Origin: Lachnospiraceae bacterium
Lineage (GTDB): Bacteria > Bacillota > Clostridia > Lachnospirales > Lachnospiraceae
Assembly: GCA_017936885.1 (NCBI GenBank)
Contig: JAGBEO010000011.1
Span: 1 to 64,000 of the forward strand
DNA: 64,000 nucleotides
Direction of reading: 5' to 3'
Shown here: positions 1 to 64,000 of the stretch, one piece after another
Layout: every line of letters begins with the position of its first letter
Numbering within the stretch: position 1 is the stretch's first letter
The notes under the pieces: generated by a model
Told to the model about the DNA's origin: nothing
Database searches by the model: none
What the model saw: only the letters and a program-made list of their open reading frames with translations
Made by a program: the position numbers and the translations under genes

Positions 1-90
1 CCCTTGAAGACTACGAGGTAGATAGGCTTAAGGTGTAAGTGCAGCAATGTACTCAGCTGATAAGTACTAATCGGTCGAGGGCTTAACCAA
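1..90 (+). rRNA. 23S ribosomal RNA, 3' end (partial)
   Basis: The first ~90 bases match the conserved 3' end of bacterial 23S rRNA, including the segments around GACTACGAGGTAGATAGGC and AGTACTAATCGGTCGAGGGC. The gene runs off the left edge. The exact 3' end is placed by analogy at the AACCA stretch. The next feature is tRNA-Asn about 92 bases on; no 5S-like sequence lies between. Confidence 0.95.
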
Positions 91-182
91 GAAAGACAGT
101 TGATAAAGAGAGAGATTCAGGTTCGGTTTTGAGGGTATGTCAGATATCCTTTTTTATATAGTTTTGCATAGCAATACTATTT

Positions 183-254
183 TCCTCGATAGCTCAATGG
201 TAGAGCACACGGCTGTTAACCGTGGGGTTGTAGGTTCGAGCCCTACTCGGGGAG
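183..254 (+). tRNA. tRNA-Asn (GTT)
   Basis: A complete cloverleaf is visible. The acceptor stem is 183-189 paired with 247-253, the anticodon GTT is at 215-217, and the T-arm GGTTCGAGCC is intact. The discriminator base is G254 and no CCA is encoded. It follows the 23S end and belongs to the same rRNA-tRNA operon. Confidence 0.96.
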
Positions 255-352
255 TTTGGCATAGGAAGTTTCGGAAGCGAAGGAGAAGAGCAGAAGAGGC
301 GTAAAGGTATGCCAGGGAGAAGTCGGACGGAAGCTGCCGGAAAGAAAGACAT

Positions 353-424
353 GGCTCCATGGTCAAGCGGTTAAGACATCGCCCTTTCACGGCGGTAACA
401 CGGGTTCGATTCCCGTTGGAGTCA
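353..424 (+). tRNA. tRNA-Glu (TTC)
   Basis: Cloverleaf with acceptor stem 353-359/417-423 (one G-U pair), anticodon TTC at 386-388, and T-arm GGTTCGATTCC. The discriminator is A424 and no CCA is encoded. The 98 bases between this gene and tRNA-Asn hold no recognisable gene. Confidence 0.96.
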
Positions 425-482
425 CTTGCTTTTTAAATAAAGCATTTTTTTTCATTTATTTTACTATAATTTAATGATGTAT

Positions 483-553
483 GGTGACTTAGCCAAGTGG
501 TAAGGCCCCGGTCTGCAACACCGTTATCGCCGGTTCAAATCCGGCAGTCACCT
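483..553 (+). tRNA. tRNA-Cys (GCA)
   Basis: Cloverleaf with a fully paired acceptor stem 483-489/546-552, anticodon GCA at 515-517, and the U73 discriminator (T553) typical of tRNA-Cys. It is the last gene of the rRNA-tRNA operon; the terminator hairpin begins 3 bases later. Confidence 0.96.
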
Positions 554-556
554 TTG

Positions 557-590
557 AAACCTTACAAGTGTGTAGCTTATAAGGTTTTTT
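557..590 (+). terminator. Rho-independent terminator of the rRNA-tRNA operon
   Basis: A 12-bp stem with one mismatch (557-568 with 576-587), a 7-base loop, and a run of T to 590. It lies directly after tRNA-Cys. Confidence 0.85.
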
Positions 591-650
591 ATTTTAGGAG
601 AGTAAATGGGAAAGGTGTGATAAGGAAAGGTAAAAGTTTTGTAAACATTA

Positions 651-679
651 TTGACAGAATTAAAGTCGATATATATTAT
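651..679 (+). promoter_or_regulatory. Sigma-A promoter of the chemoreceptor gene
   Basis: TTGACA (651-656), a 17-base spacer, and TATTAT (674-679), a near-consensus vegetative promoter. It lies 41 bases before the start codon at 720, with the GGAGAGGAGAG ribosome site in between. Confidence 0.75.
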
Positions 680-719
680 AAATAATAAAAAATCACCGTA
701 ATGGAGAGGAGAGATTGCA

Positions 720-2018
720 ATGCCCAAGGAGGAAAAATTTAAGAATAAGAAGATTAAAGATAAAGTGTATGAAACAATTACGCTGATTATCGTAATGTAC
801 ATAGCAAGCGTAGTATTTGCCAGCATTATGTTAATGATTATGCGAATACTGCCGATAGAATATGAATTGGCTTTTGGAATATTGACGATTGCTATTCTGC
901 TTATAGTTGCTGCTAATTGTGTTCGGATAACTTTGCGTAGAGGAAAGATGTTGGTGAAATACATTGCAGAACCAATTGCGGAGTTAAGTGTAGTGGCAGG
1001 AGATATATCCAGCGGTAAACTGGATGATGAGATTCTGTATGAGTCGGAAGATGAAATTGGTTCATTGGCGAATGATTTCAGAAAGACAACATCTACATTG
1101 TATAAGATTATTGGAGATCTGAGTAACATCCTGGAGGAGTTTGCCAAGGGAAATTATACTGTGCATTCAGGATGTAAAGAAGCATATGTGGGTGATTTCC
1201 AGATCGTTATGGATAAACTGATAGCAACGGTTACAAATGTAAGTTCTACCCTTCATATGATTAAGGACTCTTCTGACGAAGTAGCAGCGGGTGCAGGACA
1301 GCTTGCTGTAAGTTCACAGGATCTGGCAAAGGGTGCGGAAGAGCAATCTATAGCGGTAGATAATCTGGTATCAAGTGTGACAGAAGTTGCAAATCAGGTA
1401 ATTGCAAACAGCAAATCTACAGATATTGTGCATGATAAAGCAAAAGAGGTCGGGGCTGAGGCAGTTATCAGCCAGAATAAGATGAAGGAATTGATGGAGG
1501 CAATGGAAAGTATTTCCAAGACTTCGCAGGAGATAGAGAAGGTAATCGTAGAAATAGAGAGTATTGCTTCCCAGACTAATCTTTTGGCATTAAATGCATC
1601 CATAGAGGCAGCAAGAGCAGGAGAAGCAGGAAAAGGCTTTGCGGTTGTTGCAGAGCAGATTAGAATGTTGGCAGAAAGCAGTGCCGAGTCTGCAGAAACA
1701 TCCAAGCATCTGTTAGAGGTGAATCGTACGGAAGTTACGCATGGTAATGATGTAACCCAGAAAACGGCAGATTCCCTGAATAAGGTCTTGGCTGAATTGG
1801 ATCATATCATTGGCGAGGTTGCCAATATCCGGACTGCATCTGATAATCAGGCTGTTTCCGTGAAGCAGATTGAAGCCGGCGTAAAACAGATCAGCGATGT
1901 AATTCAGAGTAATTCGGCTGCATCAGAAGAAGCATCAGCTACAAGCGAGGAGTTATCGGCAGAGGCTGATTCTTTGGATTCCCTGGTAGGAAGATTTAAA
2001 CTGCGTGACGTAAAATAA
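720..2018 (+). CDS. Methyl-accepting chemotaxis protein without an extracellular sensor domain
   Basis: 432 aa. Two membrane helices lie close together (about residues 19-43 and 48-68), so there is almost no extracytoplasmic loop for ligand binding. A HAMP-type region follows (about 66-120), with a second HAMP-like stretch before the long coiled-coil signalling domain. The signalling tip is visible at about residues 280-320 (NLLALNASIEAARAGEAGKG, then FAVVAEQIRMLAE), the part that contacts CheA and CheW. By family it relays signals to the chemotaxis kinase; with no outside domain it probably senses membrane, energy or cytoplasmic cues, or another protein. It is monocistronic, with its own promoter and terminator. 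No che or flagellar gene is nearby. Confidence 0.93.
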   Translation: MPKEEKFKNKKIKDKVYETITLIIVMYIASVVFASIMLMIMRILPIEYELAFGILTIAILLIVAANCVRITLRRGKMLVKYIAEPIAELSVVAGDISSGKLDDEILYESEDEIGSLANDFRKTTSTLYKIIGDLSNILEEFAKGNYTVHSGCKEAYVGDFQIVMDKLIATVTNVSSTLHMIKDSSDEVAAGAGQLAVSSQDLAKGAEEQSIAVDNLVSSVTEVANQVIANSKSTDIVHDKAKEVGAEAVISQNKMKELMEAMESISKTSQEIEKVIVEIESIASQTNLLALNASIEAARAGEAGKGFAVVAEQIRMLAESSAESAETSKHLLEVNRTEVTHGNDVTQKTADSLNKVLAELDHIIGEVANIRTASDNQAVSVKQIEAGVKQISDVIQSNSAASEEASATSEELSAEADSLDSLVGRFKLRDVK

Positions 2019-2053
2019 GAATATGATTTTGATATATAGCGTCAGATACGAAA

Positions 2054-2080
2054 GGCGGACTCTTCGGAGTCCGTCTTTTT
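2054..2080 (+). terminator. Rho-independent terminator after the chemoreceptor gene
   Basis: 9-bp stem 2054-2062/2067-2075 with one G-T pair, a TTCG tetraloop, then a T run to 2080. It starts 36 bases after the stop codon. Confidence 0.9.
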
Positions 2081-2114
2081 ATGCAATAGAAAAGTGCTTG
2101 CACAGTAATAAGAA

Positions 2115-2142
2115 CAAAGTCAGGTTCGCAGGCCTGACTTTG
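2115..2142. repeat. Perfect 10-bp inverted repeat in the intergenic region
   Basis: CAAAGTCAGG (2115-2124) and CCTGACTTTG (2133-2142) form a perfect stem with an 8-base loop. No T run follows on either strand, so it is not a standard terminator. It lies between the two convergent genes and may be a secondary transcription barrier. Confidence 0.6.
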
Positions 2143-2152
2143 TTGAAGACAT

Positions 2153-2201
2153 AAAAAGAGCTATTGCTTGGTAGATGATATCTACTGTTACAATAACTCT
2201 T
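2153..2201 (-). terminator. Terminator of the DUF3048 lipoprotein gene
   Basis: Read on the minus strand, AAGAGTTATTG (2201-2191) pairs with CAATAGCTCTT (2166-2156) with one T-G pair, followed by Ts to 2153. It begins 20 bases past the stop of the minus-strand gene. Confidence 0.75.
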
Positions 2202-2220
2202 TTAAATTACATGATTGATA

Positions 2221-3381
2221 TTACTGAGCGCTTGAAGATGTGATTTTTTCATCATCTACTAAGAAAGAATCACCGTCTTCTACGATACATACCATTGTCT
2301 TACCGGTATTAAACTGAATTTCATTTCCTGCATCATCATAATATCTTGTAGCACCGTAATCAGAAGTTTTCTCCCAGTTTACATGAATACCTTTACCGTT
2401 TGTAAAGAACCATCCGTCTCTGGTATTGTCATGACACTGGAACGCTAAGTAGCCTTTCTGGTCACGTACTTCAAAATAAGTATTCTGAATAATAATATTC
2501 TTAAAGGATAACTGCTTGTCGTTCGCTAAATCTACATGAGGACCATCTGCCTCGCCGGATAAATGCTGATATCTGTCATACAAACCGGTTTCACTGTTAT
2601 ATACGAAATAGCAGTTCGTAACAGGATAAGTAGGTGACATATCAACCTTGTTAGCGGTAATTGCATCACTGTACTGATCTAACATGTTAGGAGCGTCAGT
2701 CGGAGCAAATACATAATGCTGTTTATCAGCGTAGCCATCACGATATTCTAAATCATATCCTAGTTTCTGAATATCCGCTTTGATTCCTTCAGTATCAACG
2801 TAAGCATTATCAGTAGTGTTGCCGGTATCATTTGCACGCCAGAAATTGCTGCTGGATAAACCATCGATATCTTCTGTATCAGCACGATTGATAACTTCGT
2901 CTATGTAGAAAGGTCCGCCGTAATGAATATAGAATGCATCCCATTCAAATGACCAGTATACATAGTAATCACGACAGCTTCTTACGTTACCGAGTCTGTC
3001 AAAATCGCTCCAATCCTGAAATAATGCCATCAGACGGGTAATGCTTCCTTCCACATTACATTCATACAATACGTCAGCTCTGGAAATTCCATACTGTGAT
3101 GCCGTTTTTGTATTGGGAATCATAACAGTGATCGGTCTTGTATTGTTTACTTCTTCGGTAACCCACTCATTTGTGATTCGGCTTCGAACCATTCCTTCTT
3201 TGGGAGGAAGGTCTTCATCAGTCTCTTCTTCTACCACTTCTGCCTCTTCTTCAATGTCTGGTACGTCATCAATAACTTGTTCTACAACAGGTTCTGCGAT
3301 TTCTTCTTCTTTCTTACCACAACCAAATAATAAAAGAGCAGAAGATAAAGATACAAGAAGTAGCACTTGCAATCTTTTCAT
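2221..3381 (-). CDS. DUF3048 domain lipoprotein (YerB-like)
   Basis: 386 aa. The start at 3381 is chosen because GAGAGGA lies just upstream and the protein then opens with a lipoprotein signal (MKRLQVLLL, lipobox LFGC). An acidic linker (about residues 30-60) follows. The main body has the DUF3048 pattern: RPITVMIPN, YGISRADVLYE, EGSITRLMALF, and RLGNVRSCRDYY. The family is exported, membrane-anchored and of unknown biochemical role; Bacillus YerB is the named member. The gene stands alone on the minus strand, with its own promoter and terminator, and shows no link to the polysaccharide genes. Longer starts exist (3417) but lack a ribosome site and would spoil the signal peptide. Confidence 0.9.
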   Translation of the reverse strand: MKRLQVLLLVSLSSALLLFGCGKKEEEIAEPVVEQVIDDVPDIEEEAEVVEEETDEDLPPKEGMVRSRITNEWVTEEVNNTRPITVMIPNTKTASQYGISRADVLYECNVEGSITRLMALFQDWSDFDRLGNVRSCRDYYVYWSFEWDAFYIHYGGPFYIDEVINRADTEDIDGLSSSNFWRANDTGNTTDNAYVDTEGIKADIQKLGYDLEYRDGYADKQHYVFAPTDAPNMLDQYSDAITANKVDMSPTYPVTNCYFVYNSETGLYDRYQHLSGEADGPHVDLANDKQLSFKNIIIQNTYFEVRDQKGYLAFQCHDNTRDGWFFTNGKGIHVNWEKTSDYGATRYYDDAGNEIQFNTGKTMVCIVEDGDSFLVDDEKITSSSAQ

Positions 3382-3425
3382 CTTTAATCCTCTCTTTCTA
3401 TCTAGGGAATAACCCAACTGTTCCT

Positions 3426-3454
3426 AGTATATCATAAGAAAATAACAGAGTCAC
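3426..3454 (-). promoter_or_regulatory. Sigma-A promoter of the DUF3048 gene (extended -10)
   Basis: On the minus strand: GTGACT (3454-3449), a 17-base spacer, and TATACT (3431-3426) preceded by TGA, an extended -10. It is 45 bases from the start at 3381. Confidence 0.65.
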
Positions 3455-3637
3455 TAGAAAATATTTGAAAAGTTAGACAAAATGTTACTAAATTATTACA
3501 GAAAGTTTGGGAGAATGCATAGGCACCTTTTTAATAGGAAAATATAGATGTAAAAGTGATTGTAATTGCATAATTTACCCATAAGTTGTAAGATATACAT
3601 ATTGATATGTGAATAAAGAGAAAGCAGAGGATATTTC

Positions 3638-4483
3638 ATGAAAAAGATTATCGTAACAGGCTGCAACGGACAGTTGGGACGTGCCATCAATTTGCAATAT
3701 GCGGGAAACACAGAGTATGAATTGATCAACACGGATGTGGATGAACTTGATATTACGAAGATAGATGCTGTGATGAAATTTGTACGGGATATACAGCCTT
3801 ATGCTATTATTAACTGTGCTGCCTATACGGCGGTGGAAGCCTGTGAAAAGGAAGAAGACTTAGCTTTCCGAATCAATGCCATCGGACCGCGCAATTTAAG
3901 CATTGCGGCGAATGAGACAGGAGCAAAGATGATGCATGTATCTACAGATTATGTGTTTGACGGCAATGGGACAAGACCTTATAAAGAGACAGATCCGGTA
4001 GGCCCTCAGGGGGCTTATGGCAGGACAAAGCTTGCCGGAGAGAATTTTGTAAAAGAATTCAGTGATAAACATTATATTGTGCGTACGGCATGGTTATATG
4101 GTGATGGCAAGAATTTTGTTAAGACTATGTTACGTTTGTCTGAGACTAATGATAAAGTACGGGTTGTCAGAGATCAGGTAGGTTCACCGACCAGTGCTAA
4201 AGAACTGGCGAAAGCCATTGCTTATCTGCTCCCTACGGAGAATTACGGATTGTTTCACGGCACATGTGAGGGAGATTGCAGTTGGGCACAGTTTACGGAG
4301 GAAATTTTCAGACTGGCAGGCAAGAACACTGTAGTGGAGGGCATTACGTCCGAGGAGTACGGTGCTGCTGTGAAACGCCCGGCATATTCTATTTTGGAAA
4401 ATTATATGCTTAAAATGACTACAGATTTTATGTTTGCTGACTGGCATGATGCGATTGCGGAATATTTAAAGGATGTCAAATAA
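3638..4483 (+). CDS. rfbD: dTDP-4-dehydrorhamnose reductase (RmlD)
   Basis: 281 aa, the usual RmlD length. It makes dTDP-L-rhamnose by NAD(P)H reduction of dTDP-4-dehydro-rhamnose. An N-terminal Rossmann motif (TGCNGQLG, residues 7-14), the NCAAYTAVEACE segment, STDYVFDG, and the catalytic YGRTK (about 127-131) mark the extended SDR family. GAGGA lies before the ATG. It is the first gene of the polysaccharide region. The partners rmlA, rmlB and rmlC are not in the window, so they must be elsewhere, perhaps just outside or scattered. Confidence 0.95.
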   Translation: MKKIIVTGCNGQLGRAINLQYAGNTEYELINTDVDELDITKIDAVMKFVRDIQPYAIINCAAYTAVEACEKEEDLAFRINAIGPRNLSIAANETGAKMMHVSTDYVFDGNGTRPYKETDPVGPQGAYGRTKLAGENFVKEFSDKHYIVRTAWLYGDGKNFVKTMLRLSETNDKVRVVRDQVGSPTSAKELAKAIAYLLPTENYGLFHGTCEGDCSWAQFTEEIFRLAGKNTVVEGITSEEYGAAVKRPAYSILENYMLKMTTDFMFADWHDAIAEYLKDVK

Positions 4484-4515
4484 AGGAGAATATGATATAA
4501 TAAGTTCAGTTCGTT

Positions 4516-4572
4516 TCACTTACCGGGCCGAAAGAATTTTTGAGGATTCTTCCGGTTGAAAAATGTAAGTGG
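4516..4572 (+). repeat. Nested inverted repeat between rfbD and gmd
   Basis: An outer stem CACTTAC (4517-4523) / GTAAGTG (4565-4571) encloses an inner stem of about 10 bp, CCGAAAGAAT (4528-4537) with ATTCTTCCGG (4546-4555), with one mismatch. Such a long structured element may act in the RNA or as a processing site. No T run follows. Confidence 0.6.
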
Positions 4573-4586
4573 TGTATAGCAAAACA

Positions 4587-4636
4587 CATTTGCGAGGCAA
4601 AGCATTTGTAAAACAAAAACATTTGTAAAACAAATG
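4587..4636 (+). repeat. Three tandem CATTTG-N5-CAAA palindromic units upstream of gmd
   Basis: Units start at 4587, 4603 and 4620 with 16-17 base spacing. Each is CATTTG, five bases, then CAAA. The last is a perfect CATTTG-TAAAA-CAAATG palindrome. They end 52 bases before the gmd start, a position fitting an operator, though they could also be a decayed minirepeat. Confidence 0.6.
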
Positions 4637-4688
4637 GTAAAATAATAGTGCGGCTTTGTGAAAATAAGAAGCAAAAAGGAGATTTATC

Positions 4689-5759
4689 ATGCAGAAAATA
4701 GCATTAATTACAGGTATTACGGGTCAGGACGGTTCTTATTTGGCTGAGTTTTTGTTGGAGAAAGGTTATGAGGTACATGGTCTGATCCGCAGACATAGTA
4801 TCACTAATACGGCAAGAATTGATCATTTGATTCATTCTGATTATCATAAAGTTAAGTTTTTCCTGCATTTTGCGGATACGACAGATTCCAGCAATCTGAT
4901 GCGTCTGATTGCCGAGATTCGTCCTACAGAGGTGTATAATCTGGCGGCACAGTCCCATGTAGGCGTATCTTTTGAGGTGCCGGAGTATACGGCAGAGGCG
5001 ACGGGTGTCAGTACTTTGAAGCTGTTGGAGGCAATCCGTGTGAACGGCGGAACCTGTAGATTTTATCAGGCATCTACTTCTGAATTGTTCGGCGGTATTC
5101 CGGAGACTGCACCGCAGAGTGAGAAGACTCCGTTTTACCCTAAGAGTCCGTACGGAGCAGCGAAACTGTATTCTTACTGGATTACGGTAAATTACAGAGA
5201 GTCTTATAATATGTTTGCATGTAACGGTATTTTATTTAACCATGAATCTCCGAGACGCGGAGAGAATTTCGTTACCAGAAAGATCACTTTAGCGATTGCA
5301 AATATTATTGCAGGAAAGCAGGAGAAGCTGTCTCTGGGTAATATGAACGCAAAACGTGACTGGGGATTTGCCGGAGATTATGTCAAAGGCATGTGGCTGA
5401 TGTTACAGCAGGACAAGCCGGCTGATTTTGTGCTTGCTACCAATGAGACTCATACAGTCAGAGAGTTTGTGGAAGCTGCTTTTGCAGAGTTAGGTATTGA
5501 GATTCGCTGGGAAGGTGCCGGTGTCAATGAGAAGGGTTATGATGCAAAGACAGGCAAGCTTCTTGTGGATGTAAACCCTGAGTTTTACCGTCCGGCTGAG
5601 GTAGAGTTCCTTTGGGGTAATTGTGCTAAGGCTGAGCAAGAGCTTGGATGGAAACGAGATGTTGATTTCAAGGGACTGGTTGCCATGATGATGGATTCTG
5701 ATTTACGGGAGATCGTGGGTGTCAGTTGTGCTGACTACAAGGCGAATAACTGTAATTGA
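4689..5759 (+). CDS. gmd: GDP-mannose 4,6-dehydratase
   Basis: 356 aa. It converts GDP-D-mannose to GDP-4-dehydro-6-deoxy-D-mannose, the first step to GDP-L-fucose. NADP-binding TGITGQDG (residues 8-15), the RRHS pattern, [14 protein letters not shown], the catalytic YGAAK (about 156-160), and [17 protein letters not shown] are all intact and diagnostic for Gmd. AAAGGAGA precedes the ATG. Its partner fcl lies 3.5 kb downstream, separated by two membrane-protein genes on the same strand. Confidence 0.97.
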
Positions 5760-5847
5760 AAGAATATGTAAAGTAATTAGGAACAGTAATTTATAAAAAG
5801 ATGTAACTGTGAGAGTACGGAATAGTTACAAAAAGGCTTAGGTATCT

Positions 5848-7749
5848 ATGCTATCAGTGATATTTATATGGTGTTATATGCTGATGACTGCCTTTTTGGT
5901 GGGATATGGTGTGCTGCGAGTGATTACAAGCCGTATACCATATCGAATCAGATATATGGACAGCTATCTGCTTTGCGGGCTTGTATGCGTAACAGTATAT
6001 GCGCAGTTTTTCAGCTTATTTTATAAGGTTGGATTGCTTGCGAATTTGATATTGTGCGCAGTGTGCATCGTGATTCTATGGTGCAGCAGGCAAACACTTG
6101 CCGGAATGCTGCAAACATTTTGGAGTCATATAAAGAGAAAAGAATCAGGAAAAAGAGGGAGAATGCTTGTCATACTATTCCTCTTTTTACTATTTGCATA
6201 TGGATCTTCCCGGGGAATCATTCATTATGATACCAGCCTATATCATGCTCAAAGCATTCGCTGGCTGGAAGAGTATGGCGTGGTTAAAGGGCTAGGAAAT
6301 CTGCATTGCAGGCTGGCATATAACAGTTCTTCGTTTGCCTTGTCTGCCCTGTACAGTATGTCCTTTTTGGGAGGACAGTCTTATCATTGCTGTGCCGGAT
6401 TTATGGCCTTAATGCTGGCGGGGTTATGTTTAGAGATTTGGGATTCGCTGCGGTGCGGCAGACTTCGTGTAAGCGGTTTTGCGCGGGTCATGGGTATCTA
6501 TTATCTGGTTATTATTTTCGATGAGATGATTTCGCCGGCTTCCGATTATTTTATGGTGCTGATTGCATTTTATATTGTGATTCGCTGGCTTGATTTGTTG
6601 GAGAACGGGGAAAAGGCAATTGTTCCTTACGCGCTTTTGTGTATTCTGGGCGTATTTTTGATGACAGTGAAGTTATCGGCGGCGCTGATTTTGCTGCTGG
6701 TGATTTATCCGGCATATTATCTTTTGAAGGAAAAAAGATGGCGGGAGATCGCGTTGTATCTGATTCTGGGTATGGTGACGGCATTGCCGTATTTTATCAG
6801 AAATGTGGTGATTTCCGGCTGGCTGGTGTATCCTTTTACCAGCCTTGACTTCTTCCCGGTTCCGTGGAAGATTCCGAAAGGACTGGCGGATTATGATGCG
6901 AAAGAGATTCAGGTCTGGGGACGGGGGTATACGGACGTTACGCAGTTTGACAGACCGTTTCGGGAGTGGCTGCCGGAATGGTTTCGGTCGTTGGCTGGCA
7001 GTGATAAGCTTCTTGTGCTGGCGGCAGGGGCGTCGGTGTGCGTGCTTTTCGTGTGGGGAATACTGCTGTTGTGGAAAGCGCTGCGATATAAGCGAAAGCA
7101 GCTAAGCGTTGGGAAAATGTTTATACCGGAAAGACAATCAGACGATGCGGATGGCGACCCGGTTGGATTTTGGCATGGCGGCGTTTCTGAGAGGGCACGG
7201 CAGCTTCTGCTGGTACAAGCAACTGTGGCAGGATCTTTTCTGTTCTGGTTAGGTACTTCCCCGCTTATCCGGTATGGCTGTGTTTATGTGTATCTGACTT
7301 CTGCGGTGGTATTGGGCGGCATCTATGATCTGGTTATCAATCAAAGTATAATGGTGGATGAGACGTTTAACGCTTGGTCTGTGATGCGGCAAAGCAGGCA
7401 AGAATCCGATAGAAGGCAGAAAGATATGGGATTGTTGGCAGGCAGGCAGCAGGCTGTATGGCGGTACGTGATAAATGGGTTGTGCATGGCGGCGATGGTA
7501 ATGTTTATCGCATACAAATTATTTACTTTATGTGAAGAGATTACGACATCTTGTACCAATGATTACTGGCTGGTACAAAAAGACTATGAGAATTATGAGG
7601 TTATCCCTTATGAAATAGAGGGTGTTACATTTTATTATCCGGCAGAGGGTGACAGAGTGGGTTATGAGAGCTTCCCATCTGCGCCTGCAAAGACCCAGGT
7701 AGAATTTTTGGGAGAAGAACTTTCGGATGGAATGATGGCGGTGAAATAA
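5848..7749 (+). CDS. Polytopic membrane protein, LIC_10190-like, possible GT-C glycosyltransferase
   Basis: 633 aa with roughly 10-12 hydrophobic helices across its length and a soluble C-terminal tail. A conserved loop after the early helices (about residues 125-160: HYDTSLYHAQSIRWLEEYGV, then GLGNLHCRL) resembles the LIC_10190 family of surface-polysaccharide membrane proteins, recalled by motif and not by search. The acidic residue and His in a first extracytoplasmic loop recall GT-C enzymes that use polyprenyl-phosphate sugars. A charged insert at about residues 410-450 separates two groups of helices. It lies between gmd and fcl on the same strand, so it may act on the fucose branch. Confidence 0.6.
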   Translation: MLSVIFIWCYMLMTAFLVGYGVLRVITSRIPYRIRYMDSYLLCGLVCVTVYAQFFSLFYKVGLLANLILCAVCIVILWCSRQTLAGMLQTFWSHIKRKESGKRGRMLVILFLFLLFAYGSSRGIIHYDTSLYHAQSIRWLEEYGVVKGLGNLHCRLAYNSSSFALSALYSMSFLGGQSYHCCAGFMALMLAGLCLEIWDSLRCGRLRVSGFARVMGIYYLVIIFDEMISPASDYFMVLIAFYIVIRWLDLLENGEKAIVPYALLCILGVFLMTVKLSAALILLLVIYPAYYLLKEKRWREIALYLILGMVTALPYFIRNVVISGWLVYPFTSLDFFPVPWKIPKGLADYDAKEIQVWGRGYTDVTQFDRPFREWLPEWFRSLAGSDKLLVLAAGASVCVLFVWGILLLWKALRYKRKQLSVGKMFIPERQSDDADGDPVGFWHGGVSERARQLLLVQATVAGSFLFWLGTSPLIRYGCVYVYLTSAVVLGGIYDLVINQSIMVDETFNAWSVMRQSRQESDRRQKDMGLLAGRQQAVWRYVINGLCMAAMVMFIAYKLFTLCEEITTSCTNDYWLVQKDYENYEVIPYEIEGVTFYYPAEGDRVGYESFPSAPAKTQVEFLGEELSDGMMAVK

Positions 7750-7771
7750 ATAAGATGATGAGGAGCAGAGA

Positions 7772-9217
7772 ATGTCAGATATAAAGAAAATTATTAGGGA
7801 GGGGATATTGGGGAAGAATCTTCGATTATACACCTTTTTAATGGGAATAACGATTATCACGGGATTCATGATGCTTATTACATTTGAGTACGAAGATGCG
7901 GATTCGCTGGCGGCATGGAGTCTAAATTTCTGGGATTTGCTTTTTAAGGGAAAGTTAGATGAATTCTATGAATATACCGCGCTGAATGTGCATGGTGCTG
8001 TCCATCCAAATTGTGGTGGAAACTATTTATGGTTACTTCCCCTGTGTATATGGAATTTGCCGTTGTGGGTAGTTCATTCTATCGGTGGAATTGTTTCGAT
8101 ACAGAATTTTTGGAGTATATGCTGGAGTAAGATGTTCTTGTTTATACTGCAGATTGTAACAGCACATATATGTGGAAAGATATGCGGTATGATAACGTCA
8201 GACAAGAATAGGGTATTGTTGACGGTGCTGCTTGTTATGGCATCTCCTGAGATATTGGTGTCTGTCGGATATGTCGGGCAGGATGAGATTGTTTATGTCT
8301 GCCTTTTTGTGGCTGCATTTTATTATTTTCTTAAGGGATACTGGAAAAGGTGTTATGTCATGCTTGTGTGCTGCGTGACCTTCTGTCCGATTATGCTGAT
8401 TCCGGTTCTGGCTCTTTTGCTTTTGAAGGAAAAGCGTATATATAAGCTGCTGATCTATATAACAGGGACGATATTGCCATTATTCTTATTTGAATTGTGT
8501 TACAAAGGAGATGCACTTTATCAGTCGGTAAAGCATACTAATGATTTTGTCGATATGCTGCATCGTATGTTAACAGGTTCACAGTTCGATACAGTATTAG
8601 GTGCATTTTCGGTTGTAGGTGTTGCTTTGTGTTTGCTCTTTTTCTATTGCTATATGGAACAAATGCCTCAGGATGGAAATGAGGAGTGGCATCGGAAGTT
8701 GGTTTTCCTTTTTGCTCTGTTATTTGTGATGATTTCCTTTTTTATGGTGGACGATTTTTATAGAATGTTTCTGTATGTTCCGTTTTTGGTAGTGATGCTT
8801 ATGACATCAGGTCAGGATGTGGGAAATAATTTGTTTTTGTTTACAATTTTGACATATGGAAGGATGTTTCAGGTATGCAGGGGAAGTTATCCGAAGAGTA
8901 TGAACACATGCTATGTTATGAGGAATTCGTGGATTACGCTGCTGTGCGATCGTTTGGGAAGTACCCGATATCTTGCCGACCCTGAGCATTGTACATGTCT
9001 ATGGGCGTATGTGTACAGTTATGGAAAGCTGTTGGAGGTACTTAATCTGCTTGTTGAAACATGTTTGGTGGGTGTTGTCGTGATTTTATTTGTTATGAAC
9101 AGGTGTGGGTATCAGAAGCAGTATAAATCCATGTTCCGTGAAAACGTGGTGTTAACAATATGTATAGCTTGTATGCCAGTGGTGCTGCTGGGCTATTATG
9201 TAATGTTGTTGCATTGA
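7772..9217 (+). CDS. Polytopic membrane protein of unknown function
   Basis: 481 aa with about ten hydrophobic segments. No family is recognised with confidence. Visible features are an early acidic loop (YEDADSLAAW, about residue 35, the place where GT-C enzymes carry a catalytic Asp) and a Cys/Tyr-rich loop near residues 375-415 (MNTCYVMRNSW, DPEHCTCLW). The size and topology fit a GT-C type glycosyltransferase, but this is inference. GAGGAGCAG precedes the ATG; the gap to the previous gene is 22 bases, so they are probably co-transcribed. Confidence 0.5.
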   Translation: MSDIKKIIREGILGKNLRLYTFLMGITIITGFMMLITFEYEDADSLAAWSLNFWDLLFKGKLDEFYEYTALNVHGAVHPNCGGNYLWLLPLCIWNLPLWVVHSIGGIVSIQNFWSICWSKMFLFILQIVTAHICGKICGMITSDKNRVLLTVLLVMASPEILVSVGYVGQDEIVYVCLFVAAFYYFLKGYWKRCYVMLVCCVTFCPIMLIPVLALLLLKEKRIYKLLIYITGTILPLFLFELCYKGDALYQSVKHTNDFVDMLHRMLTGSQFDTVLGAFSVVGVALCLLFFYCYMEQMPQDGNEEWHRKLVFLFALLFVMISFFMVDDFYRMFLYVPFLVVMLMTSGQDVGNNLFLFTILTYGRMFQVCRGSYPKSMNTCYVMRNSWITLLCDRLGSTRYLADPEHCTCLWAYVYSYGKLLEVLNLLVETCLVGVVVILFVMNRCGYQKQYKSMFRENVVLTICIACMPVVLLGYYVMLLH

Positions 9218-9265
9218 TATTGTAGTAACTGTTTGCAATAATGAAAAAAGGAAGGGAAGTAGTAT

Positions 9266-10207
9266 ATGAACAAAACAGACAAAATTTATGTGGCAGGTCA
9301 CAGAGGATTAGTGGGCAGTGCAATTGTGAGAAATCTGCAGGAGAAGGGATATGAGAATATCATCGGCAGAACACACAGGGAATTGGATTTGACAAGCCAG
9401 CAGGCAGTCAGGGATTTCTTCGAGGCGGAGAAACCGGATGTGGTAGTACTGGCAGCCGCTAAAGTGGGCGGTATCAATGCAAATAATACTACTCCGGCAG
9501 AATTTGCGTACGAAAATATGCAGATTCAGTGCAATGTGATCAAATGCTGCCATGATTATAAGGTGAAAAAGCTGCTGTTTTTGGGAAGCACTTGTATTTA
9601 TCCCAAGATGGCGCCGCAGCCGATTCCGGAGGATGCACTTTTGACAGGGCCTTTGGAAGTGACCAATGAGGCTTATGCCATTGCGAAGATTGCCGGTCTG
9701 GAAATGTGTAAATTCTATAAGAGACAGTATGGAGATGATTTTATCAGTTGTATGCCGACGAATCTGTATGGCCCGCATGACAACTATGATTTGCAGGGAT
9801 CACACGTCATGCCTGCCATGATCCGCAAGTTCCATGAGGCGAAGGTAAACAATGCACCCAGCGTGGAATTATGGGGAACAGGCACGCCGCTTAGAGAGTT
9901 TCTGTATGTGGATGATATGGCAGATGCCTGTGTCTTCTTATTAGAGAATTACAGTGGTGAGCAGCATGTAAATATCGGCACCGGCAAGGAAGTAACGATC
10001 AAAGAACTGGCAGAAACGGTGCAGAAGGTAGTAGGCTATGAAGGTCAGATCGTATGGAATAAGGATATGCCGGACGGTACACCACGTAAGCTGACGGATG
10101 TGACTAAGCTGCACGGACTGGGCTGGAATCATAAGGTGGAACTGGAGGAAGGCGTACAGCTTGCCTATGAATGGTTTAAAGAGAATGTTGACGATGCCAG
10201 ATTGTAG
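9266..10207 (+). CDS. fcl: GDP-L-fucose synthase
   Basis: 313 aa. It epimerises and reduces the Gmd product to GDP-L-fucose with [14 protein letters not shown] (residues 11-19), the AAAKVGGI motif, [10 protein letters not shown], the catalytic YAIAK (about 137-141), and NLYGPHDN are characteristic. AAGGAAGGGAAG precedes the ATG. With gmd it completes the GDP-fucose route. It is the last gene before an intergenic region with direct repeats. Confidence 0.97.
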
Positions 10208-10260
10208 GATGCAGGGATAAGGGCTGAGAGGTATCTTGCCTAAAAATCTCTTATGGGTCA

Positions 10261-10292
10261 TGCGATAACTTACCATTTACTTTGCGATAACT
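10261..10292 (+). promoter_or_regulatory. Direct repeat TGCGATAACT x2 upstream of the Spo0A-like gene
   Basis: TGCGATAACT occurs at 10261-10270 and 10283-10292, 22 bases apart (two helical turns), which is typical of a dimer binding site. A TGTCAAA heptamer (10304-10310), one base off the Spo0A box TGTCGAA, follows. The start of the next gene is at 10402. Confidence 0.45.
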
Positions 10293-10401
10293 CTCTGATA
10301 TTATGTCAAATATAGTAATTATATGTTGTTATTATACTATGCATGTATTTGGATGGTGACATATAGTGCTGAAATTTACTGTCAAAAGGAGTAAAAGGGG
10401 A

Positions 10402-10776
10402 ATGTTACAAGTGAATAGTGTAAGTACGCAGGAGCTGGAACAGATAATATCCGATTTCATGTTGGAGCTGGGAATACCCGCGCATTTGAGAGGGTATCAG
10501 TATTTGCGAAGCGCAGTCGGTATGTGTGTGGAGAACATGGAACTGGTGGGGAGCGTGACGAAGCTTTTGTATCCGGATCTGGCGAAAATGTATCAGACAA
10601 CGGACCAAAAGATCGAGAGAGCGATTCGCAATGCCATTGAGGTATCATGGGGAAGAGGAAATAACGCATTGTTCGAAGAATTGTTTGGATATTGTCACGG
10701 ATACAGCAGACCGACCAACAGTGAATATATTGCCGTGGTGGCTGACTACATACGCCTTAAATATGAATTGGTGTAA
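10402..10776 (+). CDS. Stand-alone Spo0A C-terminal effector-domain protein
   Basis: 124 aa. Nearly the whole protein matches the DNA-binding effector domain of Spo0A: LGIPAHLRGYQYLRSAV, VTKLLYPDLAKMY, the recognition helix KIERAIRNAIEVSWGRGN, then LFGY and PTNSEYIAVVAD. The phosphorylatable receiver domain of Spo0A is absent, so it is not a normal response regulator. It probably binds 0A-box-like DNA constitutively or with a partner. The start ATG 10402 is chosen because AAGGAG lies 10 bases upstream; a GTG at 10366 is in frame but unsupported. It sits between fcl and a large assembly operon and ends in a strong terminator. A role as a local regulator is inference. Confidence 0.88.
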   Translation: MLQVNSVSTQELEQIISDFMLELGIPAHLRGYQYLRSAVGMCVENMELVGSVTKLLYPDLAKMYQTTDQKIERAIRNAIEVSWGRGNNALFEELFGYCHGYSRPTNSEYIAVVADYIRLKYELV

Positions 10777-10783
10777 GATGCTG

Positions 10784-10813
10784 AAAGGAAGAGATACGTC
10801 TCTTCCTTTTTTT
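10784..10813 (+). terminator. Rho-independent terminator after the Spo0A-like gene
   Basis: Perfect 11-bp stem 10784-10794/10799-10809, TACG loop, and Ts to 10813, starting 8 bases after the stop codon. Confidence 0.93.
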
Positions 10814-10921
10814 GTACAACTATGATAGAATTATGTTGATTTAGTCTGACTATTATTAGCAGAGTGAAAACTTATATACGTGATATTTTGACACTTTGAG
10901 AGAAGGGCATGGTTAATCTTT

Positions 10922-11851
10922 ATGAAATTACTTAGCGTCATAGTACCTTGTTATAATGAGGAAGAAAATGTCAGGGACTTTTACGATGAGTTGTTTAAAA
11001 ACACATCTTTTTTTGAAAAAAAGGAAATAGAGGTAGAAGTTCTGTATATAGATGACGGTTCCAAAGATAAGACTGCGGAAGAGGTTAAGAAACTTCATGC
11101 GGAGGACGAAAGAGTGCATTTGGTTTCTTTTTCCAGAAACTTCGGTAAAGAAGCGGCAATCTATGCCGGTTTGCGGAAAGCGAAGGGTGATCTGGTGGTG
11201 ATGATGGATGCGGATCTGCAGGACCCGCCGTCTCTTCTTCCGGAAATGTATGAGTATATTGAGCAGGGTTATGATTCTGTGGCAACCAGACGTGTGACGA
11301 GAAAAGGAGAACCTCCGGTCAGATCCTTCTTCGCCAGAATGTTCTATCGGATTATGAATAAAATCTCTAAGACAGAGATTGTGGACGGGGCCAGAGATTA
11401 TCGTCTGATGACGAGACAGGTAGTGGATTCTATTCTTGCCATGACAGAATATAATCGTTTTACCAAGGGAATTTTCGGTTGGGTAGGCTATAAAACGAAA
11501 TGGCTGGAATATGAGAATATCGAGCGCAAGAAGGGCGAAACGAAATGGTCTTTCTGGAAGCTGTTTCTGTACTCGCTGGAAGGAATTACAGCGTTTTCCA
11601 CGGTGCCGCTTACGATTGCATCCGTGATAGGTGTGTTGTTTTGTATACTGGCTTTTCTCATGATTGTCGTAACAATTATCAGAAAAGTTTGTTTCGGTGA
11701 CCCTACATCGGGCTGGCCGTCGTTAGTATGTATCATTATGTTAGTCAGCGGCGTGCAATTGTTTTGCCTGGGTATTGTGGGGCAATACTTATCTAAGACT
11801 TATATGGAAGTGAAGAAAAGACCGATCTATCTGGTGAAAGAGGATATTTAA
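10922..11851 (+). CDS. Polyprenyl-phosphate glycosyltransferase (GtrB/DPM1-like GT2)
   Basis: 309 aa. A GT2 domain (LSVIVPCYNEEENV, IDDGSKD, FSRNFGKEAAIYAG, and MDADLQDPP with the catalytic DXD-like motif near residue 96) is followed by two C-terminal membrane helices (about 230-255 and 265-292). This layout is the GtrB/bactoprenol glucosyltransferase family, which moves a sugar from UDP- or GDP-sugar to undecaprenyl phosphate for use outside the membrane. It opens the long operon and overlaps the next start by one base (TAATG). The sugar cannot be read from sequence. Confidence 0.9.
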   Translation: MKLLSVIVPCYNEEENVRDFYDELFKNTSFFEKKEIEVEVLYIDDGSKDKTAEEVKKLHAEDERVHLVSFSRNFGKEAAIYAGLRKAKGDLVVMMDADLQDPPSLLPEMYEYIEQGYDSVATRRVTRKGEPPVRSFFARMFYRIMNKISKTEIVDGARDYRLMTRQVVDSILAMTEYNRFTKGIFGWVGYKTKWLEYENIERKKGETKWSFWKLFLYSLEGITAFSTVPLTIASVIGVLFCILAFLMIVVTIIRKVCFGDPTSGWPSLVCIIMLVSGVQLFCLGIVGQYLSKTYMEVKKRPIYLVKEDI

Positions 11852-12795
11852 TGGGTGAACTGGTCAGTATTATAGTGCCTGTGTATAATGCAGCACCTTA
11901 CATTGCTAAGACAATTGAAATGGTAAAACAGCAGACTTATAAGGATTGGGAGCTGCTGTTGGTCAATGATTGTGCTACGGATGAAAGTATGCAGGTAATC
12001 GGGCAGTCGCTGGCAGGTTATGGACATCGCAGGGAGGAAGGAGAACTGTCTGATATTGCGTATATAGATGTGTATACGCCGATGGGCATGGAAGTGTACC
12101 CGCCCACATGTCCGCAGACAAATCCTATACAGACAAATGCAGACGCATGTACCGGAGCTGATATTCCTACGGAGAAAGAAGAACCCTTTTCCGGGGAACA
12201 GGGGAAAAAAAGCGGCACGATTAAGGTAATCAGTAAGGCATGCAATGAGGGAGCTGCCAAGGCCCGCAATACCGGGCTTTCCATGGCGCAGGGAAGGTAT
12301 ATTGCATTTCTGGATGCAGATGATGTCTGGGTTTGCGATAAGCTTATGAAAGAACTTATTTTTATGAAGGACAAGCAGGCAGGTTTTGTGTTCAGTGCCT
12401 ATGAATTCGGGGACGAACAGGCGCATCCTACCGGAAAAGTTGTTCATGTGCCGACAGAGCTTACTTATCGCAGGGCACTTTCCAGAACCGTTATCTTTAC
12501 CACGACGGTGCTGTTAGACCGGAAGGAAATTCCCGATAAGCTCATTAGGATGCCTGTGGTGGAAAGTGAAGACACGGCAACGTGGTGGCAGATTCTTCGG
12601 GCAGGGTATGTGGCATATGGACTTGATGAAGTGCTTGCCGTTTACCGCAGACCGGCGAAATCTTTATCCTCGAATAAATTTACGGCGATGAAACGTATTT
12701 GGAAGCTGTACCGCAGACAGGAAGGATTATCTGTGATGAGCAGTGCATTCTATTTTATATTCTGGGCGTACAGAGCGACTATAAGGCGGATATAG
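11851..12795 (+). CDS. GT2 family glycosyltransferase with an internal insert
   Basis: 314 aa. The first 45 residues (VSIIVPVYNAAPYIAKTIEM and LLVNDCATDESM) and the later part (NEGAAKARNTGLSMAQGRYI, then FLDADDVW) are a standard GT2-A fold. Between them, about residues 55-120 hold a Pro/Thr/Cys-rich, charge-mixed insert of some 65 residues that does not look like GT2 sequence (YTPMGMEV, CPQTNPIQTNADA, TEKEEPFSGEQGKKSG). The reading frame is open and the downstream motifs are normal, so the gene is probably functional. The start codon overlaps the previous stop, which indicates translational coupling. Confidence 0.88.
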   Translation: MGELVSIIVPVYNAAPYIAKTIEMVKQQTYKDWELLLVNDCATDESMQVIGQSLAGYGHRREEGELSDIAYIDVYTPMGMEVYPPTCPQTNPIQTNADACTGADIPTEKEEPFSGEQGKKSGTIKVISKACNEGAAKARNTGLSMAQGRYIAFLDADDVWVCDKLMKELIFMKDKQAGFVFSAYEFGDEQAHPTGKVVHVPTELTYRRALSRTVIFTTTVLLDRKEIPDKLIRMPVVESEDTATWWQILRAGYVAYGLDEVLAVYRRPAKSLSSNKFTAMKRIWKLYRRQEGLSVMSSAFYFIFWAYRATIRRI

Positions 12796-12838
12796 GCCAT
12801 ATTGATAGATGGCTTCGGAATGGAGATTTTTGATTGTT

Positions 12839-14224
12839 ATGAGACGAATGGAAACTCTAAAAAGAATAATTATTTTGCAGCTTTCCTTTTTCGGATTGCT
12901 TCTTCATACTGCGATTTATGCGTATTTCTGGTTTGAGGAATATTATCCTTTCCTGAAAATACACAGAAACTTCCGGTTTTACTTTAAAGGACATGTGCTT
13001 ATTATATTAATCTATTTTGTACTGCTGTTTTTCTTTGCCAGTACGTACGGAGCCTTGAAAATCGGATATTTGAAGTCGGTGGATGTATTTATATCGGAGT
13101 TTTTCTCGTTATTGTTTGTCAATGTGATCTCCTATTTTCAGATCTCCCTGATGGCGAACTGGGTTGTCAAAGTCGGACCGATAGCCAAGACGATGATTCT
13201 GCAGACTGTGATTTCCGCTGTGTGGGTTTTTATCTGCAATGCTTTCTATTACAAGGCATTTCCGCCCAGAGGAATTCTGATTGTTCACGGGGAACGGCCG
13301 ATTAATGATATTGTGGCGAAATTTGAATCCCGTAAGGATAAGTATAAGATTGAGAAATGTATGAACATTTCCGAAGGGATCGATGCCGTGAAAGAGGAAG
13401 TGATGAAGCAGTATGGGGCAGTGGTTTTGTGGGATATTTCCGCAAGCGACAGAAACGCGCTGCTGAAATACTGTTACAGCAGGTCTGTCCGTGTCTATAT
13501 GATGCCGAAGATATCAGATGTGCTTGTAAAGGGAGCAGATCAGTTGCATCTGTTTGATACCCCTATTTATCTGACGAGAGAGTATGCGCTTAAGGTGGAT
13601 CAGCGGATTGCCAAAAGGGCAATTGATTTGGTTTGTTCCATGATTCTGTTAATCATTGCATCCCCCTTTATGCTGATTACGGCCATTGCTATTAAGTTAT
13701 ATGATGGCGGACCGGTGCTTTATAAGCAGATACGCTGTACCTGCGACCGGAAGGAGTTCTACATTCTGAAATTCAGAAGCATGAAAGTGGATGCGGAAAA
13801 AGACGGTGTGGCACGGCTTGCCTCGAAGAATGATTCCCGTATCACACCGGTAGGGAAGTTTATCCGTGCTACGAGAATTGACGAGCTTCCGCAGCTATTA
13901 AATATTTTAAAGGGAGAAATGTCTTTTATCGGCCCCAGACCGGAACGACCGGAGATTATCGACCAATACATGGAAGAGATGCCGGAGTTTGCATTTCGTA
14001 TGAAGGTGAAAGCCGGACTGGCAGGTTATGCACAGGTATATGGTAAATACAATACTACGCCTTATGATAAGCTTAAGCTGGACTTAACGTATATTGAGCA
14101 GTATTCGGTCTGGCTTGATTTGAAGTTAATGCTTCTTACACTTAAGATATTGATTAAGCCGGAGAGCACAGAGGGTGTGGACAGCACCCAGACGACGGCG
14201 CTTAAGAAGGACAGTGAGGAATAG
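12839..14224 (+). CDS. Polyprenyl-phosphate sugar-1-phosphate transferase (WcaJ-like)
   Basis: 461 aa from ATG 12839; starts at 12809 and 12848 are also possible, and the ribosome site GGAGA suits 12839 best. The N-terminal half has four to five membrane helices and a cytosolic CoA-binding-like part. The C-terminal half is the bacterial sugar transferase domain: the RAIDLVCS helix, YKQIRC, FYILKFRSMKVDAE, the ARLASKNDSRITPVGKFIR stretch, DELPQLLNILKGEMSFIGPR, and the PE motif. By family it starts each repeat unit by linking a hexose-1-phosphate to undecaprenyl phosphate. It is the likely initiating enzyme of this cluster. Confidence 0.93.
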   Translation: MRRMETLKRIIILQLSFFGLLLHTAIYAYFWFEEYYPFLKIHRNFRFYFKGHVLIILIYFVLLFFFASTYGALKIGYLKSVDVFISEFFSLLFVNVISYFQISLMANWVVKVGPIAKTMILQTVISAVWVFICNAFYYKAFPPRGILIVHGERPINDIVAKFESRKDKYKIEKCMNISEGIDAVKEEVMKQYGAVVLWDISASDRNALLKYCYSRSVRVYMMPKISDVLVKGADQLHLFDTPIYLTREYALKVDQRIAKRAIDLVCSMILLIIASPFMLITAIAIKLYDGGPVLYKQIRCTCDRKEFYILKFRSMKVDAEKDGVARLASKNDSRITPVGKFIRATRIDELPQLLNILKGEMSFIGPRPERPEIIDQYMEEMPEFAFRMKVKAGLAGYAQVYGKYNTTPYDKLKLDLTYIEQYSVWLDLKLMLLTLKILIKPESTEGVDSTQTTALKKDSEE

Positions 14225-14232
14225 AGGTAAGT

Positions 14233-15288
14233 ATGGGTGGGATCAGATATGCCGATGCCGGCATGGACATGAAAAAATGGATGCTTTTGTTGATACGTAA
14301 ATGCCGGATCGTACTGGCGGCAGCGGCAGTGGGTGCAATTTTAGGCGGTGTGGTCTATACCGTTGCCCATACAGTACCGGAGTCGGAGCGGGAATATCGG
14401 GCAGTTTCTAAGGTTTATCTGGATTTTGCGGCGGATGAGACGGGACAGGTGTATCAGGAATACAATGGTTATACGTGGAATGACCTTATGGTGACAGACC
14501 CTATTCTGGATGTTACCATGTCCTATCTGCCTGAGGATTATACGAAAGAAGAAGTGATGGCGGCTACAGAGGCGACGATTCTTTCAGATCTGCGGCTTTT
14601 GACGGTGACGATTACGACCAATGACGGCGAGCATACAGATGCTATTCTGGCAGCAACAGATCGTGCATTGGAGGAATATGGAAACACTGCTAAGGAATTT
14701 ATACAGATTCAGACGATTCAGACGACGCAGGCACAGCTTGTGGTGGCAGATTCCAGACTGGTGCAGGCAGTTTTGATCGGACTTGTGATTGCTTTGGCGG
14801 CAGCTTTATTGGGCATGCTGATATATTATGTGCTGGATGACCGGATTCTGGTTGCCAGTGATGTCAAACAGGTAACAGATGTGTCGTTTATCGGATATAC
14901 TTTTGATAAAAACATGGGAGAAATATCTGCATCAGAGGAAAGGATTCCCGTGTCAGAGAGAAAGTTGTTCCTGTCAGAGCAGAGGCTGCAGGGTGATTAT
15001 GATCGGGCAGTGGCATATTTGAAAGAAAGCTGCGGGGATGCAGCGGAAATCAGTATACTGCAGAGAGACGAGGATTCTTCGGATCATTTTAGGAAAGCAA
15101 GAGAAGTTTACGGTGTGATTCTGAAGATCCCTTACGGAAAGGTGCATGGAACTTATCTGGCTTATCAGGTGGGGCAGTATCAGGTGCAGGGATGTAACGT
15201 GTTGGGAATTGCCATAGAAAATGCAGATATGAAATTTCTGCGAAGATATTATGGCCGGGCAATCGGGAAGGAACCGTGGCAGTCATGA
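14233..15288 (+). CDS. Wzz/YveK-like chain-length determinant protein
   Basis: 351 aa. An N-terminal membrane helix (about residues 22-45), an extracytoplasmic domain (about 50-175), a second helix (about 176-197), and a cytosolic C-terminal part of about 150 residues match the polysaccharide co-polymerase family (Wzz/CapA). AGAGGTAAGT precedes the ATG. The C-terminal region lacks a Walker motif, so it is not a fused tyrosine kinase. No CpsD-type kinase occurs in the window. It probably controls polymer length with the EpsG-type polymerase two genes on. Confidence 0.8.
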   Translation: MGGIRYADAGMDMKKWMLLLIRKCRIVLAAAAVGAILGGVVYTVAHTVPESEREYRAVSKVYLDFAADETGQVYQEYNGYTWNDLMVTDPILDVTMSYLPEDYTKEEVMAATEATILSDLRLLTVTITTNDGEHTDAILAATDRALEEYGNTAKEFIQIQTIQTTQAQLVVADSRLVQAVLIGLVIALAAALLGMLIYYVLDDRILVASDVKQVTDVSFIGYTFDKNMGEISASEERIPVSERKLFLSEQRLQGDYDRAVAYLKESCGDAAEISILQRDEDSSDHFRKAREVYGVILKIPYGKVHGTYLAYQVGQYQVQGCNVLGIAIENADMKFLRRYYGRAIGKEPWQS

Positions 15289-16067
15289 AAATACAGGTAC
15301 TTGCTTCGGCAGTGGAGCAGAATGCAGCAGAACTTGCGGTCAAAATGAATATTCATACGGATGCGGTGATTGTGAATCAGTGTGACCGGTACGGCTATGA
15401 GGAAATACCTGTGTCCGGCGGAACGGTACAATGCTTTTCCATGAAAGAGAGAGGCGTGGGTTTAAGCCGCAATACCGCACTGTTACATGCGGATGCGGAT
15501 GTTTGTGTCTTTTCGGATGAGGACATTGTATTGGCGAAGGATTATGAGAAGCAGATCGGCAAGGCATATGAGGAATTGCCGGATGCGGATATGATTCTGG
15601 TCAATGTGAAGGTGGCTCCCTCCCGTAAGACTTATTGGAATGAAGACATTCATCGGATCAACTACCGTAATTATGGGCGTTATCCGGCATACAGTATCAC
15701 AGCCAGACTGGATGCGCTTCGCAGAGCCAATGTGCACTATTCCCTTCTGTTTGGCGGCGGTGCGAAGTACAGCAACGGGGAGGACAGTCTGTTCTTAAGG
15801 GATTGTCTGAAAGCCGGGCTTAAGATGTATGCGCATACGGTGTGCATCGGAGAAGAGACAGAGAGAGAGTCTACATGGTTTAGCGGCTATCATGAGAAAT
15901 TTTTCCGGGACAGGGGTGTTTTGTATCATTATCTGTATGGTGCGGCAGCAGTGCCGTTGTCCTATCGCTTTCTGTGGGTTCACAAGGATGAAATGTGTCG
16001 GCAGATTCCGTTAAAACAGGCATTTGAGCTGATGAAAGCAGGCATTCGTGAAGGCATGGGGAAATAA
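15285..16067 (+). CDS. Glycosyltransferase family 2/A-like protein
   Basis: 260 aa from ATG 15285, which overlaps the previous stop (ATGA). Features are an N-terminal Rossmann-like strand (MKIQVLASAV), GVGLSRNTALLHADADVCVF, and DEDIVLAKDYE, consistent with the DXD region of GT-A enzymes. Later HRINYRNYGRYPAYSIT and GGGAKYSNGEDSLFLRDCL match a conserved acceptor region of small GT2-like proteins in exopolysaccharide clusters. No membrane helix. Donor and acceptor are unknown. Confidence 0.75.
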   Translation: MKIQVLASAVEQNAAELAVKMNIHTDAVIVNQCDRYGYEEIPVSGGTVQCFSMKERGVGLSRNTALLHADADVCVFSDEDIVLAKDYEKQIGKAYEELPDADMILVNVKVAPSRKTYWNEDIHRINYRNYGRYPAYSITARLDALRRANVHYSLLFGGGAKYSNGEDSLFLRDCLKAGLKMYAHTVCIGEETERESTWFSGYHEKFFRDRGVLYHYLYGAAAVPLSYRFLWVHKDEMCRQIPLKQAFELMKAGIREGMGK

Positions 16068-16142
16068 GGAGCCTGTTTCGTATGGCAGCGGGAAAAGAAA
16101 GCATTAAGCGTATAAACAGTGAGGAAAGGACTATAGCAGTCG

Positions 16143-17270
16143 ATGATTCTGTATATCACGGTGGCAGCAGTTACAGTGCTGCTTGCAGGTTTGGTGAATA
16201 ATCAGCCGGTCACACAACCCTATAAGGTTACGAGACAGCAGATGTGCAACCGCGTCTGTCTTTTGGCTGTGTTTCTTGTGTTATTTGCTTTATCCGCCTG
16301 CAGGCTGAATGTTGGAAATGATTATGCCAAGTATGTGGAATTCATGCATCTGGTCAACTGTGATTCGTATGTACCTACGGAAATCGGGTTTAATTTGTTA
16401 GTGAAGCTGATATACGGGATATCCGGCTATGAGAATTATCTGCTTGTTTTTGCGGTTTATGCATTTGCGACAGTGCTTGTCTTTTTATTGGGGATTTATG
16501 AATTAAGTGATGACTTTCCTCTTTCGTTCTTTCTGTTTATGATGCTGGGATATTATTTTCAGACGTTTAGTACGGTGCGGTACTATCTGGCGCTGGCAGT
16601 CGCTTTATACTCTATGAAGTTTGTGCTGCGCAGACAATGGGGAAGATTCATCGTACTGATCCTGCTGGGGTCAACCTTTCATAAATCGCTGTTGGTGGTG
16701 ATTCCGCTGTATGTTCTGGCAACACTGCCATGGAAGAAGTGGCAGCTTGCGATCGCTGCATTGTTCTGCAGTACCTTTTTATTCTTGCAGGACTTTTATT
16801 TAAAGGTGGTAGTATTCTTGTATCCGACCTATGAAGATACGGAGTATTTGGAAGGCGGGACAAGTTATATTAATATACTGCGTTGTGCGGCGGTGCTTTT
16901 ATTTGCGGGGATTGTGCTGTGGATGCAGAAGCGGCAGGGCACGGTGAGTGAGATGGAAAATGACAGATTCCGGTTTTATTTTTACCTGAATCTGGGGGCG
17001 CTGGTACTGTATGTATTCTGTTCGTTTCTCCCCATTATTTCCAGAATCGGATATTATCTGACGGTCAGTCATGTTCTGTTTTTACCGATGCTGCTACAAC
17101 AGATCAAAGATGTAAAATGGCGCAGGCTGTTTCGTGTGGGAATCCTGTTAGCGGCGGTGCTGTATTTTATAATGTATATGAGCAGAGCCGGAAATGACGG
17201 CGTGTTGATCCTGCCTTATAGGACGTTTTTCTTTCATGATATGGTTCATATTTTATCTGATGTGAATTGA
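16143..17270 (+). CDS. EpsG family polysaccharide polymerase
   Basis: 375 aa, about ten membrane helices. The early motif RLNVGNDYAKYVEFMHL (near residues 54-70) followed by EIGFNLLVKLIYGISGYE is the EpsG signature. The family is the Wzy-type polymerase of Gram-positive exopolysaccharides, joining lipid-linked repeat units outside the membrane. The ribosome site GAGGAAAGG is about 13 bases from the ATG. It lies amid the GT genes and near the Wzz-like gene, its normal partner. Confidence 0.85.
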   Translation: MILYITVAAVTVLLAGLVNNQPVTQPYKVTRQQMCNRVCLLAVFLVLFALSACRLNVGNDYAKYVEFMHLVNCDSYVPTEIGFNLLVKLIYGISGYENYLLVFAVYAFATVLVFLLGIYELSDDFPLSFFLFMMLGYYFQTFSTVRYYLALAVALYSMKFVLRRQWGRFIVLILLGSTFHKSLLVVIPLYVLATLPWKKWQLAIAALFCSTFLFLQDFYLKVVVFLYPTYEDTEYLEGGTSYINILRCAAVLLFAGIVLWMQKRQGTVSEMENDRFRFYFYLNLGALVLYVFCSFLPIISRIGYYLTVSHVLFLPMLLQQIKDVKWRRLFRVGILLAAVLYFIMYMSRAGNDGVLILPYRTFFFHDMVHILSDVN

Positions 17271-17356
17271 GTGTAATCATGAAAGGGTTGTGAATAGTGT
17301 TACAATAGACAAAAGAGATAAAGCCGCAGTGCGGTGTTTAGAGGAGATGATAGCAT

Positions 17357-18178
17357 ATGACATTCAGTATTATTGTAGTCTGTATGAATGCAGGGAAAAA
17401 GTTGCATAGAACGATAGAGAGTATCTTAAGCCAGACGGAAACGGATTATGAAATTCTGGTCAAAGACGGCGGTTCTACAGATGGTTCGGTAGAAGCTTTG
17501 AAGCCGAATGATAGGATCAGAGTGCACTGTGAGAAGGATGAAGGGATCTACAGTGCCATGAATCAGGCTTTGCGCCGTGTACAGGGAGATTATATCTGCT
17601 TCTTAAACTGCGGAGATTATTTCTATGATGAGAAGGTGCTACAAAGAGTCAAAAGAAGGATCATGCAAAGCAAAGATGACCGTCCGGCTATCTTCTACGG
17701 CAACATCCGTGAACGGCGGACGGGTACCAAGGTACAGTCTAATCCGGTGATTGATGATTTCGCATGTTATCGTAATCTGCCTTGTCATCAGGCTTGTTTC
17801 TATGATAAGAAGCTGTTCAGTATTCGGCTGTTTAATTCACAGTATAGAGTACGCGCCGACTATGAACATTTTCTGTGGTGTTTCTATGAGGCAAAGGCTA
17901 AAGCCGTGTATATGCCGTTGACAATAGCAAGCTATGAGGGCGGCGGTTTCTCGGAATCAAAGATAGGAAAACGGCTCTCAAAGCGGGAGCATAAAGAGAT
18001 TGTAGCCAGATATATTCCTAAGAAGAAGGCGCGCAAGTACCGGCTGTTTATGATTCTGACACTGGCGCCGCTTCGCACATGGATTGCCGGGAATCCGAAG
18101 ACGGCGGGTACGTATCAGAAAATAAAGAAGAGAGTTTATAAGGGACGCAAACACATAAAAGCAACTGGGAAAAGATGA
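17357..18178 (+). CDS. GT2 glycosyltransferase (WcaE-like)
   Basis: 273 aa. FSIIVVCMNAGKKLHRTIES, the ILVKDGGSTDGSV motif, DEGIYSAMNQALRRVQGDYI, then FLNCGDYFYD are typical of GT2 enzymes of the colanic-acid WcaE type. The carboxyl end is rich in Lys/Arg and has no membrane helix, suggesting peripheral membrane association. GGAGATG lies before the ATG. It follows EpsG by 87 bases. Confidence 0.88.
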   Translation: MTFSIIVVCMNAGKKLHRTIESILSQTETDYEILVKDGGSTDGSVEALKPNDRIRVHCEKDEGIYSAMNQALRRVQGDYICFLNCGDYFYDEKVLQRVKRRIMQSKDDRPAIFYGNIRERRTGTKVQSNPVIDDFACYRNLPCHQACFYDKKLFSIRLFNSQYRVRADYEHFLWCFYEAKAKAVYMPLTIASYEGGGFSESKIGKRLSKREHKEIVARYIPKKKARKYRLFMILTLAPLRTWIAGNPKTAGTYQKIKKRVYKGRKHIKATGKR

Positions 18179-18204
18179 AAGATCTGTAATGTGGAGGTAA
18201 TGCC

Positions 18205-19491
18205 ATGAAAATATTATGGGTATGTAATATTATGCTGCCGGCCATCGCGAAACGATTGAACATGCCTTACAGTAACCGGGAAGGATGGCTTAGCGGGTTA
18301 TTAGACAGAGTTATTTCCGAACAGGACAGGAATCGGATAGAATTGGCAATCGCTTTTCCGGTGGAGGAATCCGTAGGGGCGTTTGATCAGGTGATGCAGC
18401 TTGGAGAGAATATGTCCTGTCATTGCTATGCCTTTGTGGAAGATTTGACCACACCGGAGAATTATGATGTGGAATTAGAAGATTACTTCAAATTAATTAT
18501 AGATGATTTCCAGCCGGATATTATGCACGTATTCGGAACAGAATTTCCGCATGCTCTGGCAAGCATTAAGGTTTTTCAGAACCCGGATCATACGCTGGTC
18601 GGGATACAGGGGCTTATCTCTTCCTGTGCGAAGGTATATATGGCTGATCTGCCGGTAAAGATACAAAGGCAGGTTACCTTCCGTGATATGGTGCGTAAGG
18701 ACAGTATCAGGCAGCAGCAGAAGAAATTTGAGAAGCGCGGTATGTATGAGATCGAAGCGCTGAAAAGGGTGAAGCATATAGCGGGCAGAACGGACTTTGA
18801 CCGCTCTGAGACAGCCAAAATTAATCCGGGCGCGACATATCATTATCTGAATGAGACACTTAGAAGTATTTTCTATCGTGACAGATGGAAGAGAAACAAT
18901 TGTCAGACGTACCGTATTTTCATGAGCCAGGGTGACTATCCTTTGAAGGGATTTCATTATATGCTAAAGGGGATGCCTAAAATATTGGAGCAGTTTCCGG
19001 ACGCGGAATTATATGTGGCGGGAAGTAATATCTTAAGCAGGGAGACATGGAAGGATACCCTGAAATTACCGGCATACGGCAAGTACTTATTAAAGCTGAT
19101 CAGAGAGAATCATTTGGAAGAAAAAGTGACCATGCTCGGACGGTTAAGTGCCGAGGAAATGAAGGAGCAGTATCTGTACAGTCATGTGTTCGTGTGCCCA
19201 TCGGCTCTGGAGAATTCTCCCAATTCCGTAGGTGAAGCGATGCTGTTGGGGGTTCCCTGCGTGGCAGCCAATGTGGGAGGCATACATAATCTGCTGACAG
19301 ACGGCGGGGATGGATTCTTGTATCCGCCGGGTGATGTGGATGCACTGGCAGACCGGATTATAGAGATCTTTACCAAGGAAGCGATCGTGGACCGTATGAC
19401 GGATAATGCCAGAAAACATGCCCGCACCAATCATGATGCGGATCAGAATTATTACCGCTTGATGAGGATTTATCGGGAGATGTTATCATGA
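18205..19491 (+). CDS. Glycosyltransferase family 4 protein
   Basis: 428 aa. A GT-B fold enzyme: the N-terminal domain has the IMHVFGTEFPHAL segment, and the C-terminal GT4 domain carries YPLKGFHYMLKGMP, LYVAGSN, and the donor-binding stretch SALENSPNSVGEAMLLGVP followed by VAANVGGI. The E-x7-E pattern of GT4 is present. Its stop overlaps the next start (ATGA). It should be a retaining transferase using a nucleotide sugar; the sugar is unknown. Confidence 0.9.
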   Translation: MKILWVCNIMLPAIAKRLNMPYSNREGWLSGLLDRVISEQDRNRIELAIAFPVEESVGAFDQVMQLGENMSCHCYAFVEDLTTPENYDVELEDYFKLIIDDFQPDIMHVFGTEFPHALASIKVFQNPDHTLVGIQGLISSCAKVYMADLPVKIQRQVTFRDMVRKDSIRQQQKKFEKRGMYEIEALKRVKHIAGRTDFDRSETAKINPGATYHYLNETLRSIFYRDRWKRNNCQTYRIFMSQGDYPLKGFHYMLKGMPKILEQFPDAELYVAGSNILSRETWKDTLKLPAYGKYLLKLIRENHLEEKVTMLGRLSAEEMKEQYLYSHVFVCPSALENSPNSVGEAMLLGVPCVAANVGGIHNLLTDGGDGFLYPPGDVDALADRIIEIFTKEAIVDRMTDNARKHARTNHDADQNYYRLMRIYREMLS

Positions 19492-20684
19492 CCTTTACTT
19501 TTGTGTCGAATTATATCAATCATCATCAGATACCTCTGTGCGAGGCGCTTTACCGGGAATTGGGGAAGGATTTTACTTTTATCCAGACCATGCCTATGGA
19601 AGAAGAACGCGTGGCGATGGGATGGAGTGTGGATGTAAAGACGTTGCCCTATGTGGAGTGCCTATATGAGGAAGAATATGATTGCCTTAAGAAGATCGCA
19701 GAGAGTGATGTGGTGCTGTTTGGCTGGACGGAGCGGGAAGACATTGTGGAGACCAGATTGAAGACCGGCAGAACAACGCTGCGCGTCAGTGAGCGCCTAT
19801 ACCGGGAAGGGCAGTGGAAAGCCATTTCTCCCCGGGGCCTGATTGCGAAATATCATGAACATATTAAATACCGCAGACAGAATGTCTGTATGCTGTGTGC
19901 CGGTGCTTATACGGCATCGGATTTTCATCTGATCGGCGCCTATCCGGATAAGATGTTCCGGTGGGGATATTTTACGGCATTAAGGACGTATACGCAGGAA
20001 CAGATGGATTCGTTAAAGACAGAAGACGGAGCTTTGCATATTGTCTGGGCAGGCAGATTTATTCCGCTGAAACATCCTGAGTATGCGGTCAGACTGGCGA
20101 AGAAGCTTCGGGAGAAGGGATATAGGTATCACATTCATATGCTGGGAGACGGAGAACTGGAACCGCTCTTAAAGCATGATGTTACCACTTCGGGACTTTC
20201 GAAATATTTTACTTTCTATGGCTATACAGAGCCGGAGAAGGTGCGGGATGTGATGGAGAAATGCCACATTCATCTTTTTACAAGCAATTATCTGGAGGGC
20301 TGGGGTGCCGTGGTAAACGAGGGCATGAACAGCGGATGTGTGGAAGTGGTCAATGCGCAGGTGGGTGCGGCGCCTTATCTGATCAGGCATGGTGAGAATG
20401 GTCTGGTATACCCGGATAATCGTTATGAGCAGATGGAAGCGTTGGTGGAGGATTTGTTTGCCCATTGGGATGAGAAGAAAAAGATGGGGCAGGCGGCTTA
20501 TGAAACCATCAGGGATACATGGAATGCGGAACATGCGGCAGAGGAACTGCTCCGGTTTGTGAAGGATCTGCAGAAGGGCAGAATCGCTCCGGCGCAAGAG
20601 GGGCCTTTAAGCAAGGCGCCTGTGATCCGTCCGGGTAGGATGTATGAGAGTATGATGGATGGAAATTGTACCAAAACAGGCTGA
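19488..20684 (+). CDS. Glycosyltransferase family 4 protein
   Basis: 398 aa. GT-B fold with N-terminal FVSNYINHHQIPLCEALY (a pattern of GT4 enzymes that begin with a host-sugar acceptor fold) and a C-terminal donor domain: AGRFIPLKHPEYAVRLAKKL, HMLGDGELEP, FYGYTEPEKV, TSNYLEGWGAVVNEGMNSGC. Translationally coupled to the previous GT4 gene. The carboxyl tail past residue 370 is probably disordered. Confidence 0.9.
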   Translation: MTFTFVSNYINHHQIPLCEALYRELGKDFTFIQTMPMEEERVAMGWSVDVKTLPYVECLYEEEYDCLKKIAESDVVLFGWTEREDIVETRLKTGRTTLRVSERLYREGQWKAISPRGLIAKYHEHIKYRRQNVCMLCAGAYTASDFHLIGAYPDKMFRWGYFTALRTYTQEQMDSLKTEDGALHIVWAGRFIPLKHPEYAVRLAKKLREKGYRYHIHMLGDGELEPLLKHDVTTSGLSKYFTFYGYTEPEKVRDVMEKCHIHLFTSNYLEGWGAVVNEGMNSGCVEVVNAQVGAAPYLIRHGENGLVYPDNRYEQMEALVEDLFAHWDEKKKMGQAAYETIRDTWNAEHAAEELLRFVKDLQKGRIAPAQEGPLSKAPVIRPGRMYESMMDGNCTKTG

Positions 20685-20699
20685 GAAAGGTATAATAGT

Positions 20700-21698
20700 A
20701 TGAAAAAAATCAGTGTTATAGTACCGGTATACAATTCTATAGACTGTTTGGAACGATGTGTGAAATCAATCTGTGCACAGACTTATGCAAATTTAGAAAT
20801 TATTCTGGTGGACGACGGTTCCACCGACGGCACGGACAGGCTGTGCGAGCAGCTTGTATTGCAGGACAGCCGTATTGTTACTTATCATAAGAAAAACGGC
20901 GGGGCTTCTTCTGCAAGAAATCTGGGGATTAAGTTGGCATCGGGTGACTATCTGGGATTTGTGGACAGTGATGATTATATAGAACCTTATGTTTATGAGG
21001 AAATGATGAAGGTGCTTGCCGAAAAAGATTGCGATGTGGTGCAGATATCCCGTGATGAGGTGGATGAGGAAGGAAGGCGGCTGCCGGATGTGTGTGTACC
21101 GCCTAAGCAGATGCGGTTTTGTGAGACGGAAACTTTCGTGAAAGAACTGTTATTGCACCAGGGGGACTGTTCCTTTTGTACCAAGCTGGTTAAGAAGGAA
21201 TTGTTTGCAAAGCATCAATTTCCGGAAGGTGTATTAAATGAGGATTTCAGACTGTTGGCAGAGATGCTGCAGGAGATCGACGGTATCGCAATTCTGCCTA
21301 AGCAGGGGTATCATGTGGTATGCCGTAAGGAAAGTACCACCCGAAAAAAAACGAAGGATAGTTTTTCGCGGGTGTTTCTTGACATTGTGGATAACGCGGA
21401 TTTTATACAGGATCTTGTGGATAAAAAATATCCGGCACTGCACAACTACGCTATCCGGTTTAATCTGTATCAGCGGTTGGATTATCTGCTTCATGTGCCG
21501 ATTTCGCAGATGACGGGTGAGAATGCATTTTATGGTAATGTGAAAAGATATTTGAGAAGTCATGTGGCAGATACGGTTAGGAATCCTTATTTAACGGGAA
21601 AACAGAAAGTATATTTGCTGCTTTTGACAATGGCGCCGAAGACGGTAAGAAGCGTCCATGCCAAGAAGATGGAGAGACGTAAACAAAGAGAATTATAG
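20700..21698 (+). CDS. GT2 glycosyltransferase
   Basis: 332 aa. Canonical GT2: ISVIVPVYNSIDCLERCVKS, LVDDGSTDGTD, NGGASSARNLGIKLASGDY, FVDSDDYIEP. The C-terminal half resembles CpsI/CpsJ-like transferases and has a basic tail. The ribosome site GAGAAAGG lies 9 bases before the ATG. Confidence 0.9.
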   Translation: MKKISVIVPVYNSIDCLERCVKSICAQTYANLEIILVDDGSTDGTDRLCEQLVLQDSRIVTYHKKNGGASSARNLGIKLASGDYLGFVDSDDYIEPYVYEEMMKVLAEKDCDVVQISRDEVDEEGRRLPDVCVPPKQMRFCETETFVKELLLHQGDCSFCTKLVKKELFAKHQFPEGVLNEDFRLLAEMLQEIDGIAILPKQGYHVVCRKESTTRKKTKDSFSRVFLDIVDNADFIQDLVDKKYPALHNYAIRFNLYQRLDYLLHVPISQMTGENAFYGNVKRYLRSHVADTVRNPYLTGKQKVYLLLLTMAPKTVRSVHAKKMERRKQREL

Positions 21699-21768
21699 CG
21701 TGTAAAAGACAGGAAACAGTGGGAAGCGTTAAAACAGTGGGTCAGGATTTGATCGCGGCAGCCAAAGG

Positions 21769-23568
21769 ATGACAGGGCAGACAACAGGGAATCATAACAT
21801 GATGAAGATAGAAGACGCGAAAAAAAGAAAATTCTATATCGTATGTTTTGTCATCATCTGGGTTGTACAGATGGTTGCGGCGTTTTATTTTTGTACCCTC
21901 AAACAGGGATTCCATGAGGATGAGTATTATACCTATTATTCTACGGCGCGTACCAACGGCTTCTATGTGGAGGACGGGCAGTGGATGGATCAGGAGACCT
22001 ATCGGAATGAGTTTGTGGTGCTTGCAGGGCAGCAGTTTCAGTATGGACTGGTGAAACAGGTGCAGTCCTGGGATGTGCACCCGCCGGTGTATTACTGGGT
22101 GTTCCATACGGTGGCATCCATGGTGCCGGGGGTATTTTCCAAGTGGATCGGGCTGTCTGTTAACCTGTTTTTTCATGGAATCAATATTATTTTGCTGACA
22201 TATTTGTCATATTTGGTGAGTGACCGCTGTAAAATGGTAGCGCTGATCGTGACCTTGTTCTACGGACTGACACCTGCGGCGGTTAGCGGCGTGGTCTTTA
22301 TCAGAATGTATGAGATGCTGACGATGTGGGTGCTGTTATGTGCGCTGCTGCATGTGAGGGCAGTGAAGAAGCGGGAAGAAAAATTGCAGGAGGAGAAGTT
22401 ATCCCTGAAAGGTTTTCTTTTGCCGATTGCTCTCGTAACGTATCTGGGTTTTCTGACACAATATTATTATTTTATATTTCTGTTTTTTATGGGGGTGGCA
22501 TTTTGTATTTATCTGCTGTGGCGTGACCGTAGTATCGGCAACTGCCTGCGTTATGGTATAAGCCAGATCACAGCCTTTGTGCTCGCTTATCTGACTTATC
22601 CCTCCTGTTTGGGGCAGATGTTCCGCGGACAGCGCGGTGCACAGGCAACAGAGAATTTTATGGATCTGTCCAACACGGCGGAGCGTCTCCGGTTCTTCTA
22701 TGATCTTTTGGACGAGTATGTGTTTGGAAAAATGCTCACGTGGCTTCTGCTGCTGGCGGTGATTTTGGTTGTGACAGTATACGCTATGGCGGGCAGGCGC
22801 AGATTATCGGGCAGGGATAGTTCGAAACAGAATAGTCAGTCTTCTGTTTTACGGGAGAGTAAGCAGACTGCCACACGGAGAAAGGGCAAGGCTGACATTG
22901 CTTTTTGGCTGCTTATGGCTGCGGTAATTGGTTATTTCCTGACGGTTTCTAAGACGGCGCTGTTGTTGGGAGATACTTCTAACCGCTATCAGCTTCCGGT
23001 CTATGGTATGATAGTGCTGCTGCTTTTTGACGGCATATACCGGCTGGGGAAGCAATGTATATTGGTTTCGGATACTTCTGTTGCCAGCGGTCTGTTGAGC
23101 GGAGAAGAACGGACAGAAGCTTCCGCAAGAAAAGCTATGTCAAAAATGCCCGGATATTTGGGTGCGGCAGCAGTTGTAATCTGTTTGCTTGTGGATTTAA
23201 GCGGACTTGCCGGAGGAAGGGTCGTATTTCTCTATCCTGAGGATAAACAGCAGGCAGCGTTCGCCAAAGAACGGGCAGAGGCGGGTACACCGGTGGTGTA
23301 TGTTTATCAGACCGGGGCGGAATGGTGTATTTGGGATGTGACCAATGAACTTCTGGAATATCCGGCAGTGTACTTCGTTTCGGCTGACAGTGAGGATTTG
23401 ATCGAAGACGACAGGATTGCTGAGGCAAAAGATCTGGTGGTGTATTTGGCAGACGGTGTGGATTCGGAAGAGCAGCTTTCGAGAATCACGGCGAAAGCCA
23501 TGTATTTGAAGGATCGCCCACAGCTGCTGTTTGAAGAGAAATATTGTGATGTATATTATGTTCGGTAG
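21769..23568 (+). CDS. GT39-like (PMT/ArnT-type) membrane glycosyltransferase
   Basis: 599 aa, about ten membrane helices. The loop after the first helix carries HEDEYYTYYSTARTNG (residues ~45-60), the acidic motif that acts as catalytic site in GT-C enzymes of the PMT/ArnT group. It is followed by SWDVHPPVYYWVFHTVASMV, the D-x-H-P-P-x-Y-Y pattern of this family. It probably uses a polyprenyl-phosphate sugar such as that made by the GtrB-like enzymes. Start 21769 follows AAAGG; the MM at 21796/21799 is an alternative. Confidence 0.75.
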   Translation: MTGQTTGNHNMMKIEDAKKRKFYIVCFVIIWVVQMVAAFYFCTLKQGFHEDEYYTYYSTARTNGFYVEDGQWMDQETYRNEFVVLAGQQFQYGLVKQVQSWDVHPPVYYWVFHTVASMVPGVFSKWIGLSVNLFFHGINIILLTYLSYLVSDRCKMVALIVTLFYGLTPAAVSGVVFIRMYEMLTMWVLLCALLHVRAVKKREEKLQEEKLSLKGFLLPIALVTYLGFLTQYYYFIFLFFMGVAFCIYLLWRDRSIGNCLRYGISQITAFVLAYLTYPSCLGQMFRGQRGAQATENFMDLSNTAERLRFFYDLLDEYVFGKMLTWLLLLAVILVVTVYAMAGRRRLSGRDSSKQNSQSSVLRESKQTATRRKGKADIAFWLLMAAVIGYFLTVSKTALLLGDTSNRYQLPVYGMIVLLLFDGIYRLGKQCILVSDTSVASGLLSGEERTEASARKAMSKMPGYLGAAAVVICLLVDLSGLAGGRVVFLYPEDKQQAAFAKERAEAGTPVVYVYQTGAEWCIWDVTNELLEYPAVYFVSADSEDLIEDDRIAEAKDLVVYLADGVDSEEQLSRITAKAMYLKDRPQLLFEEKYCDVYYVR

Positions 23569-23649
23569 TTTCGGATATGATATTAGTTGTTGCCTTGTAA
23601 CAAATTTTTCATGTAGTATTACGTGTAAACATTTCATGGGAGATTTATA

Positions 23650-24042
23650 ATGTCACGAGAAGAGAAAAAGCCGGACTATGACCCGGATCAATGTATGAGA
23701 GCAAGAAGTGAGGCTGTCCGTGCTATGGAAGAATTGTTGAAAGGTAATATCGGAGAAAAAGATTTATCCGGTGCAGTATGGAAAGCAATTGAGATTTTCC
23801 AGGGATATCAATTTGAAACATACCAAGGGCTTTGTTTTACATATACCGTAAAGGGATATGAGATATTTGTGGATCGGAAGGACAAGAGTATTACGAAATC
23901 ATCGGTAGATATTGCATTGATGAAGGCTGTTGAACTGCAAGGGAATGTATCCGGACCGAAGAAGCTGAAAGTCTTTGGGGCGAGTTATTTATATCCGATG
24001 TTTATTAAGTTCGGAATAATAAAAACAGAAGGCAAAGTCTGA
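23650..24042 (+). CDS. Hypothetical 130-aa protein
   Basis: No family is recognised. The protein has no signal or membrane helix. Features: an N-terminal acidic/basic stretch, a helical region around residues 15-45, FQGYQFETYQGLCFTYTVKG, YEIFVDRKDKSITKSSVDIA, and a C-terminal GASYLYPMFIKFGIIKTEG segment. A ribosome site (GGGAGATTT) precedes the ATG. It sits between the GT-C-like gene and the pseB promoter, and the last codons abut that promoter. Confidence 0.6.
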   Translation: MSREEKKPDYDPDQCMRARSEAVRAMEELLKGNIGEKDLSGAVWKAIEIFQGYQFETYQGLCFTYTVKGYEIFVDRKDKSITKSSVDIALMKAVELQGNVSGPKKLKVFGASYLYPMFIKFGIIKTEGKV

Positions 24043-24071
24043 TTGCAAACAATTTGCCCCTATGCTATACT
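24043..24071 (+). promoter_or_regulatory. Sigma-A promoter of pseB
   Basis: TTGCAA (24043-24048), a 17-base spacer ending TGC, and TATACT (24066-24071): an extended -10 promoter. It is 39 bases from the pseB ATG. Confidence 0.75.
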
Positions 24072-24110
24072 TAAAAACGATGTAAAAGATATCATTTCGG
24101 AGGAAAACTC

Positions 24111-25106
24111 ATGTTAAACGGCAAGACAATACTGATTACCGGAGGCACAGGTTCTTTCGGTAAATGCTTTACGAAATATGTACTGACACACTATGAACCG
24201 AAGAAAATTATCATTTATTCCAGAGATGAGTTCAAGCAGTGGATGATGGAAAATGAATTTTCGGCATATAAAGAGAAGCTTCGGTTTTTCATCGGAGATG
24301 TCCGTGATGTGGAACGTCTCAAAAGAGCCTGTGAGGGTGTAGATTATATTATTCATGCGGCAGCATTAAAACAGGTGCCTGCCTGCGAGTATAATCCTAA
24401 CGAGGCGATCAAGACCAATATCCACGGTGCCATGAATGTGATTGATGCGGCACTGGACTGCGGTGTGCACAAGGTAGTCGCCCTGTCCACGGATAAGGCG
24501 GTAAACCCCGTGAATCTGTACGGCGGAACGAAGCTTGTATCGGACAAGCTTTTCGTGGCAGCCAACGCCTATGCGGGCAGTAAAGATATTAATTTCTCTA
24601 TTGTGAGATACGGCAACGTGGCAGGAAGCCGCGGCTCTGTTATTCCGTTTTTCCATAAGCTTATTAAAGAGGGCGCTACGGAGCTTCCGATTACAGACCT
24701 TCGTATGACGAGATTCTGGATCAGCCTGACAGAGGGCGTTGAACTGGTGATTAAAGCGTTGGCAGAAGCAACCGGCGGAGAAACCTTTATCAGCAAGATT
24801 CCTTCTTTCAAGATTACGGACTTGGCAGAGGCTATGCTGCCGGGATGCAAGATTAAGGAGACAGGCATTCGTCCCGGTGAGAAGCTGCATGAGATTATGG
24901 TAACGACAGAGGATTCCATGACTACCTACGAGTATGACAAGCATTTCATCGTATATCCGCAGATGACATGGAATAACAGGCAGCAGCCGAATTTGAGCGG
25001 TAAGAAGGTAGAGGACGGCTTTTCCTATAGTTCCGGCAATAATACCGAATGGCTGAGTGTGGAAGATATCAGAGAGTTATTAAAGGATGTAGAATTGGAG
25101 AAGTAA
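24111..25106 (+). CDS. pseB: UDP-N-acetylglucosamine 4,6-dehydratase (inverting), PseB
   Basis: 331 aa, a soluble short-form enzyme without the membrane part of FlaA1/CapD types. TGGTGSFGKCF (residues 11-21), YSRDEFKQW, GDVRDVERL, HAAALKQVPACEYNP, STDKAVNPVNLYGGTKLVSD (catalytic Tyr/Lys) and RYGNVAGSRGS are all present. It converts UDP-GlcNAc to the 4-keto-6-deoxy L-sugar, step 1 of the pseudaminic acid pathway. It starts its own transcription unit from a sigma-A promoter and is followed by pseC after a 137-base gap. Confidence 0.93.
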   Translation: MLNGKTILITGGTGSFGKCFTKYVLTHYEPKKIIIYSRDEFKQWMMENEFSAYKEKLRFFIGDVRDVERLKRACEGVDYIIHAAALKQVPACEYNPNEAIKTNIHGAMNVIDAALDCGVHKVVALSTDKAVNPVNLYGGTKLVSDKLFVAANAYAGSKDINFSIVRYGNVAGSRGSVIPFFHKLIKEGATELPITDLRMTRFWISLTEGVELVIKALAEATGGETFISKIPSFKITDLAEAMLPGCKIKETGIRPGEKLHEIMVTTEDSMTTYEYDKHFIVYPQMTWNNRQQPNLSGKKVEDGFSYSSGNNTEWLSVEDIRELLKDVELEK

Positions 25107-25243
25107 GGATAAAGAGAGAAGGACATGTGCAAACTGCATGTCCTTTATCTATATTGTTATGGAAATGCGGCATGACGGAAGCTATGAGCGGATATAGATG
25201 TGTGCATTATTTTAATGGAATAAAGAAAGAAGGTAAAAGAACG

Positions 25244-26437
25244 ATGAACAAACCTGCGATTGAGGGAGGAACTCCTGTCAGGGATACGAAGATTTTCTAC
25301 GGACATCAGTACATCGATGATGCGGATATTCAGGCAGTGGTGGATGTATTAAAAAGTGATTATCTGACCTGCGGACCGAAGATTACGGAACTGGAGCAGA
25401 AATTATGTCAGGTCACGGGCGCAAAATATGCGGTGGTGTGCAGTAACGGTACGGCGGCGCTTCATATTGCGGCGCTGGCAGCAGGCGTAGGAGAAGGAGA
25501 CGAGGTTATTACCACACCGATCACGTTTGCAGCATCGGCGAACTGTGCGCTCTATTGCGGAGCAAGACCGGTTTTTGCGGATATCAACCCGGAGACGTAC
25601 AACATTGACCCGGCTAAGGTGCAGGAAGCTATCACGCCGAAGACCAAAGCGGTGGTGGCAGTGTCCTACACGGGACAGTCCGTAGAATTGGAGCCTCTTA
25701 AGAAAATCTGTAAAGAGAATCACTTGACCCTGATTGAAGACGGCGCTCATGTAATCGGCACAAAGTATAACGGTCAGCCCAACGGCTCTGTTGCGGATAT
25801 GACTACTTTCAGTTTTCATCCGGTGAAAACGGTGACAGGCGGCGAGGGCGGTGCCGTGCTCACAAACGATGAGACTTTATATAAGAAACTGCTGCTTTAT
25901 CGTTCTCATGGCATTACCAGAGATGAACAGCAGATGGAGCACGAGCCGGACGGGTCATGGTATTATGAGCAGATTGCGCTGGGTTATAATTATCGTATGA
26001 CAGATATGCAGGCGGCGCTGATCATCAGTCAGCTTGATAAGCTGCCGATGTTTTGTAAGCGCAGAAAAGAAATCGTGGCAAGATATGATGAGGCATTTGC
26101 CAAGATTCAGGGGCTTTTCGTACAGAAGGAGATACCGGAGTCTGATACCACAAGACATTTGTACATCCTGCGTATCGTGCCGGAGAAATTAAAGATTAAC
26201 AGAAAGCAGTTCTTCGAGGCGCTTGCCGCCGAGAATGTATGCTGTAATGTGCATTATATACCGACCTACTATTTCCCGTACTATGAGAAGCTGGGATATC
26301 ATAAGGGATTGTGCCCGAATGCGGAGAAATTGTATGAGGAAATTATTTCGCTGCCCCTTTATTATGCCATGAGTGATGAAGATGTGGAGAGCGTTATTGA
26401 GGCAGTAACTAAGATTGCGACATATTATGCTGTATAG
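25244..26437 (+). CDS. pseC: UDP-4-amino-4,6-dideoxy-N-acetyl-altrosamine transaminase, PseC
   Basis: 397 aa from ATG 25244, chosen because AAGAAGGT lies upstream and the family begins with MxxPAIEGGTPVR. An upstream in-frame extension to 25049 overlaps pseB and is a spurious reading. DegT/DnrJ family: YFxxGPKITELE region, SNGTAALHIAALAAGVGEGD, EDGAHVIGT, and the PLP lysine at residue 195 in SFHPVKTVTGGEGG. Step 2 of the pathway. Confidence 0.94.
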   Translation: MNKPAIEGGTPVRDTKIFYGHQYIDDADIQAVVDVLKSDYLTCGPKITELEQKLCQVTGAKYAVVCSNGTAALHIAALAAGVGEGDEVITTPITFAASANCALYCGARPVFADINPETYNIDPAKVQEAITPKTKAVVAVSYTGQSVELEPLKKICKENHLTLIEDGAHVIGTKYNGQPNGSVADMTTFSFHPVKTVTGGEGGAVLTNDETLYKKLLLYRSHGITRDEQQMEHEPDGSWYYEQIALGYNYRMTDMQAALIISQLDKLPMFCKRRKEIVARYDEAFAKIQGLFVQKEIPESDTTRHLYILRIVPEKLKINRKQFFEALAAENVCCNVHYIPTYYFPYYEKLGYHKGLCPNAEKLYEEIISLPLYYAMSDEDVESVIEAVTKIATYYAV

Positions 26438-26599
26438 ATGAATAATCGATAGGATCAATATTGCAGATGCTTCATAGCAACAATACCTAAATAATGTAAA
26501 TGTTACAAAAACAGAGATTCCCGGTCTGAACGATAAGATTTCGGATGCGTGTCGTTGCAGGGGACTGCCTTGACATATTTCACATAAAGGAAAAGATAT

Positions 26600-27634
26600 A
26601 TGAAACTATCCATCATCGTCCCCGTCTACAACATGGCGGCGGATCAGAAATTAGAATATTGCCTGAATTCTCTTGTCCATCAGACCATAGAGGATTATGA
26701 GATTATCGCCGTGGACGATTGTTCCACGGACACTTCCTGGGACATTTTACGAAGTTATGAAAAGGAGTATCCTGAGAAGTTTCGTGCCATTCATTCTGAG
26801 GTCAATCAGAAACAGGGTGGCGCCAAAAATATCGGTATGGAGGCGGCCCGTGGCGAATGGATCGGATTTATTGACAGTGACGACTGGATCACACCGGATT
26901 TCTACGAAAGGCTGATTGCCAAAGGAGAAGAGACGGGAGCCGATATGGTAGGCTGTGATTACCATCTTACGGATGAGCACAGTATGAAGATCGGACAGGT
27001 GGTGCACAACAACAAGCCGGAGCAGACGGGGATTTTAAACGAAGAGAAATACCGCTCCCTGATTCTGGACGGCGGAAGTCTTGTGGTGAAGGTATACCGC
27101 AGGGAAATTGTGATTGATCATCCGAGCCGTTTCCCGACAGGCATTTTCTATGAGGACAATGCGCTGGCGAATTCATGGATGCTTCGCGCCAAACATTTTG
27201 AGTATATTGAAGAGCCGCTATATTATTATTATCAGCATGACACTTCTACTGTGCACACGATTAATGTGAAACGTTGCGAGGATCGTATGGAGGCAGGACG
27301 GATCATGCTTCGGGAGGCAAAGGAATACGGTTATTTTAAGCAGTATTATCCGGAACTGGAATTTACTTTTGCTACGTTGTTCTATGTGAATACGTTGTTT
27401 ACCTATATGCAGGGAGTGCGTCCGGTTCGGGCAGGCTTCGTTCGACGGCTGGGGCAGGAGATGCTTCAGAATTTCCCTGATTTTCAGAGGAATCGGTATT
27501 ATGTGGAGCGCATTGGCGCAGAGGAAAAGAAGCTGGTGCAGATGCAGCTTGCATCTGCGTTTCGGTTTATTCTATATTACAAGTTGTTATGGGGATACCG
27601 GAATCTGCGCAGGAAACTCAGATCAAAAAAGTAA
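26600..27634 (+). CDS. GT2 glycosyltransferase
   Basis: 344 aa. LSIIVPVYNMAADQKLEYCL, IAVDDCSTDTSWDIL, NQKQGGAKNIGMEAARGEWI, FIDSDDWITP are GT2 motifs. The C-terminal half carries a conserved DYHLTDEH motif and a basic tail. AAAGGAAAAG precedes the ATG. It is about 160 bases downstream of pseC, a gap in which no promoter stands out. Confidence 0.88.
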   Translation: MKLSIIVPVYNMAADQKLEYCLNSLVHQTIEDYEIIAVDDCSTDTSWDILRSYEKEYPEKFRAIHSEVNQKQGGAKNIGMEAARGEWIGFIDSDDWITPDFYERLIAKGEETGADMVGCDYHLTDEHSMKIGQVVHNNKPEQTGILNEEKYRSLILDGGSLVVKVYRREIVIDHPSRFPTGIFYEDNALANSWMLRAKHFEYIEEPLYYYYQHDTSTVHTINVKRCEDRMEAGRIMLREAKEYGYFKQYYPELEFTFATLFYVNTLFTYMQGVRPVRAGFVRRLGQEMLQNFPDFQRNRYYVERIGAEEKKLVQMQLASAFRFILYYKLLWGYRNLRRKLRSKK

Positions 27635-27742
27635 CCGGATATTTTGCTCCGGTATCGGTGGGATACCCATTGGCAGACTGGGCAGTAAGTAAATCTGTCA
27701 TAGAAGGTCGAAGCAGGCAGATAAGGATAGAAAAACGAAAGA

Positions 27743-29995
27743 ATGCAGACAAGAGAAATATCACTAAAGTATAAAATAATATATGTCATTGCAGTATGCC
27801 TTACGGTTGTGCTTTTGCTGCTTGGCAATGAGGGGAGTCAGCCGTTAGAATATACCGGTTCCGAGCTGCAGCATTCGGTCGGTCTGATTGATTCGGAGAG
27901 TGCGCTGTTGATCAAAGAGTCAGTGGCAAGAAACGGTGCCATAGCCAATACACCCCAATATGTGATAAATAAAGGAAGTTATACTGCCAGCATGGAATAC
28001 AAGGCAGAAAACGACGACTCGGTTCTGGAATTATGGGAGCAGGGAAGTAAAATTGCGGCATGGCCCATTCCTGCGGATCAGGGGAAAATGAGCGTAGATT
28101 TTACCCTGTCTAAAGATATGAAGCAGTTACAGCTAAAGATTAATTACAGCGGACAGGGCGAATTGAGAATTAAGAAGCTGGCATTGTCTCCCCATGGCAT
28201 GTTCTATTCGGATACCTATTTCTTTGTGGCAGTCTTTGTGTTGTTGAATGTGTTGGGGTATGCGTATGTCAGAAGCGGCAGGAAGCGGATTACGCAGGAG
28301 CGGCTGTTAGACTACAGCATTATATTAGGTGTGGCGCTTCTGGCGACGTCTCCTATGATGCAGACATACCTCTATAACGGAGACGATTTGTGTTATCATC
28401 TGGCCAGGCTGGAAGGATTAAAAGACGGTATTTTGGACGGGCAGATACCGGTTAACATCCTGCCGGACGGCTTGAAAAATCATGGATATTTAAATGCCAT
28501 GTATCCTTACCTGTTCCTATATATAGGAGCACTTTTACGGATCTGCAGGGTGTCTCTGGCATTATCCTATAAAGTGCTGATTTTTCTTGCCAATCTGGGT
28601 TCTGCAGTCAGTGCTTATGTGGCAATGAAATCGATGATTCAATCGCGCAGAAGTGTGATGCTGGCTGTGGTGTTATATACGCTGATGCCTTACCGATTTA
28701 CGAATATTTTCTCCAGAGGAGATTTAGGAGAAACCCTGGCGCTTATCTTCTGGCCGCTTGTCATTGCGGGATTGTATCATGTGATCATGGGAGAACGCAG
28801 GAAGTGGTATTATCTGGTGATTGGATTTAGCGGTTCACTGCAGAGTCATATCTTAAGCGTGGCTTTTGTGTCGGTGATTTGCGTGATCACCGCCCTGGTT
28901 TACTGTGGGCGTATTATTCGGGAAAAAAGATATGTAGAGATCGGTAAAGCAGCCGGGCTATCCATTCTTCTCAACGTGTGGTATCTGGTTCCTTTCATGA
29001 CTTACTATTTCGGAGAGGATATCTGTAAAGACAGTCTTAGGTGGAGCAGTTATTTCGAGCAGTCGATCAACCCCTCGAATCTTACGCAGAGTCTGAGTCT
29101 GTATAATAAACAGTATTTTTCACTGGGGCTGGCGCTTTTGGGCTGTCTTGGTATCGGAGTGGTTTATCTGCTTTGCGAGAGACGTGCCAATAAGACGGAG
29201 TTGGACGGTTATCTGTTGTATCTGTTGGTTTTAGGCTGTATTCTTACTTTTATGACTACGGGGTATTTCCCGAACAGAGCAATGCTTGACAACAGCTTCT
29301 TTGAAAATATTGCGACAATGGTTCAGTTTCCCTGGCGATTCCTGGGACCTGCCTCGACCTGTATTTTGTTTGTGGGCGCAATCGGATTGACTCGTTCAGA
29401 GGTCATAAAGCCTTATCGTAATATTATTTTTGCCATGCTTGTGGGATTGAATCTGCTCATTATCGTGTCTGTACCGACGGACAATAACCATATGCCCTAT
29501 GACAATCCGGAGGCTGTGGCATCTAAAGGTCATGAAAGTAAGCTGGCTGCGAATATAGGATTGTTCTATCCTCACGAATGGCGCATTGACGGGGCGGCGG
29601 AAGAGAGGCTGACCAGCAGTGTCATCAGCTCTGATTTGAACAGCATAACAGTTTATGATTATCAGAAGAGGGGGACGAAAGCAGTCGTGTCCTATCGTGC
29701 GGAAGATGATGGCTATATAGAATTGCCTATGCAAAGCTATATCGGTTACCGTGCCTGTGACGAGAACGGAAATACGGTTACGATAGAGCGTGGCGATGCT
29801 GCCAGAATGCGCTTTGCAGTGAAAGGGGATGGTGCGGAGCACCGGATTTATGTGCAGTACGGCCCTGTGGCAGGATTTGTGATTGCGAATATTATATCTG
29901 CCATGACGATGATAGGATGCATATGGTACTTGTACCGCAGCAGGAAAAAGAAATGCGGGATTAAGGATGAATCAGCGCTTTCGCAATCCGTTTAG
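27743..29995 (+). CDS. Large polytopic membrane protein (YfhO/GT-C-like)
   Basis: 750 aa. One N-terminal helix, a soluble extracytoplasmic domain (about residues 40-155) with beta-rich composition, about ten helices from 160 to 600, and a second soluble part (600-720) before a final helix. The loop NGDDLCYHLARLEGL near residue 215, with acidic and aromatic residues, is in the place of the GT-C catalytic loop. This architecture resembles YfhO and related glycosyltransferases of surface polymers. Substrate unknown. Its last 35 bases overlap the 3' end of the minus-strand gene that follows. Confidence 0.7.
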   Translation: MQTREISLKYKIIYVIAVCLTVVLLLLGNEGSQPLEYTGSELQHSVGLIDSESALLIKESVARNGAIANTPQYVINKGSYTASMEYKAENDDSVLELWEQGSKIAAWPIPADQGKMSVDFTLSKDMKQLQLKINYSGQGELRIKKLALSPHGMFYSDTYFFVAVFVLLNVLGYAYVRSGRKRITQERLLDYSIILGVALLATSPMMQTYLYNGDDLCYHLARLEGLKDGILDGQIPVNILPDGLKNHGYLNAMYPYLFLYIGALLRICRVSLALSYKVLIFLANLGSAVSAYVAMKSMIQSRRSVMLAVVLYTLMPYRFTNIFSRGDLGETLALIFWPLVIAGLYHVIMGERRKWYYLVIGFSGSLQSHILSVAFVSVICVITALVYCGRIIREKRYVEIGKAAGLSILLNVWYLVPFMTYYFGEDICKDSLRWSSYFEQSINPSNLTQSLSLYNKQYFSLGLALLGCLGIGVVYLLCERRANKTELDGYLLYLLVLGCILTFMTTGYFPNRAMLDNSFFENIATMVQFPWRFLGPASTCILFVGAIGLTRSEVIKPYRNIIFAMLVGLNLLIIVSVPTDNNHMPYDNPEAVASKGHESKLAANIGLFYPHEWRIDGAAEERLTSSVISSDLNSITVYDYQKRGTKAVVSYRAEDDGYIELPMQSYIGYRACDENGNTVTIERGDAARMRFAVKGDGAEHRIYVQYGPVAGFVIANIISAMTMIGCIWYLYRSRKKKCGIKDESALSQSV

Positions 29996-31139
29996 CACCC
30001 TGACCGTCCAGAAAAGCTCTCATACATTGGGAGCTTTTTTTACGTACTTCTACATTAACTGACATCTGTGTCAGGAAACTGAGGATGCTCGCTATAACAG
30101 GACCGTTTACAGCAGGGAGATTTTCTGGGGAAGAGCCGGATGATGCCTGGGAAGATTTCTTGCTGCGGATATCACCCGCGAAAGGAATCAGCCCCTTTTT
30201 GGAAAAGGTTTCCACGGCGGTGCGCTGATTTTCAGCCATCAGATAGCTGACCGTGGGGACACCTACGGTGCATAATTCGCACAGGGTTGTGCCTCCGGCG
30301 GAGACTGCCAGATCACAGGATGCCATCAGGGACGCCATATCGGAAACCCCTTCGTGGATATGGATATGTGCGTTTGCTTCTGCCATAGCTGTCAGAGCAT
30401 GATAGCGGGAATTGGCTTTGCTGGTGACGATGTGATAATCACAGTCTGAAAGGGGCAGATAAGCTTCGTCTGTATTGTGAAAAATATTCTGCAGCAAATG
30501 TTCTGCCACACCGTAAGGATCGGTACCTCCGGTGGAGAGTAAAATGTTTTTAACAGAAGGGCGAACCGCGTAAGCAGGCTGTTCAAACTGTTCCCGCAGG
30601 GGGGTGTAGCAGGCGCCTAATAATTTACGTGCTGCATTTTTATAATGAATGCAGTCCGTGTCAGTGTCATAGTGAATGATCAGATCCACTTCACAAGGGA
30701 AGCTTCTTAAATCGTCCAGATAGGCGATCTGACAGTGGGAGCGCAGTGCTGCGAAATAGGCTGGTGTGGCGAAATAGGAATCTATGAAAAGCCATGGTTT
30801 GGTACTATTTTGTTTTATTGCTGCGGTTGGCATGTCGGGTATAGTAGTGTTGGAGGCTGTATATTCTGAATCTGCTTGTGTGTCCAGATAAGACAAGAGT
30901 GCAGGCAGTTCATCGTGCATTCTCTGATAATTGCTGTGCAGGCAGTGAATACCAAATTCACCGGGGATATCAAAACGCTCCTGTAAAAGCGTAAGGCTTT
31001 CTTCATCCGATACAATAAAGGTTATGCAGGCATTCTGTTTGGCGCAGGCGCGTGCGATGGCGAGGCAGCGCATGATATGTCCTGTAGCAATTTCCGTATT
31101 TGCGTCCGTTCTAAAGTAAATGCGTGTTAAATCCGACAT
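29961..31139 (-). CDS. pseG: UDP-2,4-diacetamido-2,4,6-trideoxy-altropyranose hydrolase, PseG
   Basis: 392 aa; Pfam-type PseG proteins are ~280-350 aa, and the extra length is in a low-complexity insert (SSQASSGSSPEN, about residues 325-340). Motifs: IYFRTDANTEIATGHIMRCL, LLSTGGTDPYGVAEHL, HEGVSDMASLMASCDLAVSAGG, and TTLCELCTVGVPTVSY. It hydrolyses the UDP from the sugar after N-acetylation, step 4 of the Pse pathway. It lies on the minus strand, converges with the upstream gene and overlaps it by 35 bases. A minus-strand promoter (31213-31241) drives it. Confidence 0.88.
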   Translation of the reverse strand: MSDLTRIYFRTDANTEIATGHIMRCLAIARACAKQNACITFIVSDEESLTLLQERFDIPGEFGIHCLHSNYQRMHDELPALLSYLDTQADSEYTASNTTIPDMPTAAIKQNSTKPWLFIDSYFATPAYFAALRSHCQIAYLDDLRSFPCEVDLIIHYDTDTDCIHYKNAARKLLGACYTPLREQFEQPAYAVRPSVKNILLSTGGTDPYGVAEHLLQNIFHNTDEAYLPLSDCDYHIVTSKANSRYHALTAMAEANAHIHIHEGVSDMASLMASCDLAVSAGGTTLCELCTVGVPTVSYLMAENQRTAVETFSKKGLIPFAGDIRSKKSSQASSGSSPENLPAVNGPVIASILSFLTQMSVNVEVRKKSSQCMRAFLDGQGAKRIAKALIHP

Positions 31140-31212
31140 AGCCAGTCCGTCCTTTCATAACGATAATTATGCAATATACCTATGCCGCATTACGGCAGCA
31201 GGGATTATCTGT

Positions 31213-31241
31213 AGTATACCGATTCCGTGTCTAAATAGCAA
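31213..31241 (-). promoter_or_regulatory. Sigma-A promoter of pseG (minus strand)
   Basis: On the minus strand: TTGCTA (31241-31236), a 17-base spacer, TATACT (31218-31213). It is 74 bases from the pseG start; GAAAGGACGG lies before the ATG. Confidence 0.7.
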
Positions 31242-31244
31242 ATA

Positions 31245-31275
31245 ATATTGCGGTAATATTATATTGCAGTAATAT
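31245..31275 (+). repeat. Tandem near-palindromes ATATTGCRGTAATAT
   Basis: ATATTGCGGTAATAT (31245-31259) and ATATTGCAGTAATAT (31261-31275) have 16-base spacing, and each is a near-perfect inverted repeat. A third half-site (AATATTG) follows. They are 4 bases upstream of the pseG -35 box, as expected of an operator or activator site. Confidence 0.6.
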
Positions 31276-31364
31276 AATATTGTCAGGACAAGTAATTTTA
31301 CTTTCCTTTATTTTATGATAGAATATTCACACAGATACTTGAGACTCTGACGCGGAGGACTATT

Positions 31365-31745
31365 ATGGCAAGGATAGTAGGAATCGGGATACAGTAACCC
31401 TGATTACCAGACCGAGGCGTTTCGGAAAGACGTTGACCATGAGTATGGTGGAGCAGTTTTTTTCGTAAAGTATGCAGGTCGTGGAGAGTTGTTTGAAGGG
31501 CTGGAGATTTGGCTGGAAGAGAAATACCGCGTTTTGCAGGGAACCTATCCGGTCATCAGTATTTCTTTTGCCAATGTGAAGGAGACAAAGAATTTTTCCG
31601 GCGTGTTTCGGTTGATATGGACGATGTGGATGCTGCGCTGGCACAGATTGAAAAGAAGCAGTATGCTGCTGCACTGGAGGCGAAAGGAATTCCGGCAGAA
31701 CACATCAGGAGATACGGGTTTGCATTTGAGGGAAAAAGTGTTGAT
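31365..31745 (+). pseudogene. Degraded AAA-ATPase / PD-(D/E)XK nuclease family protein
   Basis: Three fragments in three frames carry the order of the AAA-ATPase-like plus PD-(D/E)XK (DUF1703) family. Frame 1: NRDTVTLITRPRRFGKTLTM (Walker A) to the stop at 31466. Frame 2: LFEGLEIWLEEKYRVLQGTY to NVKETKNFSG. Frame 3: DAALAQIEKKQYAAALEAKG to RRYGFAFEGKSV, the family's C-terminal end. Most of the normal ~500-aa protein is missing, by frameshifts and internal deletion. The flanking gene araC begins 26 bases after the last codon of homology. Decay and position mark an old insertion or gene-exchange site. Confidence 0.85.
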
Positions 31746-31770
31746 CGGATGATTTTCCGGGGGGAAAGCG

Positions 31771-32709
31771 ATGAGCAGTGGAAGCAAAAAGAAAAAACAG
31801 ATACAGTTTCGCTATTACGAAATCCCGCAGAACCAGCCGCTTATGGCGCTTTTGGGGGAATATTGGATTCGTCCTTATGGCGAAGGTGTTGATTGTTTAC
31901 ATTTTCATAATTACATGGAGATCGGATTCTGCTATGACGGTGCAGGTGATCTGGTTCTGGATGAACAGATCAATAAGTACGGACCGGATATGTTTACAGT
32001 GATCCCGAAGAACTTTCCCCATACGACAGACAGTGAGAACGGGTCTTTGAGCCGTTGGGAATATATGTTTATTGATGTGGAGAATTTTCTGCATGAAATA
32101 TATCGGGATAATCCCATTTTTGCAGATGATATTATTACGCTGGTCAACAGCAGGGCGGGCATTATGGATGTGGCGGATTATCCGGAGATGGCAGGATTGA
32201 TCAGAACCATATTGGATGAGATGAGAGAAAAGAAGGAGTTCTATCTTGAGGCAATCCGCGGGCTGTTGCTTTCTTTGCTTATGCATATTGCGAGAATGAA
32301 TCGTAAGCCATCCAGTAAAGTCAGAAACCAGACAGGCGGCCTCACACAGATAGCGGAGGCGTTAGACTATATCAGCAGACATTTCGAGGAAGATTTGACT
32401 ATTGGCGATCTGGCAGTAGTCAGTCATATGTCAGAGACACATTTCAGGCGCATTTTTCTGAAAAATATGAATATGACACCCTCTGATTATCTGAATATGG
32501 TGAGAGTGCATGCAGCGTGCGAATATATGAAGAAACACAGCACTTCTATGGAAATGGTGGCAGAAAAATGCGGTTTTCAGTCGGTATCCACGTTTAACCG
32601 CAACTTTAAGAAAATAGTCGGTATTACACCTTATCAATGGAAAATACATCCTGAAAATTATGAAGGAAAGTTATTGAATTTTAAAATTTCTGCCTATAAA
32701 GGCTGGTGA
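31771..32709 (+). CDS. AraC family transcriptional regulator
   Basis: 312 aa. The N-terminal half is a cupin-like ligand-binding domain (HFHNYMEIGFCYDGAGDLVL, and the ITKPFP-type segment FTVIPKNFPHTTDS). The C-terminal ~100 residues hold two HTH motifs: IADLTIGDLAVVSHMSETHFR region and VAEKCGFQSVSTFNRNFKKI with GITPYQWK. It probably senses a sugar and activates the downstream transporter and beta-galactosidase genes. GGGGGGAAAG precedes the ATG. Confidence 0.93.
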   Translation: MSSGSKKKKQIQFRYYEIPQNQPLMALLGEYWIRPYGEGVDCLHFHNYMEIGFCYDGAGDLVLDEQINKYGPDMFTVIPKNFPHTTDSENGSLSRWEYMFIDVENFLHEIYRDNPIFADDIITLVNSRAGIMDVADYPEMAGLIRTILDEMREKKEFYLEAIRGLLLSLLMHIARMNRKPSSKVRNQTGGLTQIAEALDYISRHFEEDLTIGDLAVVSHMSETHFRRIFLKNMNMTPSDYLNMVRVHAACEYMKKHSTSMEMVAEKCGFQSVSTFNRNFKKIVGITPYQWKIHPENYEGKLLNFKISAYKGW

Positions 32710-32745
32710 GTGCGACAATGTGTAAATACAATAACGTAATCGTTT

Positions 32746-32781
32746 AAGATGCAAATTCGTGGTCGAATTTGCATCTTTTTT
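32746..32781 (+). terminator. Rho-independent terminator after araC
   Basis: A perfect 14-bp stem (32746-32759/32764-32777), TGGT loop, and Ts to 32781. The strongest terminator in the window; it separates the regulator from the sugar-uptake operon. Confidence 0.95.
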
Positions 32782-32907
32782 GGTCTGTGATAACAACACG
32801 CGAAAATTTCGAGGAGTTATAATGCATATACAATCAACCAAAAGAGGACAGAAAATTATACAACTTGACGAAAATTTTTTGCCTGGTTGAGAAGGGAAAA
32901 GAAAATC

Positions 32908-32922
32908 GTGCACAAAGTGCAC
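32908..32922 (+). promoter_or_regulatory. Tandem GTGCAC hexamers upstream of the sugar-binding protein
   Basis: GTGCACAAAGTGCAC is a perfect palindrome with a 3-base spacer, built from two self-complementary hexamers. It lies about 27 bases before the ATG, close to the ribosome site, so it could be an operator or a message hairpin. The true promoter was not identified in the AT-rich leader (32782-32948). Confidence 0.45.
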
Positions 32923-32948
32923 AAAAACCAAATGGGAGGGAAAAGTAA

Positions 32949-34304
32949 ATGAAAAGAAAGATTTTAGCAGCTTTACTGGCATCTACAATGGTACTTTCAC
33001 TTGTAGGATGTGGTTCAGGCTCTGACGGAGCAGATTCCGCAGCACCTGCACAGGACGCAGCGGCTACAGAGGAAGCAGCACCTGCAGAAGATGGCGCTGC
33101 AGCAGGCGGCGAGGAGACTTTAACAGTTTGGTGCTGGGACCCGGCATTTAACATGAATGCAATGTATGAAGCAGAGAAGGTTTATCAGAAAGATCATCCT
33201 GACTTCAAGCTGAATGTAGTTGAGACACCTTGGGAGGACGTTCAGACTAAGGTTACAACAGCAGCAGCTTCCGGCGATTTAAGCACATTACCGGATATCC
33301 TTCTGATGCAGGATAATGCATTCCAGAAGAACGTTATCAGCTATCCTGATGCTTTCGTAGATTTAACAAACAGCGGTGTTGATTATTCCCAGTTCGCAGC
33401 AGGTAAAGCTGCTTATTCCGTAGTAGACGGTAAGAACTACGGTGTTCCGTTTGATAACGGTGCTGTTATCGGATGCTACCGTACGGACATTTTAGAGCAG
33501 GCCGGTTTAACAGTAGATGACTTCACAGACATCACATGGGATCAGTATATTGAGAACGGCAAGAAAGTTCTTGAAGCAACAGGCAAGCCCCTCATCTCTA
33601 TGCAGGCTGGTGAGTGTGATCTTATCATGATGATGCTTCAGTCCGCAGGTTCTTCACTGTTCAATGAAGACGGAACAGCTAACATCGTAAACAATGATAC
33701 ATTAAAGGCTGTTATGGAAACATATAAGGCGCTGAAGGATGCCGGTGTACTTGTTGAGGTTAACAGTTGGGATGAGTATGTAGGCTCCTTCGTAAGCGGT
33801 GACGTAGCAGGTACAATCAACGGATGCTGGATTATGGCTTCTATCCAGACAGCAGAAGATCAGTCCGGCAAGTGGGCGATCACAAATATGCCCAGCCTTG
33901 TTGGTGTCAGCAACGCAACTAACTATTCCAATAACGGTGGTTCTTCCTGGGCTGTAACAGCTAACTGCCAGAATACAGAACTTGCATTTGATTTCCTTGC
34001 AAGCACATTTGCAGGAAGTGCAGAGTTATATGACAATATTCTTCCAAGCGGCGCTCTTGCAACATGGGCACCTGCAGGTGATTCTGATGCATACGGTGTA
34101 GGAAATGACTTCTTCGGCGGCGATGCAGTTTCCGCTAAGATTGTAGAGTATTCTACAAAGGTTCCTTCTAACATCACAGGTGTTTACTACTATGAAGCAC
34201 GTGATGCAGTGGCAACAGCTATCACAAACTATATCAACGGTTCTGATGTTGAGACAGAGTTAAAGACTGCAGAGGATACTGTAAACTTTAACATGGGACA
34301 GTAA
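32949..34304 (+). CDS. ABC transporter sugar-binding lipoprotein
   Basis: 451 aa. A signal peptide ends at a lipobox (LVGCG), followed by a Ala/Glu-rich linker (about residues 25-60). The mature part has the family-1 extracellular solute-binding motifs: TVWCWDPAFN, WEDVQTKVTTAAASGDLSTL, DILLMQDNAF and GVPFDNGAVIGCYRTDIL. By family it captures a sugar or oligosaccharide for the two permeases downstream. GGGAGGG precedes the ATG. A hairpin with T run follows its stop codon. Confidence 0.94.
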   Translation: MKRKILAALLASTMVLSLVGCGSGSDGADSAAPAQDAAATEEAAPAEDGAAAGGEETLTVWCWDPAFNMNAMYEAEKVYQKDHPDFKLNVVETPWEDVQTKVTTAAASGDLSTLPDILLMQDNAFQKNVISYPDAFVDLTNSGVDYSQFAAGKAAYSVVDGKNYGVPFDNGAVIGCYRTDILEQAGLTVDDFTDITWDQYIENGKKVLEATGKPLISMQAGECDLIMMMLQSAGSSLFNEDGTANIVNNDTLKAVMETYKALKDAGVLVEVNSWDEYVGSFVSGDVAGTINGCWIMASIQTAEDQSGKWAITNMPSLVGVSNATNYSNNGGSSWAVTANCQNTELAFDFLASTFAGSAELYDNILPSGALATWAPAGDSDAYGVGNDFFGGDAVSAKIVEYSTKVPSNITGVYYYEARDAVATAITNYINGSDVETELKTAEDTVNFNMGQ

Positions 34305-34325
34305 TCTGTAAGTTAAGATAACTAT

Positions 34326-34359
34326 AGGGGAACGGTTCTAACCGGCTGTTCCCCTTTTT
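34326..34359 (+). terminator. Hairpin terminator between the binding-protein and permease genes
   Basis: AGGGGAAC pairs with GTTCCCCT (34326-34333/34348-34355), with T run to 34359. Being inside the operon, it probably lets the binding protein be made in excess over the permeases. Confidence 0.75.
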
Positions 34360-34431
34360 CTTATCTCACATATTGATTGAATGATGAGTCTTGGGAAGGT
34401 ATTGGCAGAAAACGTGAAGGAGGGAGTTTTC

Positions 34432-35325
34432 TTGAGTAAACCATCAAAAAAAATGACCCTGAATAAGAAGCACAATTTAACCGGCTGGGTCTTTTTGGCG
34501 CCGGGTGCACTTTTGATTTTCTTTATGAGCTTTGTACCGATGGGGAAAGCTTTATTGTTATCGTTTAAAACGGGTGTCGGCGCGGCTATGAAGTCCTGCG
34601 GCATCATGAATTACACGCGAATGTTTCAGGATGCAGTTTTTGTGCAGTCCATTAAAAATACATTTTTCTACTTGATTATTCAGGTGCCGCTCATGCTTAT
34701 ATTTGCCTTGATTCTGGCATCGATCCTAAACAACAGGCAGCTTCGGTTTAAGGGATTGTTTCGTACGATGATCTTTTTGCCGTGTGCCACTTCACTGGTA
34801 GCATATGCGGTTATTTTCCGTTCCTTATTTGCCAATAATGGTATTATCAATCTGCTGTTAGTGAATCTTGGCATTTTAGACCAGCCGTATTCTTTCCTGA
34901 CCAATACATGGAGTGCAAGAATTGTTATTATCATCGCGCTGCTTTGGAGATGGACGGGATATAACATGGTATTCTATCTGGCAGGCTTACAGAATATTGA
35001 ATACTCGGTTTATGAAGCGGCTAAGATTGACGGTGCATCGGCTGTTCAGTCCTTTTTTAAGATTACCGTACCGCTGTTAAAACCTACAATTCTTTTGACA
35101 GCGATTATGTCCACAAACGGTACGCTGCAGTTGTTCGATGAATCCGTCAACCTGACAGACGGCGGCCCTGCCAATGCATCGATTACGATGTCGCACTACA
35201 TATACAATATGTCCTTTAAGTATGTGCCGAACTTCGGTTATGCGGCGGCAATGTCTTTCTTAATTTTGGTTCTGGTTGCCATCCTGGCATTCCTGCAGAT
35301 GAAAGTAGGTGATAAGCGTGATTAA
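34432..35325 (+). CDS. ABC transporter permease (CUT1 type, MalF/UgpA-like)
   Basis: 297 aa from TTG 34432. It is chosen because AAGGAGGG lies 7-8 bases upstream; an ATG at 34381 is in frame without a ribosome site. Six membrane helices are apparent. The EAA loop contacts the ATPase: YEAAKIDGASAVQSFFKITVPLL. It forms the transmembrane channel with the next gene's protein. Confidence 0.92.
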   Translation: MSKPSKKMTLNKKHNLTGWVFLAPGALLIFFMSFVPMGKALLLSFKTGVGAAMKSCGIMNYTRMFQDAVFVQSIKNTFFYLIIQVPLMLIFALILASILNNRQLRFKGLFRTMIFLPCATSLVAYAVIFRSLFANNGIINLLLVNLGILDQPYSFLTNTWSARIVIIIALLWRWTGYNMVFYLAGLQNIEYSVYEAAKIDGASAVQSFFKITVPLLKPTILLTAIMSTNGTLQLFDESVNLTDGGPANASITMSHYIYNMSFKYVPNFGYAAAMSFLILVLVAILAFLQMKVGDKRD

Positions 35326-36124
35326 GGTTAGAAAATTCGGAATGTATTTATTTCTTATCATTGTATCGTTTATATCGGTGTTTCCGCTGTACTGGATGAT
35401 TTGCGCATCCACTAATAAAAGTGCTGAGGTTATCAGCGGACGCTTGGTTCCGGGCACATACTTTATGGAGAACCTGAAAGCTTTGTTAGCATCTCAGAAT
35501 GTAGGAAGAGCACTTGGCAATTCCTTCAAATATGCGATTATTCTGACTTTGCTTTCGCTGGTTATCAGTTCCCTGGCGGGTTACGGATTTGAAATTTATC
35601 ACGACAAGGCGAAGGATATGGTAATGAATATTATCCTGCTTGCAATGATGGTTCCTTTTGTGGCAACTATGATACCGTTGTTCCAGATGTTTTCCAAAGC
35701 AGGATGGTTAAATTCCACTATGGGATTTATTCTTCCGACGATTTCCACACCGTTTCTGATTATGATGTTCAGGCAGAGTGCGCGGTCATTCCCGCATGAT
35801 ATTATGGAAGCGGCCAGAATTGACGGATTGTCTGAAATCCGCATCTTTTTCCAGATGTTTATTCCGACTATGCGGTCTACGTATGCGGCAGCCATGACTA
35901 TTACTTTTATGAATGCATGGAACAGCTATTTGTGGCCGAAGGTAATTATGACAGATTCCAACAGCCAGACTATGCCGATGGTAGTTGCCAACCTGACGCA
36001 GGGGTATGTAACGGACTATGGTATGCTGATGTTAGCGGTACTGATCTGTACCTTGCCGACGGCGATTGTATTCTTCTGTCTGCAGAATGCATTTGCAGAA
36101 GGTATTACAGGTGCGGTTAAATAA
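35318..36124 (+). CDS. ABC transporter permease (CUT1 type, MalG/UgpE-like)
   Basis: 268 aa from GTG 35318, which overlaps the previous gene by 8 bases and follows AGGTG; a GTG at 35309 is another option. Six helices and the EAA loop EAARIDGLSEIRIFFQMFIP. The C-terminal FCLQNAFAEGITGAVK ending is typical. The window holds no ATP-binding subunit for this transporter, so it must borrow a shared one, as MsmK-type ATPases do. Confidence 0.92.
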   Translation: MIKVRKFGMYLFLIIVSFISVFPLYWMICASTNKSAEVISGRLVPGTYFMENLKALLASQNVGRALGNSFKYAIILTLLSLVISSLAGYGFEIYHDKAKDMVMNIILLAMMVPFVATMIPLFQMFSKAGWLNSTMGFILPTISTPFLIMMFRQSARSFPHDIMEAARIDGLSEIRIFFQMFIPTMRSTYAAAMTITFMNAWNSYLWPKVIMTDSNSQTMPMVVANLTQGYVTDYGMLMLAVLICTLPTAIVFFCLQNAFAEGITGAVK

Positions 36125-36204
36125 GGCGGAAGCCGCTGGCCGGCCAAAGGAGCAAATGACAATATTTTAAAATTTAAGCATAGTAGAAAGGAGCCTTGCT
36201 ATTT

Positions 36205-39200
36205 ATGACACAGTTTCATTACGACAAGGTAAAAGATCCATTGTTTTTCAAGGAGAACGTACTTCCTGCCCACTCTATGCAGACCATCTATACAAATAAC
36301 AGGGAACTCTTCGATCAGAAGAGCTCCCTGAAAAAATCTTTAGATGGTGTCTGGAAATTTTCTTATGCAGTCAATATCGATTCTGCCATTGCAGGCTTTG
36401 AGAAGGAAGAATATGACTGTAAAAGCTGGGCGGATATCCGGGTTCCGGCGCATATCCAGATGGAAGGATATGATGCGCCCCAGTATGTGAATGTTCAATA
36501 TCCGTGGGATGGCAGAGAAGCGTTAAAGCCGGGAGAGATTCCTACACGGTTTAATCCGGTGGCAAGTTATGTGAAATATTTTGAAGTGCCCAGTCAGATG
36601 CAGGGGAAGGAAATCCGTATCTGTTTCCGCGGTGTGGAAAGCGGTATGGCACTGTGGTTAAATGGCAGTTATGTGGGTTACAGTGAGGACAGCTTTACAC
36701 CTTCCGATTTTGATCTGACCCCTTACATGAAAGAGGGGGAGAATAAACTGGCGGTGCAGGTTTATAAATGGACCTCTTCCAGTTGGTGTGAGGATCAGGA
36801 TTTCTTTCGGTTTTCCGGTATTTACCGCAGTGTAGAGCTGTATGCGGTTCCGGTGGTACATGTAGAGGATATCCGGGTGAAAACTCTATTTAATGGAGAT
36901 GATTTCTCGAAAGCCGTGTTGGAGGTACAGACTAAGGTTAAGGGAAACGGAAGCGTTCGTTATACCCTTACAGACGGAGATAACGTGCTGTTTGAACGGA
37001 CAGAGACCGTCTGCGGGCAGCCGAATGCTGTAGGCAGTGACACAGAAAAATCAAATGAGGCTGGTCAGAGTGCTGCGGGCACGGCGACAGTCACGATACA
37101 GGAAGAAATCGTCGCACCGAAGTTGTGGAGTGCGGAAGAACCGTATTTGTACCAGCTTGCGGTAGAGGTGCTTTCCGAATCCGGTGAGACGGAAGAGTAT
37201 ATGGAGCAGGCGGTAGGGTTCCGTAAGTTCGAGATGAAGAACAACAGAATGCTGTTAAACGGAAAAAGAATTGTCTTTAAGGGTGTAAACAGGCATGAAT
37301 TCAGTTCCGTTTCGGGACGTCATGTTTCTTATGAAGAGCTTGAGAAAGATATTGTGATGATGAAACGTCACAACATCAATGCAATCAGAACCTGTCACTA
37401 CCCGGATGATCTTGATATTTATGATTTATGTGATAAATACGGTATCTATATGATTGCAGAGTGCAACATGGAGACGCACGGCAGTTGGGATGCCTATCTG
37501 AGAGGATTAAAAGATAAATCTTATATTCTGCCGGGAGAGAAAGAGGAATGGGAGCCAATGATGCTTGACCGTGTCAACTCCTGTTACCAGAGGGATAAAA
37601 ACCATCCGTCTATCGTATTGTGGTCCTGCGGTAATGAATCCTTCGGCGGCAGAACGATATTCCGGATGTCCGAGAAATTCAGAGAATTGGATGATACCAG
37701 ATTAGTGCATTATGAAGGCGTTTTTCAGGATAGAAGCTATAATGATACTTCTGATATGGAAAGCCGTATGTATGCAAAGGTATGGGATATAGAGGAATAT
37801 CTTGCAAGTCCCGGTGCCAAGCCTTTCGTATGCTGTGAGTATTCTCACGCAATGGGTAACTCCTGCGGAGCGCTGCACAAGTATACAAGACTTGCCGATC
37901 AGGAGAATTCCGGTTATCAGGGCGGTTTTATTTGGGATTATATAGACCAGTCCATTTATAAAAAAGACCGCTACGGTAAAGAATTCCTGGCATACGGCGG
38001 TGACTTCCATGACCGTCCCTCGGATTATAATTTCAGCGGAAACGGTATCGTATACGGCGGTGAGCGTGATGCTTCCCCGAAGATGCAGGAGGTAAAGTTC
38101 GATTATCAGAACATTGCGGTTACGGTAAGCGAGAAGGAATTCGAAGTATGGAATAAGAATCTGTTTGTCAACACGGATACCTTTGAAGCTAAGGCACTGC
38201 TTCTAAGAAACGGGGTACAGATTGCAGAGAAAACACTGGAGGTTTCCGTGGCACCGGAGAGCAGGGCAGGCTTCCCGATTCCTTTTGAAATTCCGTCACA
38301 TGCAGGAGAATATGCGGTAACGATTTCTTTCCGGTTAAGGCAGGATACCTTATGGGAGAAAGCCGGATATGAAGTTGCATTCGGGCAGGCAGTCGTAGCG
38401 GTGGTAAATGCCGGAGATGAGGCTGAGGCAAAGAAAGCGGCACAGGCAGGAATTCCGGCAGGGGCGGCAGAATACGTCAATGCGGAGACAAAGCCTTATA
38501 CCGTCATATACGGCAATAATAATATCGGTGTCAGGGGAGAAGAGTTTGAAGCGTTATTCTCCATGCTGGGCGGAGGTTTGGTTTCCTACCGCTATGCGGG
38601 AGTAGAGCTTCTCGAAAGAACACCCAAGCCTAATTTCTGGCGTGCTCCGATCGATAATGACGAAGGAAATAATATGCCCGGACGGTATGCACAGTGGAAG
38701 ATTGCCAGCCTTTATCTGACAGGAAAAGGTGTGGGAAGAAAATTGGAAACACCGGGCGTAACGGAGTATGAAAATCCGGTGGTAAAGGAAGAGAAGGATT
38801 GTCTGACATTAACCTATACCTATCGTCTGCAGACGACTCCGGATGCGGAATGTCAGGTGACATACAGAGTCTATGGTGACGGAAGGATTCAGACTACCTT
38901 GTCTTATGATCCGGTGAAGGAATTAGGCGATATGCCGGAGTTTGGCATGATGTTCCATTGTGATGCAGATTATGATCATGTGGAGTGGTACGGCAATGGT
39001 CCCGCTGAGACCTATGAGGACAGAAAAGAAGGTGCCAAGCTTGGTGTATACCGGAATCTGGTTAAGGATAACGTGGCCCAATATATGGTTCCTCAGGAAT
39101 GTGGTAACAAGACCGGAGTGCGTTATGCGAAGGTGACGAACAGAAAAGGCAGAGGGCTACTGTTTGCCGGAGACAGCATTAACTTCTCTGCATTGCCCTG

Positions 39201-39390
39201 GACTCCTCATGAGATGGAGAATGCAAGGCATCCTTATGAGCTGCCGGAAGTACACTACACAGTAATCCGGGTAGCCAAGCAGCAGATGGGTGTAGGCGGA
39301 GATGATAGCTGGGGCGCTTTGGTACATCCTGAGTATTTGATTGATGTCAGTGGTAAGATAGAGTTTACGTTTACGTTCCGCGGGATTTGA
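36205..39390 (+). CDS. lacZ: Beta-galactosidase, LacZ type (GH2)
   Basis: 1061 aa from ATG 36205; AAAGGAG lies before it. Standard GH2 LacZ order: jelly-roll with PAHIQMEGYDAPQYVNVQYP, the Ig-like domains, then TIM barrel with GVNRHEFSSVSGRH, the acid/base Glu478 in WSCGNES and the nucleophile Glu545 in CEYSHAMGN. A C-terminal domain 5 (NFWRAPIDNDEG, WYGNGPAETYEDR) follows. It hydrolyses beta-galactosides inside the cell; no signal peptide is seen. Transcribed with the transporter. Confidence 0.96.
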   Translation: MTQFHYDKVKDPLFFKENVLPAHSMQTIYTNNRELFDQKSSLKKSLDGVWKFSYAVNIDSAIAGFEKEEYDCKSWADIRVPAHIQMEGYDAPQYVNVQYPWDGREALKPGEIPTRFNPVASYVKYFEVPSQMQGKEIRICFRGVESGMALWLNGSYVGYSEDSFTPSDFDLTPYMKEGENKLAVQVYKWTSSSWCEDQDFFRFSGIYRSVELYAVPVVHVEDIRVKTLFNGDDFSKAVLEVQTKVKGNGSVRYTLTDGDNVLFERTETVCGQPNAVGSDTEKSNEAGQSAAGTATVTIQEEIVAPKLWSAEEPYLYQLAVEVLSESGETEEYMEQAVGFRKFEMKNNRMLLNGKRIVFKGVNRHEFSSVSGRHVSYEELEKDIVMMKRHNINAIRTCHYPDDLDIYDLCDKYGIYMIAECNMETHGSWDAYLRGLKDKSYILPGEKEEWEPMMLDRVNSCYQRDKNHPSIVLWSCGNESFGGRTIFRMSEKFRELDDTRLVHYEGVFQDRSYNDTSDMESRMYAKVWDIEEYLASPGAKPFVCCEYSHAMGNSCGALHKYTRLADQENSGYQGGFIWDYIDQSIYKKDRYGKEFLAYGGDFHDRPSDYNFSGNGIVYGGERDASPKMQEVKFDYQNIAVTVSEKEFEVWNKNLFVNTDTFEAKALLLRNGVQIAEKTLEVSVAPESRAGFPIPFEIPSHAGEYAVTISFRLRQDTLWEKAGYEVAFGQAVVAVVNAGDEAEAKKAAQAGIPAGAAEYVNAETKPYTVIYGNNNIGVRGEEFEALFSMLGGGLVSYRYAGVELLERTPKPNFWRAPIDNDEGNNMPGRYAQWKIASLYLTGKGVGRKLETPGVTEYENPVVKEEKDCLTLTYTYRLQTTPDAECQVTYRVYGDGRIQTTLSYDPVKELGDMPEFGMMFHCDADYDHVEWYGNGPAETYEDRKEGAKLGVYRNLVKDNVAQYMVPQECGNKTGVRYAKVTNRKGRGLLFAGDSINFSALPWTPHEMENARHPYELPEVHYTVIRVAKQQMGVGGDDSWGALVHPEYLIDVSGKIEFTFTFRGI

Positions 39391-39421
39391 TGCGATAGGA
39401 GAGATCTGTAAGCGACAATAT

Positions 39422-39477
39422 AAATCCGAAGTGTCTGGCGCTTTAGTATAGTGCCGGATGCCTCGGATTTTGTATTT
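39422..39477 (+). terminator. Terminator-like hairpin after lacZ
   Basis: AAATCCGA (39422-39429) pairs with TCGGATTT (39463-39470), the inner GTCTGGC region pairs with GCCGGAT, and an interrupted T run follows. It lies 32 bases after the stop. Confidence 0.7.
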
Positions 39478-39587
39478 TCCTGATATTAACAGCGTTTTAC
39501 TACTGTGTTTAAGTTGGATAGAAGGAGGATTTATTGTAAAATAGAAATATAGTTGGAAATGAACTTGGGGAATGTGTAAGGATGATT

Positions 39588-40673
39588 ATGGGGAATACAG
39601 GGGCAAACAGGCAGGAAACGCAAATGCAGATACAGAGGAGAAACAGAAGGCAGGGAAGTAAGCGGCAGAATAACAGAAAGTCGCGGCGTAAAAAGATACT
39701 GCTCGGAGGATGCGCTGTTATGGGACTGCTGGCTGCATTGTATGTTGCCCTGGTATACTTTCTGGTAAGTGCTGCGCTGGTGCCTTCTTTTATGGAAAAG
39801 CTGGAAGCCTTCGAGAGGATTACGGAGGAAAGCTATGCGGTTCAGGTTCAGACATCTGATATTAAAGTAAATCATCAGGCGATACGAAATGAGACTAATG
39901 AGTGGCTGCTGACAGCGCAGTGTCAGAAAATTACGGCCGAAACAGAAGATGGATATCTTCTGGCTGCGGAAGAATTTTATACAGATTCATCAGTGAAGGA
40001 CACTCATAAGTGGGTGCTGGTACTGCATGGGTATACCGGATGGAAGGAAGAAATGTATCCCTATGCATATTGGTATCATGAAGAAGGATATCATGTTATT
40101 GTTCCTGATTTACGTTGTCAGGGAGAGAGTGAAGGCGACTTTATCGGAATGGGCTGGACAGATCATTATGACTGTATGCTTTGGATTCAGTATATTTTGA
40201 GTCAGGATGCGGATGCCTGGATTGTGATTCATGGGCAGTCTATGGGAGCTGCAACTGCTTTGATTATGACAGGAGAAGAGGACCTGCCGTCTAATGTTGC
40301 TGCTGTTATTTCGGATTGCGCTTACACGGATGCCTATGCAATGTTTGAAGACAAAATCACAGAATGGTTTTCGCTTCCGGCATTCCCTTTGGTAGATTCG
40401 GCATGCCTGATGCTCCGTGTTCGGGGTGGCTATAACCTAAAAGATGCCTCTGCGATGAATGCGGTTAAGAAAAGCAAGACACCTACACTTTTTATTCACG
40501 GAAGCGCGGATGCTATGATATCTGCGCAGATGTCGAAAGATTTGTATGAAGCAGCTAATTGCAGGAAAGAATTGTTGATTGTTGAAGGGGCGGGGCATGC
40601 ACAGGCATTGGATAAAGATCCGGTTTTGTATTATGGTACAATTAGAGCATTTTTAGCACAGTTATCTTCCTAA
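39588..40673 (+). CDS. Membrane-anchored alpha/beta hydrolase
   Basis: 361 aa. A highly basic N-terminal region (residues ~8-30) precedes one membrane helix (about 40-65) with the catalytic domain outside. Motifs: LHGYTGWKEEMYPYAYW, PDLRCQGESEGDFIGMGW, nucleophile Ser218 in GQSMGAAT, and the C-terminal VEGAGHAQAL with the catalytic His. Substrate is unknown. The ATG at 39588 is chosen because AAGG lies 6 bases upstream; 39582 is in frame. Terminator-separated from lacZ. Confidence 0.85.
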   Translation: MGNTGANRQETQMQIQRRNRRQGSKRQNNRKSRRKKILLGGCAVMGLLAALYVALVYFLVSAALVPSFMEKLEAFERITEESYAVQVQTSDIKVNHQAIRNETNEWLLTAQCQKITAETEDGYLLAAEEFYTDSSVKDTHKWVLVLHGYTGWKEEMYPYAYWYHEEGYHVIVPDLRCQGESEGDFIGMGWTDHYDCMLWIQYILSQDADAWIVIHGQSMGAATALIMTGEEDLPSNVAAVISDCAYTDAYAMFEDKITEWFSLPAFPLVDSACLMLRVRGGYNLKDASAMNAVKKSKTPTLFIHGSADAMISAQMSKDLYEAANCRKELLIVEGAGHAQALDKDPVLYYGTIRAFLAQLSS

Positions 40674-40825
40674 TCTGAAATTGTTTCGTCAGAGATTACG
40701 AGTTTTTGTGCATAGAATATCAATAAATTCGGCGGTTTGGAAAACAGTTCTCTGCGTTTGGCAGATGCAAAGATAAATATAAAAGATAGACAGGGCTGCC
40801 GTCAAAATTTCATGTTATGGGATTA

Positions 40826-40855
40826 TGGACGTTTACAGCCGTTATGTGGTATACT
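40826..40855 (+). promoter_or_regulatory. Promoter of the pseF-pseI unit
   Basis: TGGACG (40826-40831), an 18-base spacer ending TGG, and TATACT (40850-40855), an extended -10. The stretch 40674-40989 otherwise holds no gene. Confidence 0.55.
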
Positions 40856-40989
40856 TTTGCAAAGAAAATAATGTAGTTGAACGGATGTACTTGCTGCAAG
40901 GTAAGTAAAAGGGACAGGTCTTGCGGAAAATGCAGAAAATATGCAGGGAGCAGCAGGGACAGAAATCTATGACTGAAAAGAAAGGTACA

Positions 40990-41688
40990 ATGCTTACTAT
41001 GAGTTCTATAGCAATCATAACCGCCAGAGGCGGCAGTAAAAGAATACCTCGTAAGAATGTGAAACCATTCTGCGGTAAGCCGATCATCACATATTCCATT
41101 GAGGCGGCGCTTCGATCCGGTCTGTTTGATGAAGTCATGGTGTCCACGGAGGATGAAGAAATCGCACAGATTGCCAGAGAAGCGGGAGCACAGGTGCCTT
41201 TTATGCGAAGCAGCGAGAGTGCGGGTGACTATGCTTCTACGGACGATGTGCTGTTAGAAGTGTTAGGAGCGTATAAGGCCCAGGGAAAGGAGTTTGATAC
41301 CTTCTGCTGCCTCTATCCTACGGCGCCTTTTGTGACAGCGGAGAAGTTGAAGAAGGCGATGGGACTTTTGGAGAAAGCGGATTCTGTGATGCCTGTGGTG
41401 GCGTTTTCTTTCCCGCCGCAGCGCTGCATGGTATTAAACGAGGAAGGCGAACTTCGCATGAAGTGGCCGGAACATGCTAAGACCCGTTCTCAGGATCTTG
41501 AGCCGTATTATCATGACTGCGGGCAGTTTTATTGCTGCAGGACGGCACCTTTTTTACAATATAAAACAACGGACTTGCCCCATATGGTACCTATGATCAT
41601 GAGCGAGCTGGAAGTGCAGGATATCGATAATCCTGACGACTGGGAGATTGCGGAGCTTAAGTACCAGAAGATGATTGCTAAAGCTTAG
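40990..41688 (+). CDS. pseF: CMP-pseudaminic acid synthetase, PseF (acylneuraminate cytidylyltransferase)
   Basis: 232 aa from ATG 40990, following AAAGGT; 40969 and 40999 are also possible, and homologues begin near 40999. Motifs: IAIITARGGSKRIPRKNVKP, the CMP-donor binding P-loop, EVMVSTEDEEIAQIAREAG, LLEVLGAY, CCLYPTAPFVTAEKL. It activates the nine-carbon keto sugar with CTP to CMP-sugar, the last step before transfer. It is 25 bases upstream of pseI. Confidence 0.92.
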   Translation: MLTMSSIAIITARGGSKRIPRKNVKPFCGKPIITYSIEAALRSGLFDEVMVSTEDEEIAQIAREAGAQVPFMRSSESAGDYASTDDVLLEVLGAYKAQGKEFDTFCCLYPTAPFVTAEKLKKAMGLLEKADSVMPVVAFSFPPQRCMVLNEEGELRMKWPEHAKTRSQDLEPYYHDCGQFYCCRTAPFLQYKTTDLPHMVPMIMSELEVQDIDNPDDWEIAELKYQKMIAKA

Positions 41689-41713
41689 AGATTAAGGGAG
41701 GATTGGAATCCAT

Positions 41714-42763
41714 ATGAAAAAGGAATTTAGAATAGGCAACAGAATCATCGGTAAAAATTCTCCCTGCTTCTGTGTGGCAGAGATGTCCGGGAACCATTTG
41801 AAGGATTATAACAGAGCGGTAGAGATCATTCATGCGGCGAAGGAAGCCGGTGCGGATGCCATTAAATTGCAGACTTATACGGCGGACAGCTTGTCCATAG
41901 ATTGTGATAATGAGTATTTTCAGATTCATGGCGGATTGTGGGACGGTATGACCGAATATAAACTGTATCAGGAAGCAAGCACACCGTGGGACTGGCAGCC
42001 GAAGCTGCAGGAAGTGGCAAAAGGGCTGGGGTTAGAATGTTTCTCATCTCCTTTTGACTTTGCTTCAGTGGATTTTATGACGGAGCTTGCTATGCCTGCC
42101 TATAAGATTGCTTCTTATGAAATTAATGATATACCGCTTATTCGCAAGGTAGCGAAGTTGCATAAGCCTGTTATCTTTGCAACAGGAGTGGCTCATGCGG
42201 AGGATATTGAGAGGGCGCTGCAGGTATGCAAAGAAGAAGGCAATGAAGAAATCATGCTCTTAAAATGCGTATCGGCTTATCCTACGCCCTATGAAGAGAT
42301 CAATCTGAATATGATTCCTACTTTGGCAAAGACGTATGATTGTCTGGTGGGGCTTTCCGATCATTCTATGGGGAGTGTGGTGCCGGTAGGAGCCGTTTCG
42401 TTAGGAGTTAAGATGGTGGAGAAACATCTGACACTCCGCCGCGCGGATGGCGGACCTGATGGTGCTTTTTCCATGGAGCCGGAAGAGTTTAAGGAGATGG
42501 TAGATCATATCCGTATTCTTGAGAAAGCTTTTGGACAGTCTGAGTATGGTTTGACACAGAAACAGGAAAAGGAGCGCAGTGGTTCCCGGTCTCTTTTTGT
42601 GGTAAAGGATATTAAGGCGGGGGAGAAAATTACACCTGAAAATGTGCGTTCGATCCGTCCCAATGCAGGGCTTCATACGATGTACTATGAGGAAGTGATG
42701 GGAAAGACGGCGGTTTGTGATGTTGCGATGGGAACGCCTTTGGCGTGGGAATTGATGCATTGA
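41714..42763 (+). CDS. pseI: Pseudaminic acid synthase, PseI (NeuB family)
   Basis: 349 aa. NeuB N-terminal domain (IKLQTYTADSLSIDCDNEYF, TPWDWQPKLQEVAKGLG, FSSPFDFASVDF, PAYKIASYEINDIPLI, LSDHSMGSVVPV) and a C-terminal SAF/antifreeze domain (GSRSLFVVKDIKAGEKIT, NVRSIRPNAGLH). The details at TWxGxTxYxLYxEA-TPWDWQ and the length fit PseI rather than sialic acid NeuB. It condenses the altrose derivative with phosphoenolpyruvate. GGAGG lies 12 bases before the ATG. Confidence 0.93.
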   Translation: MKKEFRIGNRIIGKNSPCFCVAEMSGNHLKDYNRAVEIIHAAKEAGADAIKLQTYTADSLSIDCDNEYFQIHGGLWDGMTEYKLYQEASTPWDWQPKLQEVAKGLGLECFSSPFDFASVDFMTELAMPAYKIASYEINDIPLIRKVAKLHKPVIFATGVAHAEDIERALQVCKEEGNEEIMLLKCVSAYPTPYEEINLNMIPTLAKTYDCLVGLSDHSMGSVVPVGAVSLGVKMVEKHLTLRRADGGPDGAFSMEPEEFKEMVDHIRILEKAFGQSEYGLTQKQEKERSGSRSLFVVKDIKAGEKITPENVRSIRPNAGLHTMYYEEVMGKTAVCDVAMGTPLAWELMH

Positions 42764-42798
42764 TGTAACATAAGATTCTGGGAAAGGAATGAATCTTC

Positions 42799-42942
42799 AT
42801 GAAAGAAATCAATACACTTGCGGATTATATGAATGATGAAAAATGGGTCAGCCTGGAAGAACGGCAGAGGATAAATTTTGAAGTGGAACTCATTGGGAAA
42901 TTATTGTTATGGTTTGAGCGTCATCAAATCCGTATACTTTAA
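42799..42942 (+). pseudogene. Truncated XRE-type HTH antitoxin-like fragment
   Basis: 47 codons with a ribosome site (AAAGGA) and a stop at 42940. It reads MKEINTLADYMND..WVSLEERQRINFEVELIGKL, the N-terminal lead of HigA/XRE antitoxins that precede the HTH, but then breaks off where the HTH should start. The last 36 bases overlap the 3' end of the minus-strand ATP-grasp gene. A recombination junction is the simplest reading. Confidence 0.6.
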
Positions 42943-43872
42943 CATACAAACCCCTTCTTCGTAAGCACCGGTAGCATCTGTATTTTCTATACCCGCGATA
43001 TTGTTTGCAATCAGTTTGGGGAAATTCACGCCACAGTTATACGCATGGGGATATCCGCCGCCGAAGCGCGGATTGATCTCGGAGATATAATATTCTCCGC
43101 CAATCTGGAAAATATCCATGTCAATAGGACCGCACAGATCTAAGGTTGCCACGGTCTTCTGAATCAGTTCAAACAATTTCTCATCTTTATAAGAAACGGA
43201 CTTCTCCGTCTCGCCCGCACGCATGCGCAGTTTCTTTTTGACAAAGATCGTGACGGGTTTTCGGGACAATAAATCCATGTAAATATCTGCACCGTATTCC
43301 TCGCCTTTGGCAAAATTCTGAATAAGGTACTCTTCATCGGCATATTTGCACAAAGTTTCCAATAATTCTAAATGTTCCACTTTTTGAATGCCTACACTGC
43401 CGCAGCCGCGGGTGGGTTTCAGAAAGACGGGCAGCGACATGGCACCTGCTTTCTGCTCTTTCAAAAATGCTTCGAAGCTGTTCACGCTTGTAATAGCAGG
43501 CAGATGATGTTTCTTAAGGTGCTGATAAAACACAAACTTATCACGACATAAATCCACAGCCTCAGCACCGGAGACGATAGGAGTTACGCCGATATCAGTA
43601 AACAAATCTTTATGAGATGCGATCAGATACAATTCGTCTTCCTGTAAAGGAAGCACAGCGTTAATTTTTTCCTTTTGACAGATATCAATAATGGTGTCCA
43701 GATAATTCGGCTCTGTCATACGCGGTACGATATAGTGAGCATCCGTATCATATAATGCGGGCGCGTAAATGCTGCAGTCTGTACCGACTACCTTTTCGAT
43801 GCCGTTTCCTTTTTCTTTAAAATAGCGTACAAGCAGGTTTCTTGTGCCGCAGCTTAAAATCAGAATATTCAT
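42907..43872 (-). CDS. ATP-grasp ligase, carbamoyl-phosphate-synthase-large-like
   Basis: 321 aa from ATG 43872, preceded by GGAGA; a longer in-frame start at 43944 lacks support. ATP-grasp domain: RDKFVFYQHLKKH, FLKPTRGCGSVGIQ (phosphate loop), LIQNFAKGEEYGADIYMD, and the metal-binding DMDIFQIGGEYYISEINPRF followed by GGG. It should ligate an acid to an amine or thiol with ATP. Such proteins are common in surface-polysaccharide loci. It follows the decarboxylase gene by 32 bases on the minus strand, so the two probably act in one pathway. Confidence 0.87.
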   Translation of the reverse strand: MNILILSCGTRNLLVRYFKEKGNGIEKVVGTDCSIYAPALYDTDAHYIVPRMTEPNYLDTIIDICQKEKINAVLPLQEDELYLIASHKDLFTDIGVTPIVSGAEAVDLCRDKFVFYQHLKKHHLPAITSVNSFEAFLKEQKAGAMSLPVFLKPTRGCGSVGIQKVEHLELLETLCKYADEEYLIQNFAKGEEYGADIYMDLLSRKPVTIFVKKKLRMRAGETEKSVSYKDEKLFELIQKTVATLDLCGPIDMDIFQIGGEYYISEINPRFGGGYPHAYNCGVNFPKLIANNIAGIENTDATGAYEEGVCMLKYTDLMTLKP

Positions 43873-43904
43873 AATATTTCTCCATCGTCTTGGCAGATGA
43901 TCTT

Positions 43905-45104
43905 TTACATAGTCTGCCCCTGTACATATTCTTCCGGCGTCCACTTTTTCCTCACCATCTTCATCTCGTTCCCGTTGCGCACATATACGGCAGGGAAATA
44001 CTGAATGAAAAGGGGATTCAGACTCATAGTGTAGCCACCTACATTTTCATAAATGATATGATCTCCCGGAACCAATTCCGGCTGATTTTCGTAAGTAAAA
44101 AGCCGATCCACTTCCATACAGGTAAAACCGCTGATTACCTGACGGTCTTTTACGGGGCGGTCGCCGGTAAAATTTTTATCATAATCTACATGAAACAGAT
44201 GAGACGTTTTGATCATGGTCGGGTCAATATTAAAACGGCTGCCGTCTGTCATCACATAGCGGGTGCCTTTGATGTCCCTCGTGTCGAAAATACTTGTCAC
44301 AAAGGTGGTGCATTTGGAGATCAGGGAAATGCCCGGTTCTACAATGATTTTGGTCTTCTCCGGTGAAAAGCGTTTGGATAATTCCTCCGCCACCGCGGGA
44401 AAGTAATCGGGATATTCCGGTCTGCCTTTCATGCCGCCGCAGTAACCGCCGCCCAGATCCACATATTCCAGATCAAAGTCAAATTCCTGCTGTAACTGAC
44501 ATGCCATCCGGGCAATGGAGCGGAAGATGTTTACGCTGCGGGATTTGCTGCTGGAATGTAAGTGAAGACCGGTGATTCGTACGCCGGGAAGCTTCCGCAG
44601 AAGCGCAATTGCCTCGGCAAATTTACCTGTCTCGTAGCAGAAACCGAAGCGTCCGCTGACTTCGCCCATGGTCGTTTCACCGGGGCACATTTGTTCCAGA
44701 TTGAAGTTGACACGAATGCCGATTTTGAACATTGTGCCGGGATTATCATTGACCAACTTGGTCAGCCAATCCAGTTCCCGGCGGGAATCCAGATTGACAT
44801 AGCCGCCCGCAAGCAGCACGCTACGGAAGGATTGTTCGCTTTTATAGGGGCCGTTGTAGACGATCTCGCGGTCTGTGAAGCCCAGATATTTAGCAAGACT
44901 GTATTCATCCTCGGACACGACCTCCGCATATGCGCCATTTCTTTTGACGAAGCTCACGAGCCAGGGCAGGGAGTTAGTCTTGAAGGAATAACCGACCAGA
45001 TAATTGCCCCAGTTTTCCTTTAAAGAGCCTGTGAGCATGTCATAATAGTGCTGTAAGATCGGTTCATCTATTACAAAATAAGGTGTTGGTAATTGCGTGT
45101 TCAT
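43905..45104 (-). CDS. PLP-dependent decarboxylase (alanine-racemase-fold, DAP/ornithine decarboxylase type)
   Basis: 399 aa from ATG 45104, 8 bases after GGAG. A fold type III enzyme: PLP lysine Lys42 in YSFKTNSLP, RVNFNL, GLHLHSSSKSR, VDLGGGYCGG, the EPGISLISKC phosphate motif, TCMEVD (the CxxxD catalytic Cys), and ENVGGYTMSLNP. It should remove the carboxyl group from a diaminopimelate- or ornithine-like amino acid. It does not resemble a full lysA neighbourhood. Paired with the ATP-grasp gene, it could make an amine that is then joined to a sugar or acid; this is inference. Confidence 0.88.
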   Translation of the reverse strand: MNTQLPTPYFVIDEPILQHYYDMLTGSLKENWGNYLVGYSFKTNSLPWLVSFVKRNGAYAEVVSEDEYSLAKYLGFTDREIVYNGPYKSEQSFRSVLLAGGYVNLDSRRELDWLTKLVNDNPGTMFKIGIRVNFNLEQMCPGETTMGEVSGRFGFCYETGKFAEAIALLRKLPGVRITGLHLHSSSKSRSVNIFRSIARMACQLQQEFDFDLEYVDLGGGYCGGMKGRPEYPDYFPAVAEELSKRFSPEKTKIIVEPGISLISKCTTFVTSIFDTRDIKGTRYVMTDGSRFNIDPTMIKTSHLFHVDYDKNFTGDRPVKDRQVISGFTCMEVDRLFTYENQPELVPGDHIIYENVGGYTMSLNPLFIQYFPAVYVRNGNEMKMVRKKWTPEEYVQGQTM

Positions 45105-45128
45105 CACAAAACTCCGTTTCCAAGTGTT

Positions 45129-45153
45129 TTCCGGCGGCTTCTTCCTGCCGGAA
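45129..45153 (-). promoter_or_regulatory. Leader hairpin and promoter of the decarboxylase gene
   Basis: TTCCGGC (45129-45135) and GCCGGAA (45147-45153) form a stem in the transcript leader 25-50 bases before the start. Further upstream on the minus strand, TTGCCC, 17 bases, and TAAGAT are a plausible promoter. The rest of 45105-45452 has no gene. Confidence 0.4.
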
Positions 45154-45362
45154 CATCTACAGATTTTAATCCTTTTTATCTTACCCTATTTCAAGTATGG
45201 GGGCAAGGTGAAATATGTAACAGATATGGATCAAAAACTGTGAAAGAATCGGTCAACTGATTGTCAACCAGTCAGTGATATACTTGTCCTGTGACAGCAG
45301 CGGGGCTGTGTTTAATGGACAATGAATTAGCGGATTTGCCGCCGCACCATTTTGTTTCCTAG

Positions 45363-45380
45363 GAAATATTGTAATATTTC
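45363..45380 (+). promoter_or_regulatory. Perfect inverted repeat upstream of the XRE remnant
   Basis: GAAATATT-GT-AATATTTC, an 8-bp perfect palindrome with a 2-base centre. It lies 73 bases before the XRE fragment at 45453 and is shaped like the operator of a homodimeric XRE repressor. Confidence 0.5.
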
Positions 45381-45452
45381 TTTCTTTTAGCTGGATTTTT
45401 CGTTATGCTAAAGATGTCCCTGCAGGTGAACCGGGAAGGAGAAAAGCGCAAG

Positions 45453-45527
45453 ATGGAATTTGGAGAAAAAATAAAACATTTGAGGGAAGACAGAGGAATG
45501 ACGCAGCAGACAATTATTTTTTTGTGA
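45453..45527 (+). pseudogene. Truncated XRE-type HTH regulator fragment
   Basis: 24 codons with a good ribosome site (GGGAAGGAG). The protein, MEFGEKIKHLREDRGMTQQT, is the first helix and start of the second helix of an XRE HTH regulator, then a stop at 45525. The rest of the HTH is missing; a downstream membrane segment continues in another frame. Confidence 0.7.
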
Positions 45528-45556
45528 AAGGAAGGCTTTCTCCCCGCAGAACAGGA

Positions 45557-45940
45557 ATGATCATTGGTGCTATCTTTTTGCCGGAGGGGTTGTCGCCTCT
45601 TGTTGCGTTAATATCTGTCGGTAATATAAGCGACAACATAATAAACATACTGTTTCCGGTTTTCGGGATGTTGCTTGTTTATGTGATCGAGATAAGTTGT
45701 GTTGTAAGTTTCTTTATGATAGAAAAAAGAACTTCGCCTGTCCCGGTCTATCTGATAGGGCTGTATCTCATGATAGCGGAAGGAGGGCACATCGGTCAGA
45801 TGCTGCTGCATAACAGCGGTGAGATCGGTACTGTAGTGGTGTTGTCGGTATCTTCTCTAGGGAGGATATCAGTTGCAGGACTTTTGATGTATCAGGCATA
45901 CATTATGGGGCAAAAGAGAAAGAGGGCATGGAAAGCATAA
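45557..45940 (+). CDS. Small membrane protein, possible C-terminal part of the disrupted XRE gene
   Basis: 127 aa from ATG 45557; a GTG at 45524 that overlaps the previous stop (GTGA) extends it by 11 residues. Four hydrophobic helices and a basic tail (GQKRKRAWKA). No family recognised. No clear ribosome site exists for either start, so it may be the C-terminal remnant of an XRE-membrane fusion protein whose middle was deleted; the N-terminal HTH fragment immediately precedes it. Confidence 0.45.
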   Translation: MIIGAIFLPEGLSPLVALISVGNISDNIINILFPVFGMLLVYVIEISCVVSFFMIEKRTSPVPVYLIGLYLMIAEGGHIGQMLLHNSGEIGTVVVLSVSSLGRISVAGLLMYQAYIMGQKRKRAWKA

Positions 45941-46034
45941 AATCCGGTCATATTCTTTTCGAATACAGAAAGTTGCTGTATAATAAACACAGTTTAATGA
46001 AAATGGGCGAGTTTTTAGTATAGGAGGTACTTGT

Positions 46035-47459
46035 ATGACTATAGAAGAAATTCTTGCAGCAGAATCCAAGAATGTAGAATTCAAGGAGAGCCTGCCGGAA
46101 AAAAGTATTAAATATATGAAAACTGTGGTTGCCTTCGCCAACGGAAGTGGCGGCAAAATTATCTTTGGTATTGCCGACAAGACCAGAGAAGTGACTGGAA
46201 TTGATAAAGAAGTCGTATTCAAAACAATGGATGCCATTGCTAATGCAGTGTCGGATAGTTGTGAACCGGCTATTATCCCAGACATTACTTTGCAGACTAT
46301 TGAGGAAAAGACCGTCATTGTGGTCGAAGTTTCCGAGGGGAGACAGCGCCCTTACTATATTAAAGTTCTTGGCAGAGATAGCGGTGTATATGTTCGTATA
46401 GCTGGAACAACTCGCCTTGCAGATGAATATATGATAAAAGAGTTGATGTTTGAAGGCAGTAACCGTTACTTTGATCAAGCTCTGTGTGCCGGATGGGATA
46501 TTGCCGATGGGGAAATTGATGCCTTGTGTCAAGCTATGAAAGATCAGGCTATCAAGAATGCCCGCAACGAAGAACAAAAAGAAGCCATCAAAGATGTTGG
46601 ACGGCAGCAGTTGCTTTCTTGGGGTATTTTGATTGAACGGGAGGGAAAATATTATCCCACTAACGCTTATGCCATTTTGGCAGGCTGTGGTGCACTTCGT
46701 GTAGCGACCCAGTGTGGCGTATTTAAAGGAACCACCAAAGAGGTATTTGTGGATCGTCGGGAGTATACTGGTCCCATATGGGAGCAGATTGACCAAGCAT
46801 ATCAATTTGTTTTGCGGAATATTCACATGGGTGCAATTTTTGAAGGTATTTACCGTCAGGATGTCTATGAAATCCCGCCGGATGCTATTCGGGAATTGAT
46901 TATCAATGCTGCTGTGCATCGTAGTTATTTAGATCACGGAAATACGCAGATTGCAATCTATGATAATCGACTGGAAATTACTTCCCCTGGTAAAATTCCT
47001 ATGGGGCAAACACTGGAACGTATGAAAGAAGGCTATTCCCAGATTCGTAATGAAGCGCTTGCTTATGCTTTCTCTTACATGAATTTGATTGAGCATTGGG
47101 GTAGTGGTATTCCTCGTATTATCGGAAAAGTGAAAGCTGCCAGATTGCGGGAACCAGAGTTTATTGGTGGGGAAGTGGACTTACGAGTCAATATTTATCG
47201 GGGTCAAATTGAGGTCAGAGACCACAAAAATGACCTCGATGACCACAAAAATGACCTCGATAACTCCAAAATTGATTTAACCACGCGATTAATAAAGGTG
47301 ATTCGTCAGAACCCGGAAATGACACATAAAGCATTAGGAGAAGAACTGTCAGTTTCGGCAGCTACTATCAAACGGACGCTTGCCAAGCTGCAGCAGGAAG
47401 GTAAAGTTATTCGTGAAGGTTCTAATCGTAAGGGAAAATGGATTGTGCTTGATGAGTGA
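46035..47459 (+). CDS. AlbA_2 (Schlafen-like) / RecG-like ATPase putative transcriptional regulator
   Basis: 474 aa. N-terminal AlbA_2 domain: ESKNVEFKESLPEKSIKYMK, TVVAFANGSGGKIIFGIAD, VIVVEVSEGRQRPYYIKV. Next a middle region and a HATPase_c_4-like domain: LIINAAVHRSYLDHG, IYDNRLEITSPG. The C-terminus is a winged helix (MTHKALGEELSVSAATIKRT). A 21-bp tandem repeat encodes DHKNDLD twice in the linker (47220-47261). It is a common acquired gene, with a regulatory or defence-linked role proposed for its family. AGGAGGTAC precedes the ATG. Confidence 0.9.
   Translation: MTIEEILAAESKNVEFKESLPEKSIKYMKTVVAFANGSGGKIIFGIADKTREVTGIDKEVVFKTMDAIANAVSDSCEPAIIPDITLQTIEEKTVIVVEVSEGRQRPYYIKVLGRDSGVYVRIAGTTRLADEYMIKELMFEGSNRYFDQALCAGWDIADGEIDALCQAMKDQAIKNARNEEQKEAIKDVGRQQLLSWGILIEREGKYYPTNAYAILAGCGALRVATQCGVFKGTTKEVFVDRREYTGPIWEQIDQAYQFVLRNIHMGAIFEGIYRQDVYEIPPDAIRELIINAAVHRSYLDHGNTQIAIYDNRLEITSPGKIPMGQTLERMKEGYSQIRNEALAYAFSYMNLIEHWGSGIPRIIGKVKAARLREPEFIGGEVDLRVNIYRGQIEVRDHKNDLDDHKNDLDNSKIDLTTRLIKVIRQNPEMTHKALGEELSVSAATIKRTLAKLQQEGKVIREGSNRKGKWIVLDE
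47220..47261 (+). repeat. 21-bp tandem repeat, two exact copies, within the AlbA_2/ATPase gene
   Basis: GACCACAAAAATGACCTCGAT occurs at 47220-47240 and 47241-47261, followed by a degenerate third copy. It stays in frame and encodes DHKNDLD. Confidence 0.9.
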
Positions 47460-47623
47460 TTGAAGTGCATGGTTTCTCAGACGGGTAATTTGACTGGATG
47501 AAATACGGTATGACCCAATAACAACGGAGCATGACCTTGACAATTATGTAATATATAATAATCAATGAAACAAGGATGATTTGGGTGAAGACAGAATATC
47601 ATCCTGACAGTAATGGAGTAACC

Positions 47624-48697
47624 ATGAAAGAACGTATTTATGTATGCCACACCTTTTATCATGTATATGTAAGCTGCCTGAAAGAATTGGCGCTTCCCGC
47701 AGACAGGCAGGGCAAAGCGACCCTGATGCTCAGCACTATGTCCAACAATTTCGGGAATCTGAAAGAACGTGCCGACCAGTGCCCGCTTTTTGAGGAAGTG
47801 ATCATGTTCGAGGAAAAAGAAGATGTGTTTTTCCCGGAGCTTCAGAAATATCATACAGACAAAGGCAATCTGGTGCTCAATATGCTTTCCCGCATCAAAT
47901 ATACGAAGCTTTTCGGTAAGCTGGAAGAGCAATATGTTCCGGTGGATTTTAAGCAGTATCAGGACATCTACGTGTTCTGCGATTCCGATCCCATCGGCTA
48001 CTACTTAAATTATAAAAAGATATATTATCATGCAGTGGAGGACGGACTTAACTGCATCCAGTATTATGATACGGCGCGTTACGATAACCGCGGGCATTTC
48101 GGGCTGAAAGCGTGGATGTCGGCGCGGAATCTGATTTTTATCCAGAATGGCTACGGCAAGTATTGTCTGGATATGGAGATCAATGATCTGAGTGTGGTGC
48201 CCTATCCTTGCAAAAAATACATTGAAGAACCCCGTGCGAAGCTGATTGAACGGCTTACGAAAGAGGACAAGGATATCTTAATCCGGCTGTTTATTGAGAA
48301 TCTGGACGGACTGCTGGAACAATTGAGAAAAGGCGCAGAACAGAAGGTGCTTGTGCTGTCTGAGCCGCTGTGTGATCTGGATGTGCGCAAACAGATCTTC
48401 TCGGATATTATTGCGCAGTACAGTGTGATCGATGGAAAGCAGGCGCAGGTGATCATTAAGCCCCATCCCCGTGATGTGCTGGATTATCACAGGGAATTCC
48501 CGGAGCATATCGTGCTGAGCGGTATGTTTCCGATGGAAATTCTGAATTTTATTCCGGACTTGTCTTTCAGACGAGTGATCTCGGTGCTGACCGTACCCAA
48601 TGGGATTCAGTTTGCGGAGGAGATTCTTTTCCTGGGAGAAGATTTTCTGGATCGGTATGAGGCGCCGGAACTGCATAGACAGAATGAGCAGATATAA
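47624..48697 (+). CDS. Glycosyltransferase family 52-like (sialyltransferase-type) protein
   Basis: 357 aa from ATG 47624, 6 bases after GGAG; an in-frame upstream start (47576) lacks a ribosome site. IYVCHTFYHVYVSCLKEL at the start, GYYLNYKKIYYHAVEDGLN in the middle, and VIIKPHPRDVLDYHREFP with an HP motif near residue 285 resemble GT52 lipooligosaccharide sialyltransferases and related GT-B enzymes. In this region it would be the best candidate to transfer the CMP-linked nine-carbon sugar; this is inference. Followed by the ABC flippase. Confidence 0.6.
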   Translation: MKERIYVCHTFYHVYVSCLKELALPADRQGKATLMLSTMSNNFGNLKERADQCPLFEEVIMFEEKEDVFFPELQKYHTDKGNLVLNMLSRIKYTKLFGKLEEQYVPVDFKQYQDIYVFCDSDPIGYYLNYKKIYYHAVEDGLNCIQYYDTARYDNRGHFGLKAWMSARNLIFIQNGYGKYCLDMEINDLSVVPYPCKKYIEEPRAKLIERLTKEDKDILIRLFIENLDGLLEQLRKGAEQKVLVLSEPLCDLDVRKQIFSDIIAQYSVIDGKQAQVIIKPHPRDVLDYHREFPEHIVLSGMFPMEILNFIPDLSFRRVISVLTVPNGIQFAEEILFLGEDFLDRYEAPELHRQNEQI

Positions 48698-48763
48698 GCT
48701 TGTTCTCTGCCGCGTATCATTTGCAATGGACATAGCCGGTTTCGGATAAAAGTCTTTCTGAAT

Positions 48764-48792
48764 TTGCAGGAAAAAGCATTCTATAGTATAAT
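48764..48792 (+). promoter_or_regulatory. Sigma-A promoter of the ABC flippase unit
   Basis: TTGCAG (48764-48769), 17 bases, TATAAT (48787-48792): a near-consensus promoter 54 bases before the ATG at 48846. Confidence 0.8.
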
Positions 48793-48845
48793 AAACCAAT
48801 ATGCTGATTTTCAGTAATTTGGCTCTAATATAAAGGAAATAAACG

Positions 48846-50597
48846 ATGCTTAAGATTTTAAAGAAAATGAATCTTCTGTTAGATAAGAAGCAGAAGCGGT
48901 CTATGATCTGGATTATTCTGATGATGCTTGTAGGCGGTGTGCTGGAAAGTTTGGGGGTCACCATGCTGGTGCCGATTATCACGGTTGTCATCGATCCGGT
49001 CAAGGTGGAGCAAAATAAATATCTGTCTGTCGTCTATCATGGATTCGGTATGGAAAATACCACGCAGTTTGCAGTGCTTATGCTGCTTGCATTTGTGGGT
49101 GTGATTGCGGTGAAGAATATATACTTGTTCTTTCAGCAGAAAGTGCAGCTTAAATTCGTATATACGAATCAGTTCGCCACATCAAGACGTATGATGATTA
49201 ATTTCATGCAGCGTCCTTATGAGTATTATCTGAATGCGGACACTTCGGTGATTCAGAGAAATATTACATCGGATGTCAACAATATGTACGGGCTTATTTT
49301 AAGCTGCCTGCAATTATGCAGCGAGTGCATTGTGTTTATCTGTCTGGTGGCAGTTTTGCTTGCCATTGATGCGCTGATGATTATGATGGTGGCGGCTTTG
49401 ATGGTGATACTTTTGCTTGTGATTAAGAAGGTGCTCAAACCCATTATGGTGAAAGCCGGGCAGGAAAATCAGGACTATTACAGCGGCCTGTATAAGTGGA
49501 TCGAGCAGTCTGTTATGGGTATCAAAGAGATTAAGATTGCCAACAAAGAGAATTATTTTATCAATGAATATGCAAAATGCGGTGCGGGCTATGTGAATTC
49601 CGTGCAGAAATACAATATTTTCAATGCAACCCCGAGACTTTTGATTGAGACGGTCTGTATCGGCGGTATGATCGGATACTTCATTGTCATTGTGCTGCGG
49701 GGAGCCGAAGTGACAGATCTTCTGCCGCAGCTATCAGCGCTGGCAATGGCAGCTATGCGGCTTCTGCCCAGTGTGAACCGTATCAATAATTATCAGACTT
49801 CGATTTCCTATTTCGAGCCGTTCTTCATGGGTGTCAGCGATAATCTGCAGGAAGAGATTCATGACGAACAGGTAAGTTATGATGCGGAGAGCTATTTGCA
49901 GAAGAAGGAAGTAGAGAAGTTAGAGATTAAAAAGGAAATCAGATTAGAGGACATCACATATAAATATCCAAATACAGATACCCTTATTTTTGACCATGCG
50001 GATATGGTGATACCGATCGGCAAAGCGGTGGGGATCGTCGGTACTTCCGGTGCGGGCAAAACTACGATTGTTGATATTCTGTTAGGGTTGTTGGAGATTG
50101 AGAACGGCCGTATTCTGGCTGACGGTGCGGAGGTCAGGGAACACTATGAGTCATGGCTTAAGAATATCGGATATATTCCGCAGACCATTTTTATGATAGA
50201 TTCTACCATTCGTAAGAATGTGGCGTTCGGTTGTCCGAATGAGGAGATAGATGACAATAAAGTCTGGCGTGCACTGAAAGAGGCACAGTTGGATGAATTC
50301 GTGAGAGGATTGCCAGAGGGACTTGATACCAGCATCGGAGAGCGCGGTATCCGCATTTCCGGCGGGCAGAGACAGCGTATTGGCATTGCCAGAGCGTTGT
50401 TTGAAGACCCTGAGGTGCTGGTGCTTGATGAGGCAACCTCTGCACTGGATAATGAGACAGAGGCAGCCATCATGGAATCCATTAACAGGCTCCACGGCAG
50501 GAAGACATTGATTATTATCGCGCACAGGCTGCAGACGATAGAGAAATGCGATATGGTATATCGTGTGGAGAATGGGGCCGTAACAAGAGAACGATAG
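48846..50597 (+). CDS. ABC exporter, lipid-linked glycan flippase type (MsbA/PglK-like)
   Basis: 583 aa. An N-terminal six-helix exporter domain (to about residue 330) and an ATPase domain: Walker A GTSGAGKTT (near 399), signature RISGGQRQRIGIARAL (near 505), Walker B VLVLDEATSALD (near 526), and the H-loop IIIAHRLQT. Transmembrane and ATPase parts are on one chain, as in MsbA and PglK. It could flip lipid-linked oligosaccharides or export another lipid. No Wzx-type flippase is present in the window. Confidence 0.88.
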   Translation: MLKILKKMNLLLDKKQKRSMIWIILMMLVGGVLESLGVTMLVPIITVVIDPVKVEQNKYLSVVYHGFGMENTTQFAVLMLLAFVGVIAVKNIYLFFQQKVQLKFVYTNQFATSRRMMINFMQRPYEYYLNADTSVIQRNITSDVNNMYGLILSCLQLCSECIVFICLVAVLLAIDALMIMMVAALMVILLLVIKKVLKPIMVKAGQENQDYYSGLYKWIEQSVMGIKEIKIANKENYFINEYAKCGAGYVNSVQKYNIFNATPRLLIETVCIGGMIGYFIVIVLRGAEVTDLLPQLSALAMAAMRLLPSVNRINNYQTSISYFEPFFMGVSDNLQEEIHDEQVSYDAESYLQKKEVEKLEIKKEIRLEDITYKYPNTDTLIFDHADMVIPIGKAVGIVGTSGAGKTTIVDILLGLLEIENGRILADGAEVREHYESWLKNIGYIPQTIFMIDSTIRKNVAFGCPNEEIDDNKVWRALKEAQLDEFVRGLPEGLDTSIGERGIRISGGQRQRIGIARALFEDPEVLVLDEATSALDNETEAAIMESINRLHGRKTLIIIAHRLQTIEKCDMVYRVENGAVTRER

Positions 50598-50635
50598 GAG
50601 ATAGTTATTGAGAAAAATAGAAGGATGAGGTTATT

Positions 50636-51064
50636 ATGAAAAAACTTTGGGATTTCGGCTGGGGAATGTATAAGAAACATGAAGAAGGTATTAATTATCT
50701 GATTTTCGGGTTCCTTGCCTTTGTATTAAATTATGTATTATATTGGCTGTTTGAATCTTTATTGAACGTGCATTATATGGCAGCTACGGCGCTGTCATGG
50801 GTGTTGACGGTAGTCTTTGCCTATTGGACGAACCGAACCTTTGTGTTTAAGAGTCAGAATAAGGAGCTGCAGACGGTCTGGAAAGAGTTTGTATCTTTTA
50901 TCGGTGCCAGAGTGGCAACGGAGGTGCTGGAGCTTCTGTTAATGTTTGTGATGGTAGACTGTTTGCACGGCAATGAATACGTGGCGAAGCTGATCGGGCA
51001 GACATTAGTTATTCTTGCTAATTATGTATTGAGCAAAATTTGGATATTCAAGGAAAAGAAGTAG
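50636..51064 (+). CDS. GtrA family membrane protein
   Basis: 142 aa, four helices. INYLIFGFLAFVLNYVLYWL and the KSQNKE to FIGARVATEVLE stretch fit GtrA (DUF family of small flippases). By family it moves polyprenyl-phosphate sugars made by GtrB across the membrane. GGATGAGG precedes the ATG. It lies 38 bases after the ABC gene. Confidence 0.85.
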   Translation: MKKLWDFGWGMYKKHEEGINYLIFGFLAFVLNYVLYWLFESLLNVHYMAATALSWVLTVVFAYWTNRTFVFKSQNKELQTVWKEFVSFIGARVATEVLELLLMFVMVDCLHGNEYVAKLIGQTLVILANYVLSKIWIFKEKK

Positions 51065-51102
51065 GTGTCCTTTGAGGCTCCGGCAGGAATGAGGAAATGA
51101 TT

Positions 51103-52164
51103 ATGACTAAAACAAGGCAGGCTAATTTCGAATTGCTGCGTATAGTGGCGATGGTTATGGTAATTATGCTTCATTATCTGGTAAAAGGCGAAGTGGCGGC
51201 TCCTCTTTCGGGAAACGATACTCCCGCTGTTTTTTTTGCGTGGCTTTTGGAAGCATTTTGTCTTGTGGCGGTTAACTGCTATGTGCTGATCAGCGGCTAT
51301 TTTTTGGTGGAATCTGACTGGAAGCCGGGAAGGGTAGTGTCTCTGCTTTGTCAGGTTCTTTTTTATTCGATGTTTATTCCGATTGTCCTGATCATAACGG
51401 GAGTGATTCCGGCAAACGATATCAGCCTGTATGAATGGATTGAATATGCATTTCCCATCAATACGGAACACTACTGGTTTGCTACGGCATATCTGATGAT
51501 GTATTTATTTGCACCATTGCTGGCGGCGGGAATTCGTCAGATGGATAAAAGACAGTTGCAGATTGTGACCGGGCTATTGCTTTTCTTTGTTTCTTTCGTG
51601 AAATCTATTGTGCCGATTGTTTTTGCCACAGACCGTTACGGTTACGATTTCGGATGGTTTCTGTGCCTGTTTGTGCTGGCGGGATATATCAGAAGATTCG
51701 GTATTCCGTGGCTGGAGAAAAGATCCCATGCGGTTTTCCTGTATGTGCTTATGAGTGTGGTGACATGGATGGTGGCTTTGATCTGCTGTGGCTTATCAGA
51801 CCAAAGTACGGTATTGAGCACATATGGTGACAGAACTTACAATTACAACCATTTTTTTTGCCTGGTTGGGGCAGTATCATTGTTCTATGTTTTTAAAGAC
51901 AGCGAGATTAAGCCGGGAAAAGGAGCGGAGGTTATCTGTAAACTTGCGCCCTACACGTTCGGTATCTATCTGCTGCATGAGCATATACTGGTACGCTACC
52001 GTTGGCCGGAGTGGGTACACGTAGATGGGGTGGCGGGTAAATGGAGTTTTATTCCGCATATGATTGGCTGTGTCGTGTTAATCTATGCCGCGGGCACTGT
52101 GGCTGATTTCTTAAGAGCACGGTTGTTTAAAGTGGTTGTGAAAGGGTTTCAAAACAGAACATGA
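51103..52164 (+). CDS. Acyltransferase family 3 (OafA/WecH-like)
   Basis: 353 aa, about ten helices. ANFELLRIVAMVMVIMLHYL with the catalytic His near residue 25, and YLLHEHILVR near the end, are AT3 motifs. It probably O-acetylates sugars of the polymer. The start ATG 51103 has GAGGA 8 bases upstream; the ATG at 51097 has too short a spacing. Its stop overlaps the next start (ATGA). Confidence 0.87.
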   Translation: MTKTRQANFELLRIVAMVMVIMLHYLVKGEVAAPLSGNDTPAVFFAWLLEAFCLVAVNCYVLISGYFLVESDWKPGRVVSLLCQVLFYSMFIPIVLIITGVIPANDISLYEWIEYAFPINTEHYWFATAYLMMYLFAPLLAAGIRQMDKRQLQIVTGLLLFFVSFVKSIVPIVFATDRYGYDFGWFLCLFVLAGYIRRFGIPWLEKRSHAVFLYVLMSVVTWMVALICCGLSDQSTVLSTYGDRTYNYNHFFCLVGAVSLFYVFKDSEIKPGKGAEVICKLAPYTFGIYLLHEHILVRYRWPEWVHVDGVAGKWSFIPHMIGCVVLIYAAGTVADFLRARLFKVVVKGFQNRT

Positions 52165-54014
52165 AGCAAATAAGTAAAATTTATGTGAAATATCAAACAT
52201 GTATGGAGAAGTTCATTTTTCCTTTGATTCTTCTATGTTATCCTCTGCTAAAAATGAATCAGGGGATCGATGTGTCGGATACTACGTATAGCCTTGGGAA
52301 TTTCCAGTATTTCGGATCAATGGAAGGTACATGGATGGTGGCAACTTTTCTTGCCAATGCGGTAGGAAGTCTGCTGATGCATCTGCCTTGTGGGGACACG
52401 CTGATCGGAATGTATTTCTATACAGCGTTGTTTCAGTCTGCAACTGCGATCATTGCTTATACGGTACTTCGCAGAAAGGTTCCGGTGCCGCTTGTTTTTC
52501 TGGGTGAGTTCATGGCACTTGGTTTATGCTGGTGTCCGTCCACGATTTTATATAATTATCTGACGTATCTGTTGATGACGGCTGGAACGTTGCTGCTGTA
52601 CTGCGGTGTGTTGGAAAGCGGACGTAAAAGTACCTGCCTGTATGTGGCGGCAGGGATCTGTCTTGGCGCCAATGTGGCGGTGCGGATGCCTAATGTGGTG
52701 CAGATGGTTTTTATCGTTGTGGTGTGGTATGGCGCGGTTCTGAAGTTGCGTAAGCACGGACAGACGGATTGTGTAATGCAGCCATGGAAACGTGCGCTTA
52801 ACGATACGCTGTGGTGTGTGCTGGGTTATATTATTGGTTTTGGGATTCCTTTCATCGCGATCTGTATCAAATACGGTGTGAAGGCGTATCCATCCATGGT
52901 GCAGACCTTGTTCGCCATGACAGAGAAAGCCACGGATTATAAACCTACTTCTATGGTAACGGGCATGTTCGGGGATTATTTTATCGGCTTATACTGGCTC
53001 CTTTTTACAGGTGTCTGTATAGTAGCGGGGTGGTTGCTGTTGAAAGTACAGCAAAAGCTTTTTCCTGAAAATAGCATTATTGCTGTTCTGTGCAGGTCTG
53101 TTTATGTGATGGTTCTGGTGGTGCTTCTGCGATTTTATTGGGGGCAGGGGATGTTCAGCTTCCGCTATTATGAATATAGCAGCATGTATTATCCGACAGT
53201 GCTTTTGCTGATTGTGGCAATCACGGCGGCGGTGTGCTGCCTGCTTCGGAAAACTGTCTGTGCAGAACAGAAGGTTTTGGCAATGATAGTGCTGGTGCAG
53301 ATCTTTGTAACGCCTCTGGGCAGCAACAATGATCTGTATCCGATCATCAATAACTTATTCCTTGTGATTCCTTTTCTTTTGTGGGTTGCCTGCGACTGGT
53401 CCCTGACAGACAATAAGCAGACGTCTTGGGATTTCGCGTGGAAAACGCCTTTTGTCATCCTGTGTCTGTTTGTGCTGATCCAGAGTATCGGCTTTCACTG
53501 GAATTTCGTGTTTCAGGATGGCGTGGAGGGCGAGAGCAGGACGACGTGTGTCACTTCACCCGGCAAAGCGGCAAAAGTGTATACAGGACAGGATAACGGC
53601 GAACTGCTGCAGGAACTTGCCGAATATGCGGAAACGGAAGAACTGACAGGCAGAGAGGTTATCTCATACGGCGAACTGCCGGGGCTGGGGTATCTGCTTG
53701 ATATGCCGTCTGCGCTGTCTACTTTCTGGCCGGATCTGGATTCTTACCGCATGGTGGAATATGAGCGGGATATGGCGCTAATGGAAGCGAAGATAAAGCA
53801 AGGTGGCAGTGACGGGGCACCGGTTGTTATTTTGGCTTCTCCCATGGCAGCGTATTTGAGTGAGGATGCGGATGCCATGAATTGGTTTGGCGTGGATCGG
53901 GAAGCACTGGATGAGGATAAGAAATTGCAGATGCTTGACGCGTTCATGAAGCGGTATGAATATCAGGAACAGTTCTGTAATGCTCGTTACGCGGTTTATG
54001 TGACAGAAAAGTGA
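52161..54014 (+). CDS. Polytopic membrane protein, possible glycosyltransferase
   Basis: 617 aa, about 10-11 helices with a soluble C-terminal part (about residues 460-617). Near residue 36 is the motif DVSDTTYSLGNFQYF, in the loop position that holds acidic catalytic residues in GT-C enzymes. No named family is recognised. It is coupled to the acyltransferase and lies before wecE. The tail (residues 480-610) contains several Asp/Glu. Confidence 0.55.
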   Translation: MKQISKIYVKYQTCMEKFIFPLILLCYPLLKMNQGIDVSDTTYSLGNFQYFGSMEGTWMVATFLANAVGSLLMHLPCGDTLIGMYFYTALFQSATAIIAYTVLRRKVPVPLVFLGEFMALGLCWCPSTILYNYLTYLLMTAGTLLLYCGVLESGRKSTCLYVAAGICLGANVAVRMPNVVQMVFIVVVWYGAVLKLRKHGQTDCVMQPWKRALNDTLWCVLGYIIGFGIPFIAICIKYGVKAYPSMVQTLFAMTEKATDYKPTSMVTGMFGDYFIGLYWLLFTGVCIVAGWLLLKVQQKLFPENSIIAVLCRSVYVMVLVVLLRFYWGQGMFSFRYYEYSSMYYPTVLLLIVAITAAVCCLLRKTVCAEQKVLAMIVLVQIFVTPLGSNNDLYPIINNLFLVIPFLLWVACDWSLTDNKQTSWDFAWKTPFVILCLFVLIQSIGFHWNFVFQDGVEGESRTTCVTSPGKAAKVYTGQDNGELLQELAEYAETEELTGREVISYGELPGLGYLLDMPSALSTFWPDLDSYRMVEYERDMALMEAKIKQGGSDGAPVVILASPMAAYLSEDADAMNWFGVDREALDEDKKLQMLDAFMKRYEYQEQFCNARYAVYVTEK

Positions 54015-54028
54015 TAGTGTGGTATACT
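54000..54028 (+). promoter_or_regulatory. Sigma-A promoter of wecE (extended -10)
   Basis: GTGACA (54000-54005), 17 bases ending TGG, TATACT (54023-54028). It overlaps the end of the preceding gene and is 45 bases before the ATG. Confidence 0.7.
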
Positions 54029-54072
54029 GACAGATAATGAACAGAATTTTACGGCAAAAGGAGCGAAAGAGA

Positions 54073-55203
54073 ATGATAAATTTTAATATCCCTCCCTTTA
54101 CGGGGAAAGAAATAGAGTATATGAAAGAAGCTGTCAATAATCAGAAGATTTGTGGGGACGGTCCTTTTACCAAAAAATGCAATGAGTGGATCGAGGAGAA
54201 GACTAAAACAACCAAATGTCTTCTGACCACCTCCTGTACCCACGCTACGGAGCTGGCGGCGCTGCTTGCGGATATCAAGGAGGGTGACGAAGTGATCATG
54301 CCTTCCTATACTTTTGTATCTACGGCGGATGCTTTCGTACTGCGCGGAGCGAAAGTGGTGTTCGTGGATGTAAGACCGGATACCATGAATATTGATGAGA
54401 CATTGATTGAGGATGCCGTGACAGAGCGCACGAAAGTGATCGCCCCGGTGCATTATGCCGGTGTGGGTTGTGAGATGGATACGATCATGGATATTGCCAG
54501 ACGGCATCATCTGATGGTGGTTGAGGACGCAGCGCAGGGTATCATGTCCACCTATAAAGGGAAAGCTCTTGGTACCTTCGGTGAGTTTGGATGTTTCAGC
54601 TTTCATGAGACGAAGAATTTCAGTATGGGTGAGGGCGGTGCGCTTCTGATCCGGGATGAGAAATATATTGAGAATGCAGAGATCTTCCGTGAAAAAGGAA
54701 CAGACAGAAGCAAGTATTATCGCGGACAAGTGGATAAATACCGCTGGCAGAACTATGGGTCTTCTTATCTACCGAGTGATATGAACGCTGCCTATCTCTA
54801 TGCACAGTTGCAGCTTGCGGATGAGATCACGCAAACCAGAATGGACAGATGGAACGAGTACTTGGAATTGCTTACCCCGCTGGCAGAAGAAGGCAGGATC
54901 GAACTGCCGTATATTCCGGCGCACTGTGAGCACAATGCCCATATGTTTTATATCAAGACAAAGGACATGGAAGAAAGGAGCCGCCTGATCAGCTTTTTAA
55001 TGGACAGGGGAGTCTGGTCAGTATTCCACTATGTACCTCTGCATTCGGCGCCTGCGGGTCTTAAATTCGGCAGATTCCATGGAGAGGATAAATACACTAC
55101 AAAAGAGAGCGAGAGACTGCTTCGACTGCCGATGTTCTACACTCTGACGGCGGATCAGGTAGAATACATTACAGAGCAGGTAAAAGCGTTTTATCATGCA
55201 TGA
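54073..55203 (+). CDS. wecE: dTDP-4-amino-4,6-dideoxy-sugar transaminase (WecE/RffA type)
   Basis: 376 aa from ATG 54073, preceded by AAAGGAGCG; the first 12 codons of a longer reading lack a ribosome site. DegT/DnrJ family: INFNIPPFTGKEIEYM, the FTKKCNEWIEEKT, TTSCTHATELAALL, PSYTFVSTADAFVLRGA, HETKNFSMGEGG with PLP Lys181. These are RffA/WecE-specific. It makes dTDP-4-amino-4,6-dideoxy-galactose from dTDP-4-keto-6-deoxyglucose; the substrate comes from RmlB, not seen in the window. Confidence 0.9.
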   Translation: MINFNIPPFTGKEIEYMKEAVNNQKICGDGPFTKKCNEWIEEKTKTTKCLLTTSCTHATELAALLADIKEGDEVIMPSYTFVSTADAFVLRGAKVVFVDVRPDTMNIDETLIEDAVTERTKVIAPVHYAGVGCEMDTIMDIARRHHLMVVEDAAQGIMSTYKGKALGTFGEFGCFSFHETKNFSMGEGGALLIRDEKYIENAEIFREKGTDRSKYYRGQVDKYRWQNYGSSYLPSDMNAAYLYAQLQLADEITQTRMDRWNEYLELLTPLAEEGRIELPYIPAHCEHNAHMFYIKTKDMEERSRLISFLMDRGVWSVFHYVPLHSAPAGLKFGRFHGEDKYTTKESERLLRLPMFYTLTADQVEYITEQVKAFYHA

Positions 55204-55240
55204 TTGCAGACAGGAAAGTAATGTGAGGCATGTGTAGTTC

Positions 55241-57088
55241 ATGAAAAGGAAAGAATACTGTAAGAAATATGAGAACTGCATACTGACATTGAGTATCATG
55301 CTTTTGAATGTGATCCTGATGGGAATCTGCTTTGATTTCTATTATGATCTCAATGATGATACGATGATGAAGGATATTATGTCCGGCGTTTATACGGGAA
55401 CGCCGGATGGTCATAATATGCAGACACTCTATATTTTAGGTGCAGTGATCGATTTGTGTTATAGGCTGTGCGGGAGAATTCCCTGGTATGGCCTGTTTTT
55501 GTGCTTATGCCAGTTTGGGTGCTTCTATCTGCTGGGGGTGAGATTGACAGGATTGACGGAGCGCAGGTATCAGGCTGTTTCAGCATTAAAAGAAGGAAGC
55601 TGCAAAGACCTGACAGGCAAGGTCCTGGTATTGCTGATCTTATCGTTGTTTCAGTGGGGCGTGTGTCTGCCGCATCTGGTTAATGTCCAGTATACGATTA
55701 CCTGTGCGGTCATGTCGGCTACGGCGATTTTTCTTTTCGTGACCACCCCGGAGACAGACAACGCTAAGCAATTTGTGATAAAAAATATTCCGTCCATACT
55801 TCTGGTTATCATCGCTTACCAGCTTCGCACGGAAATGCTGCTTTTGACCCTTCCCTTTGTGGCGCTGGCGGGGATGTTTCGCTGGGGGGAAGAGGAAAAA
55901 ATATTCACGAAAGAAAATTGGAAAAAATACGGCACGGTTGTAGGAGTTATGCTGGCAGGAATGCTGTTGTCCCGATGCATTGACTTTATAGCCTATGGCA
56001 GTCCGGAATGGCAGGGTTTTCTGGATTTCTTTAATGCGAGAACGACGGTTTATGATTTTTATATGGAAGTGGTCACACAGGATGAGTTTGCAGCGGATTT
56101 AGAGCAGATTGGTGTAACGCCTGTGCAGCAGACGCTGCTTCGTAACTATAATTTTGGGTTGGATGATACCATTGATACCCAAATGCTTGACCGGATAGCT
56201 GATTATGCTGCGGATACGGTTGGCGGTTCTAAGGATTGGGGTGCTGTTTTTAAGGAGAAAAGTAAGGTTTATTTCTATCGAATCTTTCACACTGGGGATG
56301 CCCCATATAATTTCATAGTGTTGTGGGCTTATGCGGCAATGCTGGCAGCAGGATTAGGCGCAAGCTTTGAGAATATTGCGTTTGAGAATACTGCGGCTGG
56401 GAAGGCAGAGAAAGGAAACAGGATTCGCAGATATGTTTTTATAGGATTGATTGTACTTGTAGCGGTAGTACGGACTGCTATCTGGATGTTTCTTCTGATG
56501 CGGGGACGCGACCCGGAGCGCATTACCCATTCGATATATCTGGTAGAGTTTGCGCTGTTGACTGCCGGATTTGTGCGCCGAATTTATACATGTGAGACTA
56601 AGAATTATATGTTGCACGGTATGGTGGTTTGGCTTCTGATACTTGTCGGGGCAAATCTTATGAGCGGAATACAGACGGTGCAGTATGATCAGAGACAGAG
56701 AGAAACAGTAAATCAGGACTGGCAGGATATTGATGCCTATTGCAGGACTCATCATGACAATTTCTATTTCGAGGATGTGTATTCTACGGTAGCATTTTCA
56801 CAGAAAATGTTTACAGAGGTAAATAATACATTTGCCAATTATGATATTTTGGGCGGCTGGATGAATAAAAGCCCTCTTTATCAGGAAAAAATGGCGCAGT
56901 ATGCTATAGATAGCGTGACGGATGCACTTTTGCATCAGGATAACGTATACCTTATTATGTCAGATAAGGAAGCCGCTGAGCAGGGATTTGACTGGATGAT
57001 AGATTATTATGCCGACAAAGGGATTACGGTGAGCGTAATTCGACGGGATACGATTAATGAAAATTATGCAGTGTATGAAGTGAAGTAG
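55241..57088 (+). CDS. Polytopic membrane protein of unknown function
   Basis: 615 aa, about 10 helices with a soluble C-terminal stretch from residue 480. YDLNDDTMMKDIMSGVYTGT near residue 40 and DGHNMQTLYILGAVIDL are conserved-looking and acidic, placed in the first extracytoplasmic loop. It could be a GT-C protein. The first AT-rich ATG follows CATGTGTAG, with no strong ribosome site seen. Neighbours are wecE upstream and the acetyltransferase downstream. Confidence 0.55.
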   Translation: MKRKEYCKKYENCILTLSIMLLNVILMGICFDFYYDLNDDTMMKDIMSGVYTGTPDGHNMQTLYILGAVIDLCYRLCGRIPWYGLFLCLCQFGCFYLLGVRLTGLTERRYQAVSALKEGSCKDLTGKVLVLLILSLFQWGVCLPHLVNVQYTITCAVMSATAIFLFVTTPETDNAKQFVIKNIPSILLVIIAYQLRTEMLLLTLPFVALAGMFRWGEEEKIFTKENWKKYGTVVGVMLAGMLLSRCIDFIAYGSPEWQGFLDFFNARTTVYDFYMEVVTQDEFAADLEQIGVTPVQQTLLRNYNFGLDDTIDTQMLDRIADYAADTVGGSKDWGAVFKEKSKVYFYRIFHTGDAPYNFIVLWAYAAMLAAGLGASFENIAFENTAAGKAEKGNRIRRYVFIGLIVLVAVVRTAIWMFLLMRGRDPERITHSIYLVEFALLTAGFVRRIYTCETKNYMLHGMVVWLLILVGANLMSGIQTVQYDQRQRETVNQDWQDIDAYCRTHHDNFYFEDVYSTVAFSQKMFTEVNNTFANYDILGGWMNKSPLYQEKMAQYAIDSVTDALLHQDNVYLIMSDKEAAEQGFDWMIDYYADKGITVSVIRRDTINENYAVYEVK

Positions 57089-57243
57089 GATATATAAAAG
57101 GTCAGCAGTCTGTTGTGTAATGAAGGCACAAGTGTATTCTGCGGTTTGAGTAAGTTGGTTTTGGAAAGTATGCAGTAGGCTGGCTGGCAACGTATCTGAG
57201 GAAGCCATGAAATGAAAATTGAATATGCATATGGAGAAACTTT

Positions 57244-57813
57244 ATGAATAGCACAGTTCACTTACGCCCTATGACGGTTGCAGACACCTCTAAAATTGTC
57301 ACATGGCGCAACAAAGATTTTGTCAGGAAAAATTTTATTTATCAAGAACTTTTTACCGAAGAAGGGCACTTGTCATGGATTAAGAATCAGATAGAACCCG
57401 GTCATGTGGTTCAGTTCATTATCTGTTTAAACGATGGCAGGGAAATCGGCAGCGTCTATTTCCGTGACATTGATCGGGAGAATAAAACCGCAGAGTACGG
57501 CATTTTTATCGGAGAAGAGGATGCCATCGGCTGCGGCTACGGTTCGCAGACAGCCCGGCTGGCACTGGAATATGCTTTTGGGACAATGGGACTGGAAAAA
57601 GTGTTTCTGCGGTTTCTGGCAGATAATATAGGAGCGCGCAGGAGTTATGAACATGCAGGATTTCGTTTGATAGAAAATAGAGGGGAAAAGGTGAACCTAA
57701 AACAAGGTGAATGTCAGGTCTTATTCATGGAGATTGATAGAAATGCATGGGAAAGTGCGCCAAAAGCAGGCGCGCTTCTTCATAGATCTGAACAAGAAGA
57801 TATGACGTTTTGA
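57244..57813 (+). CDS. GNAT N-acetyltransferase, PseH-like candidate
   Basis: 189 aa. VHLRPMTVADTSKIVTWRN with the WRN motif and FVRKNFIYQELFTEEGHLSW, then GREIGSVYFRDIDRENKTAEYG and the acetyl-CoA loop GCGYGSQTARLALEYAF. The pattern is RimJ-like and resembles PseH, which N-acetylates the 4-amine before PseG. It could equally acetylate the WecE product, which lies two genes upstream. Assignment to either is inference. Confidence 0.65.
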   Translation: MNSTVHLRPMTVADTSKIVTWRNKDFVRKNFIYQELFTEEGHLSWIKNQIEPGHVVQFIICLNDGREIGSVYFRDIDRENKTAEYGIFIGEEDAIGCGYGSQTARLALEYAFGTMGLEKVFLRFLADNIGARRSYEHAGFRLIENRGEKVNLKQGECQVLFMEIDRNAWESAPKAGALLHRSEQEDMTF

Positions 57814-57826
57814 AATGGAGGAAAAA

Positions 57827-58774
57827 ATGAGCACGCTGGTCAGCTTTGTAATTCCTTGCTATCGCTCGGAACAGACAATAGGAGAGGTAGTGGAAGAAAT
57901 CAATAAAACTATGGAGGATATGCCTCAGTATACTTATGAGATCGTGCTTGTCAATGATGCATCGCCGGATCAGACTTTTGAGGCGATCAGGGAATTGTGC
58001 CGGAAACAGTCCAATATCTGCGGCGTGAATCTGGCGAAAAATTTCGGGCAGCACGCGGCGTTGATGGCGGGATTTGGTTATGTACGGGGAGATATCGTAG
58101 TGTGTCTGGACGATGATGGGCAGACGCCCGCCGATGAGGTCGGCAAGCTGCTTGAGAGCATTGAAGAAGGGGCTGATGTTGTCTACGCCAGATACGCGCA
58201 TAAGCAGCATTCCGGCTTCCGCAATTTCGGCAGTAAGATCAATGAGCTGATGACCCGTGTGATGCTTGGAAAACCAAAGGAATTATATATTTCCAGTTAT
58301 TTCGCCGCCAAGCGGTTTGTGGTGGAGGAAATGATGCGCTACCAGAATCCCTATCCTTATGTGATCGGTTTGGTACTGCGTTCCACCAAAAAGATTACCA
58401 ATGTGGATGTTAACCACAGAGAGCGGGAGATCGGCAAGTCGGGTTACACCATCGGCAAGCTTCTGGAGCTTTGGTTCAACGGCTTTACGGCATTCAGCGT
58501 GAAACCGCTCCGGTTGGCAACCGTGATCGGTGTCATTTCCGCGTGTACGGGATTTTTATACGGAATTTATACGATTATCAAGAAATTTGTCAATCCGGAT
58601 GTGGTGGTCGGCTTTAGTGCGTTGATGGCGGCGATTGTCTTCTTCGGGGGCATCATATTGCTGATGCTCGGTATTATCGGTGAATATATAGGACGTATCT
58701 ATATTTCCTTAAATAATTCGCCGCAATATGTGATCAGAGAGAGTATTGATGAAAGAGATACAGTGGAACATTAA
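57827..58774 (+). CDS. GtrB/ArnC-like polyprenyl-phosphate glycosyltransferase
   Basis: 315 aa from ATG 57827, 5-6 bases after GGAGG. GT2 domain: SFVIPCYRSEQTIGEV, LVNDASPDQTFEAI, NLAKNFGQHAALMAGF, LDDDGQTPADEV. Two C-terminal helices (about 225-250, 258-285). It is closer to ArnC than to the first GtrB-like enzyme. It could load a 4-amino-sugar from the WecE branch onto undecaprenyl phosphate. Confidence 0.88.
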   Translation: MSTLVSFVIPCYRSEQTIGEVVEEINKTMEDMPQYTYEIVLVNDASPDQTFEAIRELCRKQSNICGVNLAKNFGQHAALMAGFGYVRGDIVVCLDDDGQTPADEVGKLLESIEEGADVVYARYAHKQHSGFRNFGSKINELMTRVMLGKPKELYISSYFAAKRFVVEEMMRYQNPYPYVIGLVLRSTKKITNVDVNHREREIGKSGYTIGKLLELWFNGFTAFSVKPLRLATVIGVISACTGFLYGIYTIIKKFVNPDVVVGFSALMAAIVFFGGIILLMLGIIGEYIGRIYISLNNSPQYVIRESIDERDTVEH

Positions 58775-60584
58775 AATCAAATTGAATATTCTTGCCTTTA
58801 TTCTTGCAACGGCGGGAACTCTATGCTTTCCGCAGATTCTGAATCTGAAAGAAAACAGCTTGGGATTTACCAACAGCATTTTTTCGATCTTTGTATGGAT
58901 GCTGTGCTTTTATGCGGTTAAGATTTCCTTAGAAACGATCGATCTTCAGGATAAAAGAGCGTGGCGGATTGCGGTGATCCTTGCTTTTTTGTTTACGACG
59001 GCAATGCTGTTTGGCGTGCGTCTGGACTCTGTGGAAAATGTGAATTTTAAGGACATCGGTTTATGGATTTCCCTGCCTGTTTTAACATGTTTGTTTGCGG
59101 TACTGGTACGCAAATTTTGGAATTTTTTAGGCGGGATGGAGGAAAAAAGAGCCGCGCTTGCGGTGCAGAACTTTACGGTCCGGGCACCGAGGATGAAAGA
59201 GAAAACCGCCGATCTGCTGACTTTTTTGTTCCTGCTTTTATGTTGGCTTCCTGTGCTATTGGCGGTATATCCGGGATTTTTTGTCTATGATGCGCAGGAT
59301 GAGTATATTCAGGTGGCATCCAGAACGTTCACGACCCATCATCCGCTTGTCCATGTATTACTGCTGGGCGGCATGATCTGTGCCGTGCATAAGGTGACAG
59401 ATTCCTACAATCTGGGGATTGCCTGTTATACCCTTTTTCAGATGATTCTGGTGTCGGGGGGTTTTACGTTTCTGTTATCCTATCTGCGTAAGAAAAAAGT
59501 TTCCAAAACACTGCGGTTTATCAGTACACTTTATTCCGGACTTTTCCCTGTGATCGTCATGTTTACATTGTGTTCGGCAAAAGATGCGCTGTTTACAACG
59601 GCTTTGCTGGTGCTGTTAATATGCCTGCTGGAAATGAATCTGAACAGCGATGCTTTTTTCGCCTCGAAGAGGTGGATTCTTTTATCGCTGGTCAGCGCTG
59701 TAATGATGATGCTTTTCCGCAATAACGGGATGTATGCCTTTGTGGTGCTGATACCGTTTCTGGCTTTTTATCAGAAGAAATATCGCAAAAAAGTGATTCT
59801 CTGGGCGGTATTGGCGGTTGTGGGCTGCCTGCTGATAAACAGTGGTTTGAAGGTGGCTTTTCATGCGGATGACAGCGAGAATCAGGAAATTCTCACCGTG
59901 CCGATCCAGCAGCTTGCCAGAACCTATAAGTATGAACCGCAGGTTTTTACCGGGGAAGATGTGAATACTTTACATGAAATTCTGCCGGAAGAGGCGCTGG
60001 TCTTATATAATGCCAGACTTTCCGATCCGGTGAAGTACCGGTTCCGAAATGAGGCTTTCGCGGCGGATAAGCTCAAATACGTGAAGCTTTGGGCGAAGAT
60101 CGGATTAAAGAAACCATTGTCTTATATCAATGCATGGCTGATGACTTCTTATGGCTTCTGGTATCCGGACACAGTGATCAATGTCTATGCGGGAAATTCG
60201 GTTTTTACTTTTACCTATGAAAATTCCTCCTATTTCGGATATGAGGTGGAACTGCCGGGAGAACGTGACAGCAAGATCCCATGGCTGGCTGAGGTGTACC
60301 GCAGGCTGTCGCTGGAGATCGAGCAGGAAAAAGTGCCGATTCTGTCCATGCTGTTTTCACCGGGCGGATTGTTCTGGCTGTTTGCTTTCGTATTCAGCTA
60401 TATGTTGTACCGGAAGAACTACCATATCTTAATGCCGTGCCTTATGGTGCTGGCGGTGTGGCTGACGGTGATTTTGGGACCCACTTACTTGCCGAGATAT
60501 GTGTTGATCCTGTGGTTTGCGTTGCCGTTGTTTGCCGCGGTGCTTTTGGAGGAAGAGCGGTTTGGGAGGGTGGCTTCACACTGA
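58749..60584 (+). CDS. DUF6020-like polytopic membrane protein (GT-C-like)
   Basis: 611 aa from ATG 58749, overlapping the previous gene by 26 bases; an in-frame TTG at 58746 adds one codon. About ten helices. The loop VYDAQDEYIQVASRTFTTHH at about residue 180-197, followed by PLVHVLLLGGM, is the acidic extracytoplasmic loop; RNNGMYAFVVLIPF later matches the DUF6020 type as recalled. Coupled to the ArnC-like gene, so it probably uses the lipid-linked sugar made by it. Confidence 0.7.
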   Translation: MKEIQWNIKIKLNILAFILATAGTLCFPQILNLKENSLGFTNSIFSIFVWMLCFYAVKISLETIDLQDKRAWRIAVILAFLFTTAMLFGVRLDSVENVNFKDIGLWISLPVLTCLFAVLVRKFWNFLGGMEEKRAALAVQNFTVRAPRMKEKTADLLTFLFLLLCWLPVLLAVYPGFFVYDAQDEYIQVASRTFTTHHPLVHVLLLGGMICAVHKVTDSYNLGIACYTLFQMILVSGGFTFLLSYLRKKKVSKTLRFISTLYSGLFPVIVMFTLCSAKDALFTTALLVLLICLLEMNLNSDAFFASKRWILLSLVSAVMMMLFRNNGMYAFVVLIPFLAFYQKKYRKKVILWAVLAVVGCLLINSGLKVAFHADDSENQEILTVPIQQLARTYKYEPQVFTGEDVNTLHEILPEEALVLYNARLSDPVKYRFRNEAFAADKLKYVKLWAKIGLKKPLSYINAWLMTSYGFWYPDTVINVYAGNSVFTFTYENSSYFGYEVELPGERDSKIPWLAEVYRRLSLEIEQEKVPILSMLFSPGGLFWLFAFVFSYMLYRKNYHILMPCLMVLAVWLTVILGPTYLPRYVLILWFALPLFAAVLLEEERFGRVASH

Positions 60585-60628
60585 AAAGAGAGAATTGTTT
60601 TGGCATAAAGAGCGTATGTACAGCTTGG

Positions 60629-60657
60629 TTGTAAAAAAAAAGCAATCGTGATATACT
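60629..60657 (+). promoter_or_regulatory. Sigma-A promoter of the ligase-like gene
   Basis: TTGTAA (60629-60634), 17 bases ending TGA, TATACT (60652-60657). It leaves a 110-base AT-rich leader to the ATG at 60767. Confidence 0.75.
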
Positions 60658-60766
60658 AAACAATAATTATTTTGGTGCAGTGTGCCATTAAACATAAGGC
60701 TGCTGCATGTGATACTCTAAATGATAAAGAAATACAAAAAAATAGAATATAACTACGGAAAATAAT

Positions 60767-63250
60767 ATGAATCGAATAATTAATAGAAGACAAGCTGTCT
60801 GCGGTACCGTATGGATTATAGTGATATGTATTATGCTGGCTCTGTGGCCGCTTCGGCTAATCAACGAGACGGTAGTATCTGACAGTAATAAGCAGATGGT
60901 TATGGAATCTGAGGCGGTTACATCGGATTATGTAGTGAAGCAGATGTTTATCGCCCAGTATGACAGGCTGAAAAATATAGATATTTACTTTACGGACGGA
61001 GACGTTGGGAGCGGATTCAACTTCGTGCTCTACGATGCGGCGATGAATATTGTCATGCAGCAGGTTATCAGTACGGAGAATATGAAGCAGATACCGGGGT
61101 ATTGTACCGTTCAGGTGAATATCGACACAGAGGTCGGCAAGGAATATTACTATCTGATTCAGGGGCTGGATTCGGAATTCCGTGTGGCTTATGAGAACAC
61201 GGAGGATTGCGGTAATATTTATAACGGTACATTATATTATGGCGATGTGGAAGACACGGACCATTGCATGATTGCAGAATATGATTATGAAGTACCATTA
61301 CGTAAGGGCAGAACATTAGTATGTGATGCTCTCTTTGTGTTGTTTGGAAGTCTGGTTACTTATCTGACCGGAATTTATTACAGGAAGAAGCCGGAACGCA
61401 ATACGCTGCTGACGGTAGAGAAAGTATGCAAGGCAGTCTTGAATCCTGTAGTGATTGTGGCAGGAGCGGTGGCATGTATCGCCGTATATCCGTGCAGGCT
61501 GTTTACGGAGGATACCGTGTCTGTTATCTTCTATGAAGTGAGTATTGTGCTGGCGGTTTTAGTGGCTTTGTACGCAATTAATCACTCCCGGACCGGTTAT
61601 GCCACGGACAGATCTTTCTTTGATGTGTTAGGCGGGAAATGGCAGGATTATTTGCAGGCCGCTATGTTTGCAGGTGCGCTTTGGGCATGTTGCAATTATA
61701 TGAACGGTTTATATGAGATTCACCATACGGTAGCCTACAGGCAGATGCTTATTTTCTTTGCACTTGCGGTTATTGTAACCTATCGGTGCAAGGAGCTTTT
61801 TAACTGGATCAATTTGATTTATGCGGCTGCTGCGGCAGTGATCGGATGGCTTTATTATACAGATGCCATGGCAGCGTTGGAGGAACCGGAAGAGCTGGAT
61901 TATCTGGTCGTGAAGCTGACTACCTGGGTTGGTATTCTTGCCGGGTTTGTGATTGTCAATGTAATCAGGGATCTGATCGGAAAGAAAATAAAGAGGGTTT
62001 CCATCGCATATGGCATTTTAGCAGCGGTGTTCTTTACCCTCATTATTGTGTACCGTAATACAAGAGGATGGCCTATTTATCTTGTATGTGCTTTTACGCT
62101 GTTCTATTTAAGAATGGGAGCATGGCATAAAAAAGAAAGACTTTTGCAGAATATATGTAACGGTATCCTGCTTCATTTCGGTGCCATGGTAATATATTGT
62201 CTTCTTCATAGACCGTACATGTTTTACCAATACTATAGATATCCTTTTATCTTCCACACGGTAACAATTTCGGCGGTTTATCTGGCGCTGGCGGTATGCG
62301 CGGCGATGGTGAAGTTTTTGGACAGTTACCGGAGACGGCCTACTCTTGCGGGAACTTATAAAGAGCTTATTATGCTGGGGATTTCATCCGTTTATCTGTT
62401 GCTTACGTTATCAAGAACAGGTTATCTGGCTATTCTGGCAACTGCGGTTGTTGTGATTCCGGTCATCTGTTTTGCCATGAAGAGCAGATGGCGGAGAATG
62501 CTGCAGGGCATCGGTATGATGCTTGCGGCTGTGGCAGTGTGCTTTCCGATTGTCTTTACGGCGCAGAGGATTGTGCCTTCCATAGAGGCCAGACCGATTC
62601 TTCATGAGATCGAGGAGCTGCCTACGGAAATTGTACATGGCAGAGTGATGGATTCGAATTATTATATTACGATTCAGCGGTTTGTACAGGTATTCCAGAT
62701 GAAGGTACTGGGAATCCCGGAAGATCAGTGTGTGGAAGCTATCTGTATCGTGCGTAGTGACGGAGAACCTGCTTATATCAATTCTTACTTTAAAAATGTG
62801 GAAGAAGTGCTGCTGGCATCGGAAGAAGATATGGCGGCCGGCGGGGAAGAGGAGCAGGAGGATGATTCTTATACCAATGGCAGAATGGATATTTTTGCAT
62901 TGTATTATAAGAATCTGAACAAATTCGGACATGAAGACATGGGTATTATGGAGCCTGACGGCAACTTTACCGTACATGCCCATAATATATATTTGCAGGT
63001 GGCATATGACCATGGTATCTATGTGGGAATCGTATTTATTGTGTTGGGAGTCGGTACTCTTGTGCAAGCGGCGATTTATTATCACAGGCGTAAGGAAGAT
63101 ACCATGTGCGCGGCACTTCCGCTGGCGATTCTGATTTTGTTTGCCGTGGCGGGATTGACGGAGTGGATTTTCCACCCCTGCTGTCCGATCGCATACTGCT
63201 TATTAGTGACGTTGGCGCCGCTTTTAACGGATATGAAGAAGAGCCGTTAA
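60767..63250 (+). CDS. O-antigen-ligase-like membrane protein (Wzy_C superfamily) with a large extracytoplasmic domain
   Basis: 827 aa, longer than the usual ~400. One N-terminal helix, a beta-rich extracytoplasmic domain (about residues 30-185), then about ten helices. The late loop with HAHNIYLQVAYDHGIYVGIV is the Wzy_C ligase signature. The loop at about 640-710 carries an acidic stretch. By family it joins a finished glycan to another glycan, lipid or protein acceptor. It might act with EpsG or instead of it. Confidence 0.85.
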   Translation: MNRIINRRQAVCGTVWIIVICIMLALWPLRLINETVVSDSNKQMVMESEAVTSDYVVKQMFIAQYDRLKNIDIYFTDGDVGSGFNFVLYDAAMNIVMQQVISTENMKQIPGYCTVQVNIDTEVGKEYYYLIQGLDSEFRVAYENTEDCGNIYNGTLYYGDVEDTDHCMIAEYDYEVPLRKGRTLVCDALFVLFGSLVTYLTGIYYRKKPERNTLLTVEKVCKAVLNPVVIVAGAVACIAVYPCRLFTEDTVSVIFYEVSIVLAVLVALYAINHSRTGYATDRSFFDVLGGKWQDYLQAAMFAGALWACCNYMNGLYEIHHTVAYRQMLIFFALAVIVTYRCKELFNWINLIYAAAAAVIGWLYYTDAMAALEEPEELDYLVVKLTTWVGILAGFVIVNVIRDLIGKKIKRVSIAYGILAAVFFTLIIVYRNTRGWPIYLVCAFTLFYLRMGAWHKKERLLQNICNGILLHFGAMVIYCLLHRPYMFYQYYRYPFIFHTVTISAVYLALAVCAAMVKFLDSYRRRPTLAGTYKELIMLGISSVYLLLTLSRTGYLAILATAVVVIPVICFAMKSRWRRMLQGIGMMLAAVAVCFPIVFTAQRIVPSIEARPILHEIEELPTEIVHGRVMDSNYYITIQRFVQVFQMKVLGIPEDQCVEAICIVRSDGEPAYINSYFKNVEEVLLASEEDMAAGGEEEQEDDSYTNGRMDIFALYYKNLNKFGHEDMGIMEPDGNFTVHAHNIYLQVAYDHGIYVGIVFIVLGVGTLVQAAIYYHRRKEDTMCAALPLAILILFAVAGLTEWIFHPCCPIAYCLLVTLAPLLTDMKKSR

Positions 63251-63332
63251 ACGATGAAGAATTTCTCGGGTTGGCGCAAAGATTGTAACCGGTATGAAAA
63301 CTTTGGTTAACATCAAAAAGGAGGAACCCGGT

Positions 63333-64000
63333 GTGCTGCATGGTTATGGAAAAGGCATACCAGAACGGGATACCATTATGGAGAAAAAGAAAAATCCTTT
63401 TAATGTAAAATTATTTTATAGAAGAACCTGCCTTATCATATACGATATTATCAGCATTGTTTTGGCAAGTTATATGGCAATTCTGGTTCGTTATGAATTT
63501 CATGTGGATCAGATTCCGGATCACTTTATGCGTCCGGTTGAAGTGTTTATGCCGCTGAACATTATTTTGACATTGGTCATTTTCTACGGTTTTCATCTGT
63601 ACAGTAGTTTGTGGGCATTTGCAGGAGAGACGGAGCTGCAGAATATTGTAGTATCCTGTGTTTTATCGACACTGGTCAATGGTATTGGTATGCAGTTTTT
63701 CAAAATGACATCACAGGCGGTACCGAAGAGCTATTATCTTTTGTATATGTTTCTGCTGATCACCTGTATTTTTGCCAGCAGATTTTCTTACCGCTTTTTC
63801 AGAAGCATGAAGCATAAGCAGCAGAATAAGAAGAATCGTATTTCGGTTATGGTGATCGGTGCCGGAGAAGCTGCGAATGTGATTATCAAGGAGATTGTGA
63901 ACAGTAATTTCTCCACTATGGTTATCAAATGTATTATTGATGATGACAAGGGCAAATGGGGCAAATACATTCAGGGTATTAAGGTGGTCGGCGGACGGGA
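63333..64000 (+). CDS. FlaA1/CapD-type membrane nucleotide-sugar dehydratase (partial, 5' end)
   Basis: At least 222 codons before the right edge. The start GTG 63333 is chosen because AAGGAGGA lies 7 bases upstream; the first ATG in frame is 63378. About four helices (from about residue 30), then a cytosolic start with VMVIGAGEAANVIIKEIV (Rossmann). The family is UDP-GlcNAc 4,6-dehydratases with membrane N-termini, as in PglF/CapD. It probably feeds a diamino-trideoxy sugar. Confidence 0.85.
   Translation, partial: MLHGYGKGIPERDTIMEKKKNPFNVKLFYRRTCLIIYDIISIVLASYMAILVRYEFHVDQIPDHFMRPVEVFMPLNIILTLVIFYGFHLYSSLWAFAGETELQNIVVSCVLSTLVNGIGMQFFKMTSQAVPKSYYLLYMFLLITCIFASRFSYRFFRSMKHKQQNKKNRISVMVIGAGEAANVIIKEIVNSNFSTMVIKCIIDDDKGKWGKYIQGIKVVGGR

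Follow-up and report, generated by a model that had tools for sequence, protein, structure and literature searches.

What do a PLP-dependent decarboxylase and an ATP-grasp ligase contribute to a pseudaminic acid (Pse) locus? The question is raised by a stretch of DNA of 64,000 nucleotides from a Lachnospiraceae bacterium, hereafter the window, in which the two genes lie next to the pseudaminic acid synthase gene. The relevant features are the following:

24111..25106, plus strand: pseB (TIGR03589, 541 bits, cut-off 408)
25049..26437, plus strand: pseC (TIGR03588, 478 bits, cut-off 424)
29961..31139, minus strand: pseG (TIGR03590, 176 bits, cut-off 154, matched at 30207-31124)
40996..41688, plus strand: pseF, pseudaminic acid cytidylyltransferase (TIGR03584, 288 bits, cut-off 206)
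41714..42763, plus strand: pseI, encoding pseudaminic acid synthase and convergent with the pair (TIGR03586, 463 bits, cut-off 340)
42907..43872, minus strand: ATP-grasp ligase with a PylC-like N domain, PRK12767 family (Pfam PF21360, 122 bits, and PF02655, 57 bits)
43905..45107, minus strand: alanine-racemase-fold PLP decarboxylase (PF02784, 92 bits, and PF00278, 25 bits)
47576..48697, plus strand: glycosyltransferase family 52 (GT52) gene (PF07922, 48 bits)

PseB, PseC, PseG, PseI and PseF all score above their cut-offs, and the window thus bears a CMP-pseudaminic acid pathway locus; the match of PseC begins at residue 82 of its ORF, and the real start is probably internal. No PseH above the cut-off was found in the genome of the window. 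The best score (70 bits for a cut-off of 93) belongs to a gene at 57244-57813, which we rejected as a hidden PseH since a WecE-type transaminase gene (634 bits) stands two places ahead of it, though it may still act in the Pse pathway. Its homologue likewise follows a WecE-type gene in three other loci (L036, L040 and L030).

The initial annotation described the decarboxylase and ligase genes as a two-gene unit, and this was borne out: both lie on the minus strand, 32 bp apart, each preceded by a GGAG-type ribosome site. The decarboxylase probably starts at an ATG at 45104. The conserved start of the ligase is the ATG at 43872, a longer ORF beginning with a GTG at 43944. The ligase belongs to the PRK12767 family (NCBIfam NF009406, 422 bits, cut-off 271); a second ligase of this kind, with no adjoining decarboxylase gene, lies elsewhere in the same genome (C23:67192). 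The pair is also part of the Pse locus. It faces pseI, and this convergent layout is common to all 17 loci fetched from the genus, with an inserted gene in three of them. In 9 of the 17 the GT52 gene directly adjoins the decarboxylase gene, and its product is a probable user of CMP-Pse.

The decarboxylase passes the cut-offs of both Pfam domains of alanine-racemase-fold PLP decarboxylases. K43 and C330, by homology the PLP lysine and the active-site cysteine, are invariant in 18 of 18 aligned decarboxylases. Its best NCBIfam model is lysA (TIGR01048), reached with only 141 bits for a cut-off of 298. Diaminopimelate decarboxylase holds the distal end of its substrate with three residues: an Arg in the ExGR motif, another in RPxxY, and the Glu that follows the active-site Cys (PMC8277567, in its accessible part). 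By our mapping none of the three occurs in any of the 18 sequences, and the residue after the Cys is Met in all of them. The window enzyme lacks the Glu or Asp that holds the distal amine in diaminopimelate and ornithine decarboxylases. Another lysA gene of the same genome (C5:58652-59866) scores 275 bits, just below the cut-off, and keeps all three substrate residues.

The nearest solved structures are N-citrylornithine decarboxylase (FigC/FslC, 7kh2), diaminopimelate decarboxylases and BtrK. FigC/FslC, the closest, also has Met after the active-site Cys and acts on a conjugated amino acid (PMC7857480, accessible part). It belongs to a siderophore pathway, unlike the window enzyme, which scores 133 bits against the FslC/FigC model (NF041039, cut-off 500). 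By similarity of sequence and pattern of residues, the window enzyme may belong with the decarboxylases of conjugated amino acids, namely FigC, SbnH, AcsE, MccE and BtrK.

Three types of ligase, A, B and C, were distinguished in these loci, distant relatives of one another. The type-A ligase of the window is nearest, among solved structures, to 2pn1, a protein of no established function, and only weakly similar to an L-amino acid ligase. One type-B ligase examined is nearest to 4dim, named phosphoribosylglycinamide synthetase, and second to an L-amino acid ligase. One type-C ligase examined has the C-terminal domain of L-amino acid ligases and is nearest to their structures.

We then considered the 80 best named decarboxylase loci out of 277 found; 16 of the 80 are also among the 17 genus loci. 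Pse genes are present in 72 of these 80, bacillosamine-type genes only in 6 and neither in 2; an ATP-grasp gene is present in 72 and was not found in the fetched stretch at the other 8. With stricter ORF picking, an earlier pass over 78 loci yielded similar figures (Pse 67, bacillosamine-type only 6, neither 5; ATP-grasp 69). Three relatives of the decarboxylase from other families (28-49% identity) each have a PglC-like neighbour, and an ATP-grasp gene accompanies two of them. Within the family, a PseI match occurs in 14 of 15 genomes with the decarboxylase versus 56 of 284 without it (Fisher p 6e-9), 3 of these 70 matches, one of them in a decarboxylase genome, being below the curated cut-off.

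The ligase alternates with acetyltransferases. Among 71 PseI loci of the family, 25 have a PseH-type acetyltransferase only, 23 an ATP-grasp gene only, 1 both (L212) and 22 neither by the models used (p 2e-5). A first pass had given 24, 22, 1 and 23, respectively. The alternation is strong but not strict, given L212 and the loci with neither; in two of the latter a formyltransferase gene lies beside pseI. The window locus has the ATP-grasp gene and lacks a PseH-type match up to 6 kb from pseI. In the genus, PseG is above its curated cut-off in 48 of 50 genomes and PseH in none of the 50. The decarboxylase itself occurs in 7 of 24 PseI loci with ATP-grasp versus 0 of 26 with an acetyltransferase (p 0.04), which taken alone is weak evidence of exclusion.

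PseH-like acetyltransferases were found in 12 of the best 80 of the 277 decarboxylase loci. Nine lie about 10 kb from the decarboxylase gene, next to a gene of the WecE type; two lie 8-10 kb away in bacillosamine-type loci; the last is weak (25 bits) and lies near pseI in a locus without ATP-grasp (L136). One genome with the decarboxylase (G264) has a PseH just above the cut-off (95 bits for 93), 13 kb from it. When ORFs of 150-260 amino acids lying within 8 kb were inspected by eye for PglD at 11 bacillosamine-type decarboxylase loci, L053 showed two similar ones, of which one scored as a hexapeptide transferase.

We somewhat favour the view, on the strength of these comparisons, that the two genes form a module tailoring the N-acyl group of 4-amino sugars. 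The ligase would stand in for PseH in the Pse pathway, and for PglD in the bacillosamine-type one. It would use ATP to activate a carboxylate and couple this to the UDP-4-amino sugar, at the amine that becomes N7 in Pse. Either of the acidic amino acids Asp and Glu, attached through its side-chain carboxylate, would probably serve as acyl donor, and the decarboxylase would then remove the alpha-carboxylate of the attached amino acid, leaving a beta-alanyl or 4-aminobutanoyl amide. The acidic sugar would thereby gain a positive charge and become amine-tipped and zwitterionic, and CMP-Pse bearing the new group would go into a surface glycan, the neighbouring GT52 enzyme being its probable user.

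Which step comes first can be questioned. The initial annotation had decarboxylation precede ligation, and in such a scheme the decarboxylase would make an omega-amino acid in free form, such as beta-alanine or GABA, and the ATP-grasp enzyme would couple its carboxylate to the sugar amine. The same gene content and contexts, and the co-inheritance of the two proteins, would fit this scheme as they do the favoured one. The tree of decarboxylases from Pse loci has two clades, one of 38 sequences with type-A ligases in 36 loci, type B in 1 and none found in 1, and one of 41 with type B in 33 and none found in 8; in type-B loci the ligase gene is mostly 2-5 kb from the decarboxylase gene. The isolate Parablautia muri D42-62 (L141) carries the decarboxylase together with a type-B ligase. 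Against decarboxylation first stand the fusions, which join the decarboxylase to PseF three times and to PglC once (no internal stops; Pfam support for three of the four), both of them enzymes that work on the later sugar. No fusion to the ligase was seen, none of the decarboxylase ORFs of at least 550 amino acids in the loci examined also carrying it. Several characterised relatives, moreover, decarboxylate conjugated amino acids (FigC, BtrK, SbnH, MccE and AcsE; PMC7857480, accessible part), and ligation first is therefore likelier. We regard decarboxylation first as rather unlikely, though the best placed of the alternatives.

Less probable still is a ligase that takes glycerate or some other acid with no decarboxylation step, the decarboxylase serving a separate small molecule. 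PglB2, an ATP-grasp phosphoglycosyltransferase, does make a glyceramido sugar (PMC11130364, accessible part), and in L033 a glycerate kinase family gene sits between pseI and the ligase gene; however, this is the case in only 1 of the 17 genus loci, and the decarboxylase is fused to sugar enzymes and tracks the ligase type on the tree.

The initial annotation had the decarboxylase produce an amine that the ligase joins to the carboxylate of Pse. The pair does adjoin pseI, but decarboxylase and ATP-grasp genes also occur together in bacillosamine-type loci without nine-carbon sugar genes, a context that the annotation itself had named as contrary to its proposal, and the sugar made there has no carboxylate. 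The residue holding the distal amine is missing from the decarboxylase, and the absence of PseH would be left without explanation. A 4-amino sugar nucleotide is common to the Pse and bacillosamine pathways, so that the amine is more likely supplied by the sugar, with a 4-amino sugar rather than a sugar acid as the substrate common to both contexts. An undescribed modification, as had been suggested, is probably made, but attachment of an amine to a sugar acid is very improbable. Finally, that the decarboxylase is the housekeeping diaminopimelate decarboxylase, as its top model might suggest, can practically be dismissed in view of its low score and of the higher-scoring lysA gene that retains the three residues it lacks.

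The proposed ligation followed by decarboxylation has partial parallels in known systems. PglB2 of Neisseria, which makes the glyceramido sugar GATDH, carries an ATP-grasp domain where PglB has an acetyltransferase, altering the N-acyl group, and the same replacement at a 4-amino sugar locus is found in the window. PglB2 is a single fused protein, and the accessible part of the source (PMC11130364) names no decarboxylase, whereas the window has separate ligase and decarboxylase genes in a Pse locus. The BtrJ/BtrK pair of butirosin biosynthesis likewise combines an ATP-grasp enzyme and a decarboxylase, the latter among the nearest solved relatives of ours, but its carrier is a protein and the carrier proposed here a sugar; no acyl carrier gene was noticed near the window pair. 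BtrJ is the ligase that loads glutamate on the carrier. BtrK, of the alanine-racemase fold, converts the bound glutamate to GABA (PMC7857480, accessible part). The step that the window ligase likely performs, N-acylation of a 4-amino sugar, is also that of PseH, PglD and the sugar N-formyltransferases. These are unrelated proteins, which use acyl-CoA or formyl-folate. We found no report in the open-licence literature of a ligase-decarboxylase pair acting on Pse, a nonulosonic acid or bacillosamine. An ATP-grasp gene has been described in a flagellin cluster associated with a Pse-like glycan, with no decarboxylase found in the accessible text (PMC3765264), and that of a paper on an Exiguobacterium Pse cluster does not mention ATP-grasp (PMC8851196).

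Two further features, both outside the proposed system, flank the pair:

42772..42900, plus strand: decayed HigBA-type remnant (toxin tail and antitoxin start) in the pseI-ligase gap, matched in L253, L063 and L064
45453..45940, plus strand: decayed XRE-membrane regulator with its middle missing, matched in L254-L256 and absent in L064

The initial annotation read XRE-like sequences on both sides as two truncated regulators, and database matches confirmed that they are genuine gene fragments. The right-hand one is indeed an XRE-membrane regulator: 45453-45512 is about 80% identical (E 5e-11) to the starts of intact regulators in L254-L256, and the ORF at 45524-45940 matches residues 150-282 of that of L254 (26%, E 9e-9), which indicates a single gene that lost its middle. 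The left-hand one proved to be what is left of a toxin-antitoxin pair. It matches L253 (71.5% over 129 bp, E 5e-14) where intact genes for a Gp49-type (HigB-like) toxin and an HTH_3 antitoxin meet. In L063 and L064, the named relatives with the most similar decarboxylases (92% and 90%), it matches at the same site with 91% and 81%, and the pseI-ligase gap (882 and 849 bp) encodes both proteins of the pair.

The suggestion that the two genes inserted into or replaced XRE loci was not upheld. An XRE gene would not fit between pseI and the ligase gene in 15 of the 17 genus loci, where these two are separated by -36 to 84 bp; in L030 the spacing is 16 bp, with 33 bp between the decarboxylase and GT52 genes. 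The antitoxin gene of L063 and L064 belongs to a toxin-antitoxin pair. In L064 the counterparts of 45159-45213 and 45952-45999 are adjacent, with no regulator remnant between them. The fragments are later insertions, since decayed, into a locus that was already there. Some inverted repeats were found (a perfect one of 8 bp at 45363-45380, a pair of A/T-rich 9-bp arms separated by 39 nt, and two imperfect pairs of 73-74%), but the operator role proposed for such a palindrome finds little support.

Taken more broadly, and more tentatively than the assignment of the pair itself, the data may point to a modular ligate-then-decarboxylate system that edits amino-sugar N-acyl groups in the Pse pathway and the bacillosamine-type one at least, with the decarboxylase acting on a sugar-attached amino acid and with Lachnospiraceae making zwitterionic Pse tipped with beta-alanine or GABA. 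The names of the best NCBIfam models, "carbamoyl phosphate synthase-like protein" for the ligase and diaminopimelate decarboxylase for its partner, are corrected by this analysis. If the proposal is true, an acidic sugar becomes a zwitterion, with exact masses that are predicted: by our calculation the residue would have 345.154 (beta-alanyl) or 359.169 (4-aminobutanoyl), against 316.127 for Pse5Ac7Ac. Sugars of the Pse type are exposed at the surface, where hosts and phages see them, and a ligase position open to exchange, together with an optional decarboxylase, would, if true, explain how such bacteria vary Pse.

The gene pair studied here consists of an intact alanine-racemase-fold PLP decarboxylase (DC) gene and an intact, adjacent ATP-grasp ligase gene, which face two genes of the pseudaminic acid (Pse) pathway. 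All five Pse proteins of the window (PseB, PseC, PseG, PseI and PseF) passed their curated cut-offs. The features are:

24-31 kb of the window: pseB, pseC and pseG
40996-41688: pseF, faced by the pair
41714-42763: pseI, faced by the pair
42907-43872, minus strand: ATP-grasp ligase
43905-45107, minus strand: DC

No description of this pair was found in the literature searched, mostly papers available without subscription. The pseG-pseF interval (31771-40673) contains genes for an AraC-type regulator, a sugar ABC transporter, a family 2 beta-galactosidase and a hydrolase. These genes appear to have been inserted into the Pse locus, because in another locus (L037) pseF directly follows a minus-strand ORF of 368 aa. 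A Schlafen/AlbA_2 gene with a RecG-like C-terminal domain (46035-47459) lies between the DC and a GT52 gene; the loci L030 and L064 have no space for a counterpart.

The initial annotation had left room for the DC being the housekeeping lysA. The top lysA of the genome, C5:58652-59866, scored 275 bits and the DC about 140 bits, both below the cut-off of 298. In LysA, two Arg and one Glu grip diaminopimelate at its distal end (in Thermotoga, Arg249, Arg285 and Glu315, according to the available text of PMC8277567). When these residues were placed on the DC by sequence alignment, none of the three was present in any of 18 aligned DC rows, all of which have Met after the active-site Cys; the C5 gene keeps all three (EMGR, RPAMY, CEN). 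The better-scoring C5 gene and the loss of these residues rule out the DC as lysA.

This version of the pair was matched in 18 of 50 genomes of the genus, the present one included, and pseI is convergent with the ligase and DC genes in all 17 other loci, all of which were fetched. Twenty further genus stretches were examined for DC, ATP-grasp and pseI. Five carry a DC of 47-49% identity with a ligase of a distantly related type (B, the window's being A), and 11 carry a divergent ATP-grasp adjoining pseI and no DC (type C, 20-27% identity to the reference ligases, with only L155 put to Pfam). Four were not classed: L160 (no ATP-grasp seen), L169 and L172 (no pseI in the stretch) and L173 (a 316-aa ATP-grasp, no DC). 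An ATP-grasp adjoining pseI is thus common in the genus, with the DC as its variable partner. In one locus a glycerate kinase family gene (L033:8052-9203, 488 bits) lies between pseI and the ligase.

In the family, the DC was found in 15 of 299 genomes, 14 of them with a PseI match. Among the best-scoring 80 of 277 named DC loci, 16 of which overlap the genus loci so that the sets are not independent, 72 contain Pse genes, 6 bacillosamine-type genes only and 2 neither (L065, a 3-kb contig, and L085). The three divergent family loci L058, L061 and L062 likewise lie in neither sugar context. In the 6 bacillosamine-type loci the DC occurs without nine-carbon sugar genes, a setting that the initial annotation had counted against its own reading. 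These counts depend on ORF calls and on models built in this analysis, and the evidence is wholly comparative. Five DC matches at E <= 1e-75, own included, came from 398 genomes drawn across the phylum. Three, from other families (L249, L250, L251), adjoin a PglC-like gene, two of them with an ATP-grasp; the bacillosamine-type setting may therefore predate the Pse setting. The genome G213 carries a DC gene in each of the two kinds of locus. In the present genome, PglF/PglE/PglC-like genes are followed by a second PRK12767 ATP-grasp (C23:67192-68175, L028:12192-13175; 506 bits) that no DC adjoins; in similar clusters elsewhere the DC is placed between PglC and the ligase. In the same surface-glycan region, genes for an AMP-binding ligase, a formyltransferase and an MBOAT acyltransferase follow one another (C23:81520-85768, L029:6520-10768).

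A DC tree of 94 rows, labelled from a stricter ORF pass with family-locus labels set by hand, placed the Pse-locus DCs in two groups. The 38-row group goes with ligase type A (36 rows; type B in 1, none found in 1) and the 41-row group with type B (33; none found in 8); bacillosamine-type rows fall outside both. The DC therefore follows the ligase, not the Pse genes alone. Its reading frame is continuous with that of PseF in three loci (L050, L051, L135) and with that of PglC in a fourth, L059; Pfam supports three of these four fusions, and no ligase was found in DC ORFs of at least 550 aa among the fetched loci. In four genus genomes (L143, L144, L146 and L148) that showed no DC in the stretch examined, the PseG frame is extended at the N-terminus and runs uninterrupted over 717-783 aa; in L143 the extension is a weak match to a DegT-type aminotransferase domain.

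The acetyltransferase of the pathway, PseH, did not reach its curated cut-off in this genome (top candidate 70 of 93 bits) or in any of the 50 genus genomes; PseG did so in 48. Within 6 kb of 71 family PseI loci, using models built here, we found a PseH-type acetyltransferase only in 25, an ATP-grasp only in 23, both in 1 (L212, in G188) and neither in 22 (Fisher p 2e-5). With overlapping ORFs removed, the counts were 24, 22, 1 and 23 of 70 loci (p 1e-4), leaving out the PseH of L228, which is over the cut-off. Two of the 22 loci with neither have a formyltransferase gene adjoining pseI, and some others are short contigs. All seven loci with a DC have an ATP-grasp. The alternation mirrors that of Neisseria, in which one kind of sugar receives different N-acyl groups from PglB (acetyltransferase) and PglB2 (ATP-grasp), as described in the accessible part of PMC11130364. 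Against replacement, 12 of the best 80 of 277 named DC loci have an acetyltransferase like PseH. In nine it adjoins a WecE-type gene some 10 kb from the DC, in two it lies 8-10 kb from the DC in a bacillosamine-type locus, and in one (L136) it is a weak match close to pseI. In addition, the DC genome G264 has, 13 kb from its DC, a PseH that narrowly passes the cut-off. No ATP-grasp was found in 8 of these best 80 loci.

The pair had also been described as flanked by XRE fragments. On the right (45453-45940), the fragment matches the beginning, and the 138-aa ORF after it the second half, of a single XRE-membrane regulator, which is absent from the corresponding place in L064. The left fragment (42772-42900) matches the point in L253 at which intact genes for a Gp49-type toxin and its HTH antitoxin meet (71.5% over 129 bp). 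The named loci with the DCs most like the window's among the best 80 of 277 (L063, 92%; L064, 90%) carry such a pair in the pseI-ligase gap:

L063:6418-7299: Gp49-type and HTH proteins
L064:4368-5216: Gp49-type and HTH proteins

This gap is just -36 to 84 bp in 15 of the 17 fetched genus loci, and 570 and 1178 bp, holding other inserts, in the remaining two. A toxin-antitoxin pair thus inserted into this gap in the close lineage of the window and has decayed in the window, which contradicts the idea that the DC/ligase pair inserted into or replaced XRE loci.

The Pse and bacillosamine pathways have in common a UDP-4-amino sugar, the amine of which is normally acetylated, and this argues for the sugar as the amine partner of a putative ligation. 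Likeness to L-amino acid ligases (nearest relatives of the type-C ligase tested, second after 4dim for type B, weak for type A) points to amino acids as the ligases' substrates. The decarboxylase family of the DC removes a carboxylate adjoining an amine, and the attached amino acid would therefore be joined through another carboxylate, Asp or Glu being the simplest choice. The ligase would thus join Asp or Glu to the sugar amine, and the DC would then strip the carboxylate next to the amine. We favour this order because FigC, SbnH, AcsE, MccE and BtrK use conjugated amino acids, as far as the available text of PMC7857480 goes; the DC, known here from its sequence, may likewise decarboxylate a conjugate.
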